A stretch of DNA of 49,690 bases, from positions 1 to 49,690 of IMG/VR virus record IMGVR_UViG_3300020183_000121; one strand, written 5' to 3'. This document shows, one piece after another, positions 1-49,690 of the stretch. The notes beneath the pieces are model-generated. The model searched no databases. It saw only the letters and a list, made by a program, of their open reading frames with translations, and was not told the DNA's origin. This DNA is from a virus. The translations under genes were made by a program, and so were the position numbers. Every line of letters starts with the position of its first letter. Position 1 is the stretch's first letter.

Positions 1-133
<133 letters not shown>

Positions 134-2320
134 CTACATTCTTTCAGATCCATCCAATGCAATATTCTTGCAGCCATAGGCCGCAAGCGCAGGACTATGA
201 GTAATTACTATAAACTGTCGACCAGTCTGCCTACCTATTTTTGCAAGATAGTTAAAAGCTTCCGCAAGATCTCTAGAATTAGATTCCTGCATTGCTCCTG
301 ATGGCTCGTCGAGAGCCAAGACTCCAAGCGTGCTTGCAAATACATCATTTACAGCCAACAGATAGCAGACGCTGGCCTGCTGCTTCTGACCTCCAGACAA
401 TCTTTTGGCATGATGCACCAGCCCATCGGACTTAGTGGCCATAAATTCAAGATTGTCGTCGATATGGGCCGTGAAATCGGCATTTATGGTGCTGAGGTAA
501 AACCTCAACCGGTCATTGAGCAGCTTCATATACTGAAGAGACAGCAGCCTCGGAAGCCCGTCCTTCATAAGAACTTCATTCACCTTGTCCAAAATCTTTC
601 TGAATTTCTCTATTGGTTTAACTGATGCAGCCCTTTTCTCTTGGAGATCAAGCTTATGCTCCGCCCTGTCAAGAGAAATCTTAGCATTATCAAGACTGCC
701 ATCCAATCTTGTAACCTTGTCCTTGACGGTCACGGCATCCTGGTGCAACTTAGTAAGACGGGCATACTCATGCTCGTCATATCTAGCTGGATGAATGCCA
801 GCCAACTCGTTTGTCAAAGATTCTTCCAGCGATATCTGGGATTGTATTTGCCCATTTACGGCACAAATATTTTCTTTTATTGTAGACACGCCTCTTTCAA
901 GCATGTCAAAATCGCTGACTGTTTTGGCAAAGGCTTTCTTCATGTCGGCAGTCATTTTTGGAGTAGTGGCTACAAGGTCTTCCAATTCTTTATTGACTTC
1001 CGTGGCCTGCGCCATGGTGGTACTAGTAAATGATATGTAAGAAGCTTGATCCGTCTCGTACGTATCCCACTCTTTGTTAAGCGCCTTTACGTACTTTAGA
1101 GTCTCGACAAGAAGTTCTACCTCGGATGCTAATTGCTGAACCTCTATGGACAGCGCTGCACGATCATGGGCACATATAGCTGTCTCTGTGCCGCATTCCG
1201 GGCATTTACCTTGGTCAACCAAATTAAGCCTTTTCGCAGCCATATAGTGCTGTTGCTTTTTCTCATTGAGATCGTCCTGTATTTTTGTATCTGCGCCTTC
1301 GGCAGGCTGTTTCTCCTTGGGCTCTACCGGCCGAGTGGATATGCACTTCTGCAGTTCTTCTGCCAGCTTAGAAGCCTTGGTCTTTAGTAGATCTATGCGA
1401 ACATTTGCCGCAATCAACATGTCCGCAGAATACAAATTCTTTTTGGCTTGCTCAGCCTCTTCTTTGGACGACTCTCTTTTTTGAAGTAAAGAACTTAGCG
1501 TATCCTGCTGAGCCTTGAGCGTGACCTTTAACTGCAATAAAATTGACTTGCTAGTCTTTATTCTTTGATCAAGTTGATTTCGCTTATCGTCATTTTTCTT
1601 TAGCTGTTCCAGCACATCTAGCTTTACGTTAATGGACTGTATATCAAATGCGACGTACTGAGCCATCAATTCCGATATTTCGGTATTAAGTCGATTGACT
1701 TCGCCTTCAGCCAAGTTTCTTTCCACTTGAGCCTCTTGCAAAGGTCCGTTTATATCGGGCACTGTAATCGCTAGTAAAAGATCTTTAATTTGACCTCTCA
1801 TAACCTCTAATTCGCTAGTTCTTGTTAGCGTGTGAATGATCTCCTTAAACTTAGCTGGAGTGGCAGACACAGGGGTGGTTATTGAATCTTGGTCGACTAT
1901 CAGATGGCCGTCTATTATGCTGGCAGGAACTGGAATCAGCGAGTGCGTTTTATCCAGCGCCTCCTTCGATCCAAATATTTCTTCTACTTTTCCGTCATCG
2001 TGTTCGATGCGCAGACGTGGAATATTAAGCGTACCGAATTTCTTTTCTCCTGCTACCGCTTTGGCGATATGCAGCACTTTATTTCCTATGCGCCAGGATA
2101 CAACAAAATAGCAGGCCTCTTGGGGCGGTGTTCCCCAAGAGGCCCAGCTGTTTGCATTCCCTGGAAATGAATTCGTAAGAGACGCTCGGATCATTGTGAG
2201 TACGGTTGACTTGCCGCAGCCGATCGGACCGGTTATCACGGTCAGTGCGTCGTCAAACTCAAACTCAAAATCTCCTTTAAGGAGACCAATGTTCCTGCCC
2301 TTCAGGGAGAGCAGTTTCAT
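134..2320 (-). CDS. SbcC/Rad50 (T4 gp46)-like SMC-type ATPase
   Basis: This 728-residue protein is the ATPase subunit expected to pair with the SbcD/Mre11-like nuclease three genes upstream, for processing DNA ends in recombination and replication. Visible in order: an N-terminal Walker A (GPIGCGKST, residues 31-39); long coiled coils rich in Lys, Glu and Leu (about 195-365 and 385-600) around a zinc hook (CPEC, 373-376); the ABC signature LSGGQ (641-645); Walker B ending in LDEP (Asp671, Glu672); and the H-loop His708. The size suits phage gp46/Rad50 proteins, which are shorter than bacterial SbcC. The gene ends at the doubtful contig end but has its own stop codon. It lies 10 nt after the acidic HTH gene, so the two are probably co-transcribed. 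Family assignment is firm; the partner is inferred from context. Confidence 0.93.
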   Translation of the reverse strand: MKLLSLKGRNIGLLKGDFEFEFDDALTVITGPIGCGKSTVLTMIRASLTNSFPGNANSWASWGTPPQEACYFVVSWRIGNKVLHIAKAVAGEKKFGTLNIPRLRIEHDDGKVEEIFGSKEALDKTHSLIPVPASIIDGHLIVDQDSITTPVSATPAKFKEIIHTLTRTSELEVMRGQIKDLLLAITVPDINGPLQEAQVERNLAEGEVNRLNTEISELMAQYVAFDIQSINVKLDVLEQLKKNDDKRNQLDQRIKTSKSILLQLKVTLKAQQDTLSSLLQKRESSKEEAEQAKKNLYSADMLIAANVRIDLLKTKASKLAEELQKCISTRPVEPKEKQPAEGADTKIQDDLNEKKQQHYMAAKRLNLVDQGKCPECGTETAICAHDRAALSIEVQQLASEVELLVETLKYVKALNKEWDTYETDQASYISFTSTTMAQATEVNKELEDLVATTPKMTADMKKAFAKTVSDFDMLERGVSTIKENICAVNGQIQSQISLEESLTNELAGIHPARYDEHEYARLTKLHQDAVTVKDKVTRLDGSLDNAKISLDRAEHKLDLQEKRAASVKPIEKFRKILDKVNEVLMKDGLPRLLSLQYMKLLNDRLRFYLSTINADFTAHIDDNLEFMATKSDGLVHHAKRLSGGQKQQASVCYLLAVNDVFASTLGVLALDEPSGAMQESNSRDLAEAFNYLAKIGRQTGRQFIVITHSPALAAYGCKNIALDGSERM

Positions 2321-2330
2321 ATGTATTTAC

Positions 2331-3008
2331 TCAGTCGTTAGTTTTAAGTTTATATTGAGATGTTTTTGCTGATGGTGATGGCGACGACTCCGTGTCGTTA
2401 CTACGACGGCCTTTTGGGCGAACAGCTATGTTGTTACGCTTCAGCGTATTGATTACACAGGAGACGCTAACCCCGAACTTCTCGGCAATCTGCTTTGCCC
2501 CTACGCCTTCGTTGTAAAAGCGAACGACATTCTCCAAATTATCCTTGAGCTTGTGTGGAGCTCCACGCTTCTTGTGCTCCGTGCTAGAGGCAACAGACTG
2601 CTTGGGAGTATTATTAACATTGGTGCTATGCGTTGTCATGGTGTCTTTCTTTTTGTTGATTTCTCGTACTTTTGACTGCTTTGGTTTTTCTACGTATGGA
2701 ACTGACGCAGTCGCTGCCAGTTCAGATTCGTTTACGATTTCTATGTTATTTTTCTTTGCGTATTCTTTCATCCATTCTTCTGAAGGCGTGTCGTCTGACA
2801 TTGTAGTAGTTGAATTAAGATCCTCAACTTCTTCTGAGGGAATTTCTTCAAAAAATTCTTCCTCTTCTTCCTCTTCCTCCTCGTCTAAATACACCTCGTC
2901 GATATCGTCAAGCTCCTCATCTGAATCTGGCGTAAGATCATTTCCTTCGTCTACTTTAATGTTTTCGTCATCAAATTCGCCGTTTAAAATTCTGTCAACA
3001 ATACTCAT
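2331..3008 (-). CDS. Acidic protein with C-terminal helix-turn-helix
   Basis: A 225-residue protein with a strongly acidic N-terminal third (residues 12-66, including an unbroken run of about ten Glu/Asp near 42-51) and a basic C-terminal part. Residues about 155-195 read as a helix-turn-helix of the resolvase/Hin or homeodomain-like type (NEGVGAKQIAEKFGVSVSCV), followed by a basic tail (RPKGRRS). The likely role is DNA binding, perhaps transcriptional control or a DNA-mimic/adaptor role for the acidic part. It sits inside the SbcC/SbcD-like operon, 15 nt after the preceding gene, so a link to replication or recombination is possible but unproven. I recognise the HTH but no named family. Confidence 0.7.
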   Translation of the reverse strand: MSIVDRILNGEFDDENIKVDEGNDLTPDSDEELDDIDEVYLDEEEEEEEEEFFEEIPSEEVEDLNSTTTMSDDTPSEEWMKEYAKKNNIEIVNESELAATASVPYVEKPKQSKVREINKKKDTMTTHSTNVNNTPKQSVASSTEHKKRGAPHKLKDNLENVVRFYNEGVGAKQIAEKFGVSVSCVINTLKRNNIAVRPKGRRSNDTESSPSPSAKTSQYKLKTND

Positions 3009-3023
3009 GGTAGATTCCTTTTT

Positions 3024-3725
3024 TTATAAAGCACTAATTTTGGTGCGGACTGTGTAATCGATCACATCTTCAATATTTATACTCTTCTTGGGGTCAAACG
3101 TTCCATTGTTGTCTATTATATTTTTCATTATTGCAATCATGCGATCCTTGTCATTTGGGTACTTGGAGTAAAACGCCTTGCAAATGACCTCTTCTTTATC
3201 CGAAGAGACTCCATGGGTGCCCTCGTGACCTTCATAGGCACTTTCAATCAACTCCATCTGACTCTTTGTGAAATACTTGATGAACGGAGACGTGTCCAAA
3301 TCTTCAAATACTTTCCAATTAAGATTCTCGGCAATGTAATTGCGACCTGGGTATATTGTCATGTCATTGTATAGTGACACAGCAGATACAAATATAGCTC
3401 CAAGAGCGCATACTTCGCATTTCTTAATATTACATACATATTCACTTAAGTCTACTGCAAAGTCGTCTAACTCATCTTGGGGTATCTTATCAACCTTAGA
3501 GTTTATAAAGTCGTCAATACTGCCCATCTTAGAATCTTCAACCCAGATGAGTCTTTCGGGTATGAGTTTTTTTGAGTTGAGTTGAGAGATTACATCCTTT
3601 GCAATTGCAACTCTCATTGCATCGGTAGACGTGGTCTTCTGCTTCTTAGTTATCCTGGCAGACGCATACGGGCAGCTTTCTGTTTTATTTTTCTTGAACT
3701 GCGCCTTTTTTACTTTTGTTGTCAC
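3024..3725 (-). CDS. Hypothetical protein in recombination operon
   Basis: A 233-residue protein with a basic N-terminus (KKAQFKKNKTESC) and a mainly helical body. A CxxC pair (CEVC, about residue 103) precedes a short hydrophobic stretch (ALGAIFVSAVSLY). The start is GTG, overlapping the TAG stop of the upstream nuclease gene by one base, with an AGGA-type ribosome site about five bases upstream, so GTG is well supported. The gene lies between the SbcD-like and HTH genes, which suggests the same transcription unit. I do not recognise the family and assign no function. A single CxxC is not enough to claim metal binding. Confidence 0.75.
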   Translation of the reverse strand: MTTKVKKAQFKKNKTESCPYASARITKKQKTTSTDAMRVAIAKDVISQLNSKKLIPERLIWVEDSKMGSIDDFINSKVDKIPQDELDDFAVDLSEYVCNIKKCEVCALGAIFVSAVSLYNDMTIYPGRNYIAENLNWKVFEDLDTSPFIKYFTKSQMELIESAYEGHEGTHGVSSDKEEVICKAFYSKYPNDKDRMIAIMKNIIDNNGTFDPKKSINIEDVIDYTVRTKISAL

Positions 3726-4858
3726 TATATTCCTACCTTTTCTTTTAAGCTACTTACAGCTTTGTCGAATCCCATTTCCATTGCTTGCTTTACAAACTCC
3801 ATTGCATCCGATTGTGATTCTTCTTTAACATCTAAAAGTTGAGCGAGAGCAGTGTCAAGGTCAACTTTCTCCGACAGAGACCCCTTCACTTCTGTGAGGT
3901 CTCTGTCATGAGATACATCTACTTTTTCAAATACAAATGCCTTTTGTTTAAATTTATCTATGGCTCCAGCCAATTCAGAAGTCATTTCCGAAGGTACAGT
4001 GATATGCAGTCGGGGAAGCGTCTTTCCCATGTATTCTTGCATGTCCAGAACATATGGAACATTTGAGCAGCTGTCAAGCCAACTTTGAATTCTAGAAATA
4101 TCTTCCTTTGATTTCATGTCTGTCCTTAGAAATGGACGAGACCTCAACGGCACTTTCTCTACGGACAAATCGTCATTAACAACGATAAACGACTTTGCCT
4201 CAGGTTCGCCAAGACGGTGCATCCACATAGAGCCTGAGTACATAAACCGAGTACCCTTAGGCCCTTGCCACTGCCACTCCATATGGATGTCCCCCATGAG
4301 GACCAGCTTGTATTTCCCGTCAAACCACTCCAAATCCATGTCGCATAATGGGGCTTCATCTGGCGGAAGTCCAAGTGCTGAAACGACTTGTGACGCAAAC
4401 CCATGAAGAATCAATATGTCAGCTTCAACAAAGTTACCGGTTTCTATAAACGACTCCCATTGACGGCGAGTGCGCCAGTTGTATCCAGCCACACGGTATC
4501 CAGCTATGTCGAATATCTTTCCCTCCATGGGTCTGGCGACTGATGCGCCTCCGCCTTCCAACGATAGTCTTTTGAATCCACGTTCGTGATTGCCGTCAAT
4601 GTATAAACATCTATCTCCAGGAATCTTACGAAGAAATTTCCTGAGGGCCACTGTGTGTTCGTCGCTTATCGTAGGGGTATCGACTTGATCGCCCCCCATT
4701 ATCATGTGCAGGGGATTACCCTGCCTCGAATTGCTGTTGCAGTAGTCAACAACCTGGTTCAGGGCGTACAGGTCGTCGCCTCTTAATTCGTAAACAGATC
4801 TGTACGCCGACTCCCTGGCTTGCAAGTCAGCGCAAAACGCTAGTATTGGTTTTGGCAT
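3725..4858 (-). CDS. SbcD/Mre11 (T4 gp47)-like metallophosphoesterase
   Basis: A 377-residue calcineurin-fold phosphoesterase, probably the nuclease partner of the SbcC/Rad50-like ATPase. Metal-binding motifs appear in order: motif I as D11-L-Q13, GD-x2-D (Asp57, Asp60), GNHE (89-92), His152 in ILHGF, and GDIH (189-192), then YSGS, a loop common in Mre11-like phage nucleases. Motif I is odd: the usual DxH is DxQ, so one metal ligand is replaced. The C-terminal third (about 230-377) is Lys/Glu-rich and could be the capping or ATPase-binding part. The start ATG has no clear ribosome site. It is the first gene of the recombination operon after the small membrane-protein cluster. The nuclease assignment is firm at superfamily level. 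Confidence 0.88.
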   Translation of the reverse strand: MPKPILAFCADLQARESAYRSVYELRGDDLYALNQVVDYCNSNSRQGNPLHMIMGGDQVDTPTISDEHTVALRKFLRKIPGDRCLYIDGNHERGFKRLSLEGGGASVARPMEGKIFDIAGYRVAGYNWRTRRQWESFIETGNFVEADILILHGFASQVVSALGLPPDEAPLCDMDLEWFDGKYKLVLMGDIHMEWQWQGPKGTRFMYSGSMWMHRLGEPEAKSFIVVNDDLSVEKVPLRSRPFLRTDMKSKEDISRIQSWLDSCSNVPYVLDMQEYMGKTLPRLHITVPSEMTSELAGAIDKFKQKAFVFEKVDVSHDRDLTEVKGSLSEKVDLDTALAQLLDVKEESQSDAMEFVKQAMEMGFDKAVSSLKEKVGI

Positions 4859-4934
4859 TTTAAATATTTTTTTTTGCTGAGCAAACTCTTTGGGTCTTAA
4901 TACTTTCTTTCAAAACATTACCACATCTTTTTTA

Positions 4935-5252
4935 TTATTTTGAGTCTGCTAAGGGATTTATCCTCTTTATCAACACGAGCGCAACCAAACACGCTATAAG
5001 TGTTGTACATATCCATGTCCACAGACCTAGTTTGAATACAAGGCAGTGTAGTGAGGTCAGTGCCAATGTGCTCTGGACGGCCAGGCACACAGAGCACGAT
5101 ATCATTTTTTGCAAAAAAGTTTCTTGTTGATCGGCCCATACCATTATGGTGTTCACCGTCAGTTCAAAGTTATGCACGCCCCACACTATCATGTAGGACA
5201 TGACGCCAATAGATATCGCCGAGAGGGCGACTGTAAGTATCCACTCGATCAT
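4935..5252 (-). CDS. Small multi-pass membrane protein
   Basis: A 105-residue hydrophobic protein with about three predicted membrane segments: near residues 3-25, about 50-70 (with a CSVC pair at its start) and about 76-95, ending in a short basic/polar tail. Its ATG overlaps the TAA stop of the preceding 38-residue membrane peptide by one base (TAATG), so translation is probably coupled. It ends a cluster of five tiny genes, four of them with membrane segments. In a phage this suggests a lysis (holin-like) or envelope-modifying module, but no endolysin is adjacent, so function stays open. About 75 nt without a gene follow before the nuclease gene. Confidence 0.7.
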   Translation of the reverse strand: MIEWILTVALSAISIGVMSYMIVWGVHNFELTVNTIMVWADQQETFLQKMISCSVCLAVQSTLALTSLHCLVFKLGLWTWICTTLIACLVALVLIKRINPLADSK

Positions 5253-5368
5253 TATTTTTTACCGTTAATTATTGAGTAGCCTAGCAGAGCTGTGAGCGCT
5301 ATGGCTATTGTTGTGCAGGGGTCAATAAAAAGAAATATTAAAAAGAGCAAACATAGCAGTGGGAACAA
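5252..5368 (-). CDS. 38-residue membrane peptide, TTG start (copy 2)
   Basis: This open frame is shorter than usual ORF cut-offs. It starts at TTG (5368-5366), with AGAGG about six bases upstream, and ends in TAA that overlaps the ATG of the next gene. The peptide begins MFPLLCLLFLIFLFIDP and continues with a second hydrophobic stretch (TTIAIALTALLGY), ending NGKK. The first 14 residues match the neighbouring 21-residue peptide at 11 positions, and the ribosome site is duplicated too. The tight fit (overlapping stop/start, conserved ribosome site, conserved hydrophobic frame) supports translation. Function is unknown; a membrane peptide is the only safe statement. Confidence 0.6.
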   Translation of the reverse strand: MFPLLCLLFLIFLFIDPCTTIAIALTALLGYSIINGKK

Positions 5369-5470
5369 TTTTTACCTCTATTTATATTTATCGCGATCCG
5401 ATAGAAGAAACATTAAAAAGAGCAAACACAATAATGCAAACAAGCTTTACCTCTACTTACATTTATTGCA
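5321..5470. repeat. 75-nt tandem duplication, two copies
   Basis: Two adjacent 75-nt units (about 5321-5395 and 5396-5470) are clearly related. A 17-nt stretch is identical in both (5337-5353 and 5412-5428), and the surrounding bases match apart from scattered substitutions, many synonymous or conservative on the minus strand. Each unit carries a stop codon, an AGAGG ribosome site, a TTG start and the hydrophobic core of a membrane peptide. The divergence between copies means this is an old duplication, not an assembly echo. Confidence 0.8.
5378..5443 (-). CDS. 21-residue membrane peptide, TTG start (copy 1)
   Basis: A very short frame starting at TTG (5443-5441) with AGAGG about six bases upstream. 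It encodes MFALLCLLFLMFLL followed by a charged tail (SDRDKYK). It is a tandem copy of the next gene: the period is exactly 75 nt, which keeps the frame. The end of the 59-residue protein upstream (DCNKCK, then stop) was duplicated with it and is seen as DRDKYK, then stop. It may be a working micro-protein or a by-product of the duplication. The conserved frame, start and ribosome site in both copies favour function. Confidence 0.5.
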   Translation of the reverse strand: MFALLCLLFLMFLLSDRDKYK

Positions 5471-5632
5471 ATCTGAAGAATCGGGACGCTCCTTTAGTTG
5501 ATTAAAGTTTTGCAACTTACTGAGGTCAATTGTAGGTAGCGGATTCTCGGCGACAAGTGAAGAATCAAAAGCTTTGATTCCTGCTCTTTTTAAGTATTCA
5601 TCTGGAGATTCTGATTTTAAAATTTTGCTCAT
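5453..5632 (-). CDS. 59-residue hypothetical protein
   Basis: A short frame just under the usual length cut-off. ATG at 5632-5630 overlaps the TGA stop of the upstream gene (ATGA), and it ends in TAG directly followed by the AGAGG site of the next peptide. It begins MSKILKSESPDEYLKR and ends DSSDCNKCK with a CxxC pair; there is no membrane segment. Gap-free packing with its neighbours strongly suggests a real gene in a translationally coupled string. Function is unknown. Confidence 0.7.
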   Translation of the reverse strand: MSKILKSESPDEYLKRAGIKAFDSSLVAENPLPTIDLSKLQNFNQLKERPDSSDCNKCK

Positions 5633-5850
5633 TTATTGTTACTACTCTCCTCTTCTGTCTCATATACTACCCTTCTTACTTCAGTTTGTCCCTTTTTATC
5701 GATATCCACTAGCTTGTATAAGTTGTCAAAAACAAATTTACCTAGTATTATCAAACCTGTGGCCAATAAAATACACAATTTATAGGCAGATACAAAAAAG
5801 TCTTTAGCCAGTCTTGCCAGCATGTCTCCTGGGCTTTCAGATAATTGCAT
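5629..5850 (-). CDS. Small single-pass membrane protein
   Basis: From the chosen ATG at 5850 this is a 73-residue protein with one hydrophobic segment (LCILLATGLIILGKFVF, about residues 26-42) and a charged C-terminal tail (EVRRVVYETEEESSNNK). A GGAG ribosome site six bases before this ATG makes it better than the longer frame starting at 5913, which would overlap the terminase gene by about 90 nt. Even so, its 5' end overlaps the 5' end of the divergent terminase by up to 29 nt. It heads the coupled chain of tiny genes down to 4935. Topology resembles single-pass holins or membrane anchors, but nothing identifies it as one. Confidence 0.65.
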   Translation of the reverse strand: MQLSESPGDMLARLAKDFFVSAYKLCILLATGLIILGKFVFDNLYKLVDIDKKGQTEVRRVVYETEEESSNNK

Positions 5851-7771
5851 GAATAACTCCGAAAAAAGTAACGAACAAAAGTCAAAAACGGATTTGACTT
5901 CTTTGGCCCCCAAATGGGTTGTGGATATGGCTAATAATATGAAATCTATATGTCAGGTAGACGATATAGACAACATGATATTTGCCCTACCTCCAGAAAA
6001 AATTAAAGAAATGTACAGTCGCCTCAACATTGAGGATTTTACAAAATTCATGAACATGTATTTGAGCATGAATAAGTCGTCTCCAATTTGTCTCGCATCA
6101 ATGCTCAGATTAAATGGACGACCGTTTACTTTGGTCAAACATAAGTTTTTTGAGCCACTTTTTTATCCTAATTTACCAGACAGAACATTGCTTGTATGTG
6201 CTCGTCAAGTTGGCAAGTCTACTCACATTGCTGCCCAAGGAGTTTTGCAGGCAGCCTCGATAAATCGTTTCAAGGTGTTATATATGGCACCTCAGTTCGA
6301 GCAAATACGTCGGTTTAGCCACCAATATATACGACAATTTGTGCACGAGTCCTACATTAAGTCCATACTGATGGACAATAACTGCGTGGATTCAGTCATG
6401 CAAAAAACGTTCAAAAACGGATCAGAGCTGTGGTTCTCATTTGCCAAACTGTCCGTAGATAGAATTCGCGGCTTGTCTGTGGATGGCATACGAATGGACG
6501 AGATACAGGATCTCAATCCAGAATTCCTAGACATTGTTAGAGAGTGCATGTCTGCGTCTGAAAAACGATCAGAAATGTACGCCGGCACTAGCAAAACCGT
6601 AGATAACGTTATAGAGCAGTTAAGACTCCAATCATCTCAGGCCGAATGGTTTATGAAGTGCGACCATTGCAACCATTGGAATATTCCCACCGTTGAAGGC
6701 TCAGGTCCTGGCCTTGGCGTTATGGAAATGATTCGTCCCGAAGGATTGTGCTGTGCCAAATGTCATAAACTACTTCAACCTGAAAAGGGATTCTGGGTTC
6801 ATAAATATAAAGAAAAGTCTAATAACTTTCCGAGCTACCACGTTCCTCAAGTCATAGCCCCAGTTCATTATGCAAACCCCAAAAATTGGAAATCATTGCT
6901 TTTAAAAAGAGAGTTGGTGGCTCCGGCTGTTTTTATCAATGAAGTTCTTGGAGAGGCGTGTGATGAGGGCCAAAGGTTGGTGAGTCAGAGTGAGCTAAAG
7001 GCCGCTGGAGTTTTACCTGCCAACTCTAAGGAAAATGCTTCTCAGGTCTTAAAATACGTAGACAGAGTGCTAGGGGTGGATTGGGGAGGAAAAGGAAGTC
7101 GATTTCAATCAATGACAGCTGCTGCAGTGGCTTGCTACATGCCAGATGGAAACATAGATATCGTATTTGGCCATGTATTTCCTGCAATGATGGACTCGGT
7201 GCTCGAAACCAAAGAGATTGTAGAAATCTCCAATGAATTTAAATGCACCACCATAGCCCATGACGTTGCAGTTGCAGGAGAAGTAAGGCTTAGCATCATG
7301 AGAAGCATCGGAGTTCCGGACTCTAGACTCATAAACTGCAGATATGCAGCCAGCGGAAGTATAAAATCCATGCTGCAATTCGTACCCCCTACGAGTATAA
7401 ATCCAACTAGCTATTACAATTTGGACAAAAGTAAAGTTATAGCGGCGGTATGCCTGGCAATTAAGAACAAAAACATACGATTTCCCCAGTATGACAGCAT
7501 GGTTGACTCAGTGGGCCAGAACATAATGGACCATTTTTTGGCTGTTTATGAAGAAAGTAGTGAAAGTATGTTTGGCACAGAGCGAAGATACATCCGTAGA
7601 AATCCTGGAATGCCAGACGATTTCCTACATGCCGTAGCATTTGCTGTAATAACCTTGTGGAGAAGATACCCAGAGCTCATACCAAACCTTATGGACGAAG
7701 TATTGGATGGAGACGAGCACATACACATGAGTAATCCATCGGCCTACTACAATAATACCGATCTTGACTAA
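5822..7771 (+). CDS. terL: Terminase large subunit
   Basis: A 649-residue packaging motor protein: ATPase plus headful or site-specific nuclease that cuts concatemeric DNA and pumps it into the prohead. Walker A is ARQVGKST (127-134) and Walker B with catalytic Glu is IRMDEIQD (Asp226, Glu227). After the ATPase comes a zinc-finger-like insertion (CDHC at 280-283; CCAKC at 310-314). The RNase H-fold nuclease starts at GVDWGG (Asp420), with further acidic candidates at Asp481 and Asp599/Asp600 with His603. A small subunit is not obvious nearby. Start 5822 is the longest choice; ATG at 5849 (residue 10) is also possible and neither has a strong ribosome site. It is alone on the plus strand and ends just before a strong two-way terminator. 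Confidence 0.93.
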   Translation: MSPGLSDNCMNNSEKSNEQKSKTDLTSLAPKWVVDMANNMKSICQVDDIDNMIFALPPEKIKEMYSRLNIEDFTKFMNMYLSMNKSSPICLASMLRLNGRPFTLVKHKFFEPLFYPNLPDRTLLVCARQVGKSTHIAAQGVLQAASINRFKVLYMAPQFEQIRRFSHQYIRQFVHESYIKSILMDNNCVDSVMQKTFKNGSELWFSFAKLSVDRIRGLSVDGIRMDEIQDLNPEFLDIVRECMSASEKRSEMYAGTSKTVDNVIEQLRLQSSQAEWFMKCDHCNHWNIPTVEGSGPGLGVMEMIRPEGLCCAKCHKLLQPEKGFWVHKYKEKSNNFPSYHVPQVIAPVHYANPKNWKSLLLKRELVAPAVFINEVLGEACDEGQRLVSQSELKAAGVLPANSKENASQVLKYVDRVLGVDWGGKGSRFQSMTAAAVACYMPDGNIDIVFGHVFPAMMDSVLETKEIVEISNEFKCTTIAHDVAVAGEVRLSIMRSIGVPDSRLINCRYAASGSIKSMLQFVPPTSINPTSYYNLDKSKVIAAVCLAIKNKNIRFPQYDSMVDSVGQNIMDHFLAVYEESSESMFGTERRYIRRNPGMPDDFLHAVAFAVITLWRRYPELIPNLMDEVLDGDEHIHMSNPSAYYNNTDLD

Positions 7772-7979
7772 TAGCTAAGGCTGAAAAAACAAGTAGTTTA
7801 AATCAGGGCAGTACGCCTTTTTCTATCTTATTATATGTATAAACCTGTAATAAGATAGAAAAAGTGCGCTTTAGTAGCAAATAGGTACTAAAGTATTTTA
7901 ACATATTAATAAGGCTATTTTAGCCTACATTTTTCTGCTAATATAGAGTTAGCAACCGTTATATTATTTTAACACATTA
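7772..7979. other. Convergent intergenic region rich in inverted repeats
   Basis: This 208-nt gap contains no credible coding frame. It holds the 17-bp hairpin at 7817-7864 and at least three shorter hairpins: CTTTAGTA/TACTAAAG (7869-7876/7886-7893), AGGCTA/TAGCCT (7912-7917/7921-7926), and GCTAA/TTAGC near 7938-7954. Composition is very AT-rich. The multiple stems suggest stacked terminators; a structured RNA or a DNA-binding site is not excluded. Confidence 0.6.
7817..7864. terminator. Bidirectional terminator between convergent genes
   Basis: A perfect 17-bp inverted repeat (arms 7817-7833 and 7848-7864, loop 14 nt) lies between the convergent terminase and 890-residue genes. Each arm has a run of five T or A at its outer end, so a U-tract follows the stem in neither direction in classic form, but the stem is long. 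Further short inverted repeats follow at 7869-7893 (8 bp), 7912-7926 (6 bp) and near 7938-7954. The position between two converging genes makes two-way termination the natural reading. Confidence 0.75.
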
Positions 7980-10652
7980 TTAGTTGTTAAATAGATTCAT
8001 CAAAGCCGCTTTTCTAAGGCTTTTTAATCTCTTTATTGACGACACAAGGGTATTCCATGTGGGCTTAGGTAATACCAATAAGGATACTCCATTTTTGGTC
8101 ATACTTTTTGCTCCAAGGTCTTTTAAATGTAAAATAGCTGCTTCCCAAGCCACTACAGGTATGTTGTAATACCTCATCTGACCCCACAAATTAGCTAAAT
8201 CTATTGCCACAATGTCTTCCATTGGATTTTTTAATATCACATACCGCTTCTTAGTGCTTTCCCCAGTAAAGGTCTTGAACATGCCGTTTTCGACACCCTC
8301 ATGTATAAAGTTTATTAAGTGTGCGGCTGCTGAAGAGCTATTTATGTAACCTTTTGTGGAAACCATAGCCTTTGCGGCCTCTATTACTCGTGCGGGTTTG
8401 TTTAGAGAATTAGCCAAATACTTTAGGTTATCTAAAAAGCTATGTGGTCCATTATGCTTTACTGTAAGAGAATACTGCATGAGAAAAGGAAATGCATTTT
8501 CACTTTTCAATAAAGCCTTTGTTTCATATGAGAACGGCACATCTGCTCGCACAAATGCCCAATCCTTATCAGCAGCTAGGGCCGACGCCATCATAGGATT
8601 AACGACAACCATGCTGTTTAGGCCTTGTCCCTCCAGCCACTGAGCCAAAAGCTTGGGCTTGGATCTATTGCCATCTATGGCTACAGGTACGTGGTGTATA
8701 GTGGCTAAGGAGTGAGCAGACTCCATATCATCTTTGTTGTTCAAAGTGGTGGCCTTCAGGCCTAAATCCATCCTGATTACGTCAAATATATATTCTGCCA
8801 AGGATCCTTTGCTACCCCCAAACAAGGTATTTGTTCTCGAAGATTCGTTGATGACCGAATGTATAGCAGAAATCATGGAGGCCATTCCTGCCATATATGC
8901 CGCTGTTTCTGGCCCATAATCAAATAAACTGGCTATTGAGTCTATGGCTATGCCGGGATCCATCATTACGGATGCACAGGGCGGCTCCACGTCATCCATT
9001 ACGAATGGAACTCCGACTCTTATCTGGTGCGAATCTATCGACATTCTAGGTATATTGAATCTACCGGTATCAAAGTCATAGCCAACGTAGTTCTGCACAG
9101 CATGCACCTCTGGTGAACTAAGTCTCAATATTATGTCTAAATACTTTTTAGACATTGAATCGAGCAAAAATGGATGCTTTGATATGCCTGCATTGACAGA
9201 AATTAATGCAAGAGCTTTTGCAGGATCGGATTCCAGGAGTTCTTCGTCCATCTGAAAATCCACTTCTTTGCCTTCAAATGTAAATCTCCCAAACAAAGAC
9301 GCCTTTCCATCTTGTTTTGATCTGCATATATTAGTGATTCTCACTGTAGCATTGCATATGAGTTCATCTGGAATTTCCCTGGAACCCTGCATCCACAGTT
9401 TTCCATCTTTTTCAAATACTATTTTTTTATCTATTATTACTAGTTGAGAGGTTGCCACATTCTCAAGAATATCCTCAAGCTCTTCTCGTATCGTATTTGA
9501 GCACGAAGCAAGTATGAGGTTCTTTTGAAATGTCGAAAGCTCCATAGCTTTTACGACATTCCTAGCGTTTACAACCCCCATTGTGATAAGTTCTGTAGTG
9601 AGAAAATCCAAAGGATTGATTAAATTATTTTCAGATATATGTTTATGGATCGTAGGCATTAAATTACCCATCCATAACTTTGATGTTTTCTCAGCAGGCC
9701 TCCAAATATACGGAGTGTCATCTAGCATTATTTTAAAGTTTTTAGACTTTATACAAGTTTTTAAAAATGCGGTATCTGGGGCGTCCGTCCAAACGATTGT
9801 TGGCTTAGGTAAGAACAGTGGATCTAATTGACCTATTGGGGACTTGGCCACCACAGACAATTTATTATAACGCTCTATCGTACATTTTTGGACTATTCTC
9901 GCTGCTTGAAGGGGGTGATCTAAGACATAGACCTCTGCAGAGGGGTCTCTATGACAAGAATTTAAGCCGCAGTATCCTGGATAGTGCCCACTTAAGACGT
10001 TTAAATAATTAAGCTGGTCTTTATTTCCTATAAATCCAAATCCTGAAATAAATCCAGGGTTTAAGTAAAAAGGAGTAACTATTAGCCCTTCTGTAGCTTT
10101 TCCAAATCCATGGATTTTATCTTCCAGCAGCTCCTCTATTTCATGTTTATGGGCATATCCGAACCAATCTGTAAATCCTCGATTATAGGTCTCCTGACTT
10201 ACCCAAAGATTAAGTTCGCTAAGTCTGCCTGTAGCAAATCTATTAGCGGTTGGAAACATGTTGTTTCTGGCGATTTCCCACACCTTCAATACTTTATTGT
10301 AATACCTTTGATAAAATGTAGAATAACTAATTAAATCTTCCATTAACAGATCTTTTATTTTTAGCTCTTCTGCAATTTTATGTACTAATTCTTCTGGATT
10401 TAAGATCTTGTACGCCTGGCCGTACAGGCGAAGGCCTTCACATGAAAGTTTACATTTATCGCAGTACATCCATCCGCCAAATGGAATTAACGCCGAAACG
10501 TACATATTTGCAGTTTTACACTTAATGCATCTAACATAACTGCCAGGTTTGGCAATATCGTCGTAGCCCAAAAGTTTCAGAATTTTTGTATAATGGAAGG
10601 CCGAGTAGAACTTTTCCGAAGGAACACCATCTATGATTCGCTGGATTGACAT
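7980..10652 (-). CDS. Large zinc-ribbon protein, possible degenerate primase/helicase
   Basis: An 890-residue protein. The N-terminus carries a zinc ribbon (CIKC 42-45, CDKC 64-67) like those of DNA primases. Residues about 240-310 (VYVLDHPLQAARIV, then TIVWTDAPD) resemble a TOPRIM-like layout, but the expected Glu and DxD residues are not clearly present. Around 608-620, TLFGGSKGSLAE looks like a weak P-loop with Lys but without the full GxxxxGKT/S. The order zinc ribbon, TOPRIM-like, P-loop-like recalls phage primase-helicases, hence the tentative label; the degenerate motifs mean it may be inactive or something else. It is a single-gene minus unit whose 5' end overlaps the divergent plus gene by 20 nt. 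No good ribosome site is visible. I am sure of the gene, not of the function. Confidence 0.45.
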   Translation of the reverse strand: MSIQRIIDGVPSEKFYSAFHYTKILKLLGYDDIAKPGSYVRCIKCKTANMYVSALIPFGGWMYCDKCKLSCEGLRLYGQAYKILNPEELVHKIAEELKIKDLLMEDLISYSTFYQRYYNKVLKVWEIARNNMFPTANRFATGRLSELNLWVSQETYNRGFTDWFGYAHKHEIEELLEDKIHGFGKATEGLIVTPFYLNPGFISGFGFIGNKDQLNYLNVLSGHYPGYCGLNSCHRDPSAEVYVLDHPLQAARIVQKCTIERYNKLSVVAKSPIGQLDPLFLPKPTIVWTDAPDTAFLKTCIKSKNFKIMLDDTPYIWRPAEKTSKLWMGNLMPTIHKHISENNLINPLDFLTTELITMGVVNARNVVKAMELSTFQKNLILASCSNTIREELEDILENVATSQLVIIDKKIVFEKDGKLWMQGSREIPDELICNATVRITNICRSKQDGKASLFGRFTFEGKEVDFQMDEELLESDPAKALALISVNAGISKHPFLLDSMSKKYLDIILRLSSPEVHAVQNYVGYDFDTGRFNIPRMSIDSHQIRVGVPFVMDDVEPPCASVMMDPGIAIDSIASLFDYGPETAAYMAGMASMISAIHSVINESSRTNTLFGGSKGSLAEYIFDVIRMDLGLKATTLNNKDDMESAHSLATIHHVPVAIDGNRSKPKLLAQWLEGQGLNSMVVVNPMMASALAADKDWAFVRADVPFSYETKALLKSENAFPFLMQYSLTVKHNGPHSFLDNLKYLANSLNKPARVIEAAKAMVSTKGYINSSSAAAHLINFIHEGVENGMFKTFTGESTKKRYVILKNPMEDIVAIDLANLWGQMRYYNIPVVAWEAAILHLKDLGAKSMTKNGVSLLVLPKPTWNTLVSSIKRLKSLRKAALMNLFNN

Positions 10653-11979
10653 AACTGATGACGTCTCTAAAAAGTACTATAATGCGCTCATACAACAAGT
10701 GGCAATGCCTGAATATGTTAAGTCTGCAGGCGTTCTTACTAAAGACGCCGCTGCTATAAAGAGTTCTAAATGCTTTGCGGACACAGTAAACAAGAAATTT
10801 GCCCTCGACAGTAAATCTGATTGCTGGTGTTCTGCTCTTTATTTCTACGGCAACCAGTGTAGCACTTCACCGATAGGGAAACAAGCTGAAGTAAAATTAT
10901 TAAATGCAGCAAGAGTTTGGGGCATCTTAGAAGATGTAGAAACTATCAAATCTGCATTTGAACAACAAATTATTCCAGTATCGTATGCTATGACATTTGA
11001 GCATAAAGGTGCAAAGATAGAAAGATGTCCAGATCACACCAAAGAAGCAGCTACGGCCAGCGCAGAGTGGCTATATGAAAATAGGTATAAGTTTCTTACA
11101 GATGTTCAAAGGAAAACAGCCTCTAAGTTGCAGGCAAGGGCAGACATTTTTAAATTAAACGTAAAAGCTGCTGCCTATATTGACAGAGTTGCTAATTCAA
11201 ATACTTATTCAAATATAAACTGCAAAATAGCTGTTGCTATCACAGACAGATTAAGTAGCATACCTACCGTTAAGTGGTCAGAACTTGAAGATGAGTTATT
11301 AAAAGTAGCCAATGATTTAAGCACCCATCCATTTGAATTGTGTAACGCGGGGGATATAATTTGTAACTGCCTAGAGGCTTTTGATATTAAACACGGCTTA
11401 AATTCAAAGTGGGGTTCGGCTCTGCAGCACCCCATTGATGTATGCTTTAGGGTCAGCCTTACTAAAGCTGCATCAGTAGCTGATGGAATTGTTCATTTAA
11501 CTACTGGCATCCCAGTAGATCTCACCAAGATCAGCGACCATCAACTTGAAAAAGGCCTTAAGATTGCTGGAGACGATTTTTTGTCTTACTGCCAGACAGA
11601 TGGCTTTAACGTAGACCGCAACAAGGCTGCAGAAATTCTGCCCACTATGCCTAAACCAGAAGCCCGCCGCTTTGAAGAAGCTGTTAAGACCTCCGGCTAT
11701 ATACCAGAAACAACCGACGATCTACTGAGTCGTTTATTTAAAGAAGCCAATATGGGCATGATGCCCGCTATGCAACAAATGCTTATGGATGACACTAATC
11801 CAATGCCCGGCGAAGACGATTCTTCTTTTGAGGCTCGCATGAACGAAAAGAAAGAACAAGCTAAACTAGATGCTCTCGATGCTCAGGCTGGACTCGCTGC
11901 GGTTAAGGCTCGACAAGCAAGACAACAGCACGAACAGAACTCTCTTAACTCTCAAATAGGCACAGCCCAAGAAATGTAA
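10633..11979 (+). CDS. Hypothetical protein, possibly virion-associated
   Basis: A 448-residue protein, largely helical and Ala/Lys-rich, ending in a low-complexity region with many Met and Gln and a charged coiled segment (EKKEQAKLDALDAQ, about 398-411). No membrane segment or catalytic motif is recognisable. An AAGGA site about nine bases before ATG 10633 supports this start, although it overlaps the divergent 890-residue gene by 20 nt; ATG 10705 would avoid that but lacks a ribosome site. It carries VKSAG near residue 30, also present near residue 14 of the next protein. It heads a five-gene plus-strand unit ending at the 14531 terminator. I suspect an internal or neck-related virion protein from the company it keeps; there is no direct evidence. 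Confidence 0.7.
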   Translation: MIRWIDITDDVSKKYYNALIQQVAMPEYVKSAGVLTKDAAAIKSSKCFADTVNKKFALDSKSDCWCSALYFYGNQCSTSPIGKQAEVKLLNAARVWGILEDVETIKSAFEQQIIPVSYAMTFEHKGAKIERCPDHTKEAATASAEWLYENRYKFLTDVQRKTASKLQARADIFKLNVKAAAYIDRVANSNTYSNINCKIAVAITDRLSSIPTVKWSELEDELLKVANDLSTHPFELCNAGDIICNCLEAFDIKHGLNSKWGSALQHPIDVCFRVSLTKAASVADGIVHLTTGIPVDLTKISDHQLEKGLKIAGDDFLSYCQTDGFNVDRNKAAEILPTMPKPEARRFEEAVKTSGYIPETTDDLLSRLFKEANMGMMPAMQQMLMDDTNPMPGEDDSSFEARMNEKKEQAKLDALDAQAGLAAVKARQARQQHEQNSLNSQIGTAQEM

Positions 11980-12432
11980 TTATGATTAAAGTAGCAAATA
12001 ATCTTCAACGTATGGTCTCTGTCAAGTCTGCCGGTTTGCAGTGGAGTGGAACGCTCGCAGATCTCGCCAAGATCCTGCCGTATACGAACACCGCCATCGG
12101 CGGCGGTCTGGGGGCCCTGGGGGGTTCTGCCATTGGCGGCTTGATTCAGGCGCTGAGAGGCAAGTCGATTCTAAAAGGCCTCGGCTATGGTGGCCTGGCC
12201 GGACTCGGACTGGGTGGCGGAGTAGGCCTGTACGGGGGTCTTAAAGCTAAAAATCGCCTGCTGGATGATTACATCCCCATACACGGCAATCCAACAATAA
12301 CGATTCCCGGGAACCCTAGATCTCAAGGTGAAGGTTCGACCACAGTCGAGACCGAGTTAGGTCCGTTATATCCTGGGAAAACACCCGGGAACAAATAAAA
12401 AAAAATAAGTTATGATTAAAGTAGCAAATAAT
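11980..12432 (+). repeat. 23-nt direct repeat at two adjacent gene starts
   Basis: Positions 11980-12002 and 12410-12432 are identical and cover the last two bases before ATG plus seven codons encoding MIKVANN. The following codon differs in sequence but again encodes Leu. The sequences diverge completely beyond this point. The identity is confined to the start region, so either a short leader was copied by recombination or it is under strong selection as an N-terminal signal or translation-initiation region. Confidence 0.8.
11982..12398 (+). CDS. Glycine-zipper membrane-active protein
   Basis: A 138-residue protein whose middle (about 37-106) is a glycine-zipper region (IGGGLGALGGSAIGGL, then GLGYGGLAGLGLGGGVGLYG), a pattern able to insert into and oligomerise in membranes, followed by a polar Pro/Thr-rich tail. 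The N-terminus begins MIKVANNL, encoded by the same 23 nt as the start of the next gene. The gene is noticeably richer in G and C than its neighbours. It starts 2 nt after the upstream stop. Such proteins in phages are often packaged and inserted in the host envelope during DNA entry; that is an inference here. A glycine-rich structural linker is an alternative. Confidence 0.7.
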   Translation: MIKVANNLQRMVSVKSAGLQWSGTLADLAKILPYTNTAIGGGLGALGGSAIGGLIQALRGKSILKGLGYGGLAGLGLGGGVGLYGGLKAKNRLLDDYIPIHGNPTITIPGNPRSQGEGSTTVETELGPLYPGKTPGNK

Positions 12433-13224
12433 TTAAGAAAATTAGCTGCCACACACAGTATTCCATCAGAAGAGGAGTATCTTATGTCATTTTGGAACGA
12501 CAGAATGGCAGGTATGACTCCGCATCCGCATGAGAATAGAAACCTGACGGCCGACGACATCAACAAGACGGTTTTGCAGTTCGCAGCAATGAATATCAAC
12601 GATGCTGCACGACAGGCCAAGAGTGTCAGTAGAAAGGGGATGCTAGACGGAAAGAAGCTTAAGGACAAGGATATAGCTTTTGGTCCCGGAACCGCTACTG
12701 CATTAGCTGCGAGTACAATCGCTTACTTACGAGCTTTGGGAATAACGGGAATAAGCCTTGGCCAACACCCATTGGTAACATCTGATTCACGTAAAAATCT
12801 AAGCAGTGCAGCGCTAACCTTACTTGATAGATCTGAAGCAGACAAGCGACTGGATGAGTTATTGGCAGAGAGAAAGAAGGAAATGGGCTTTCTTTCTAGG
12901 ATATTCACCTCGGACAAGAATATAGTTGATAGCCTATCTAAAAACCCAAATATAGCTAAGCAGATTCAAACTCTGATAAAGGAGCACACCTTAGGCGTTG
13001 CAGCGCCAGGTGCCGACTACAAAGCTGTTGCAAAGATGTACAAGCAGCTATCAGATGCCGCCAAAAAGAGATATACTGGCACCTATAAGAATCCAGCTAT
13101 ATCTCATATCCTTGATACAAAGAAGGATCTGAAGAAGCAGATTGAGATGCAATCTAAACTTATCAACGAGGCTTATCCTAACGCCGGCATATTCGCAGAT
13201 AACCTTGCAAAGGCAGAAGAATAA
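12412..13224 (+). CDS. Hypothetical protein with MIKVANNL leader
   Basis: A 270-residue mostly helical, Lys/Ala-rich protein. It begins with the same MIKVANNL leader as the gene before it and then diverges. One moderately hydrophobic stretch (TATALAASTIAYLRALGITG, about 88-107) could be a membrane or membrane-associated helix. Dibasic and Lys/Asp-rich segments follow (KKDLKKQIEMQSKL near 238-251). It is 13 nt downstream of the glycine-zipper gene. It may be an internal head or ejection protein carrying a packaging leader; the sequence alone does not prove this and no family is recognised. Confidence 0.7.
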   Translation: MIKVANNLRKLAATHSIPSEEEYLMSFWNDRMAGMTPHPHENRNLTADDINKTVLQFAAMNINDAARQAKSVSRKGMLDGKKLKDKDIAFGPGTATALAASTIAYLRALGITGISLGQHPLVTSDSRKNLSSAALTLLDRSEADKRLDELLAERKKEMGFLSRIFTSDKNIVDSLSKNPNIAKQIQTLIKEHTLGVAAPGADYKAVAKMYKQLSDAAKKRYTGTYKNPAISHILDTKKDLKKQIEMQSKLINEAYPNAGIFADNLAKAEE

Positions 13225-13235
13225 ACTGAAATCTA

Positions 13236-13937
13236 ATGCCAATTAAAAGCATAACAGCATCTAAAGCGTACGATCAGCTGTGGAAAAGTCGGGATACCGT
13301 CGGCACTGTGCTGCTTACTATGATTCTGGACTCTTACGGTCAGGAGATCTTTGATATGGACCCTCAGGCATTTCGTCAGGAGCTTGAGGAGGGGTTTTCA
13401 GTATCTGATATCCCTGATGTGAACACCGATAAAATATGGGCACTTTGGAACTCTTTGACGACCGACCTAGTTCATACAGATGTGTCCACTTTTATGAACT
13501 GTGCCAATGTTTTAAGTGGAACACCTATGAGCTATGACGTCTTTGACATAGCCGATCCATATGAATGTGCTTGGGCTATTACCGAGCTCACTATGCTGGA
13601 CTCCAACACCCCTGAGCGTCTCAGTCCAGAAGTTCGTAGATATATAGGCGAGATCTGTAAGGAGCTGGGCCTCTATCGTTTGCCTCCATCGCTTTCAAAA
13701 GTAGCGGAAATGGGCCCAAACGATTATGTAGCAAATATGGAATCCTACGCTACAGATACCGTACAACTTCAAATAATGATCCAAAATCAAATTAAATTCA
13801 AAGATGACGTACAGGCATATGTCGATAGGAGGACCAGCAAGATGATGCTGGAGCTTAACAACGTGCCATTGATGAATAAGGACTCTAGGTCATGGAATAA
13901 GTTTGTATCAGGGTTTGCAAAGGGAGTGTCTAAATGA
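13236..13937 (+). CDS. Hypothetical protein
   Basis: A 233-residue soluble, acidic, helical protein with many Asp and Met and no membrane segment. It begins MPIKSITASKAYDQLWKSR. No catalytic motif is recognisable. It starts 11 nt after the previous stop, and its own stop overlaps the next start (ATGA at 13934), so it is coupled to the second glycine-zipper gene. Its position suggests a virion or virion-assembly role together with its neighbours, but I do not recognise the family. Confidence 0.7.
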   Translation: MPIKSITASKAYDQLWKSRDTVGTVLLTMILDSYGQEIFDMDPQAFRQELEEGFSVSDIPDVNTDKIWALWNSLTTDLVHTDVSTFMNCANVLSGTPMSYDVFDIADPYECAWAITELTMLDSNTPERLSPEVRRYIGEICKELGLYRLPPSLSKVAEMGPNDYVANMESYATDTVQLQIMIQNQIKFKDDVQAYVDRRTSKMMLELNNVPLMNKDSRSWNKFVSGFAKGVSK

Positions 13938-14509
13938 ATCTTGATGCATACATTAATTTAAAGAAGGCAGATCTAAGAAGATGGCTTAAAGAAAGCTGTG
14001 CGGACATCTCCGAGAAAAAAGCCGAAATCTCATCTTCAGAATCCATAGTAGATGTTCCTATCAAGTGCACCCCCGGATTTGGTTGCAAAAGATACTTTAC
14101 TAAAGACGAAATTGATGAAATAGACAAAGCTAAAGCCAAGATTTTGCCAATGTTATTTAGCACCCCAGCAGACCCAGTATCTTCAGGCCTATCCAGTCCA
14201 TCGTGGGCAGGCTTGGGCGCAGGAGCCTTGGGAGCTTTATTGGGCGGAGGATTAGGCGGAAGCGTCGGAGCTTTAAGAGGCTCTAATGCTCCACTTGGCG
14301 CAGCTATAGGCGCTCTACTGGGAGGCGGCGCTGGAGCAATGTACGGCTATGGTAAGAAAGTAAGAAAGAATAAGGAAATTGAAAACTTGATGCAAAACCT
14401 GCCGGTTGGAGCAGATCTAGGTGATGTAGAGGTGTTCTCCGACCCAGAGCTTAAACAACAGCTGGCAAGAGATTTTCAAAGAAGGCTAATTCAAAAAGGT
14501 TTACTCTAA
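13934..14509 (+). CDS. Second glycine-zipper protein
   Basis: A 191-residue protein with an N-terminal charged helical part, a segment CTPGFGCKRYFTKDEIDEID (about 47-66), then a long glycine zipper (about 93-140: GLGAGALGALLGGGLGGSVG, later AAIGALLGGGAGAMYGYG) and a basic segment KKVRKNKE. It resembles the 138-residue glycine-zipper protein in layout and in the LRG step between two zipper halves, but uses different, more AT-rich codons, so the two are not a recent copy. Membrane insertion during infection is a reasonable guess. It is the last gene before a strong terminator. Confidence 0.7.
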   Translation: MNLDAYINLKKADLRRWLKESCADISEKKAEISSSESIVDVPIKCTPGFGCKRYFTKDEIDEIDKAKAKILPMLFSTPADPVSSGLSSPSWAGLGAGALGALLGGGLGGSVGALRGSNAPLGAAIGALLGGGAGAMYGYGKKVRKNKEIENLMQNLPVGADLGDVEVFSDPELKQQLARDFQRRLIQKGLL

Positions 14510-14530
14510 AAACTTAATAGACATATTAAA

Positions 14531-14564
14531 ACAAAACCCAGGGCCCATGAACCCTGGGTTTTGT
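14531..14564. terminator. Strong bidirectional terminator
   Basis: A perfect 13-bp stem (ACAAAACCCAGGG, 14531-14543, with its complement 14552-14564) encloses an 8-nt loop; a further A-T pair extends it. The GC-rich centre next to T-rich outer arms works in both directions: TTTTGTT follows the stem on each strand. It separates the converging plus-strand unit ending at 14509 from the long minus-strand structural unit ending at 14618. This is the clearest rho-independent terminator in the window. Confidence 0.9.
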
Positions 14565-14617
14565 TACGTATGGGGCGTTTATTGGGGGGAAGGCGAATCA
14601 TCCGCCTTAGCTTGCCC

Positions 14618-14926
14618 TTAAGAGCCCCTAGTAGTATTTGTTATTTTCTTAGATAGCTTGCTTGCGTCTACTCTTGCACCTAGTTTGTAAAGTGCTCTAG
14701 AGATATCGAAAGCCGCTCTTTCCACAGCTTCCTCGTCTATGTCCCAAAAGCATCCGTGCAGGCATTCATGAAGAAGTACCTCCAAAATCTCCTGACTTTT
14801 TCTAAGCCTAGTTGAAATTCTTATGCTTTTATTTACATAGCTCGGTGGATCTATTTCTCCTCTTATAGAGGGCCCTAAATCCATTTTAACTATTTTCCAA
14901 GTATTGTTGCGCAGCTTTACTTCCAT
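14618..14926 (-). CDS. Small HExxH (zincin-like) protein
   Basis: With the chosen ATG at 14926 this is a 102-residue protein (a longer frame from 14977 would overlap the previous gene by 50 nt). ATG 14926 lies one base after the preceding stop, with a GGA element six to eight bases upstream. The motif LLHECLHGCFWDIDEEAVE contains HExxH (His53, Glu54, His57) followed by acidic residues that could serve as third ligand, the arrangement of SprT-like and related zinc metallopeptidases. It would be a minimal metalloprotease fold, last gene in the structural unit. Substrate is unknown; it may act in maturation, in host-protein degradation, or be a non-enzymatic relative. Confidence 0.6.
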   Translation of the reverse strand: MEVKLRNNTWKIVKMDLGPSIRGEIDPPSYVNKSIRISTRLRKSQEILEVLLHECLHGCFWDIDEEAVERAAFDISRALYKLGARVDASKLSKKITNTTRGS

Positions 14927-14927
14927 G

Positions 14928-15218
14928 CTAAATCCAAAATATAATCGCCATTCTTTTCTGTTCATCCGGCTGCTCAATTGCAGTCGATTTATATAAATCG
15001 TATACCAAATCCTTCTTATACACGAGATATCTATTATTTATGATTGAAAACTTAGCAGGAAGTTCTTTTTCGTTTTGCAGATTTTCCATAATATCTGCAA
15101 TTGTTGCAATTTCGAATCCTGCTAACTTTAAGGCTTCACATATGGGTATTAGTTTATCTGCGAACTCGCTTTTCCGTACAAATATCTTTTGTTCAGCGTT
15201 GGTTAAAGTGGTACTCAT
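14928..15218 (-). CDS. Hypothetical protein
   Basis: A 96-residue soluble protein beginning MSTTLTNAEQKIFVRKSEF, with a helical pattern and an acidic ELPAKF segment in the middle. Its ATG overlaps the stop of the gene before it (ATGA at 15215). It ends just before the HExxH gene, with which it is probably co-translated. No family is recognised. Confidence 0.65.
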   Translation of the reverse strand: MSTTLTNAEQKIFVRKSEFADKLIPICEALKLAGFEIATIADIMENLQNEKELPAKFSIINNRYLVYKKDLVYDLYKSTAIEQPDEQKRMAIIFWI

Positions 15219-15490
15219 ACTTTAACTGTCTTCTTTTGATTCCACTGATTTGGAAGCATTAGCCAATATCCTTTATAAGGATATAAATCATTATTGCTGA
15301 GATTACGTGACTCCATAGCTACAAACTTATTCATTCCATATTCTTTCAGACCTGCTTCTTTTACGTAATTAAATACCATCCTTTGAGCCTCTGGCGAGGT
15401 GAGAGCCAATGGAGCAACCCCCTCTATATATACTCTGAGACCCTCGTCTTGAATCTGTTCATGTTTATTTATTGGTGAGATTCGAATCAT
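15215..15490 (-). CDS. Hypothetical protein
   Basis: A 91-residue protein beginning MIRISPINKHEQIQDEG. An AAGGAGG ribosome site nine bases upstream, the best in the neighbourhood, fixes the ATG at 15490, even though this start lies inside the 3' end of the glycosyltransferase-like gene (26-nt overlap). No motif is recognised. The strong ribosome site suggests it is well translated. Confidence 0.7.
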   Translation of the reverse strand: MIRISPINKHEQIQDEGLRVYIEGVAPLALTSPEAQRMVFNYVKEAGLKEYGMNKFVAMESRNLSNNDLYPYKGYWLMLPNQWNQKKTVKV

Positions 15491-16397
15491 TTAAGTTTGC
15501 CTCCTTTATCATGTCATCTATATTAACTTTAACTTTAGTAAACTTTGCTACGGCAGAGTGTACGTCTGGAGCCAGATATTTCAACTTACTGTCAAGTTTT
15601 GCTTGTAATTCATTAATTTTTCCTTGGGCTTGTGCTACTTGTTTCAAGGAGTGCAAGTGCGTTACCTTAATCCCTGGAACGGTTTTTCCGGATAATACCT
15701 GATGCTCTTTTAGAAGTGGCACTACTCTTTTTCTATGTTTGCTCTGAAGTATGTAAGAACTTAGCGCTTGTTCTATATAGGAAATTCCATTTTCTATTGC
15801 GTATACTATCTCATCTGACTTGTTATAAAATCTATCATTAGTTTCCATTAAATCTAAAAGTTCTTGACCACAGGATTTAATGGTTTTTATGTCGTGCCCT
15901 CCAAATATCGCCATATTTAATGGAGATTTATTCTCAGGGTATAGTTTATCGTAAAGTGGAACCTTTACACCTGAGGCAATGAAATTTTCAAGGATCTGTT
16001 CATATCTAGGCCAAACGTGGGCCTCTGAGTAAAAGTTAAATATATCGTTATCTAAAAATTCTTTTGGAAGCGGATCCCACAAAAATAAATCGATATCGTA
16101 GTGAACAAATGGGCAATCTATTGTTGCGTAGGTGTGCAGCTTACTGTGAATCCAGAAACATTCGTGCGAACCAAACTCATAACCAACTGAAACGACCTTT
16201 GAGTAAGGCAAACTACATGCTTTAGCAAGTTCAGCTCCAATATCGTCTGTAATCAGGACAAAGTCATCATGATGTTTGCGTATACTGACTGCCGAAAGCG
16301 CCATCATGGTTATAATTGGCTTTACCACTGACGCCCCGCCAATAGATTCTAATAGCGGTCTTAACTTATCAAACTTATATGAATGAATTGCTCTCAT
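15465..16397 (-). CDS. GT-A-like glycosyltransferase
   Basis: A 310-residue protein with features of the nucleotide-sugar (GT-A) fold: DDFVLITDD near residue 44-52, a DxD-type metal motif in FVHYDIDLFLWDPL (Asp101, Asp103), and LNMAIFGGHD, like the N-x-(G/A)-IFGG segment seen after the acceptor-side loop in such enzymes. The C-terminal ~60 residues are Lys-rich and helical. It would transfer a sugar to a virion or host component. Its ATG overlaps the stop of the cysteine-rich protein gene (ATGA at 16394), which makes that protein or the tail array an attractive substrate. Fold assignment is fair; donor and acceptor are unknown. Confidence 0.65.
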   Translation of the reverse strand: MRAIHSYKFDKLRPLLESIGGASVVKPIITMMALSAVSIRKHHDDFVLITDDIGAELAKACSLPYSKVVSVGYEFGSHECFWIHSKLHTYATIDCPFVHYDIDLFLWDPLPKEFLDNDIFNFYSEAHVWPRYEQILENFIASGVKVPLYDKLYPENKSPLNMAIFGGHDIKTIKSCGQELLDLMETNDRFYNKSDEIVYAIENGISYIEQALSSYILQSKHRKRVVPLLKEHQVLSGKTVPGIKVTHLHSLKQVAQAQGKINELQAKLDSKLKYLAPDVHSAVAKFTKVKVNIDDMIKEANLNDSNLTNK

Positions 16398-17428
16398 AGA
16401 TTTTTATATCCATAGCCAAATAGAAACAAGGTGTTCAGCTTAACATCAGTCTTAGTTTTTATCAATCCCTTCTCAATACTGTTTTCTACGAAGGTACCAA
16501 AGTTATCCTCAAATTTATTTCCGGGATGTTGCATTTCGGTCTGGAGCCCCAACGCCAAACAACCCGCTGGGTTTGCCGTAGGTTGACCACATCCCATACA
16601 AAGAGGCGGACCTGACGGTGGGCCTGAACCACACGGACATATGCACTTGAAACGCACGCAGCCGGGCTCCTCGCATTCGCAGCAGGCAGGGATGCTGCCG
16701 TCGCAGCAGTCGCAGGTCGCCTCCGGGTTGCAACAGCAGAACTCGGTTGGACAACATAAGGCTGATTGGTAAAAAGTACAGTCATCTGGCCCATCTGTAC
16801 ACTGATCGCAGGCAGGGACCTGATAACAGTTTGGAGGAATGGGATCAGGAGGGCATGGACCGCAAGTTTTAACTGAGCATTCGCCCCCTTCAATAGTAGA
16901 GCAGCAGCATAGCGTAGGAGGCGGAGGCTCACAACACTCCTGTTCTTCGCAATTTGGAGGAGGGCAGTCATCTGCGCATCCGGCGGCCATAGGTCCACAC
17001 GGGCCGCATTCTTTTTTGCAACACGGTCTATTTTTGTCGTTCTTGCAAATCTCCCTGTCGTTAGGAGGTTGATTATTTTCACACTTTATATTATGAAATA
17101 CAGCTGATATGCATGCAGATATTGTATGTCCTGGTGGGAAGCCTCCAGAGCTACCGCCCATTCCACCGCCGCCGCCACCGCTGCCGAATCCTCCAGTACC
17201 TGTCCCCTCTTGTTCAGATATTTCCTCACATACACACTCCTCCTCACTATCCACACATGAAACTATTTTATATTCATACTCGCATTTAACTTCTGGAGGA
17301 ACCCCTGAAATTACATCGCAATCATCCCCTATCTGTTCCACAGGGCAAGTTAAAGCTACAGCGTATGTTTTGCAGCATACAAATTTAGGACTTATGCAGC
17401 AACAAGGTATAGCTGGATTGGTCGACAT
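16394..17428 (-). CDS. Extremely cysteine-rich virion-type protein
   Basis: A 344-residue protein with about 51 cysteines (15 percent), many in CC and CCC clusters (e.g. IPCCCIS near the start, LCCCST, FCCCNPEATCDCCDG), set among Pro, Gly and Glu. A glycine-rich linker (about 80-100) divides it, and a cysteine-free C-terminal part (about 300-344) is more ordinary. ATG 17428 overlaps the upstream TGA as TGATG; a GTG one codon earlier is less likely. It follows the tail-protein array and precedes the glycosyltransferase-like gene. Multiple metal-binding knuckles or a disulfide-rich extracellular adhesin are both possible. Reading frames on other strands inside it are shadows. I recognise no family. 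Confidence 0.7.
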   Translation of the reverse strand: MSTNPAIPCCCISPKFVCCKTYAVALTCPVEQIGDDCDVISGVPPEVKCEYEYKIVSCVDSEEECVCEEISEQEGTGTGGFGSGGGGGGMGGSSGGFPPGHTISACISAVFHNIKCENNQPPNDREICKNDKNRPCCKKECGPCGPMAAGCADDCPPPNCEEQECCEPPPPTLCCCSTIEGGECSVKTCGPCPPDPIPPNCYQVPACDQCTDGPDDCTFYQSALCCPTEFCCCNPEATCDCCDGSIPACCECEEPGCVRFKCICPCGSGPPSGPPLCMGCGQPTANPAGCLALGLQTEMQHPGNKFEDNFGTFVENSIEKGLIKTKTDVKLNTLFLFGYGYKNL

Positions 17429-17715
17429 CACCGCTCGATAGCCTTAAACCCACTTGCAAACACTAGTTTATCTACACCTAGGGCTTTCTTTATTCTATCT
17501 AACTCCATGTCTGAGGCGCTTTGAAGTTGGCTTAAAAGCGAAATTGCAGCATCATTCAGCTTCTTTCTTTTAGCACAAGATGAACACCCAGATGATGTTA
17601 TATCTGAGTTTACAACATCATAAGCATTTTTAATCAAGGGGCTTATCTGTCTTACCTCTTCGTTATTAAGAAGAGCGTTTATGGTAGCGTACGTCATTGC
17701 AAATTTTTTTTCCAT
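17428..17715 (-). CDS. Hypothetical protein with CxxC
   Basis: A 95-residue helical protein beginning MEKKFAMTYATINALLNNEE with a CSSC pair (about residue 44-47) in the middle and a Lys/Leu-rich second half. Its stop overlaps the start of the cysteine-rich protein gene. It could be a chaperone, adaptor or small structural part for that protein; this rests on position only. Confidence 0.65.
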   Translation of the reverse strand: MEKKFAMTYATINALLNNEEVRQISPLIKNAYDVVNSDITSSGCSSCAKRKKLNDAAISLLSQLQSASDMELDRIKKALGVDKLVFASGFKAIER

Positions 17716-17727
17716 GAAAATACCCTA

Positions 17728-18138
17728 TTAAAATGAGGTCGATATGTGTGTTTCGTAGCGATTATTTTGCTCTCTAAAGAAAACCGTCATGTCCTCTGCC
17801 AGTATATCAATCTGCTTTTTCATTAGAGTAATTGCTTCATTCATGGTTTTTAAATTATAGAATATTAAATTCCATTCAGCAGCCCTGTAGAAATTTACTC
17901 CAGGCTTAGGTTTGTTTTTACTCATTGCCGCAAAGTCGGAAGGCTTAATTATTCCGTAAAACGTATCTACGTAGTCGCTATCGCTATTTTTATTTCTACT
18001 TATAACCAATAAATTTGAATCAATTGCGGAAAAGTTTGCAGGCTCCTGCAGCCCAGTGGATACCCTCACCCTGTATACAGGATCTTTGTCAGCCTCATAC
18101 ATGACATTTGTTGCAAAGCTTATAGAAAATCTTGCCAT
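17728..18138 (-). CDS. Hypothetical tail-associated protein
   Basis: A 136-residue protein, beta-rich in its first 90 residues and helical at the end (MNEAITLMKKQIDILAEDM). Its ATG overlaps the previous stop as TGATG, coupling it to the fibre-like protein upstream. No family is recognised. Context puts it among tail or host-contact genes. Confidence 0.65.
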   Translation of the reverse strand: MARFSISFATNVMYEADKDPVYRVRVSTGLQEPANFSAIDSNLLVISRNKNSDSDYVDTFYGIIKPSDFAAMSKNKPKPGVNFYRAAEWNLIFYNLKTMNEAITLMKKQIDILAEDMTVFFREQNNRYETHISTSF

Positions 18139-18572
18139 CAGTACACCCCTCCATCCATTGTTAGCACTCCGTCAAACTCTACCCAATCAGTATTAAGTAT
18201 TCCATCTGTAAGAGTATAGTATTTACCGACATCTACGACATACACCAACATTCCTACCTGTCTTCTTTCAGGAAGTATAGCGTCTCTAGCTGGTACATCG
18301 GCTACGGCTCTTATATAGCTTGCTCCGCCTTCTGAAATGAATCTACTTGAAGCAGAGTCATATATGAGCACAGCTCCTGCTGTAACGCCGGAAAAAGAAA
18401 ACATCGAATTAGCCGACGTAAGATCTATTATGTTTCCGCCGACGCCCATAGTAAATAACTTTTGATCAATTAAATTAAGTGCCAATTCGCCAGGATATAG
18501 CTCTGTTGAACTGGGAACTATTCCAGTTTGAATTGAGTGTCTATGTACAACACTTTTAAACTCTATTGGCAT
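18138..18572 (-). CDS. Tail-fibre-type protein
   Basis: A 144-residue protein containing ELYPGELALNLIDQKLFT (about 24-41), the head-proximal motif of many phage tail-fibre and minor structural proteins (consensus near PGELAINxxDxKLF), and later MLVYVVDVGKYYTL, a short beta motif also common in phage fibre proteins. It is short for a fibre, so it may be a fibre adaptor or a minimal fibre head. Its first 17 nt overlap the end of the preceding gene. Structural class is fairly sure; receptor function is inferred. Confidence 0.65.
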   Translation of the reverse strand: MPIEFKSVVHRHSIQTGIVPSSTELYPGELALNLIDQKLFTMGVGGNIIDLTSANSMFSFSGVTAGAVLIYDSASSRFISEGGASYIRAVADVPARDAILPERRQVGMLVYVVDVGKYYTLTDGILNTDWVEFDGVLTMDGGVY

Positions 18573-19758
18573 TGTCGTTTACTCCGAAGAACATACCTGC
18601 AGAAGTTACGTTTCTTTGAGGTAGATTAGATAGTGCTTGGACAGCATCAGAAGTTTCGCTTTCTCGGCATTGTCCATCAAAAGCATTCTGTTCATCTATA
18701 AACCACACCACTGGACAGTCGCAGGTAGTTGGATCTGCCTCAGATGTAGTTCCTGATCCGCTGCTCTGATATTCAATACTTGTGCCCCAACTTATATAGC
18801 CATACACCATAACCATTGCCCCTAACATTATTGGTTGAGGTCTGTATCCTTTACTAAGCATGTCGCTGAGATTGACCCCCACTCCGTATATCTTATCTCC
18901 AGAGCTGTAGGGATTTTCCAAATTTTCTTTTATATTAAATGCCAGCATGTACTCAAGATCACTAGGATATTGTGCCCAGCTATTTGTAGGTGCACAAGGA
19001 TATTGACATGCGTTTCCTGCAATTACGCATTGCTCGGCATTGAAGCCATACCTCCAGGCAAAAACTACGACCTCAGTTACTGATTCCCCGTTTTCATTTG
19101 TATAAGGTATTGTTGTTTGCCCGATAGCCTGACGTGAAGTTATTGATGCTAAGAAAGGTCCAATAATATTAAACCTTGCCGCACTGGCTCCATATCGGCT
19201 TCTTCTATCGCATGAATCTTGACAACGGCTTTGAGCTTCTTGAAAGTTGCTAGTGGGCGTAAACAAGTGAGCATTTCTTTCATTACCCAAAAACTGCTGA
19301 GGAGTCTTAAATTCAGCTTGACTTGTTGGCCCTACTGGATGACAAATCCCATTTAGATTGTATCCTGATCCGTATACGTTCGGAGATCCGCCCCCAATAA
19401 GTATGCTGGGCGGAGCCACTAGCTTTAGATTAACCTTTGGCAAACAGGCATCCCCAGATATATAACCGACGCTACCCTCCAACCTCATTGTCTGATCGGG
19501 GTCGTCTTCGTCTGGTACTGTATTTTCAATATTTACCGTTAGAGGATTGCAGCCTATTTCAGCAGGTGGCGGAGTAGGCCAAGGTCTTCTGACTATGTCA
19601 TTTACGCATTTTATTTCTGCTGTAGGATTGTTAGGATCGGGTCCACATTTTTTAATTGGAATAATTCCAGTGTCGCAACTTACTTCTCCGTTAGTCACGC
19701 AGGTTGTCCCAGATACTACTGGATTAATTGGTACGCATGAGTCTAGAGCTAGTGGCAT
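18556..19758 (-). CDS. Cysteine-containing tail protein
   Basis: A 400-residue protein with a cysteine-rich N-terminal 75 residues (e.g. CGPDPNNPTAEIKC), a Pro-rich joint (RRPWPTPPPAEIGC), a beta-rich middle, and two further clusters (QCVIAGNACQYPCAP; TTCDCPVVW). It has no recognisable enzymatic motif. It sits at the distal end of the adhesin-like array and before the fibre-type protein, so a distal fibre or receptor-contact role is likely. Family unknown. Confidence 0.6.
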   Translation of the reverse strand: MPLALDSCVPINPVVSGTTCVTNGEVSCDTGIIPIKKCGPDPNNPTAEIKCVNDIVRRPWPTPPPAEIGCNPLTVNIENTVPDEDDPDQTMRLEGSVGYISGDACLPKVNLKLVAPPSILIGGGSPNVYGSGYNLNGICHPVGPTSQAEFKTPQQFLGNERNAHLFTPTSNFQEAQSRCQDSCDRRSRYGASAARFNIIGPFLASITSRQAIGQTTIPYTNENGESVTEVVVFAWRYGFNAEQCVIAGNACQYPCAPTNSWAQYPSDLEYMLAFNIKENLENPYSSGDKIYGVGVNLSDMLSKGYRPQPIMLGAMVMVYGYISWGTSIEYQSSGSGTTSEADPTTCDCPVVWFIDEQNAFDGQCRESETSDAVQALSNLPQRNVTSAGMFFGVNDNANRV

Positions 19759-19767
19759 TGGAACTAG

Positions 19768-20739
19768 TTACTCCGTTTGACAATCAAATACACTTGAATT
19801 CCCATTAGATTGGGGGAGCCCTATGTATATATAGTGTATTATAGGGGAAAACTCTGAACTAGATCCGTTTATAAAAGTTTTAAATGGAGTTGGTAAATCA
19901 TCTTTTACTAAAGCGTTAACACTAAGAGGCGTATTTGCCTGTATTTCAATATTGCCAAAATTATCTGGCTTTGCGCCAGCTATAGAATACACAACTTCAC
20001 TACAAAGTAAATCTTTTGAACCTGTACCTGAAATTTTATCTTTCCACACTCCGCAGATTTCTTCGGGGGTGTCATTAGCATTTAAAACTGCCCCTATAAT
20101 TACTGTATTAGTTTGAGGTCGCACAGATATAGTGCAATTATTTCCGGGCACTAGCTTTATATCTCCAAATACCGGATCCTGTGGAGGTTGGTGTATCAGC
20201 TCATTAGCTTTTTGCATTATTAGAGGCTTTGAGTTTTTACAAGTTATACTATTTACCCTATGCCTAGAAAAGAAATTTATAGTTGTAGGCTCAAATTCCA
20301 TATTTGGAGGATTAAAGATTGTTCCATCTAATACTCTAATTAATTTTGAGTAATTATTTAAGCACAGAAATCCATCAATAATAAAGCCGGGCGATTCAAA
20401 GTCCTCACTATCAAAATAAACTCTAATAAATTCTTCATTTGCTGGGTGAGTATCTGTAGAAACTGATAAGTCCCCGCCAGCTAAAGAGAAGTCTAAGTCG
20501 TCGATTGTTATCATTAATTGTAATTTAAGTATTAAAGAATAGGAGTCGGAGGATCCAATTTCTGTTAAAAATATCCTAGGTGTCCCAATTATAAGATTTT
20601 CAAGTTCTGGCGATAAACCGTATATATTGATGCCAAAATCTACTATCGTAGATTTTATAGCATCATTTTGATTCTCCGAAAAGTAATCCGAGTTAAATTC
20701 CTTTAATGGATAGCTTACTGTCTTAAAATATTCATACAT
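19768..20739 (-). CDS. Array tail protein 1 (adhesin-like)
   Basis: A 323-residue beta-rich protein. It keeps a trace of the YPL-type N-terminal motif seen in its neighbours (VSYPLKEFNSDYF) and near residue 261 has VYSIAGAKPDNFGNIEIQAN, a variant of the NGxxPDxxGNIxL fibre motif. Its ATG overlaps the TAA of the upstream array member (TAATG). I read it as a diverged member of the paralogous tail-protein array between 19768 and 27166. Confidence 0.6.
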   Translation of the reverse strand: MYEYFKTVSYPLKEFNSDYFSENQNDAIKSTIVDFGINIYGLSPELENLIIGTPRIFLTEIGSSDSYSLILKLQLMITIDDLDFSLAGGDLSVSTDTHPANEEFIRVYFDSEDFESPGFIIDGFLCLNNYSKLIRVLDGTIFNPPNMEFEPTTINFFSRHRVNSITCKNSKPLIMQKANELIHQPPQDPVFGDIKLVPGNNCTISVRPQTNTVIIGAVLNANDTPEEICGVWKDKISGTGSKDLLCSEVVYSIAGAKPDNFGNIEIQANTPLSVNALVKDDLPTPFKTFINGSSSEFSPIIHYIYIGLPQSNGNSSVFDCQTE

Positions 20740-21614
20740 TATGCACCTGCTAAATTTAGAGTTATTTTGTTATCTGATACTTGAATTCTAAAAGAAGGTC
20801 TTGCTTCTCTTATTTCAACAGTAGTACCGCTAGGATCGCTCAATGGAGTGGATAGAGCCAGCATTATCGATCCGTTCTTTTTCCTCTTTAGCGAACTTTT
20901 ATACGGCCCAGTAATTTGTCCGGTACTTGGACTTTTTACATAATGCAAAACTTTTAATCTCTTCAAAAATCTTGAACTTAACTCAAATATGTCATCTGTC
21001 TGATCGTTTGCGCCTGTTATACAGTTATATCTAGTAAAATGAGGATCTCCTATCAAATCTATTCTTATAGTGCTCGTATGTTCGGTGGATGAGCTGCTCT
21101 CATGTGAAACAGCAGTAAGCTTTACTCCAACTTCTGCTACTAATTCAATATTTCCATGTTTTCCATTTATACTTTGAACTTGCGGACCTGGCAAGTATTG
21201 ACATACATGTGGTAAAAATCTAGCTACTGATGGAACTAATTCGGTTTCACCATCAGGCAAGGCTTGAGCCAAAGCTGTACTATTTGGATCTATAACTATA
21301 CATCCATTTGTAAATCCTTTTGAATCTGCGATTTTAATTGAGTCATCAGTCTTATTTAAGAATACTTTGGCTTCTCCGATCTCTTCGCCATTTGATGAAG
21401 ATATAACTAATGATATTAATAGCTCTGTCTTTATAATCTTAGATATATATGGAGTCTCCGTTGCTTCATAAGAGTTGTTGCAATAAACTCTAGCATCCAG
21501 TATCCATGTTTGGGGCAGAAATAAACTATTCATAGATAAAGTTGAGGAATCGGTGAAAGGGTAATTCCTCATTGAATTAAGGTTTCTCCACCCTAAGTTA
21601 TTTAATGAATTCAT
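20739..21614 (-). CDS. Array tail protein 2 (adhesin-like)
   Basis: A 291-residue protein. The N-terminus GWRNLNSMRNYPFTDSSTL closely resembles that of the 312-residue protein (WLNSNLLRNYPLSQSATL), and a fibre-type motif QSINGKHGNIEL occurs near residue 146. The C-terminal part is beta-rich. Start and stop overlap both neighbours. The shared N-terminal domain probably attaches each member to the same tail platform. Confidence 0.65.
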   Translation of the reverse strand: MNSLNNLGWRNLNSMRNYPFTDSSTLSMNSLFLPQTWILDARVYCNNSYEATETPYISKIIKTELLISLVISSSNGEEIGEAKVFLNKTDDSIKIADSKGFTNGCIVIDPNSTALAQALPDGETELVPSVARFLPHVCQYLPGPQVQSINGKHGNIELVAEVGVKLTAVSHESSSSTEHTSTIRIDLIGDPHFTRYNCITGANDQTDDIFELSSRFLKRLKVLHYVKSPSTGQITGPYKSSLKRKKNGSIMLALSTPLSDPSGTTVEIREARPSFRIQVSDNKITLNLAGA

Positions 21615-23170
21615 TCTGCAGCCTTCCTAATAGCCAAACTTCTTATCGCAGACTCGCCATTGGTACGAACGTATGACTGAACTTTAGAATCGAATCCTTG
21701 GTCATCTAGCGTTCCAGCCCCTAACAACATTCCATTTTTAGACAGTATCCAAGAATTTCCAGTTCCTCTCAATTCAAGGGAGTATTCTGGATTATTTGAA
21801 TGCACATATCTAGAATGTGCTATACGAACATATTTTCCAGCCTCCTCAAATGAGTCTGGGGCAGATATAATTACATCCACGGCATACACTTCCTGCAGAT
21901 CATAGACCGTAGCTATGCCAATATACACCTGATATGTAATCCCCTGATATGTAATTTCTTTGAAAGCTCTTAGATTATTCAGTAGGGATCCGAATAAAGT
22001 CATGCTTACTCCGGACACCCCATACATTTGCCACTCTCCAAGAGCCATGTCAATAACCAACTCATTCAGCGACTCCCCCAACACATTGACGCTGCCATTA
22101 GACTTGAATATGGCTTGTCCTGCATTCAATGGATTTTGATGGCTATAATTGAATATAGTAAAGACATGTGCCCCTGTGCTATGAACCTCAAATACCAATT
22201 TTATGGATGGATCGGGGACTATCTGACTTGTAGTCTCGTTGAATGCCTGCTTTAAAATATTTGTAAGACTTTGAGAGGAGGCACAACTTTCAGGTATGGA
22301 TATTCTGCCCTTGCAGAAAGATTCCAATGGAATATCCGAGGATATCTTGAAATTCTCTCTTTCAGTCTGCTGGTTAGTTATGGTTGCATAAAGTGGACGA
22401 TCCAATACCAGCACTATCTCAGAATTTAATCCTTCTGGTCTTATCCCATTTATAGTTTTTATGGGGCTGAAACTGCACGTTTCAGATTCAGGTCTGCCGC
22501 CACATGCACCTGAATATTGTCTCAAGGATTGTTTTATTTCGTTGGATGTTCCAGAGAACCGTATTATTATTTCATTCTTATCGGAATCCGGCTGTATTTC
22601 AATTCCGTTTTGCCCAGTCATTTCGACTCTGCCATCCAAAACTGTGTCATACCCCAATCTTCCAATAGTGGTCACACCTCCATAGGAGTATTTGGTTATG
22701 CAAAAATCTGAAATCATAGAACTGCTAGGCCCTTGAAATATCCAAACGCCTTCCTTAGAGGCCCCAGATCCAAAGGTTATCCATCCACCGACTCCTGGAA
22801 TTTTTGGAGATATAGCAACGGTAACCCCATTCATATTTGTTTGTCTACGAGTTTCTACAGTGGCGACAACGTAGGATCCAAGCATGGAGTACTCCAAGGA
22901 GTAGTCGTCGGCATCCGGCGCATTATCGGAAAAGGGATGAGACTTAGATCCCATTATAGTCATAGATATTAGAGATCGGGTTATTGAAATGTTTGCTATA
23001 AATATGCAAGCCGCTGCACTTTCCGGAATAGTTATAGACATATCCGTAAGGAGACAATTTATGCTGGAGACTTTATCAGTAGAGTAATAGGGCTCGTAGG
23101 TAGCCCTTATATCTATAGGATACGATTTAAACTCGTTATCGTTTAGAAAATCTCTGGTTACTACTCTCAT
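21611..23170 (-). CDS. Array tail protein 3 (adhesin-like)
   Basis: A 519-residue protein. The N-terminus has FLNDNEFKSYPIDIRATYEP, a variant of the array's NYPL motif, and the segment KTINGIRPEGLNSEIVLVLD lies near residue 245. The C-terminal 190 residues (from about 330) are rich in aromatic and beta-forming residues with the sense of a lectin-like or jelly-roll domain (e.g. YVRIAHSRYVHSNNPEYSLE), which is a fold guess only. It overlaps the next gene as ATGA. Receptor or surface-sugar binding is a reasonable inference. Confidence 0.6.
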   Translation of the reverse strand: MRVVTRDFLNDNEFKSYPIDIRATYEPYYSTDKVSSINCLLTDMSITIPESAAACIFIANISITRSLISMTIMGSKSHPFSDNAPDADDYSLEYSMLGSYVVATVETRRQTNMNGVTVAISPKIPGVGGWITFGSGASKEGVWIFQGPSSSMISDFCITKYSYGGVTTIGRLGYDTVLDGRVEMTGQNGIEIQPDSDKNEIIIRFSGTSNEIKQSLRQYSGACGGRPESETCSFSPIKTINGIRPEGLNSEIVLVLDRPLYATITNQQTERENFKISSDIPLESFCKGRISIPESCASSQSLTNILKQAFNETTSQIVPDPSIKLVFEVHSTGAHVFTIFNYSHQNPLNAGQAIFKSNGSVNVLGESLNELVIDMALGEWQMYGVSGVSMTLFGSLLNNLRAFKEITYQGITYQVYIGIATVYDLQEVYAVDVIISAPDSFEEAGKYVRIAHSRYVHSNNPEYSLELRGTGNSWILSKNGMLLGAGTLDDQGFDSKVQSYVRTNGESAIRSLAIRKAAE

Positions 23171-23178
23171 ATGATTCC

Positions 23179-26100
23179 TTACAAATTAAAGGCTTTGCCT
23201 ACCTGAAATGGAGCTACAGGTATTTCCGCCACATCATTTGAATCGTCTGATCTCACGCACTTTGTGTACAGCCTAGCACCAGCTTCAGGTACATAGGATA
23301 TCAATACCTGGTGATTTCCACTTCCTAAGTTCTCTGGAAGGCCTCCTAAAGAAATTGTCTGAGTTCCTGCGTTTCCGGTACTTATATTAACAGTAGACGA
23401 GGAAAACTCTTGCCAGCCTGCATCTGTCAAGGATTTATAGGTGATCGTTACCTGGCCGGTACCATAGGTTACTTGAGGTAAGTTTAAATTAAATAAAATA
23501 TTATTTTCTTCATTTACAGATTGAGCTATTGTGCTAGGCTGTATTGAATCGCATGGATTAACCGAACTTTTATTAGGCCGTATTGTTATGGACTTTTCCA
23601 CTCCTCCCGCTGGAACTAGCAAATGTTCCGCTTCGTCCGGATTATTACATGGATCCTCATCTTGAGCCGTTCCAGTGTATTTAAATAGTATATTTAATTT
23701 TATGTTAAGTCCTGATCTGTAATTAAGCGATACTATCTTTCTAAACAGAGGATCAACTATAACAAAGCCACCAGTTATCATGGCATACCCGCTACATGGC
23801 GGAGTTATATAAGGACTTTGCCCTGGGGGTCCGCCAGGAACAGGCATTCCAGATTGAGTCAAATCGGCCTCGAATTTAAGTGATCCAGAGTTCGGTACGC
23901 TAAATGTGAAGCCCTGCGATACTGGATTCAGATTCTTGTAGTACAAATACGACGCATCCTCAAGCGGTACCGCGGCCACAGAATCATTTTCATCCATCTG
24001 ATACGTAGCATTTGTTTCCGGATCTACCGCCGATATTGGATTGTAAAGGCTTAAACTTAACTCAAGTTTAAGTTTCTTGATTATCGTTGGCGTATTAGTA
24101 TTATTTTCTACCATGGCCTGCACTTGAACTTTAAAGTTCTGCTGAGGCCACATTCTAAATCTGGAATTCAGCTTTCCTTGAGTTGGACAGGAGCGTAAAC
24201 TATCTTCAAAATTAGTTTGAACATTATTGTAAATGGATACAAGAGCGTTATATTGCTTTACGAGCTCGCTGTACTTTACCGCTACGCCTTTTATGTAGTC
24301 CGATGAATTCTCATAGTCGGTGCATCTGCAGCAAGGGGCGCAGTGAGAATCAAGTTTTATTTTGCCTCCTGACGTAGCAGAGTACCCCGTATCAACACTG
24401 ACACAATCTTCCGAAGGGGCTTGCAACTTTATATCGCCCCTATCGTTTGGCGATACTCCATTTATAGATCTAAGGTAGCCAGGTACGTCTATAAGATCTT
24501 CGCAAGGCTGCAGCCCCTCTCCAGCCCCTATTGATACGGCAAAATTCACTGCTGTGAAATTTTCAGATTTATAATCTAATTGATAGTTGTATCCTGAAGA
24601 AAAAGTTAACAATCCTGTAGATATATTGCGATCTTGTAAATTTAGCGATACCTGTCCAGTGTAAGGTTCCAGGCAAAAGGGAGATAGCGGAAAGTTATCT
24701 GTTGGACTAAAATCAACAAGCGTCGGCACACTTAAAAACACTATTGTCAATGCCAGCCTTCCTTCGTCTATATTCAGTTGAAGGTGATTGTATTTTCCAA
24801 TATTTACAATCTTTGCCGTGTAAGCTCCTGATGATTGAAAGTCTGATTTACTTATCAATAATCTATCGCCAGCGTATACGTTGCATGTAAGTATATAAAA
24901 GACCAAACCTTCTTCAGTAGAAGACGTATCTATTGAAGTGTTAAAGATACTAGATATCTCTATGTCGTTAAGATAAACCTGTTCTCCGGGGTATACGTTG
25001 TACTCTCCAGAAAGTTTTACACTTACTATAGCGGGATTTCCATTTGGATTTTTAACTATAAATGGAAGACCGCTAGATTCTGCTTCCTCTAAAAATCCAG
25101 CCTTATAGGCTGTAGGTAATTTAATAAGCTGGCCACCTTCTTCAGCATTTACAAGCTTTTTTACCACCCCGTCTTGCTCCAACGCTCCTAATAGCCAATC
25201 AGTTTGCGGAGTATTTTTGGCAAAGGAGTCAATAATGCCATTACTAAAGCCATATAAATAAGTTTTTCCATTTGCAGTAAGCAGTAGCGGGCTTCCGCTG
25301 TCACCATTCCAAACAAAACCTAAACCTGAATACCATGAAGGTGTATTTGGCGGGTTCCAGGGAACTGGAAATTCTCCAGAATGGTCTTGATATGGCCTAT
25401 ATAATATAGGCGAATATCCAGAGAAACCAGACGACGAATAGTAACTGCTACCTTGAGTAACAGTATATACTAAATATTTACCGTTTGAATCTTGTCTCCA
25501 AATTTTTACTTCAGGGGGAATAGTTCTAAAGTCAACTATATCGTAGCAATTAATTTGTTGTTGCTCTTCCTCAGTAAGTGGAATTAGCAGTCTATATAAA
25601 TTAGCATCCTCATATCTAGATATGAATTGACCTTCCCTATTAACTATGTCACCATTTTTTTTTAAAAGTCGTATAGTTTGATTTGTATTATTTTCAGGTC
25701 CTACAAAGTGGTTACATCCAAGAAAGTGCTTCGGAGACACCATGCAGAATGGCGGCACCCCATTGTTCCAATTGTTGTGATCAAGGGGATTAAAAATAGG
25801 ATTTTCGGCATACATTCCGTTAGTCGGATTCTGAATGTTTCCATTATCGGCAAGGATCCAGAAAGGTTCACCCTGTATGAAGCCGCTATCAGATCTGAAC
25901 GCAAACCTATTGAGATTTGACCCTCTATTTCTAACATGCAGTCCGCTGAAATCAGGTACGTCAACCCCCTTTGACTGCAGGAAAGAGACCATTCCGGAGT
26001 TATATCCAATTACTGGAGCATGCTGTCTAAATGTAAATCCAGCTGGAAGTGGCCCCCCGGGAGGAATTGGAATTGTCTGACCGCTGGAATCTACATAAGA

Positions 26101-26226
26101 CGAATACTCTGTTGTAACGCAAGGGATTATGGGACCTGAGCCAAACCCCCAGCTAATGAGTCTCAGGTAGGTCTCATCAAACGTATAAATATCGTGTTTG
26201 GTACTATTATAATTATCTATGCGCAT
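23179..26226 (-). CDS. Tail protein with N-terminal trypsin-like protease domain
   Basis: A 1015-residue protein, the largest of the tail array. The N-terminal ~350 residues look like a chymotrypsin-fold serine protease: MVSPKHFLGCNHFVG gives the His region (His173), YEDANLYRLL gives the Asp region (Asp207), and WNGDSGSPLL gives the Ser region (Ser310 in GDSGSP), in the correct order and with plausible spacing. The middle is beta-rich. Near 587-601 it has RSINGVSPNDRGDIKL, then a CAPCCRC knuckle (629-635) followed by a coiled coil, both shared with the 312-residue protein. The C-terminal third is beta-sandwich-like. The protease could cut host surface proteins or mature the tail. The triad is visible; activity is inferred. 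Confidence 0.6.
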   Translation of the reverse strand: MRIDNYNSTKHDIYTFDETYLRLISWGFGSGPIIPCVTTEYSSYVDSSGQTIPIPPGGPLPAGFTFRQHAPVIGYNSGMVSFLQSKGVDVPDFSGLHVRNRGSNLNRFAFRSDSGFIQGEPFWILADNGNIQNPTNGMYAENPIFNPLDHNNWNNGVPPFCMVSPKHFLGCNHFVGPENNTNQTIRLLKKNGDIVNREGQFISRYEDANLYRLLIPLTEEEQQQINCYDIVDFRTIPPEVKIWRQDSNGKYLVYTVTQGSSYYSSSGFSGYSPILYRPYQDHSGEFPVPWNPPNTPSWYSGLGFVWNGDSGSPLLLTANGKTYLYGFSNGIIDSFAKNTPQTDWLLGALEQDGVVKKLVNAEEGGQLIKLPTAYKAGFLEEAESSGLPFIVKNPNGNPAIVSVKLSGEYNVYPGEQVYLNDIEISSIFNTSIDTSSTEEGLVFYILTCNVYAGDRLLISKSDFQSSGAYTAKIVNIGKYNHLQLNIDEGRLALTIVFLSVPTLVDFSPTDNFPLSPFCLEPYTGQVSLNLQDRNISTGLLTFSSGYNYQLDYKSENFTAVNFAVSIGAGEGLQPCEDLIDVPGYLRSINGVSPNDRGDIKLQAPSEDCVSVDTGYSATSGGKIKLDSHCAPCCRCTDYENSSDYIKGVAVKYSELVKQYNALVSIYNNVQTNFEDSLRSCPTQGKLNSRFRMWPQQNFKVQVQAMVENNTNTPTIIKKLKLELSLSLYNPISAVDPETNATYQMDENDSVAAVPLEDASYLYYKNLNPVSQGFTFSVPNSGSLKFEADLTQSGMPVPGGPPGQSPYITPPCSGYAMITGGFVIVDPLFRKIVSLNYRSGLNIKLNILFKYTGTAQDEDPCNNPDEAEHLLVPAGGVEKSITIRPNKSSVNPCDSIQPSTIAQSVNEENNILFNLNLPQVTYGTGQVTITYKSLTDAGWQEFSSSTVNISTGNAGTQTISLGGLPENLGSGNHQVLISYVPEAGARLYTKCVRSDDSNDVAEIPVAPFQVGKAFNL

Positions 26227-26227
26227 T

Positions 26228-27166
26228 TTAGTTTCCGTCTTGAGCGCAACTTGACGAATCTACATTTGATGCCAGGCAAGTAGCCTGCAGCGACTGAACA
26301 CTACTGGTCAGTATAGCTATTTGATTAGCAAGAAAAGATAGTTGAGTAGATAGCGACTCGACATCGGTGACTACGACTTGCAGTTCGTTACAGCCACAGC
26401 AAGGTTTTGCGCATGAATCGGATATAGATATTCCGCCTATTTGACTGGCTATTGATATGCAGTCTCCGGCGGCTACCACTATGTTACCCAAAGAATCGCC
26501 TTCAACATTATTTATCGTGCGTATACACGGTCCTAGCTGTACGTCGTTGCACTCACACTGTGTCTGCAGCCCTCCTCCGTCTACTGCATTAAACTTCAAG
26601 GTGTTTTCATCTACCTGAATTGAGTGGTTTGAGCCGCTCTCAAAAGCAATTTGTCCGGAGAGCACCGGAGTAGTTGCCTCAGACTTTACTACCTTGATTC
26701 CACTTATTCTTTTGGCTCCAACTGATACTACGGATGATTCTAATCTCCCTGCCTCCAATTCGAATTTAAACGTGCCAAGATAGGATTTTATGGAATCTAC
26801 TTTTCCAATAATAGCTGTACCAAAAAGTTGAGAAAAGTCTGCCAATCCGCTTACCACTCCTCTGAAATAAGTGGCTGAATATTCTTGAAATCCCGAGAAA
26901 AGAATAGGATCTGATACAGCGATAGAGGTAATGTCTTTATACCCTAACTGAATTATAAGTCCCTGCGGGTATATGGTTATGGCGCTAACGTAGACATTTG
27001 TTGGGTGAAAGTTAGCTAAAAACGGTATGGCGATTTTCATATCTACCATAAGGCTATCGGGAATGACAAACGAACTATCTATTGATTTTAATGTGGCAGA
27101 CTGGCTGAGAGGATAGTTTCTCAGCAAATTAGAGTTCAGCCATTCAGTTCCTATAATTCCAGACAT
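26228..27166 (-). CDS. Array tail protein 5 (adhesin-like, CC knuckle)
   Basis: A 312-residue protein with the clearest array N-terminus (WLNSNLLRNYPLSQSATL, residues 9-26), then a beta-rich body, the motif RTINNVEGDSLGNIVV, a cysteine knuckle CAKPCCGC (252-259) and a C-terminal coiled coil (about 262-295). The last three elements align in order with residues 587-660 of the 1015-residue protein. A good AGGAGG ribosome site precedes the ATG. Coiled coils of this kind usually trimerise fibres, so this may be the platform or stalk of the complex. Confidence 0.65.
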   Translation of the reverse strand: MSGIIGTEWLNSNLLRNYPLSQSATLKSIDSSFVIPDSLMVDMKIAIPFLANFHPTNVYVSAITIYPQGLIIQLGYKDITSIAVSDPILFSGFQEYSATYFRGVVSGLADFSQLFGTAIIGKVDSIKSYLGTFKFELEAGRLESSVVSVGAKRISGIKVVKSEATTPVLSGQIAFESGSNHSIQVDENTLKFNAVDGGGLQTQCECNDVQLGPCIRTINNVEGDSLGNIVVAAGDCISIASQIGGISISDSCAKPCCGCNELQVVVTDVESLSTQLSFLANQIAILTSSVQSLQATCLASNVDSSSCAQDGN

Positions 27167-27192
27167 ATAATAGCCTCCTAGCCAAAAAGTCT

Positions 27193-27220
27193 AGTGTACT
27201 AAAAGCTCAGTGTATATCAA
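27193..27220 (-). promoter_or_regulatory. Possible promoter before the tail array
   Basis: In one of the few gaps in the structural unit (27167-27225), the minus strand reads TTGATA (27220-27215), a 16-nt spacer, and TACACT (27198-27193). This resembles a sigma-70 promoter and would start transcription about 20 nt before the ribosome site of the 312-residue protein gene. AT-rich sequence gives such matches by chance, and a phage-specific factor may be used instead, so this is tentative. Confidence 0.25.
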
Positions 27221-27225
27221 ATTAA

Positions 27226-29481
27226 TCAAACAACAACAACTTTTTCAAGTCTATATTTGATTGACACTATGCCAATTTTATAAGGGTAAGGAGGGTCAGA
27301 CTCTGCTTCTATATTTAAACTATATCTTGCCAATTTAAAGAATACCGTTCCTCCGGCAGTGACTGAAGCTGTAGCTGCTTCTTTTCTAAAGTTATCTCTA
27401 TTAGATGCCATTCCAATAAATGGAGGCATGCCGGTATAGTGGGTATCGGGATCCGCGTATTCTCCATAAACCGGAACATTTGGACCACTTGATAAATTGT
27501 ATACTTCATCGATCGGCGGCGCTTTCATTGAAATCCAAGTTAAGGCCAATGAAGGTAGTTGCTCGGCGTTCGGGGCGGGGTGCAAAGCTATAAAGTTAAA
27601 AATTAATTTTAATTTATAGGTGCCCTGTAAAAATTCCGGAATATCTACCTTACCGAGTATACATGAATCCTTACCTGGAGGCATTGCTGAATAAAAAAGA
27701 GGCAAACTTGCATCCTTTTCGACTAGTATGTCGTCTATAGCAAGAATATCAGGCTGACCTTCTAGTTTTCCATCGAGCCCTAATACGGAAACAGTGACCG
27801 CCCCCTGGCCATTTGGAAGACTTGAATTCAGAGATATATTTTCTCCTGCCACTAGTTTTTCCACCACTGGCCCACGCTTCATGGCAAACCCAGTTATGTC
27901 TTTTACAACTATGGCCCCTGTTTCTGAATTTGAAGGGTTAGTTATAGTGAGTCCTGCACTTAACTTTAGCGGTCCCGTTGTAGCCGGATTGCCGTTAGGA
28001 TCAGTAATTGTTATAGGAGAATTCGTATCGGCCTCTAACGATGTCACTACCCTGATCCCGCCGCTTACCAGTTTTGTATACACCAGAGTAAGTTGGGTGG
28101 GCTTTATGATGCCCGAAGCGTCATCTAGAGTCCAATCAGTGTAGGTTATGTTGGTGTTTGGCAGTATATGTCTATCATTGGGGGAGTATCCTAACTTGCC
28201 CCAAGGGAGTTCGTTGAAGCTGTCAAACCACCAAATAGCGTTGCTGTTGGTGCTGACTACTTGGGAGGATACAGCTTGGCCATCCTTGAAAACTACGTAA
28301 GTTCCAACTACGCCTTCTGGAAAAAGCTGATTCAGGTTGCTGTCGGCTGCAAAGTTGTATCCATATCTTGCTCCTGCAGGTATCTGAACGTCAGGAAAGT
28401 AGGTAGAAGTTGCCGGCAACCATCCTGGAAGACTCTTGTCCACGTAGGTTGTATTTATGGAGTGTCCAATAGGTTCGTTTAGGATTACGGATACGTATGA
28501 GGAAATGGAGGCTGAGTTGTAGCTTATTTGGGTTCCTGTCAGCGAATCCATAGGCTTTAAGACCAGCTCCCTTCCCGATGGAGCTTTCATCACAGAGGAG
28601 TAATTGCCTATTAGGGGATTTGTGGATCCAAGCAATTCCACCAGATGCTTTGAGACCTTAACATCTATCAGCGATATCTTACCAGGGGTAAGGTCGATCT
28701 TGTGCACCGTTGCGGTTAAATAGGTGTCTATAATAGCTCCGTCAGGATTGCTTGAAGGGACGGACACCAATCGCACCTTTGCTCCAACTAAGAACGGCGC
28801 AGATGCAAAGTTCTCTGTTGTCGACCCCGACACTCTCTGCAGTATAAGCTCTGGCGTTGCGGGTCCGCTATGTAGATTGAATTTAAGAGCCTGTGTCTCA
28901 AGGGCAGACGATACTGGAGGTCTGACCAAAAGATGCTTTGAGTCAAAAAGATGGCATACTGGAACGTTGAGCACTCCAGGTTTTGGTATCAGGGATCCGG
29001 CATTTGCAAATCCGGAGGACAGATATAGCAGACCCCTGTCGTTCTGATTTACCAGCATATTTGCCGTCATGTCGTCGCCGGTGCAGTCTATGCCGGTATA
29101 CTTAGTCGGATCAATCAGACCCTCAACGACTATTACACCTGAGTCCGCAGTATCCTTGTTAACGACGAGGCCGACCACTGCGCTTGCTTCGCTTAAGGAT
29201 AGGTAACCATCTTTATATACCATCTCGGCATACGCTGGCGCAAATTTGTTTGAGATCTTGTCAAAGTACACCGCATGACCGGTTTTGACATCTGCGGTGA
29301 ACGGAGCGTCTGCTACGAATAGTGCCTGGGCGTAATCTTGCGCATCCTGACGAGTCTTGAGGTGCTCAGTTCTTTGAGCAAGTTGAAATATGGCGCGATT
29401 GGCAACCTCTGCGGTTACTGGTTCGCCGTTTCTAATTGAGTCTAGGATGTTCTGCCACGATTGAATGATCATTTGCGTCAA
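27226..29481 (-). CDS. Large tail/baseplate-distal protein
   Basis: A 751-residue protein. The N-terminus has RNGEPVTAEVANRAIFQLAQ (about 17-36), a motif found at the start of many phage fibre and baseplate attachment proteins, followed by KTGHAVYFDKISNKFAPAYA and long beta-rich regions. The 3' part (about 640-751) looks like another beta domain. The first codon is TTG overlapping the upstream TGA (TTGA); ATG at 29472, three codons later, is an alternative and neither has a strong ribosome site. It probably links the baseplate to the fibre array. Confidence 0.65.
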   Translation of the reverse strand: MTQMIIQSWQNILDSIRNGEPVTAEVANRAIFQLAQRTEHLKTRQDAQDYAQALFVADAPFTADVKTGHAVYFDKISNKFAPAYAEMVYKDGYLSLSEASAVVGLVVNKDTADSGVIVVEGLIDPTKYTGIDCTGDDMTANMLVNQNDRGLLYLSSGFANAGSLIPKPGVLNVPVCHLFDSKHLLVRPPVSSALETQALKFNLHSGPATPELILQRVSGSTTENFASAPFLVGAKVRLVSVPSSNPDGAIIDTYLTATVHKIDLTPGKISLIDVKVSKHLVELLGSTNPLIGNYSSVMKAPSGRELVLKPMDSLTGTQISYNSASISSYVSVILNEPIGHSINTTYVDKSLPGWLPATSTYFPDVQIPAGARYGYNFAADSNLNQLFPEGVVGTYVVFKDGQAVSSQVVSTNSNAIWWFDSFNELPWGKLGYSPNDRHILPNTNITYTDWTLDDASGIIKPTQLTLVYTKLVSGGIRVVTSLEADTNSPITITDPNGNPATTGPLKLSAGLTITNPSNSETGAIVVKDITGFAMKRGPVVEKLVAGENISLNSSLPNGQGAVTVSVLGLDGKLEGQPDILAIDDILVEKDASLPLFYSAMPPGKDSCILGKVDIPEFLQGTYKLKLIFNFIALHPAPNAEQLPSLALTWISMKAPPIDEVYNLSSGPNVPVYGEYADPDTHYTGMPPFIGMASNRDNFRKEAATASVTAGGTVFFKLARYSLNIEAESDPPYPYKIGIVSIKYRLEKVVVV

Positions 29482-29972
29482 CCAGTTATGCTAGTGGAGA
29501 ATGGGAAGGTTACGAACAGCTCGGAGCTAGCTGTCTTTATCAAAGGGGCACCTGTGAAATATGCCCTGGCTATGATTAGATCCTGGGTTTTATCTTGCTC
29601 AAAAGGCGCCAGAACCAATGCCGCTCCGTAGCAGGTAACGCCGCTTCCAAACGGCGCTCCGGATTCATTTACCCCTGTTGCAGCGGAATTAGACTGTCCA
29701 AAAAAGTTTACAGTTGCTGAATAGGGGCTAGAATTGTTTAATTGAACATTTGGATCTTTTATTGCAGGGACTCTAAGATAGTTTGACGAAGAGCCTAATC
29801 CAGAATAGTAAGCCTTAGGATCTGAGAATCCAAGCACAGAGCTTGCATCTGGATAGTTAGGAGGGCTGCCATTAATGTACTCCAGATACATAAACATTTT
29901 ATGAGGCTTTTCTGAGATGGCCTCTGCCATTGCTTGGGGGAATTCTGATGTAAATACAGTTACTGTGGGCAT
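29478..29972 (-). CDS. Hypothetical baseplate-associated protein
   Basis: A 164-residue beta-rich protein beginning MPTVTVFTSEFPQAMAEAIS, with few charged residues in the middle. It lies directly after the 394-residue baseplate-type gene and overlaps the following gene (TTGA), so it is probably a virion component. No family is recognised. Confidence 0.6.
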   Translation of the reverse strand: MPTVTVFTSEFPQAMAEAISEKPHKMFMYLEYINGSPPNYPDASSVLGFSDPKAYYSGLGSSSNYLRVPAIKDPNVQLNNSSPYSATVNFFGQSNSAATGVNESGAPFGSGVTCYGAALVLAPFEQDKTQDLIIARAYFTGAPLIKTASSELFVTFPFSTSITG

Positions 29973-29973
29973 T

Positions 29974-31149
29974 TTAATATCCGTAGGAGGTGTATTTTAC
30001 TCTGCCTTGAGCTTTAATGGAGATTTTTGGGTTTAAGTCAGGGCTGACGCCAATCATAGCGCTAGGAGCCTTAATCGACAAACTTCCAAGGCATGTAAAA
30101 GAAAAATTAGCATTAACCGCATTAGCAGCTGGGACGTCTACATTTGTAAATATTAAAGTTCTAATATTCAAAGGTAGCACTTGTTGTAATACCTTTAGTG
30201 AAGAGCTTGCCAGCCCATCTATATCTGCCTTTATAAGAATCAAAGAACTGGCTTTTGCCAGTTTACTGCCATATCTAAATGTATTATTTGATTTATAATT
30301 TTGAGGAATGTTTTCCAAAATATTTGGAGACTTATCGTGTAGGATTTCCACCCCATACGTAAAGCATTCGCCTTTTTTAACTAATTTACCTACGACAATA
30401 TCCTGTTTTATCTTTGACGGCTTTACCATATAGCAAGACTTATCAGTTATGATTTGGCAAACATTTGGATAATTAAACACTGCCTCCACTGTCTCATCTT
30501 GTTGGCTTATAGGAGAATTAGCACAATACCCAAGCATATTTATAAGGTCAAAATAATTCTGACCATAAGAAAATAGCCTCCATATATGTTTGAATGGCAC
30601 TTTTCTATATACCTCGTCGGATAGCTGAACTCCTACAGCATAGCCAAGTCTGCTGGTCACAAATCCAGATTCCTTTACAACATTTTTAGCGTAAAATATT
30701 GTTGGAAAAGCATTTAAAGTTTGTTTAAAAGTCAGCAAGCCTTTAGATAATTTATAATCTATTCCTTCGATTAAAACCTTAGTAGGATTGGAAATGCTGT
30801 CATACATAAAGGGTATGGATAGTATTTCTTCAGGTATCGCATATTGAGCAGCATTGCTACTTGGCTCGCCATAAAAATAACTAAAACCATATTTACTGTT
30901 TGAATTTCCAAATATCTCCTTGGCTTGATTGTAATTACTAAATACGTATTTCTCCCATACAGTTATCTTACCTGCGGGCATCTCGATATTTGATGTAGAC
31001 AGCAACAGCTCATCTACAGCTTGCTCGGACTGAGCGTGTACGCTCAGCTGCCCAGAAACTATAGATTTAAGCAATTCAACAGATTTAAAAAATCTGGACC
31101 AGAAAGTTCCCAGCAGGGACAGTACATAACTGGTCTTCAGCAATTTCAA
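29974..31149 (-). CDS. Baseplate-associated protein (unrecognised)
   Basis: About 391 residues from the preferred TTG start at 31149. That TTG overlaps the TGA of the J-like wedge gene (TTGA) and has a GGAG site eight bases upstream; a GTG at 31158 is also possible. The protein starts with a hydrophobic helix (YVLSLLGTFWSRFF) and then has mixed alpha/beta sequence. Position right after the J-like protein matches the tail-protein-I-like or gp7/gp8-like slot of contractile tails, but no motif proves it. Confidence 0.6.
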   Translation of the reverse strand: MKLLKTSYVLSLLGTFWSRFFKSVELLKSIVSGQLSVHAQSEQAVDELLLSTSNIEMPAGKITVWEKYVFSNYNQAKEIFGNSNSKYGFSYFYGEPSSNAAQYAIPEEILSIPFMYDSISNPTKVLIEGIDYKLSKGLLTFKQTLNAFPTIFYAKNVVKESGFVTSRLGYAVGVQLSDEVYRKVPFKHIWRLFSYGQNYFDLINMLGYCANSPISQQDETVEAVFNYPNVCQIITDKSCYMVKPSKIKQDIVVGKLVKKGECFTYGVEILHDKSPNILENIPQNYKSNNTFRYGSKLAKASSLILIKADIDGLASSSLKVLQQVLPLNIRTLIFTNVDVPAANAVNANFSFTCLGSLSIKAPSAMIGVSPDLNPKISIKAQGRVKYTSYGY

Positions 31150-32840
31150 GAGTTGCACTCCACTACGGAGATATCGATAAGATTAGCTTCTATGAAGAAA
31201 GCACAGGTGTTTTCACTAACACCCTTAGAATAGTTTTTAGGAGGCCTCAGCGCATCAGAAGAAAAAATTACATCCTTCGATAAGTCTGGATTTATAATGA
31301 CGCCGTACATATGTATTGGCAGATCTATGGAATATCCGGCCGGCAAATTCTGATAAGCTGTATGTATTAGGGCACTTGCTGGAATTGATTTTCCTATCCC
31401 AAAAGAATTAAACTTAGATACCAGTGCCGATTTTAGAATATTTACATTAGGACTTTCAGAGCCAGTAGGTTTAAGTAATCGCATTTGCATACTGCACATT
31501 ACAGGAATAGGCGCCTTTACAAGCATGTCTGCGCTGAGACTACGCTCCTCGGCCGAATCGACGTAAGCTTGCACCTCCTTAAGATTAGGCATCTTTAAGT
31601 ATTCTACGTATACATGGAACTGGTCTGGTGTACTCGATTCTTGATTGAGAAATATTGCAGGCGGCGCCGCATTACTTACCCATGAGCTCATCGCATTATT
31701 AGCCGGCAGTGCGCACTCATTTATATGAACATATGGAATCTTAAATCTAAATACTATATTTTGATATGAAGTAAACGCAGGAGTCTCCTTATCGGAAACC
31801 AAATGAATTGAATTTCCCTGCATGGTTCTTTTATCAGATATGAGTTCAAACGATCCAGCCTGTGTTAGATCAGAGCGAATAGATTCTATTGTGTATATGC
31901 CGGACGCTTTAGAAGGCGGCAACACGATTTCAAATATCGCCTCCTGGGTGTACTGATGGTCATAGGAAATCATCTGCATAGGCAGCCTTTCCGTTATCCT
32001 CGAAGGATAGCTTGCAGACTTAACATATAAATCTATTCTGTTACCTATGTGGACTTCGTCGACAACATCTCTATGCATCTCTGGATCAAGAAATCCCACC
32101 ACTCCGACGTCCTTTATCTCAGCAAATTGAGACTTCAACTTGGCATTTATGTGTGCCCTGCCTGAAAGCGCCTTACCGACCACCCCTGTCTTAGCCTTAT
32201 TGAGTAAAGATACATTGTCCTCTACATCAGCGCCTCCGATGAAATCGGAATCAGCTTTTCCAGATACTATAGAAGATATTGCTGGGACAATAGAAGAAAT
32301 CACCGTTGATGCTCTGACATTTCCTATGGACCCAGGATTAGTTGCCGATACCGGTAAGGTAGCGGTAAACAGAGTACCCGAGGACTCTATAAGTCTTTGA
32401 GACGCAGCTCCTGTAAAATTAGTCGAAGTAACTAGCACATATGAAGAAGAGGTGCTAAAGGTCACACCGCCAACTGTAAACTTAGTATCGGGAGATATTA
32501 CTACAGAGGAGCTTGTGGTTAAAAACAGCCTTAACAGTCCGGATGCTGTAGACCCATCGCCTCGCTCAACATTAAAATTAGACAATACTCTAGATACCTG
32601 CTCATTATTTACAACATTAGGATTTTTGCTAATTTCAAGCAAACTGCTAGAGATAGTAGCCAGATCAATCTGCTCTTGTACACGAGTTTCGAGGTGCGCA
32701 TATAGTTTTACTACCAGATCTCTCAAGATGGTTCCTGGCGATAGATCTAAATTTGGGTATGTGGCCTTTACAAAGGAAAGTATTTGCTCTTCCTTTGCAT
32801 AGATTTTTTCTGGAGGTTGTTCAGCTAGTGGAGTTTCCAT
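31146..32840 (-). CDS. Baseplate wedge protein, J-like (T4 gp6-like)
   Basis: A 564-residue protein with the family's N-terminal layout: NLDLSPGTILRDLVVKLYAH (about 30-49), coiled linker, then a beta region with VVISPDTKFTVGGVTF and a central segment FIGGADVEDNVSLLNKAK, similar to GGxDxESDxxLRxR in baseplate J proteins. The length fits. It forms the wedge ring that joins and fires the contractile baseplate. It follows the gp25-like gene by one base, as in Mu- and P2-type gene orders. Assignment is good. Confidence 0.82.
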   Translation of the reverse strand: METPLAEQPPEKIYAKEEQILSFVKATYPNLDLSPGTILRDLVVKLYAHLETRVQEQIDLATISSSLLEISKNPNVVNNEQVSRVLSNFNVERGDGSTASGLLRLFLTTSSSVVISPDTKFTVGGVTFSTSSSYVLVTSTNFTGAASQRLIESSGTLFTATLPVSATNPGSIGNVRASTVISSIVPAISSIVSGKADSDFIGGADVEDNVSLLNKAKTGVVGKALSGRAHINAKLKSQFAEIKDVGVVGFLDPEMHRDVVDEVHIGNRIDLYVKSASYPSRITERLPMQMISYDHQYTQEAIFEIVLPPSKASGIYTIESIRSDLTQAGSFELISDKRTMQGNSIHLVSDKETPAFTSYQNIVFRFKIPYVHINECALPANNAMSSWVSNAAPPAIFLNQESSTPDQFHVYVEYLKMPNLKEVQAYVDSAEERSLSADMLVKAPIPVMCSMQMRLLKPTGSESPNVNILKSALVSKFNSFGIGKSIPASALIHTAYQNLPAGYSIDLPIHMYGVIINPDLSKDVIFSSDALRPPKNYSKGVSENTCAFFIEANLIDISVVECNS

Positions 32841-32841
32841 A

Positions 32842-33297
32842 TTAAATCGTAGATATATTCACTGGAGTCAGTATTGTGGAAGAGTCTTTAAATTCAAATA
32901 AAAGCTTCATTGTAGCCGAATCTAAAGATACGGTAAAAGATTGCAATGTTACTTTTGATAAAGTTTCATCAGGACTTGGATTGAGATTCGTAGAATCTAT
33001 ATAATTAAGTATCTCAGGCAAATCGGCATAGAATTCAAGGGACAAGGCAAGTTGTGTAGATATTTGACCAGTTGTAAGTTTACCTATGAATGATGTTCCG
33101 TATGTTGTGTCGGACGGTACAGTGCCCCGTTCGGTCAGCAGAAACTTTACAAACTTCTGCACTATTTTATAGGGCCCAGAAATAACTGTTCCCGACTGCT
33201 TCCAGCCAACGAATACATCCGCAGGGCCGGCAGAAGCTCCAGTCTCAAGTACGCATATATCCACATTCTTGCCTACATAGTTTTGCGATACCGTCAT
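32842..33297 (-). CDS. Baseplate wedge protein, gp25/W-like
   Basis: A 151-residue protein with the motif VQKFVKFLLTERGTVPSDTT followed by YGTSFIGKL (about 44-73), the hallmark of the lysozyme-like gp25/gpW baseplate family, then helical and beta segments. It normally nucleates the wedge and sheath assembly. It is immediately before the J-like gene, the usual arrangement, and overlaps the upstream gene by ATGA. Confidence 0.75.
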   Translation of the reverse strand: MTVSQNYVGKNVDICVLETGASAGPADVFVGWKQSGTVISGPYKIVQKFVKFLLTERGTVPSDTTYGTSFIGKLTTGQISTQLALSLEFYADLPEILNYIDSTNLNPSPDETLSKVTLQSFTVSLDSATMKLLFEFKDSSTILTPVNISTI

Positions 33298-33704
33298 CTC
33301 TCCCCCTCTCTAGTAGCCAAGAATCCAGTAATAGCATCCTCAAGTTGAGATATGATTCCCGTCTTATCCTGGGCCATGGCTTCTCTTCTACCAACCTCGT
33401 TTAGCACTCTGTTTATCCTAGACGAGTACCTATAGGCCATATCTCTATGAATTGGAGCCACCGCATCGTTTTGCATCTGCAGTTTCATCAAATCAAAGAA
33501 TTTAAAAGACTCAAGAACGGTAGTGGCAACATACTCTTGCTCCAACTCAGAACGATCAAACATATCGACCAACTCTTTGAAGTTATTATTTCCCTCTTCC
33601 GGCTCCCATAAATTTCTAAAAAAAGAGCCACCGCTCAAGCCAGAGGAGGAGTCCTTGCTGACCTTTTTGAGTGCCTTAAAAACAGTTTTGGTTACTTCTT
33701 TCAC
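33294..33704 (-). CDS. Hypothetical protein in baseplate module
   Basis: A 136-residue helical protein beginning MKEVTKTVFKALKKVSKD. The start is GTG at 33704 overlapping the TGA of the sigma-like gene (GTGA), with AAAGG six bases upstream, so it is well supported. It is rich in Met, Arg and Glu and has no recognised domain. It lies between the sigma-like gene and the gp25-like gene, so both a structural and a regulatory role are possible. Confidence 0.65.
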   Translation of the reverse strand: MKEVTKTVFKALKKVSKDSSSGLSGGSFFRNLWEPEEGNNNFKELVDMFDRSELEQEYVATTVLESFKFFDLMKLQMQNDAVAPIHRDMAYRYSSRINRVLNEVGRREAMAQDKTGIISQLEDAITGFLATREGER

Positions 33705-34723
33705 ATGCTGCCTTTATTTAACTCTACGTACTCCTCCAGTTTTTTAGATAGCTCTGAAGTAAGTTGACTAACTCTTCCTGGGCTTATTCCAAGTTTTTTA
33801 GATATTTCATTATTAGAAAGTATTTTTTTACCATTATAGCCTAATTTATGTTCTAAGATTAACTGCTCTTGAGGAGTTAGCGAACTGTATAAAGTGTCAA
33901 GTACGTTCTTTTTAAAATTAGTATTTTCGGTTGCAGTAATTTCTTGAGAGGTGGCAGGGGTGCTTCCGGAGTAGGCAGTGTGTCCTTCGCTGTAAGTCTT
34001 CTTTTCCATTTCCTTTACTTTTTGAATCTGCTTTACTGACATTCCAGTTAAATCTGCTAATTCTGCATCTGAAGGCGGACGGCCTTTATTTTCGTAGAAC
34101 TCAGCCTCATGCTTCTTAATGGAACTTAGCTGCTGATAGGCACGCTCTGGCATAGGAGAAGGATTAAGATCTCTAGAGTATCTGCTTAAAGGCTGTAACT
34201 GGGTGTATACCCAACTTTTTAAAGATGCTCCAGATTTAGGGTCATAAGTTTTTATAGCTTTTGCTGCCAATACTTTGGCCTTACTCTTTACAGCAGGACC
34301 GGCATTGAGACCAGAATAAGCGTAAATTGCCTTATCAATATCTGATGAAAGTTCATCAAGAATCTTTTGCATATTTTCAGTTTTTTTATTTTTAGCCCAA
34401 TCAGAGTGCATTTCCTCTAAGGTTTGTTTTTTTACCGGAGCTTGAGGAATCGGAGAGGCGCTGGCAGCGGGGAAAGTAGTTGTTGCAATCTGCGGGGATT
34501 TAGGAAGTCCGTCAGTGCCTGTTGGGGCAAGTTTGGGGAATATGGGCTCTAGGGGCTCTGGGGGCTCCGGAGCCTTTAGGGGCTCTTCTGGAAGCTCTGG
34601 AGCTAAAGGAGGCTCTGCAGGCTTCTTAATAGCCTCCATTGAATCGTAGAAAGCGGGTTGCTCAAATCCATTAAACAGACTTAGAGTCTTTGAAGGTTTA
34701 GGTATGGTTGGAAATAAGTCCAT
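33701..34723 (-). CDS. Sigma-70-family-like factor with Pro-rich N-terminus
   Basis: A 340-residue protein. Residues 1-100 are a Pro/Glu/Ala-rich low-complexity segment. Then AAKAIKTYDPKSGASLKSWV (153-172) matches the core of sigma region 2 (FDPxxGxxFxTYA), GRPPSDAELADLTGMSVKQI (214-233) matches region 3, and LTPQEQLILEHKLGY (282-296) followed by NNEISKKLGISPGRVSQLTS (304-323) matches the region 4 helix-turn-helix that reads the -35 box. It would direct host RNA polymerase to phage promoters. Its place inside the tail gene block is unusual, as is the Pro-rich extension. The gene keeps a normal ATG and an ATG-TGA end coupled to the next gene. Family assignment is good. Confidence 0.8.
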   Translation of the reverse strand: MDLFPTIPKPSKTLSLFNGFEQPAFYDSMEAIKKPAEPPLAPELPEEPLKAPEPPEPLEPIFPKLAPTGTDGLPKSPQIATTTFPAASASPIPQAPVKKQTLEEMHSDWAKNKKTENMQKILDELSSDIDKAIYAYSGLNAGPAVKSKAKVLAAKAIKTYDPKSGASLKSWVYTQLQPLSRYSRDLNPSPMPERAYQQLSSIKKHEAEFYENKGRPPSDAELADLTGMSVKQIQKVKEMEKKTYSEGHTAYSGSTPATSQEITATENTNFKKNVLDTLYSSLTPQEQLILEHKLGYNGKKILSNNEISKKLGISPGRVSQLTSELSKKLEEYVELNKGSM

Positions 34724-34757
34724 ATTGTTATTTTACCGTATTTTTACTACAAAAGAA

Positions 34758-36371
34758 TTAGTCTAATAATTTTGACTTTAACACTGAGGTAGAGCCTTTA
34801 AATAATGCCAACTCAGAACCAGATAAATATTGTTCAAAAATATCTAAGTCTTGTTTTTCCATTACATGCCTTATTCTCACGCTAGTCATTACTCTATTGG
34901 AAGACGTAGACATAATGATGGATACCGATTCAACTACACCTCTTTTCTTCCAATCCTTAGCCAAACCTGATATATTTTCTCCTGCACTAGATCCTGTATT
35001 CCTCTCCAAAAGTATTACATTACCCGGACATATATCTAACCTATATCCAAACATTATATCTTGAGTTCTTGTGCTAAATAGCTTTGAAAAATAATAAGAC
35101 TTAGTTAACTCATCTGCAAAATCAGCAATATCTTGAGCTGTAGTAGAACTTGAAGAGCTTGGAGCAGAATTAGGAGAAGGTTCATATGAAGGTACTATTC
35201 CTACCTTTGATTTAAACTGACCTTTATCCAATCTGCTTCTGTATACGCAACTCATATAATTCGGCAAAGGAAACACCATGAATGGCCCACCGTCTATGCC
35301 AGGTAATGTCGGTACAAATTGCCCTACAAATCTAGTATCTATTACCTTAGGGGAGCCGGACTTAGCAAGCTCATCTGATTGGGCGTTTCCATACAGTATG
35401 GCCCCTGTTGGCAAAATTCCAATATTTGGGGATCCTCCTGCAAAATCAAATTCATAATCCTTAAATGTTTTCAGTGCAAGGGCCGTAGAAGGATATGGAG
35501 ACACCTTGCATGTCTTGACTCCCGGTATAAGCACACAGCCAAATGTAGATAATAAAGATGTCAGCTTTTCAAATCCGCTGGATCCTCCTTCTCCAGTAAG
35601 TATTACGGATCCCACCAGTTCATTTATATTTCTCAAAACATCTGGAACCTTCGTCAAGGCACTGGAAGCTTTGGATGTTAATTTCATACCGCCATAGCTA
35701 AATATTTTTTTAAGAGCATCCACTGCTAAAGAATTATTGGAGGGGGGCTGCCTGATAAAATTTGCAAGAGGCTGCTCCGCCTTAAAGATCATAGAAGGCT
35801 TTATAACGTCCTCCCACCAATCGCTTTCTCCGTATACGTTAAAATCAATAGGAGTGCCTCCTGCTCCCCCTGCCACTCTTGGAGCATTTGGAACATCGGG
35901 TATCGCTAATTGACTGAACTCTGTCTTGAACCAGTCGTATGGAGTATTTTTGTCAAAATCACCAGATGCGAACGAACTTATGTCAAGATCATAAAGCCAG
36001 TGAATAAGCACAATTGTTGTAGTTGTTCCAGTTGTATTAAAGTCAACTGTGCTCGACAACACATATCCATCAAAAATAATATCTTCAGAGTCTCCTTTTG
36101 GAAGAGCGTCTTTAACATTGTCGGGATGGGGCTTTCCAAACCCCTTAACTTTTATGGAAGCTTTTGTTTTAGACTTTATGTCATCCGGGGTTAAATTAAT
36201 TGAATTAGCTGGATTATTTAAAGTTACCCCTGACGGTATCTGTACTCTGGCTATTGGTATCTGATTAAGTACGAACTCAACCACCATGTCTACAATTGGA
36301 ATCGACTTATCTTTTACAGTTAAGTATGCCTCCAGTTGATATGCAGCTTGATTAGATGGTATTGAGTTCAT
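34758..36371 (-). CDS. Baseplate hub-like protein
   Basis: A 537-residue beta-rich protein with an N-terminal beta domain (VEFVLNQIPIARVQIPSGV), a second segment IFDGYVLSSTVDFNTTGTTT followed by VLIHWLYDLDISSF, and a C-terminal part with DICPGNVILLERN and a helix. The domain order resembles gp27/gpD-type hub proteins that cap the tube and hold the spike. It lies between the tape-measure region and the wedge genes, the expected place. No signature motif is decisive, so the call rests on layout, size and position. Confidence 0.55.
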   Translation of the reverse strand: MNSIPSNQAAYQLEAYLTVKDKSIPIVDMVVEFVLNQIPIARVQIPSGVTLNNPANSINLTPDDIKSKTKASIKVKGFGKPHPDNVKDALPKGDSEDIIFDGYVLSSTVDFNTTGTTTTIVLIHWLYDLDISSFASGDFDKNTPYDWFKTEFSQLAIPDVPNAPRVAGGAGGTPIDFNVYGESDWWEDVIKPSMIFKAEQPLANFIRQPPSNNSLAVDALKKIFSYGGMKLTSKASSALTKVPDVLRNINELVGSVILTGEGGSSGFEKLTSLLSTFGCVLIPGVKTCKVSPYPSTALALKTFKDYEFDFAGGSPNIGILPTGAILYGNAQSDELAKSGSPKVIDTRFVGQFVPTLPGIDGGPFMVFPLPNYMSCVYRSRLDKGQFKSKVGIVPSYEPSPNSAPSSSSSTTAQDIADFADELTKSYYFSKLFSTRTQDIMFGYRLDICPGNVILLERNTGSSAGENISGLAKDWKKRGVVESVSIIMSTSSNRVMTSVRIRHVMEKQDLDIFEQYLSGSELALFKGSTSVLKSKLLD

Positions 36372-37111
36372 GCTTCGTTAACTGCCAATATAAAGGCGGC
36401 AATACCGTCTTCTACTGAGGTAGAGAAAAATAAGGCTTCGGAATATTCTGACTTCCCGTACATCAGTTGCGTCAAAAAATCTTTATCTAACTTGATGTCT
36501 TTCCATATTTGAACTAAATCTCCGGAATAGGGAGTTATAAACTTAAACAACCCCTCTACGGGATCTCCGTTTCCTGCGGTACATTTAAGTGTTACATTGT
36601 AGCCGGAGGTGCCCAGTTCAAATGAAATAGGGTTGGCTGCTGACCAACTCTGATTAAATAATCCGTTTATATCTATTTTTAAACTTGGATATATTCCATA
36701 AACTCTAAGAGACCATTGAAGATTAAATTTATTCAAAGGTCCGGATATGTAATAGCTTATGTTGAGATTAGAAGTTTTAGTTGACTCCACCAATTTGTGA
36801 GGTTGATCAAAAATTGAATCTAATTGATTCAAAGCTTCTAACCCAGACCTCCAAGATATTACATCTTTAAATTTGCTATTCCTTATGCAGTAGTCAAGGT
36901 GCCTTATTCTATACGCCAGATACATAGGGTCAGTCGAAACAAGCCCAAGCAATTTAGCTGCTTTTTCATATACGGCAAGCTGCTGTAATGAGTACTCCCC
37001 TGAAGAAGTATGAGGAAATCCTGGAAAATAACCATCCATGGACAAGGCGCCGAGCATCTTTGAGAACGGGGCGTCTACAGGAATTGGGTTAGTAGAATCA
37101 TATACTGTCAT
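36368..37111 (-). CDS. Hypothetical tail protein
   Basis: A 247-residue protein, helical in the first 130 residues and beta-rich later. It begins MTVYDSTNPIPVDAPFSK. The start overlaps the upstream TAA (TAATG) and the stop overlaps the hub-like start (ATGA). It occupies the slot between tape measure and hub, where tube-cap or LysM-type tail proteins occur, but no LysM or other motif is visible. Confidence 0.6.
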   Translation of the reverse strand: MTVYDSTNPIPVDAPFSKMLGALSMDGYFPGFPHTSSGEYSLQQLAVYEKAAKLLGLVSTDPMYLAYRIRHLDYCIRNSKFKDVISWRSGLEALNQLDSIFDQPHKLVESTKTSNLNISYYISGPLNKFNLQWSLRVYGIYPSLKIDINGLFNQSWSAANPISFELGTSGYNVTLKCTAGNGDPVEGLFKFITPYSGDLVQIWKDIKLDKDFLTQLMYGKSEYSEALFFSTSVEDGIAAFILAVNEA

Positions 37112-37593
37112 TATCTATTCCTACTTGGAATCACTGACATACTTATACTAAATTTTGCAAAACCAAATTCATTACCTGAAGCATTTATCTGCATCGTCAT
37201 GCCGTCTATAAATCCAACTAAATTATTTATAGGAGGTATGGTCAATGTGATCGGAGTTGATATATTTTTAAAATTTGAAGCTCTATTATTTTCATAAAAG
37301 TCTATTATTTTTTTAGCTGCACTGTATTCGTTGGTATCACAAGAGTTAACTGCAATTCCCTCAATAACGCATTTGGATATTTCATTTCCCAGCGGATAAA
37401 TATATATTGAGTCGCTGAGAGTGTGAAAAAATGCCAATTTAGCAGATTGACTCAACCCAACACTAGTTATAAGTATATCTACATTACTACCGCCCAGCTT
37501 AGATGGCATAAGATCTATCGATGCTAATTTCGCTGGAGTGGAATTTGGCACCTTGAACATCTTTCCAAAACTAGATCCAAATATGTCTGGCAT
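37111..37593 (-). CDS. Hypothetical tail protein
   Basis: A 160-residue protein beginning MPDIFGSSFGKMFKVPNS, beta-rich, with DILITSVGLSQSAKLAFF and a C-terminal strand pair. It sits 11 nt after the tape-measure candidate. Such small proteins after the tape measure often link it to the hub; this is context only. Confidence 0.6.
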   Translation of the reverse strand: MPDIFGSSFGKMFKVPNSTPAKLASIDLMPSKLGGSNVDILITSVGLSQSAKLAFFHTLSDSIYIYPLGNEISKCVIEGIAVNSCDTNEYSAAKKIIDFYENNRASNFKNISTPITLTIPPINNLVGFIDGMTMQINASGNEFGFAKFSISMSVIPSRNR

Positions 37594-37604
37594 TGTAGAT
37601 ATCC

Positions 37605-40600
37605 TTATTGAGTGGCATCTGCCATAGCTTGGCCGGCATCGGCGCCTCTTTGAGACGAAGCCACTAGTTTTACAAGCAGTTTCTTCACATCATCTAGAAC
37701 ACTGCTCATCATTACTATAGCTTTATTAACTTCATCTGCTTTTACTGGCCTAGCATCAACAAAAGAGTCGGAGCTTCTTGCAACAGGAGCTTCGCCTACA
37801 GGTGTCTTTTCGGTACCCTCAACTGGACGTGCAAGCAGTTCGGGCACAGCGGGGGAGGAGGCTACACTTGCGGCACTAGTAGGGGCAATCAGTTGGCGCG
37901 CTTCACGTTCGTACTCTAGCTCAACATTCACTCTTGCCTCCGCTTCGGTAACACCTCTGGACTTCATGTAGTCCTGTACTCTTTTTTCAACCTCTGCTCT
38001 CTTCTTCTGCTGCTCTTCAGTAGCCGCGGTAGCGGTAGCCGCGGTAACAGTTGAAGATGGTGGACTTGTCCTAGCTTTTATTTCTTCCATCAGTTTTTTC
38101 TTTTCATCCTCAGTAGTAGCCGCTCTAACAGCCTGGATACCCCGGATATCTGCGAGCGCCCTTTTAACTACTTCTGTTTCTCTTTTTTGCTTTTGGTTAG
38201 GGCTGGACAGTGCTTCCAATTTCTTAAGTTCGCCCTCAAGAGTTTGAGCTCTGGTATTCAAGGCCTCCTCGAGCTCTACAGATGACGTACCTGAGGCTGC
38301 CTCTACTATCTCCCCAAATGTAAAACCCGTCTCTTCCACAGCCGCAGCGGCGTCGTCATCCGACATGCCGGGACTTCCCGCTTTTAACTTATCTATTTTG
38401 GCTCTTCTTATGGCGCCCAAGGCAGAAGAAACGTTTTGTTGAAGATTGCCTTTGCTGCTTCTTAAAGTAGAGTTTATTGCATTCTGATTCTCAGTAACTG
38501 CCTGTGCCTGCAGTACCATGCTAGTTGCACCATATTTTTCTATGTCAAGTTCTTCTTTTAGTCTAACCGTTGCTGTGCGCTGAGGCCCCCGATCGGCAGC
38601 TAAGCCAAAACGATCCATACTATTTCCAAGAATAGATAGTATCTGACCCCTTTCTGTCCTTTCTATTACTCCGCTATTTACCAAAGATTCTAGTAACGCC
38701 GCTCTACTAGACTGATCCTTCATGTCGTTAAATCTTACAGCAAATTCATGGAAATTCATTTGAGCTACTTGTGATTCCTCCATGCCAAATGCTTTTGCAA
38801 GTTCAGCAGCAGCCCCTCCTGTCATCTTTTTTGTTAAACTCTCTGGATTTGTATTGACACTTTCAAACTCTCTCTTCAATGTGCCCAGTAGGTTTACATC
38901 CTCACTTCTAGCAAAGAAATCGCTCACACTAGTCATAGCACCTGTAACCGACATGCCCCTTTCTATGCCTTCAGGACTCACATATGCAGAAACCTTGGCA
39001 CCTGTTTTACTAATCAATTCTGCCACAGTCTCAGGGGATATATTTTTACCTTGATCAACGTCGTCCAACAGCTGTTTAACATCAGGATCGTTTGCGCTTA
39101 AAACCCCATCACTTATTGCTGCCTTTAGCGACAGGAATGCCCTAGTAGAAGGGTTTATCTTGGCCTTGGCTGCTATATCCATTTGCTGAGCAAGAGATTG
39201 CTCAAGAGTCATTGGTCTTTGCATTCGCTGAGATAGCCCTACACGGGCAATAGCGGCTGAACCCAGCTCTATACCTACGCCTCCGCTTAGGCCCAGGCTC
39301 TCGGCGAGTTGTGAAGAAGTCTCCAAAACTGCCATGGATTCCCTAGGCCCCAAGCTTGCGAATTTACCTAAATGAATTGCTGCCTCGACCTGTTGCATCA
39401 TAGAAGTTCCGGCTTTTCTTTGTGCCTGAGCCTCTAGGAATACCCTAGTTTGATCGTCCATTGGACCTGGCCCAGCCTGAGCTGCAAGATCCTGGAATAT
39501 TCTTCCTGCCGAATCATCCAAAGCTCTTCCAAACTGTCCCTTAAATATTTTTTGCATCGACTGAGTTATCTCGGATATCTGCATACCAATTCGCTTACCT
39601 GCAGCAGCTACCTCGCTGAATCCTTCCAATTGAATTGATATGGACTCCTCTAGTTTCTTTACATCTTCAGGCGTGACGGCTCCGAATGTATCGACTCCAC
39701 CAGAAGTAAGTACTCCTGACTTTGCCAGCTCGTTCATCATTTGGCCAGCACGTAGCATTCCCATCCCTCTTATTCCTGAGAAGGGAGAACTAGCAGACTC
39801 TATTCTGCTTACTATTCCAGATGTTATTCTGTCAGCAGCCATTATTGGACGCCCCATAGCATCCTGGCCTGATATAGTGGTTCCAAGTGACCCCATCATG
39901 GAAAGAGACTGTATTGCAGCCTGGCTAAAAGTACTTGAATCTTTACTCACCCCAGTTATATCCATAATGGCATCTAATAGAGCCTGCCCTGCGGGGCTAT
40001 CCGACGATAAACCCAATGCTTGAATTAATTGGGGCGCCATCTTAGCCATCATGCCAGAAGTATTGACAAAATTTGTCGCTCCCTCGGCGTTTTTGATTAC
40101 TTGCTGTACCGTAGCCTTAAGGTCTGGAGTCAGTAGTTTGTTCGCTTCAACTGCAGATTCTGGCGTTCCTTTCTGCGCCAACTCTATTAATTTCTTAAGT
40201 TCAGGATCGCTACTAACAGACGGCCCTCCAACAGCTGCCTCGTATAAAGAAAAGGTATCTTTAAATCTTGAACTGTTTCTCAGTTTCTCTATATTCGCCA
40301 GTTGCACTCCAAATCCGTACCCAGTTTCAGCTGCTCCTAAACTTGGATCAAAGGACATGAGTTGCTCTACGGGGGCAGGATTGCCAGTAAATGCCTGCAT
40401 CTGTAACATATGCTCATTAAATTTATCTATTTCTTGCTGATTGGACATCAGGCTAGGCAGCGGCGGAGGCTTCAAAATAGATGCACCTAGTCGTTTTTGC
40501 AATTGAGAATATAAAAATGCCCCTGCATCCGCTCCTCCTCCTATGGGCATTGAGTTTTGCATTGCAGTAATCGCCCCAGGTATTGGCCCTAAGTACGGTG

Positions 40601-40883
40601 CTAGCTCTGGAGATTTAAGCATCGGGATCACCATCTGAGCTATTGCACCTGCCTCAGGTCCCGCTACAGCGCTAAAAACATCGGTCATCTGCCCAAACAT
40701 ATTGGGAGACTGATATGGCAAAGGTAAAGAATAAGTGCTATTTGGTTTAAATTGTGTTCCAAGCAAATAGGCATTTGCTTGCAACATATTACTAATTTGG
40801 CCCATCATGGCCAAATTTTGATTGCTATAGGCAGAAGCAGTATCTACAAATTGTCTTGGAAATTGTTCTGGAACTTGACCCAT
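37605..40883 (-). CDS. Tape measure protein (candidate)
   Basis: A 1092-residue, mostly helical protein rich in Ala, Met and Gln, with an N-terminal Pro/Gln part, several hydrophobic helices (e.g. GAIAQMVIPML) and Lys/Glu coiled-coil segments near the C-terminus (about 860-990). It is the longest helical gene of the tail block and directly follows the frameshifted chaperone, the standard position of the tape measure in contractile and flexible tails. By the general rule of about 0.15 nm per residue it would give a tail of about 160 nm. No lysozyme or peptidase motif is recognised. Confidence 0.72.
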   Translation of the reverse strand: MGQVPEQFPRQFVDTASAYSNQNLAMMGQISNMLQANAYLLGTQFKPNSTYSLPLPYQSPNMFGQMTDVFSAVAGPEAGAIAQMVIPMLKSPELAPYLGPIPGAITAMQNSMPIGGGADAGAFLYSQLQKRLGASILKPPPLPSLMSNQQEIDKFNEHMLQMQAFTGNPAPVEQLMSFDPSLGAAETGYGFGVQLANIEKLRNSSRFKDTFSLYEAAVGGPSVSSDPELKKLIELAQKGTPESAVEANKLLTPDLKATVQQVIKNAEGATNFVNTSGMMAKMAPQLIQALGLSSDSPAGQALLDAIMDITGVSKDSSTFSQAAIQSLSMMGSLGTTISGQDAMGRPIMAADRITSGIVSRIESASSPFSGIRGMGMLRAGQMMNELAKSGVLTSGGVDTFGAVTPEDVKKLEESISIQLEGFSEVAAAGKRIGMQISEITQSMQKIFKGQFGRALDDSAGRIFQDLAAQAGPGPMDDQTRVFLEAQAQRKAGTSMMQQVEAAIHLGKFASLGPRESMAVLETSSQLAESLGLSGGVGIELGSAAIARVGLSQRMQRPMTLEQSLAQQMDIAAKAKINPSTRAFLSLKAAISDGVLSANDPDVKQLLDDVDQGKNISPETVAELISKTGAKVSAYVSPEGIERGMSVTGAMTSVSDFFARSEDVNLLGTLKREFESVNTNPESLTKKMTGGAAAELAKAFGMEESQVAQMNFHEFAVRFNDMKDQSSRAALLESLVNSGVIERTERGQILSILGNSMDRFGLAADRGPQRTATVRLKEELDIEKYGATSMVLQAQAVTENQNAINSTLRSSKGNLQQNVSSALGAIRRAKIDKLKAGSPGMSDDDAAAAVEETGFTFGEIVEAASGTSSVELEEALNTRAQTLEGELKKLEALSSPNQKQKRETEVVKRALADIRGIQAVRAATTEDEKKKLMEEIKARTSPPSSTVTAATATAATEEQQKKRAEVEKRVQDYMKSRGVTEAEARVNVELEYEREARQLIAPTSAASVASSPAVPELLARPVEGTEKTPVGEAPVARSSDSFVDARPVKADEVNKAIVMMSSVLDDVKKLLVKLVASSQRGADAGQAMADATQ

Positions 40884-40885
40884 AA

Positions 40886-42000
40886 TTATTCGTCTATTTT
40901 ACCAAAAATCTGCTTCCACTCCTCATATAGCTCTTCGTTGGTCTGATTACTTGATTTTACGGAATAAGCCTTATCCGCAATAAAGTCAATCTTATCTACA
41001 TACTGAGCCATGGCGTCGTTTAATCCGTCTATTGGATTTTGGTAAATACCAGCAGACAGAACCGCTCTTTTATTATTCAGTATTTCTTTATATACCGCTA
41101 TTGACCTTTTATAGGCCTTATACTGAATAATTATTGATTCTCTAGCTACTCCTAGTCTGTCTTGAGTGGGGCTATGGCTCAGTAGAGAATTCTCATAGGC
41201 GTCAAGTATTAGGAGCGCCCATCTGCCCCAGTTTGAAAAAAATCTGGATCTCCTGCTTCTTTGGTTAGTTGCAGCACTTCAGCATCAAATCTTTGATACT
41301 TTTCGAACATTAAATTGTACATAGGTACGCTAAGATCAGAAAACTTATCTACAGCTGCCCATAGAACTTTTTGACCTGGAGTCGAACTCAGTACAGATTC
41401 TTTTTTTTGCATTACGCCATCTTTATCTCTTATAAGAAAAGAATCTTTTTTTGACTCATCTCCATACATCTTTTCTACACTTTGAAAACCTTTTATAGTC
41501 ACACCGTCCTCTCCCTGAAATTGAATTTCTACGAGAGAGCTGGCCATAGCAAATCTCATATGAGCTCCAGCCAAAGCAATCATATTTGAGTATGGAACTC
41601 TGGTACTTTGAATGACTATTGCTTCGGATATGGCATCCAGCTCAGATGTTGACAGTGTCTTAAAGGTCATCTTGACGGCCCCGTTAAAAGCATTAAATGT
41701 CTTTTTATATGGGCAATTGGATACTATGGACTTTAGGAATGCTAATTTTTCTTCCTTCGAAACACTATATTCAGGCTCACTATTTGAGGGTTTACTTTCT
41801 TTTCTTTCCTCAACAATCTTGCTTATCTTATTCACAGCCTCCGTTAATTTTTCAACAGTCTTCTTAGCGTCAGATCTCATATCCGGAGGAAGATCTTCTT
41901 CAGGAATAGGTGCAATATTTTCTGGCAACTTATCAGTTTCTACAAAATCTCCTGCCTCATTTAGCTTATACTTCTTATCTGGTTCTAGTGGAAGATCCAT
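40886..42000 (-). CDS. Tail assembly chaperone, -1 frameshift product (G-T type)
   Basis: The 263-residue frame (41209-42000) reads the T-run at 41242-41236 as TTT TTT and stops soon after. A -1 slip there continues in an open frame to TAA at 40886, giving a predicted 371-residue fusion (255 + 116 residues). The extension has no good start of its own and ends two bases before the tape-measure ATG, which fits the lambda G/G-T and Mu-type arrangement, in which the long form recruits the tape measure. Its sequence (e.g. RLGVARESIIIQYKAYKRSI) is ordinary, protein-like and helical. A missing or extra T in the assembly would also produce this picture. Confidence 0.7.
41209..42000 (-). CDS. Tail assembly chaperone (short form)
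   Basis: A 263-residue protein. The N-terminal 80 residues are charged and Lys/Glu-rich; then NCPYKKTFNAFNGAVKMTFK (about 94-113) matches the pattern found in phage tail assembly chaperones, and the rest is helical. It binds the tape measure in the cytoplasm before tube assembly and is not in the virion. The stop comes shortly after a T7 slippery run, so a longer form is made by frameshift. It lies between the spike and tape-measure genes. Confidence 0.72.
   Translation of the reverse strand: MDLPLEPDKKYKLNEAGDFVETDKLPENIAPIPEEDLPPDMRSDAKKTVEKLTEAVNKISKIVEERKESKPSNSEPEYSVSKEEKLAFLKSIVSNCPYKKTFNAFNGAVKMTFKTLSTSELDAISEAIVIQSTRVPYSNMIALAGAHMRFAMASSLVEIQFQGEDGVTIKGFQSVEKMYGDESKKDSFLIRDKDGVMQKKESVLSSTPGQKVLWAAVDKFSDLSVPMYNLMFEKYQRFDAEVLQLTKEAGDPDFFQTGADGRS
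41236..41242 (-). promoter_or_regulatory. Probable -1 ribosomal frameshift slippery site
   Basis: On the minus strand the sequence GATTTTTTTCAAAC contains T TTT TTT in frame with the chaperone gene (frame-zero codons 41241-41239 and 41238-41236). This is a classical X XXY YYZ heptamer. Slipping back by one base gives codon TCA next and opens the 116-codon downstream frame. I see no clear stimulating pseudoknot within a short reach. Confidence 0.7.
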
Positions 42001-42003
42001 AAT

Positions 42004-44724
42004 TTATTCCTTTGTTCTGAGTCCGTTTTTAGAAATGACTACATAATTATCCTGGAAGCTGGCTGCCTCGGGATCTATTGATACAGGCTGATCATATCCA
42101 TTTTTGTTGAATCTTAGTTTATCATCAACATATCTTTTATTAGAATTAAATTTTCCAAACTTTCTAACCAAAGCTTCTGCACCAGGCCAAAAATAAGTCT
42201 TGTCACTAGAAACGCCCTGAGAGGTAGTTCCAGCCTCCACAGATGTGTCCACGCCTTTAAATATCATAGGCTCTCCGACACTTTGTGCTTTATACTGCTG
42301 CTGCCAATCAGATTGAAATAGAACATACTTCACGGCGTCCGGTATTCCTCTAAGATCAGAGTCCGGATAGCAGAAAGTCAGATTCTTAAGAGTGCTGTCT
42401 GACTTACCAACTACAGATTTATCTATAAGATCGTAGATCTCTTTTTGTGCTTCAACTATTTCTAAAACTCCTTTTGAAAAATTGGATATAGATTCTTGAA
42501 CAGATCTATCAAGCTTTAAATCGTCCTCTTCCAGATCTGCAATTTGCGGATTCGTGGCGGCAAACGACCGTGCCATAAGAGTCCTGGAGAAAATCGCTGA
42601 TCCGTCAATATAGAAATTTATGTCGGAAGACTTTCCAGAAGCCATAAAGAACTCTGACTCCATAAAAAATCCCCCTCTTGTCTGAAGAGACAAGCCTGAT
42701 TGATTTATAAGGAAGTTTGTTCCAGCTTCAGGACTGTCAAAATTTGTGCAAAACATAGACTGCTGCGCTGCAAATATGCACTGGCTTCCGTTGAAGTTAA
42801 TCGAAGTATCTCCCGAATCCAAATAGATCCTGCATTCATCAGTTTTATTTCCAATATAGGCCTCCTTGGAAACAGTGCATACTGAGGAGCCTGGGGCCTT
42901 GAACCATATCCCTCCGTAGAAGTTAGAATTATTGTTTGGATTCGTAAACGTATCATTATCCTCAAATATAAGATTATTTTTGATCGCTTTGGACTCTATC
43001 AGCACTCCGCCTTTACCATCATTACCTGCCAGAACTGACACATTGCGGTCAGCTTGCAATCTTAAGTCGCCTAGATTGGCACTTAGCTCAACATCGTTTC
43101 CAGCAATTGTGGACACTGAATCGCCCGCTATAGATACAAGATTCTTACCTGGACGTAAGGTAATGTCGCCGGGGCACGAGATATCTATGCTTCCAGCCCT
43201 CATACTTATTGTGGACCCATAGCCATCCTGAAGATGTATGGAGCCATCTTCATGCATCATTATCATAGATCTGGAGGCAAAATACTTTACTTGCTCCCTG
43301 GAATTTATTTTTAAAGTTCCTATCTGTGGAAGTTTGGCAAAATATCTAGACTTGCTAACGCCATTTGCTGCGTTTATGTATCCGCTGGAATCGATGCTTG
43401 ATCTAAATCCAGCTAAATCAACTTCATCAATTTCTTTCAGCGTCCAATCGTCTTTTCTTTCCCTAAAGTGAACGAGGCTCCTGTGGGTTTTAAATGCAGC
43501 ACTATCTGAACTTGCCGCCGAATATAATAGTGAGGCGTGCTCCTCTTCATTTGTAGCTCCCTCTATAGTATAGTCGGCTAGATTTGGGGCATTGCTTTCC
43601 CTGTCTTCTGATATAGATTGTACTTTTGATCCTCGGCTATCGTCCGCCCTGTATTTTTCCTTAGGTGTGGGGATAAAGCAATCCTTGATAAGCGATATGG
43701 ATTTTGCCGACACCACGCTATAGGCGCCAGAACTATCCACATGCTCCCTGAACAACCCGGCCTCATCTTGTTCAGTATCCTCCGAATCTCTTACTTTCTT
43801 GACTATCGGAGCAGTGACAAAGTTGAGTTTTAGATTGGCCAAATATCCTGAAAATTCTGAATATCTAAACCACCCCAACTGTGTCTCCAGTTCGGGTTTA
43901 TATTTACCTGTTAGTTCTGCCCTATCTTGAGATTTAGATCTTATTTGGGCTTCAACCTTAGGTATTGGAGAGTACTCTCCAGAAGCTCCAAGAGACTCTA
44001 CTACGTAGGGATTTAATCTTTTTATTTCTGTATAGTCGCCTGCATCGCAATATGCCAACGTTTCGGATCCCGCTGTGTTTTGTTCAAAATTATAGGAATT
44101 AATTCTGAGCAATGCATCGATGTAATGAAGCTCTACGGAACAATCCATGCCAGATATCAATGAAGCTTGAAGCGCTCCAACAAATAAACCACAACCTAGA
44201 TTATTGAGTATTGTGGTATCGCCTGGATAAGCATCAATAGGGCGGCTATCATTAAAATTATTAAAATAGCAGTTTATTAATCCAGATGAAGATATATTAT
44301 CTTTAAACGATCCAACTGGAGATGAGGCTATTAGTTCCGGGCTGCCCTTTGCAACTGTTGTACCAAAGTGTGAAGCCGGAGACCCAAGTATAAGAGCTTG
44401 ATTTACGCCCAATGCAGGAGTCAGTATTGCCAGTACTCTAGTACCCACACCGTATAGACTGCTGCTAATGGTGGAGAATGCCCCATCAGAAGTCTTTCCA
44501 AATGGTTGAATAGAGGTTGCAATCATATCTGGCAACCCTCCAACTCTGATTCTATAACATTGAAGCTGCTGATTTACCTCTAAAATAGTTGCAAGAAATA
44601 CCTGGCTGGAGAAGTTTTTTCTTTGAGACAGCTCCCCATCCCTAACATAGTTGTCATATTTTTTTGAGAATACTGCAGCCCCTGCATTTGCTGCAATTTT
44701 GGTAGAGTTAGTAGGTAGACTCAT
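42004..44724 (-). CDS. Central spike-type protein (gp5/VgrG-like OB and beta-helix)
   Basis: A 906-residue protein. Residues about 40-116 (LATILEVNQQLQCYRIRVGG ... VGTRVLAILTPA ... ALILG) fit the OB-fold of gp5/VgrG-type spikes. Near 325-350, FREHVDSSGAYSVVSAKSIS resembles a segment in baseplate spike relatives. From about 487 to 580 repeats such as GDITLRPGKNLVSIAG and GDLRLQADRNVSVLAG form a beta-helix with repeated Gly/Asp turns. The rest is not recognised, and no lysozyme domain is seen. It would cap the tube and pierce the envelope. Its place between tube and chaperone genes is unusual. A terminator-like hairpin lies in its 5' leader. Confidence 0.65.
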   Translation of the reverse strand: MSLPTNSTKIAANAGAAVFSKKYDNYVRDGELSQRKNFSSQVFLATILEVNQQLQCYRIRVGGLPDMIATSIQPFGKTSDGAFSTISSSLYGVGTRVLAILTPALGVNQALILGSPASHFGTTVAKGSPELIASSPVGSFKDNISSSGLINCYFNNFNDSRPIDAYPGDTTILNNLGCGLFVGALQASLISGMDCSVELHYIDALLRINSYNFEQNTAGSETLAYCDAGDYTEIKRLNPYVVESLGASGEYSPIPKVEAQIRSKSQDRAELTGKYKPELETQLGWFRYSEFSGYLANLKLNFVTAPIVKKVRDSEDTEQDEAGLFREHVDSSGAYSVVSAKSISLIKDCFIPTPKEKYRADDSRGSKVQSISEDRESNAPNLADYTIEGATNEEEHASLLYSAASSDSAAFKTHRSLVHFRERKDDWTLKEIDEVDLAGFRSSIDSSGYINAANGVSKSRYFAKLPQIGTLKINSREQVKYFASRSMIMMHEDGSIHLQDGYGSTISMRAGSIDISCPGDITLRPGKNLVSIAGDSVSTIAGNDVELSANLGDLRLQADRNVSVLAGNDGKGGVLIESKAIKNNLIFEDNDTFTNPNNNSNFYGGIWFKAPGSSVCTVSKEAYIGNKTDECRIYLDSGDTSINFNGSQCIFAAQQSMFCTNFDSPEAGTNFLINQSGLSLQTRGGFFMESEFFMASGKSSDINFYIDGSAIFSRTLMARSFAATNPQIADLEEDDLKLDRSVQESISNFSKGVLEIVEAQKEIYDLIDKSVVGKSDSTLKNLTFCYPDSDLRGIPDAVKYVLFQSDWQQQYKAQSVGEPMIFKGVDTSVEAGTTSQGVSSDKTYFWPGAEALVRKFGKFNSNKRYVDDKLRFNKNGYDQPVSIDPEAASFQDNYVVISKNGLRTKE

Positions 44725-44731
44725 AAAATAA

Positions 44732-44757
44732 ACTAGGCTCCGTTTCCAGAGCCTAGT
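44732..44757 (-). terminator. Terminator between tube and spike genes
   Basis: ACTAGGCTC (44732-44740) and GAGCCTAGT (44749-44757) form a perfect 9-bp stem with an 8-nt loop. On the minus strand the stem is followed by TTTATTTTATG, a usable U-tract. Placed directly after the sheath and tube genes, it would reduce read-through from these high-demand genes into the spike and rest of the tail block. Confidence 0.7.
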
Positions 44758-44782
44758 ATATCGTCTATAACTAGTTAGACAA
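44755..44782 (-). promoter_or_regulatory. Possible promoter overlapping the tube/spike terminator
   Basis: On the minus strand TTGTCT (44782-44777), a 16-nt spacer and TATACT (44760-44755) resemble a sigma-70 promoter. Transcription would begin within the hairpin's first arm, so the RNA made from it could not fold the terminator. This would give the spike and later genes their own supply. The match could be by chance. Confidence 0.3.
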
Positions 44783-44823
44783 ATTCAAACTGTTAGAGTT
44801 ATTGTACTTTATGCTTAGCCGGT

Positions 44824-45315
44824 CTATTCGGTAGCTTGTCCAGCGCCTGAGAGCAAAGATGAGAACATAATCTGAATATTCTCATTAATTAACGCAGTAT
44901 CTATGCTAAGCGAAATGCCAATTTGAGTTACAATTGGATTTATCAAAGTTAATTTGGATCCTTCTATTTCGGTCGACTCAGTGCATCCAGCTAAACCACC
45001 AAACACAATAGTCTCTCCTGCCTTACAAACATTTCCATATTTGTTATAGAACTCGACCATCAAGCCTGAAGGTCCAACCATTTTACCAATGGATGCAGTT
45101 CCAGAAGTACGACCTGATACATAATATACGTCCTCTGGACTAGCTAGATCATATATAAAGCTAACTTGCTGTTGATACGCGATTTGAACATTTTGCACCA
45201 AAAGACCTTTAGCTGAATCCATACCGGTAAAGGTCATTGTAGCTTTATCAATGCTAAAGCCTTTCCCCGATTGTGCTTTTTTAGCTGTTTTTCCAAAAAT
45301 GTCCGAATTTGCCAT
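44824..45315 (-). CDS. Tail tube protein
   Basis: A 163-residue protein. Its size and position right after the sheath are those of the contractile-tail tube subunit, which stacks as hexamers to form the DNA channel. Segments such as GLLVQNVQIAYQQQVSFIYD (about 36-55) and VYYVSGRTSGTASIGKMVGP (about 63-82), with a beta-hairpin pattern and a C-terminal hydrophobic part, match the tube fold. The ribosome site AAAGGA precedes the ATG. Confidence is good from context and fold pattern. Confidence 0.75.
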   Translation of the reverse strand: MANSDIFGKTAKKAQSGKGFSIDKATMTFTGMDSAKGLLVQNVQIAYQQQVSFIYDLASPEDVYYVSGRTSGTASIGKMVGPSGLMVEFYNKYGNVCKAGETIVFGGLAGCTESTEIEGSKLTLINPIVTQIGISLSIDTALINENIQIMFSSLLSGAGQATE

Positions 45316-45329
45316 TTATTATCCTTTTT

Positions 45330-48152
45330 TTAAATTACAAGAGTTATATCGATAAGGTTCATCGGCAGCGGTACGGCAACAGATACACGAACTATTAGGG
45401 TATCTTTTGCAGTTGCTGGAACAGTTATACCGCCAATTGTGAAGCTGTTTAGCTGAGGCCCTACAGTCAGTGCGCCTGCAGTAGCGGATAACTGTAATAG
45501 GGTTTTCTCAATTATAGCTGCCACCAGTGCCGTAGTATCTTTAGTGATGGTAACTCTGCCCACTAGACTCCTGAGAGAATCGGAAAGCGTAAAGGAGATA
45601 GAGTCAATATTAGAGGTCACTGACTGCTCCTTGCGGAAGATGTCCAGCGTAGAAGTCGACAATTGACGCTCTGCGTATATTCTCCCCTCCTCGTTATTGC
45701 GGACAACCCAGGCTCCGCCATCACGAAGAATGTTGAGTTCTGCCTCATCAAATACAGGTGTGGAAATATTAACCCCATCAAATCCGAGTAATTCAACATT
45801 AGATAATGGCTGCTGAGGGCGGGAGCCGGAACGAAGACCTGCAAAGGCGCAAGCAATATTCCAATTCTTTACAGAAAGGCCGCCAACTCTAAGACCGTTA
45901 ACTCCACGATCTGGAACAACTGCAAATACGCGCTCAGAGCTGAAACCCCCAGCGACTTGAATGTATTTAGTTGCCAAAGCAGCTGCACTTAGATCTCGGA
46001 AAATTTCAATCTTTTGATTAGTCCAACTCAATGTCTCGCTACCTACATCAATAACTAAGCTGTTGTTATCCAGCACTGCAAATACTTTGTATTCTTTAAA
46101 TGTCTCCTGTCCCTGAGAAGTTAAACCGGTTATAATTCTGACCCAGTCGCCAGCCTGAACATTTTCTGTAAACTTAGTGGACTGAGCGGTATCAATTTGC
46201 CATTTTCCGCTAGAGTATGAAGAAGAGCCAGAAGTCACCAAGATATCGTTGTTTGAAGAATCCTTGTCAAGAATCTTGTTATGCTGGTCGATTTCAGGGG
46301 CAATCCATACAATGCGGAATCTTCCAACTTCAGGGGCGGACTCGTCCTTTGCATGAGCTACAAAGGCATCCCATACGTTACTGTCGGACGACAGGGGAAC
46401 AAGGCTGTAGCAGTTTCTGTTGCCCTTCGCCAAAGATAGCGCATCAGCGAATCCTCTACTGCCACCTAAAGAGGGAGAGACAGTTGGGATAAAGTGAACA
46501 GTGGCTCCGTTAGCATTTGAGAAAGCTTTGAATACACCGTAGGCCAGAAAGTTATCTGGATCAATGGTCCCCAGCTGAGTGGTAATGTCGGATAGGGTAT
46601 TTACCGATCCAACCTCTCTTGGAATAGCCTGGAAAGCACGATACTGAATATAAAACTTTCCTGCCGTGATGTTTATTTCCGTACCTCCTGCATTTACGGA
46701 GGAGTCACGCATAGTCATTATATTTTCCAACTTAATCTTGGCATCTGCCGCAGAAGTTGGATCAGTAATGGTCCAGTTGACGACTCCAGATTCTGCAGGA
46801 ATTTCCACTGTCTTCTTTTTGGACAAACGCACTCTATTCGCCGTATTCTCCGCAATTGTTGCTGGGGCCGCATCTGCAAAGACTAGAGTCTTTATGTTTC
46901 CAGAAGATGCGGGATTCAGCGTTATGCTAAAGGTGTCGCCCTTTACAAAGCCATTAGCGTAAACACTAATCGCTGCTGTGCCGCTGCTTGTCAACGTAAG
47001 GCCGTAGTTTCCAATACTTACTGATTGGCTAGCTGCTCCAGTAAGTGTGAAATTGCCGGGACTATCAGCTCCGTTATTGGTAAATACCTTGAAGGTAACT
47101 CCTGGATTATTGGCGGTGGAGTTCTTTAAGCTGCCCCCCTTAGTGCAAGTGATGATATAGGTAGTCGATGGCGCTGTAGCAGAGATAGATCCCCCAACGA
47201 TAAAGCTAGAGCCAGCTGTAGCTATTGTTTGTCGTGTGTGAAGAGGAGTAATTGTAAACGTAGTTTGAGAGCCCACTGGGGGAAGGCTACTAAAACCTAA
47301 TTGGATAGTCGCTCCACTCGGAAACGAAACTGCGGCGCCTCCCGATCCAGGCTTATCTAATGCAACTAAGTTGTCAAGCCCTGTATCGGAAACAACGGTG
47401 TAGCTTACGCCGGTGCTGCTATGTCCGGTGATAGTTACTGTATATTGAGTTGAGAGCTTTCCAACGATTCTTGGATCGGCTGCGTACTGAGCACTAGTGG
47501 GATTAGCTGTGCCTCCAAGATAATTGGTTGTACTTATCGTTACGGTCGCCCCTCCAATTGAAATAGTAGCGGGGCTAACAACAGTAGTTGCTGCAGAGTT
47601 TGTTGGAGCAGAATTGACTCCAATTGTTCCAATCGAAGAGCTTGATCCAGCAGCAGCTGTGAATCCAGATACAGTAGAGGTATGCTGAAGCCCGGCAGAT
47701 GTATAGAACTGAATAATATCTCCTACAGCAACATCTTGAACAAGTGCACTATATCTGCCTGCGCCCTTCCACGAAGCGTTTTCCAATGCTATTGAATTTG
47801 CGTTTGCCGTCACCGAAAAACCCGCCGCCGCATCGCTTGCAATATGTGCATAAGTTAAAAGTGCATCTTCAGCAAATACCTTAGTATAGCTGAGATCCAG
47901 GAACGAGGTAGACTGCAGATTGGGAATAGAGTAACTCGCATCCGCTGACATCAACGCTTTTAAATCTCCGTTGCCTGTACTTGGATCTGAGTTGAAGGCA
48001 GCAATAAAGCCTTTATTCTTTTCTGAAGACTCCTTGAATCTTACCAATTGGCAAGAGGGTCCTACAATACACGCACGAAGCTGTTGTGCTACGACGTCAG
48101 GGGTGGCTTCAAATTCTCTTCTAACAATTACGGCTGGTTTTGGGCTGGCCAT
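45330..48152 (-). CDS. Tail sheath protein with large insertion
   Basis: A 940-residue sheath subunit, contractile in infection. The C-terminal part has the sheath signature: VPDRGVNGLRVGGLSVKNW, then FAGLRSGSRPQQPLSNVE, ILRDGGAWVVRNNEEGRIYA and IFRKEQSVTSNIDSISF, running to the last beta strands. Usual sheaths have 400-700 residues; here a Ser/Thr/Gly-rich beta region (about 110-430, e.g. GATIQLGFSSLPPVGSQTTF) is inserted and probably decorates the outside of the tail. It is followed by the tube gene and preceded by the terminator-like gene. Identity is strong. Confidence 0.9.
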   Translation of the reverse strand: MASPKPAVIVRREFEATPDVVAQQLRACIVGPSCQLVRFKESSEKNKGFIAAFNSDPSTGNGDLKALMSADASYSIPNLQSTSFLDLSYTKVFAEDALLTYAHIASDAAAGFSVTANANSIALENASWKGAGRYSALVQDVAVGDIIQFYTSAGLQHTSTVSGFTAAAGSSSSIGTIGVNSAPTNSAATTVVSPATISIGGATVTISTTNYLGGTANPTSAQYAADPRIVGKLSTQYTVTITGHSSTGVSYTVVSDTGLDNLVALDKPGSGGAAVSFPSGATIQLGFSSLPPVGSQTTFTITPLHTRQTIATAGSSFIVGGSISATAPSTTYIITCTKGGSLKNSTANNPGVTFKVFTNNGADSPGNFTLTGAASQSVSIGNYGLTLTSSGTAAISVYANGFVKGDTFSITLNPASSGNIKTLVFADAAPATIAENTANRVRLSKKKTVEIPAESGVVNWTITDPTSAADAKIKLENIMTMRDSSVNAGGTEINITAGKFYIQYRAFQAIPREVGSVNTLSDITTQLGTIDPDNFLAYGVFKAFSNANGATVHFIPTVSPSLGGSRGFADALSLAKGNRNCYSLVPLSSDSNVWDAFVAHAKDESAPEVGRFRIVWIAPEIDQHNKILDKDSSNNDILVTSGSSSYSSGKWQIDTAQSTKFTENVQAGDWVRIITGLTSQGQETFKEYKVFAVLDNNSLVIDVGSETLSWTNQKIEIFRDLSAAALATKYIQVAGGFSSERVFAVVPDRGVNGLRVGGLSVKNWNIACAFAGLRSGSRPQQPLSNVELLGFDGVNISTPVFDEAELNILRDGGAWVVRNNEEGRIYAERQLSTSTLDIFRKEQSVTSNIDSISFTLSDSLRSLVGRVTITKDTTALVAAIIEKTLLQLSATAGALTVGPQLNSFTIGGITVPATAKDTLIVRVSVAVPLPMNLIDITLVI

Positions 48153-48171
48153 AGTTCGGTCATGCTCCTAA

Positions 48172-48837
48172 TTAGGTATTGGTATTTGTGTTGGTTATTA
48201 TAGCATTTAGTGCTATATTTCTCAGCAAACGAGAGGTTTCCGGGTGAAGTTCCCAGGAATATACGATTTCATAGTTTAATGTAATAGGAATTACCACATT
48301 TTCCGCCTGCTCTTCAAGTTCGGTCGGCTCCCCTATGTTTGGGACCTCCCATTTTGAAAAATCTATCCATTCTCTCAGGATTGGGCCAAAGTGGCTCAAA
48401 TAGCCATGAACTTCTCTTGCAATAAGCTCAGCCTGAGATATACTTTTTGCTATAATTTGAATGGCGTGAGATCCGGTTATTTTTTTGTAATACGTCTCTC
48501 CATTCATTCCATTATCGCCAATTACAAGCTTAGACTCTTGCCATGTTCCAGCTTTTACAATTATAGCTGGACGTATGCCGGTCTTTTGCACATCAAAGAA
48601 AAATGAATCTTCAATTATTAGCTGAAATGGAGCTTTAAGCGCATTGGGGGTTTGATCTGCCGCCCAAAAGAAATCTTTAATTAAGGGATGCGTTAAATTG
48701 TTTGAATTTAAAAATAATTGACGCAGGCAGTCTAGTATGATTCCAGTTACTGCTAATCTATTCGGAAATTGACAATACAGAGGCTCTTCTGAGCTTAGCT
48801 CTAAGGGCTTATCAATCTCTGTAGTGTTTAGCTCCAT
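48172..48837 (-). CDS. Tail terminator/neck-like protein
   Basis: A 221-residue protein directly upstream of the sheath gene, with a mixed alpha/beta pattern including SHAIQIIAKSISQAELIARE (about 123-142) and VVIPITLNYEIVYSWELHPE (about 180-199). The helix plus strand layout is typical for tail terminator or tail-completion proteins that cap tube and sheath and join them to the neck. It ends in a short ITNTNTNT repeat encoded by a small tandem repeat. Function rests on position and pattern rather than a signature. Confidence 0.55.
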   Translation of the reverse strand: MELNTTEIDKPLELSSEEPLYCQFPNRLAVTGIILDCLRQLFLNSNNLTHPLIKDFFWAADQTPNALKAPFQLIIEDSFFFDVQKTGIRPAIIVKAGTWQESKLVIGDNGMNGETYYKKITGSHAIQIIAKSISQAELIAREVHGYLSHFGPILREWIDFSKWEVPNIGEPTELEEQAENVVIPITLNYEIVYSWELHPETSRLLRNIALNAIITNTNTNT

Positions 48838-48871
48838 AGTAGTTAAAGTATATCTTGATAGAAAGAAATAA

Positions 48872-49447
48872 TCAAGCTATTTTACATGTAACAAAATACT
48901 CGTATCTGTCTAAACCATCGTACTCAGCAATATCAAACTTAATTATACCTAAATCAGTTAATAAATTTCTTAACTCTACCTCTGCGAAGTTAACAAATTT
49001 ATCTTGCATAAATGATGATAATTCAGATTTTACTTTTTGCTTGAATACTGTAAATATTAAAATAGAATTACAGACTTTTTTTGAAGCCTGTAATAGAGTC
49101 TTTAAGATAACTTTATTCTTAAGCTCGTCTCCACCAATATTGTAAGTAATTGTTCCAAAAAGACACACCAAGTCGTATTTTTTGTTTTGAGGAATCTTTT
49201 CATAAGTACAACAATTACACAGCTTCAAAGCTTCAGGTCGAATATCGACGGCTTCATATAAGACGTTTGGCTTATTTTCCTTCAACCACTCATGTAAGTA
49301 ACAAGGACCAGATCCTACATCTAACACGGAATGAAAGGAATGCCCTCTTAGTATTTCAAATCTTTTTTTAGCTAGATCTTTGCCATAGCCGTTACTGCCA
49401 GGCTCCTTATAAATTTCATAAAGACCTTTGATATTGTGGTTATTCAA
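48872..49447 (-). CDS. SAM-dependent methyltransferase
   Basis: A 191-residue class I methyltransferase. Motif I is VLDVGSGPCYLHEWL (41-55), a motif II acidic residue lies in YEAVDIRPEAL (about 64-74), and YDLVCLFGTIT follows as motif IV region. The target (DNA, RNA, protein or small molecule) is not readable. The start is TTG, overlapping the TGA of the upstream fragment (TTGA), with AGGA about five bases before it. Its own C-terminus (RNLLTDLGIIKFDIAEYDGL) is repeated in that upstream fragment. It lies between the incoming structural genes and the tail terminator gene. Confidence 0.8.
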   Translation of the reverse strand: MNNHNIKGLYEIYKEPGSNGYGKDLAKKRFEILRGHSFHSVLDVGSGPCYLHEWLKENKPNVLYEAVDIRPEALKLCNCCTYEKIPQNKKYDLVCLFGTITYNIGGDELKNKVILKTLLQASKKVCNSILIFTVFKQKVKSELSSFMQDKFVNFAEVELRNLLTDLGIIKFDIAEYDGLDRYEYFVTCKIA

Positions 49448-49599
49448 GATTGTCCTACTTTTCGGTGGATTACAACAAAATACTCTTCTCTGTCATAGTT
49501 GTCGTTTTCTATGATTTCATATTTTGTTACTTTCAGATCTGTCAATAGATTTATCACATCTTGATAAGAGTAATTGATTATTAATAAAATAATTACCTT
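49444..49599 (-). pseudogene. Duplicated methyltransferase C-terminal fragment
   Basis: An open frame of 51 codons between two stops. Its last ~38 residues (DVINLLTDLKVTKYEIIEND, then NYDREEYFVVIHRK) resemble the methyltransferase C-terminus (EVELRNLLTDLGIIKFDIAE, then YDGLDRYEYFVTCKI). The catalytic part is missing and no ATG is present; GTG at the DV position would give about 37 residues, and an ATT after AAAAGG would give more. It is either the remnant of a partial tandem duplication or a short translated product, since its TGA overlaps the TTG of the intact gene. Confidence 0.65.
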
Positions 49600-49690
49600 T
49601 TAGCTCCATGGTCCGACCGATTGAACCGTATTAGTTCCAATTGGAGAGAATTTTATGAAAGTTCCTATGCCGATTTGATTTGTTCCACCG
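49600..49690 (-). CDS. 3' end of a gene cut by the window edge
   Basis: The last 91 nt encode the final ~29 residues of a protein on the minus strand, ending IGTFIKFSPIGTNTVQSVGPWS before TAA. The sequence is beta-like and low in charge, as in virion surface or fibre proteins, but too short to identify. Confidence 0.6.
   Translation of the reverse strand, partial: GGTNQIGIGTFIKFSPIGTNTVQSVGPWS

Follow-up and report, generated by a model that had tools for sequence, protein, structure and literature searches.

We describe a serine-protease domain, well supported by structure prediction as having the chymotrypsin fold, which occupies residues 1-371 of a 1015-residue tail protein encoded by an uncultivated virus of bacteria. 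Its predicted catalytic triad, His173-Asp207-Ser310, is well supported by the alignment of its relatives. As for the domain as a whole, comparison of the orthologous genes indicates that, in the lineage of this virus, it behaves as a cassette at the N-terminus that can be present or absent. The family to which it belongs is present on about 50 uncultivated viral contigs. The chymotrypsin fold is an old one, and enzymes on phage tails are familiar; the novelty appears to lie in this family and in its being mounted on tail proteins. The reading we favor, to which we give an even chance, is that of a tail-mounted clan PA serine endopeptidase that would cut a host-surface protein at adsorption.

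The window, that is, the whole stretch of DNA that was analyzed, is a virus record of 49,690 bases known from environmental DNA alone. It carries a terminase gene (PHROG 675, E 6.2e-57), and within the phage collection its closest counterparts belong to Salmonella phage Arash and Vibrio phage D69 (about 29% identity). The protease gene sits within a group of tail genes, some 15 kb away from that of the terminase, an observation that bears on a prohead protease, whose gene would be expected in the head gene block. It is closely packed, spaced by 1 base from its upstream neighbor and by 8 bases from its downstream neighbor (Table 1). The original prediction that the protease is fused to tail modules is supported by a baseplate wedge gene (PHROG 6) in the same gene run, by a neighbor that has a module in common with the fused protein, and by orthologs that have no protease; judging from these surroundings, the tail core is probably structural. 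Close to the baseplate gene there is a sigma-factor-like gene (33701-34723), and phage Arash has a sigma-factor-like gene in a comparable position. The stretch 42004-44724 matches DUF2345 with a score under the cut-off.

Table 1. Features of the fused ORF and of its neighborhood, in window positions
Feature	Position	Strand	Basis or occurrence
1015-aa ORF: N-terminal protease domain and tail protein	23179..26226	-	Same ORF in two other contigs; homologous 963-aa ORF in G023
Predicted serine-protease domain of chymotrypsin fold, residues 1 to about 371	25114..26226	-	AlphaFold2 and fold searches; boundary from protease-less orthologs
Predicted catalytic His173 codon (FLGCNHFVGPE)	25708..25710	-	His in 40/40
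Predicted catalytic Asp207 codon (ISRYEDANLYR)	25606..25608	-	Asp in 40/40; absent from every search pattern
Predicted catalytic Ser310 codon, in GDSG (VWNGDSGSPLL)	25297..25299	-	Ser in 40/40
Family-specific Cys171, 2 residues ahead of the predicted catalytic His	25714..25716	-	39/40
Family-specific His11-Asp12 near the N-terminus	26191..26196	-	40/40; partly selected for
Tail-protein core, residues 374-1015, beginning at YxAGFLEE	23182..25107	-	Orthologs with and without protease
INGVSPNDRG motif, residues 588-597	24436..24465	-	Ortholog alignment
CAPCCRC cysteine motif, residues 629-635	24322..24342	-	Invariant in 4/4 aligned orthologs
Baseplate wedge subunit gene	31146..32840	-	PHROG 6, E 1.2e-21
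312-aa neighboring tail protein, with part of the core's module in common	26228..27166	-	Sequence comparison with the core

The fold was predicted by AlphaFold2 from 22 aligned rows (pLDDT 65.7, pTM 0.71); an earlier model from 11 rows was weaker (pLDDT 57, pTM 0.62), and fold searches with it already gave chymotrypsin-fold proteins. In the model used, the ten-residue blocks over 161-250 have a pLDDT of 79-93, except the block 171-180, which holds His173 (68), while the block of Ser310 has 51 and residues 105-150 and 287-305 fall below 50. A comparison of the model with known structures, the check that had been named for the predicted fold, came out in its favor. Foldseek returned 138 matches in the PDB at E<=0.001 (best 2.0e-5), and 967 of 998 chains were matched by VIA at Z>=8, the best being Deg5 (4ic5_A; Z 13.7, rmsd 3.5, 180 aligned); the best 50 of these 998 are all chymotrypsin-fold proteases or their inactive relatives. 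Profile searches agree with the fold in direction, and being weak, no single one is relied on: hmmsearch against the PDB listed 35 and 23 sequences, mostly S1-type by name, at E 0.049 or worse, Trypsin_2 matched one of 11 members (E 0.0027), Rv1815_serprot matched seven of 11 (best 0.0042), and Peptidase_S6 matched the protein of locus L150 at 0.00033, under its cut-off. The window protein does not reach the curated Pfam cut-off for Trypsin or Trypsin_2, the latter scanned with the 11 members.

The three residues of the triad lie in the ORF translation, in chymotrypsin order, exactly where they had been placed beforehand, and the CAPCCRC motif was likewise located on the same ORF. His173, Asp207, Ser310 and the GDSG motif are invariant in all 40 distinct sequences (the window included), among which identity to the window protein drops as low as 23%, and such a fixed triad across very divergent proteins argues for catalysis. 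His11, Asp12, Gly95, Asn154, His167, Pro313 and Gly330 are also invariant (40/40), His11-Asp12 being partly selected for, given that HD is part of some search patterns and that the start Met was also chosen by the HD motif. The sets of 38 and 40 sequences, in which the window, its 99% twin and many close relatives are counted, are distinct over the first 330 residues; loci refetched from the same contig were excluded before counting. Sequences retrieved by GDSG or KH..C.H patterns cannot test those residues; Asp207 is in no pattern, and Ser310 is tested by the sequences found through the protease-domain search and through other pattern scans without GDSG, the trimming of rows having required GDSG, which is present in all of them. 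In the six-frame translation of the window GDSG occurs twice, and only the one in this ORF stands in a protease-like setting.

In terms of specificity, the residue at Ser195 minus 6, equivalent to Asp189 of trypsin, is Asp in none of 38 sequences, assuming a gapless loop. Trypsin's preference for Lys or Arg is therefore not expected, and the earlier designation "trypsin-like" holds for the fold and the triad and fails for the specificity. A tree of 37 rows, from which the twin L001 was left out, has two firm pairs, the window with G023 (100/99) and L087 with L149 (100/98), together with long branches and unsure deeper joins, so the number of independent fusions was taken from their differing partners, which suggest two or three.

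The fused ORF is found in two further contigs, with 99% identity in the domain and 100% in the core, and in a third, G023, with 39-41% identity in the domain at the same location and with the same fusion; given this recurrence in three other contigs, an assembly error is unlikely. When the tail core (residues 374-1015) served as the query of a scan, 13 contigs were retrieved. The protease is fused in three of them, namely the two near-identical to the window and G023, which represent two lineages, and it is absent in ten, which fall into three lineages: four with a common start, five near-identical, and one separate. The three protease-less groups start with MSPTKYAAGFLEE, MALRKYAAGFLEE, and MQSSYGAGFLEE, their first ATG lying 4-5 residues ahead of the conserved Tyr in YxAGFLEE, which is the junction of the fused protein. 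In the MSPTKYAAGFLEE and MALRKYAAGFLEE groups the frame is also open upstream of the ATG and offers one candidate upstream TTG, so that their start codon is uncertain. These orthologs place the natural boundary between protease and tail at about residues 369-373; the span proposed at first, 25150-26226 (residues 1-359), ends somewhat ahead of this boundary. Two stretches of the core, HCAPCCRC and WPQQNFK, are wholly conserved in the four aligned orthologs, and the INGVSPNDRG motif presumably resembles phage fiber motifs. One protease-less contig, G022, encodes a free protease elsewhere.

Four viral scans with alignments yielded 16, 41, 43 and 10 loci of the family, many on shared contigs. A terminase alignment retrieved 58 related viral contigs, 37 of which were searched with the protease domain, and it was matched in four: the two near-identical to the window, G023, with its fused copy (39% identity) and a second, free copy (26%), and G022, whose free copy has 30% identity. 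Searching 40 records, which overlap in part with these contigs, with a profile found the family in 11 and no copy in 29; many of the latter are fragments, and such absence is therefore weak evidence. In this search Arash and D69 had no copy, and a weak second match in G001/G002 (E about 0.01) spans 35 model positions. Moreover, tblastn gave no family match in 50,697 phage records and none in 72,556 plasmids, and two scans of prokaryote genomes confirmed 0 of 170 and 0 of 47 pattern matches; as all the scans, the viral ones too, use short exact patterns, relatives, cellular ones included, can be missed. The window protein by itself has no useful sequence match in Pfam, PHROGs or the PDB, and its domain is not recognized by NCBIfam, so that proteins of this type have probably been overlooked in viral metagenomes. 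In Pfam it gives nothing beyond a weak CBM_6 match (E 0.1), which, like the BamC-type match over the same residues 917-960 (E 0.1 to 0.9 for the two), was judged to be due to chance.

The majority of family members are free proteins of about 350-355 aa. Dockerin-like repeats occur in 29 of 38 distinct sequences, and Dockerin_1 of Pfam was above its cut-off in all five repeat-bearing protease proteins scanned; no Dockerin_1 module was found by Pfam in the window protein, whose C-terminus is the tail protein. Dockerin repeats of bacteria belong to extracellular enzymes, and their occurrence on proteins of phages is a further feature that calls for an explanation. Other members are joined to partners of their own. 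The protease of L148 makes up the N-terminal part of a protein of 1030 aa, and the next gene encodes a baseplate wedge subunit (phrog_438, E 6e-43). In L087 the fusion partner of the protease is a module whose counterpart in L150 is a gene of its own next to the protease gene (E 1.8e-12); that gene has only weak matches, to phrog_358 (no assigned function, E 4.1e-5) and to a baseplate wedge gene of a Synechococcus phage (E 0.07). The layout of L149 is by eye like that of L087. In L129 a free protease follows closely on a tail gene (phrog_5939, E 3.5e-61), from which a single small ORF separates it. This tail gene is among ten protease neighbors that were scanned, of which two matched replication families (ribonucleotide reductase and SbcC-like) and two matched tail families, the other being a neighbor in L148 (E 2.3e-6) whose best match is an RCC1-type family; of the rest, one has weak matches without assigned function and five have no match. 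Given the mostly free, dockerin-like forms and the replication neighbors, attachment to a tail is not the general state of the family. Two further ideas were dropped: a cohesin identity for the neighboring protein L077:7427-8677 (relatives in L144 and L158), which was suggested by eye and has no Pfam or PDB support, and a kinship of the protease-adjoining proteins in L087 and G023 (E 0.15).

According to the favored reading, residues 1-371 would be a catalytically competent endopeptidase, placed in frame at the N-terminus of a tail or baseplate protein. Because it is fused in frame to a tail protein, it should travel with the virion, and riding on the tail it may cleave a surface-layer, outer-membrane or matrix protein of the host at adsorption, which would open a path for the tail. 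The original prediction had offered a second function, the processing of tail proteins, in which the domain would be a maturation protease that releases itself or trims its neighbors in tail assembly. In favor of this, its coding sequence is part of a tail protein gene inside the run of tail genes, and many of its structural matches in BFVD are polyproteins of RNA viruses, in which proteases of the chymotrypsin fold process the viral proteins. However, the domain is missing in ten of the 13 contigs that have the tail core, across three lineages, and protease-less G022 retains orthologs of the neighboring tail genes, which argues against a general need for the protease in assembly. The junction YxAGFLEE is that of the tail core itself, and comparison of the two fused lineages makes no separate conserved cleavage site evident. 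Optional presence on one tail protein would be easier to reconcile with an enzyme acting at the host surface than with a step on which assembly depends, and thus between the two functions we favor the host-surface role and regard maturation as unlikely, with some chance left to it.

Three other explanations have to be weighed against a host-surface protease. An enzyme acting inside the cell or after lysis, on proteins of the host or of rivals (in takeover, counter-defense or nutrient release), with its tail fusion incidental, would be in line with the free relatives that adjoin replication genes and with the dockerin-like repeats of most of them, but the proteases of the window, G023, L148, L150 and L087/L149 are fused to or adjoin tail, baseplate or tail-like genes, and we consider this explanation rather improbable. 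The fold could also serve as a binding scaffold of an adhesin in which catalysis is not needed, and indeed the inactive S1-fold proteins HGF and haptoglobin are among the VIA matches listed, as is a chain of the Umb1 umbrella-toxin particle (8w20) among those of Foldseek; the invariance of the triad and of GDSG at such low identities speaks against it and leaves such a pseudoprotease a small chance. That the motifs arose by chance on a fold unrelated to chymotrypsin might be argued from the window protein's want of useful sequence matches, but this is contradicted by the fold searches, the family-wide triad and the weak profile matches, and is scarcely credible. Beyond the window, a broader scenario can be put forward tentatively, and we hold it to be somewhat doubtful: a phage-borne chymotrypsin-fold family, missed by standard libraries, would move as a cassette, either free and anchored by dockerins or mounted more than once on baseplates and tails, where it would drill by proteolysis through layers of surface protein, perhaps those of bacteria rich in dockerins like the Planctomycetota. 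The idea of this host comes solely from the AWG-type dockerin repeats, which may point to Planctomycetota.

Among known proteins, the HtrA/Deg and S1 peptidases of clan PA (Deg5 4ic5, DegP, plasminogen, thrombin, V8-type glutamyl endopeptidase) are alike in predicted fold, in the H-D-S order, in the GDSG loop and in the C-terminal helix. In contrast, identity to them is 9-16% in the structural alignments listed, and the window family has no trypsin Asp189 and has its own Cys171, His167 and N-terminal HD. Tail-associated enzymes of phages include tailspike depolymerases, tail lysozymes and capsule peptidases, and they are likewise enzyme modules borne by a tail protein, which some of a set of corresponding tail proteins have and others lack. 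For the most part, the known tail enzymes act on glycans or peptidoglycan, whereas the enzyme described here is a predicted chymotrypsin-fold peptidase directed to neither. A protease on the tail, if true, would be a distinct way to cross a surface made of protein, an idea that can be tested because otherwise matching tail proteins occur both with and without the domain. The free relatives share Dockerin_1 with bacterial dockerin-bearing enzymes (PF00404), unlike the window protein. In the literature searched, which leaves out most subscription journals and preprints, no title or opening of an abstract among those listed describes a chymotrypsin-fold protease in a phage tail. For Rhizobium phage P10VF and Sinorhizobium phage phiM9, members of a T4-like supercluster, a "trypsin-like serine protease" is named in a paper whose cluster N section describes no tail fusion (PMC10783043). 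In BFVD, a protein of an uncultured archaeal virus annotated as "trypsin-like peptidase domain-containing serine protease" (A0A1S5Y2X3) was matched at E 1.7e-5 with 13% identity. The best BFVD match is an uncharacterized protein of an uncultured Caudovirales phage (A0A6J7XEP5; E 1.6e-6, 15% identity), and relatives may therefore already be deposited without a function.

Close to the gene of the free protease, that is, the member of the family not fused to a tail protein, three phages (L077, L144 and L158) encode mutually related proteins, and the N-terminus of the L077 member is a signal-peptide-like stretch. By eye these proteins look like cohesin, a likeness for which database searches with two of the copies gave no support. 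Dockerin-like repeats are also present at the C-terminal end of large phage proteins adjoining the free protease in L143 and L147, in both cases below the Dockerin_1 cut-off of 22.9.

In G023, a contig carrying both a fused and a free protease, the free protease gene directly precedes the homolog of window 13236-13937. The corresponding place in the window is occupied by a 270-aa gene, which has no such match. Two further protease relatives, in L213 (~435 aa) and L216 (~447 aa), are extended at the C-terminus, and on visual inspection these extensions resemble fibronectin.

Features in the window and in other viral contigs
Feature	Location	Strand	Remark
Related protein near free protease	L077:7427-8677
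Related protein near free protease	L144:3616-5058
Related protein near free protease	L158:405-1640
Large phage protein adjoining free protease	L143:6843-8915		Terminal dockerin-like repeats; Dockerin_1 score below that of L147
Large phage protein adjoining free protease	L147:3934-6327		Terminal dockerin-like repeats; Dockerin_1 21 bits
270-aa gene	window 12412-13224	+	Position of free protease gene in G023
345-aa protein, 51 cysteines	window 16394-17431	-	Tail side of gene map
Sigma-70 region 3/4 protein	window 33701-34723	-	Near baseplate gene
119-aa ORF	window 14618-14977	-	LLHECLHG stretch
SbcC/SbcD-like pair	window 134-2320 and 3725-4858	-

The terminase match in the related contigs L031 and L032 (2001-4895) covers 2895 bases rather than ~1950, which points to inserted sequence, for example an intron or an intein. 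Among the other window genes, the LLHECLHG stretch resembles the HExxH motif of zinc peptidases, and a gene annotated as a sigma factor lies in Salmonella phage Arash at a position comparable to that of the Sigma-70 region 3/4 gene.
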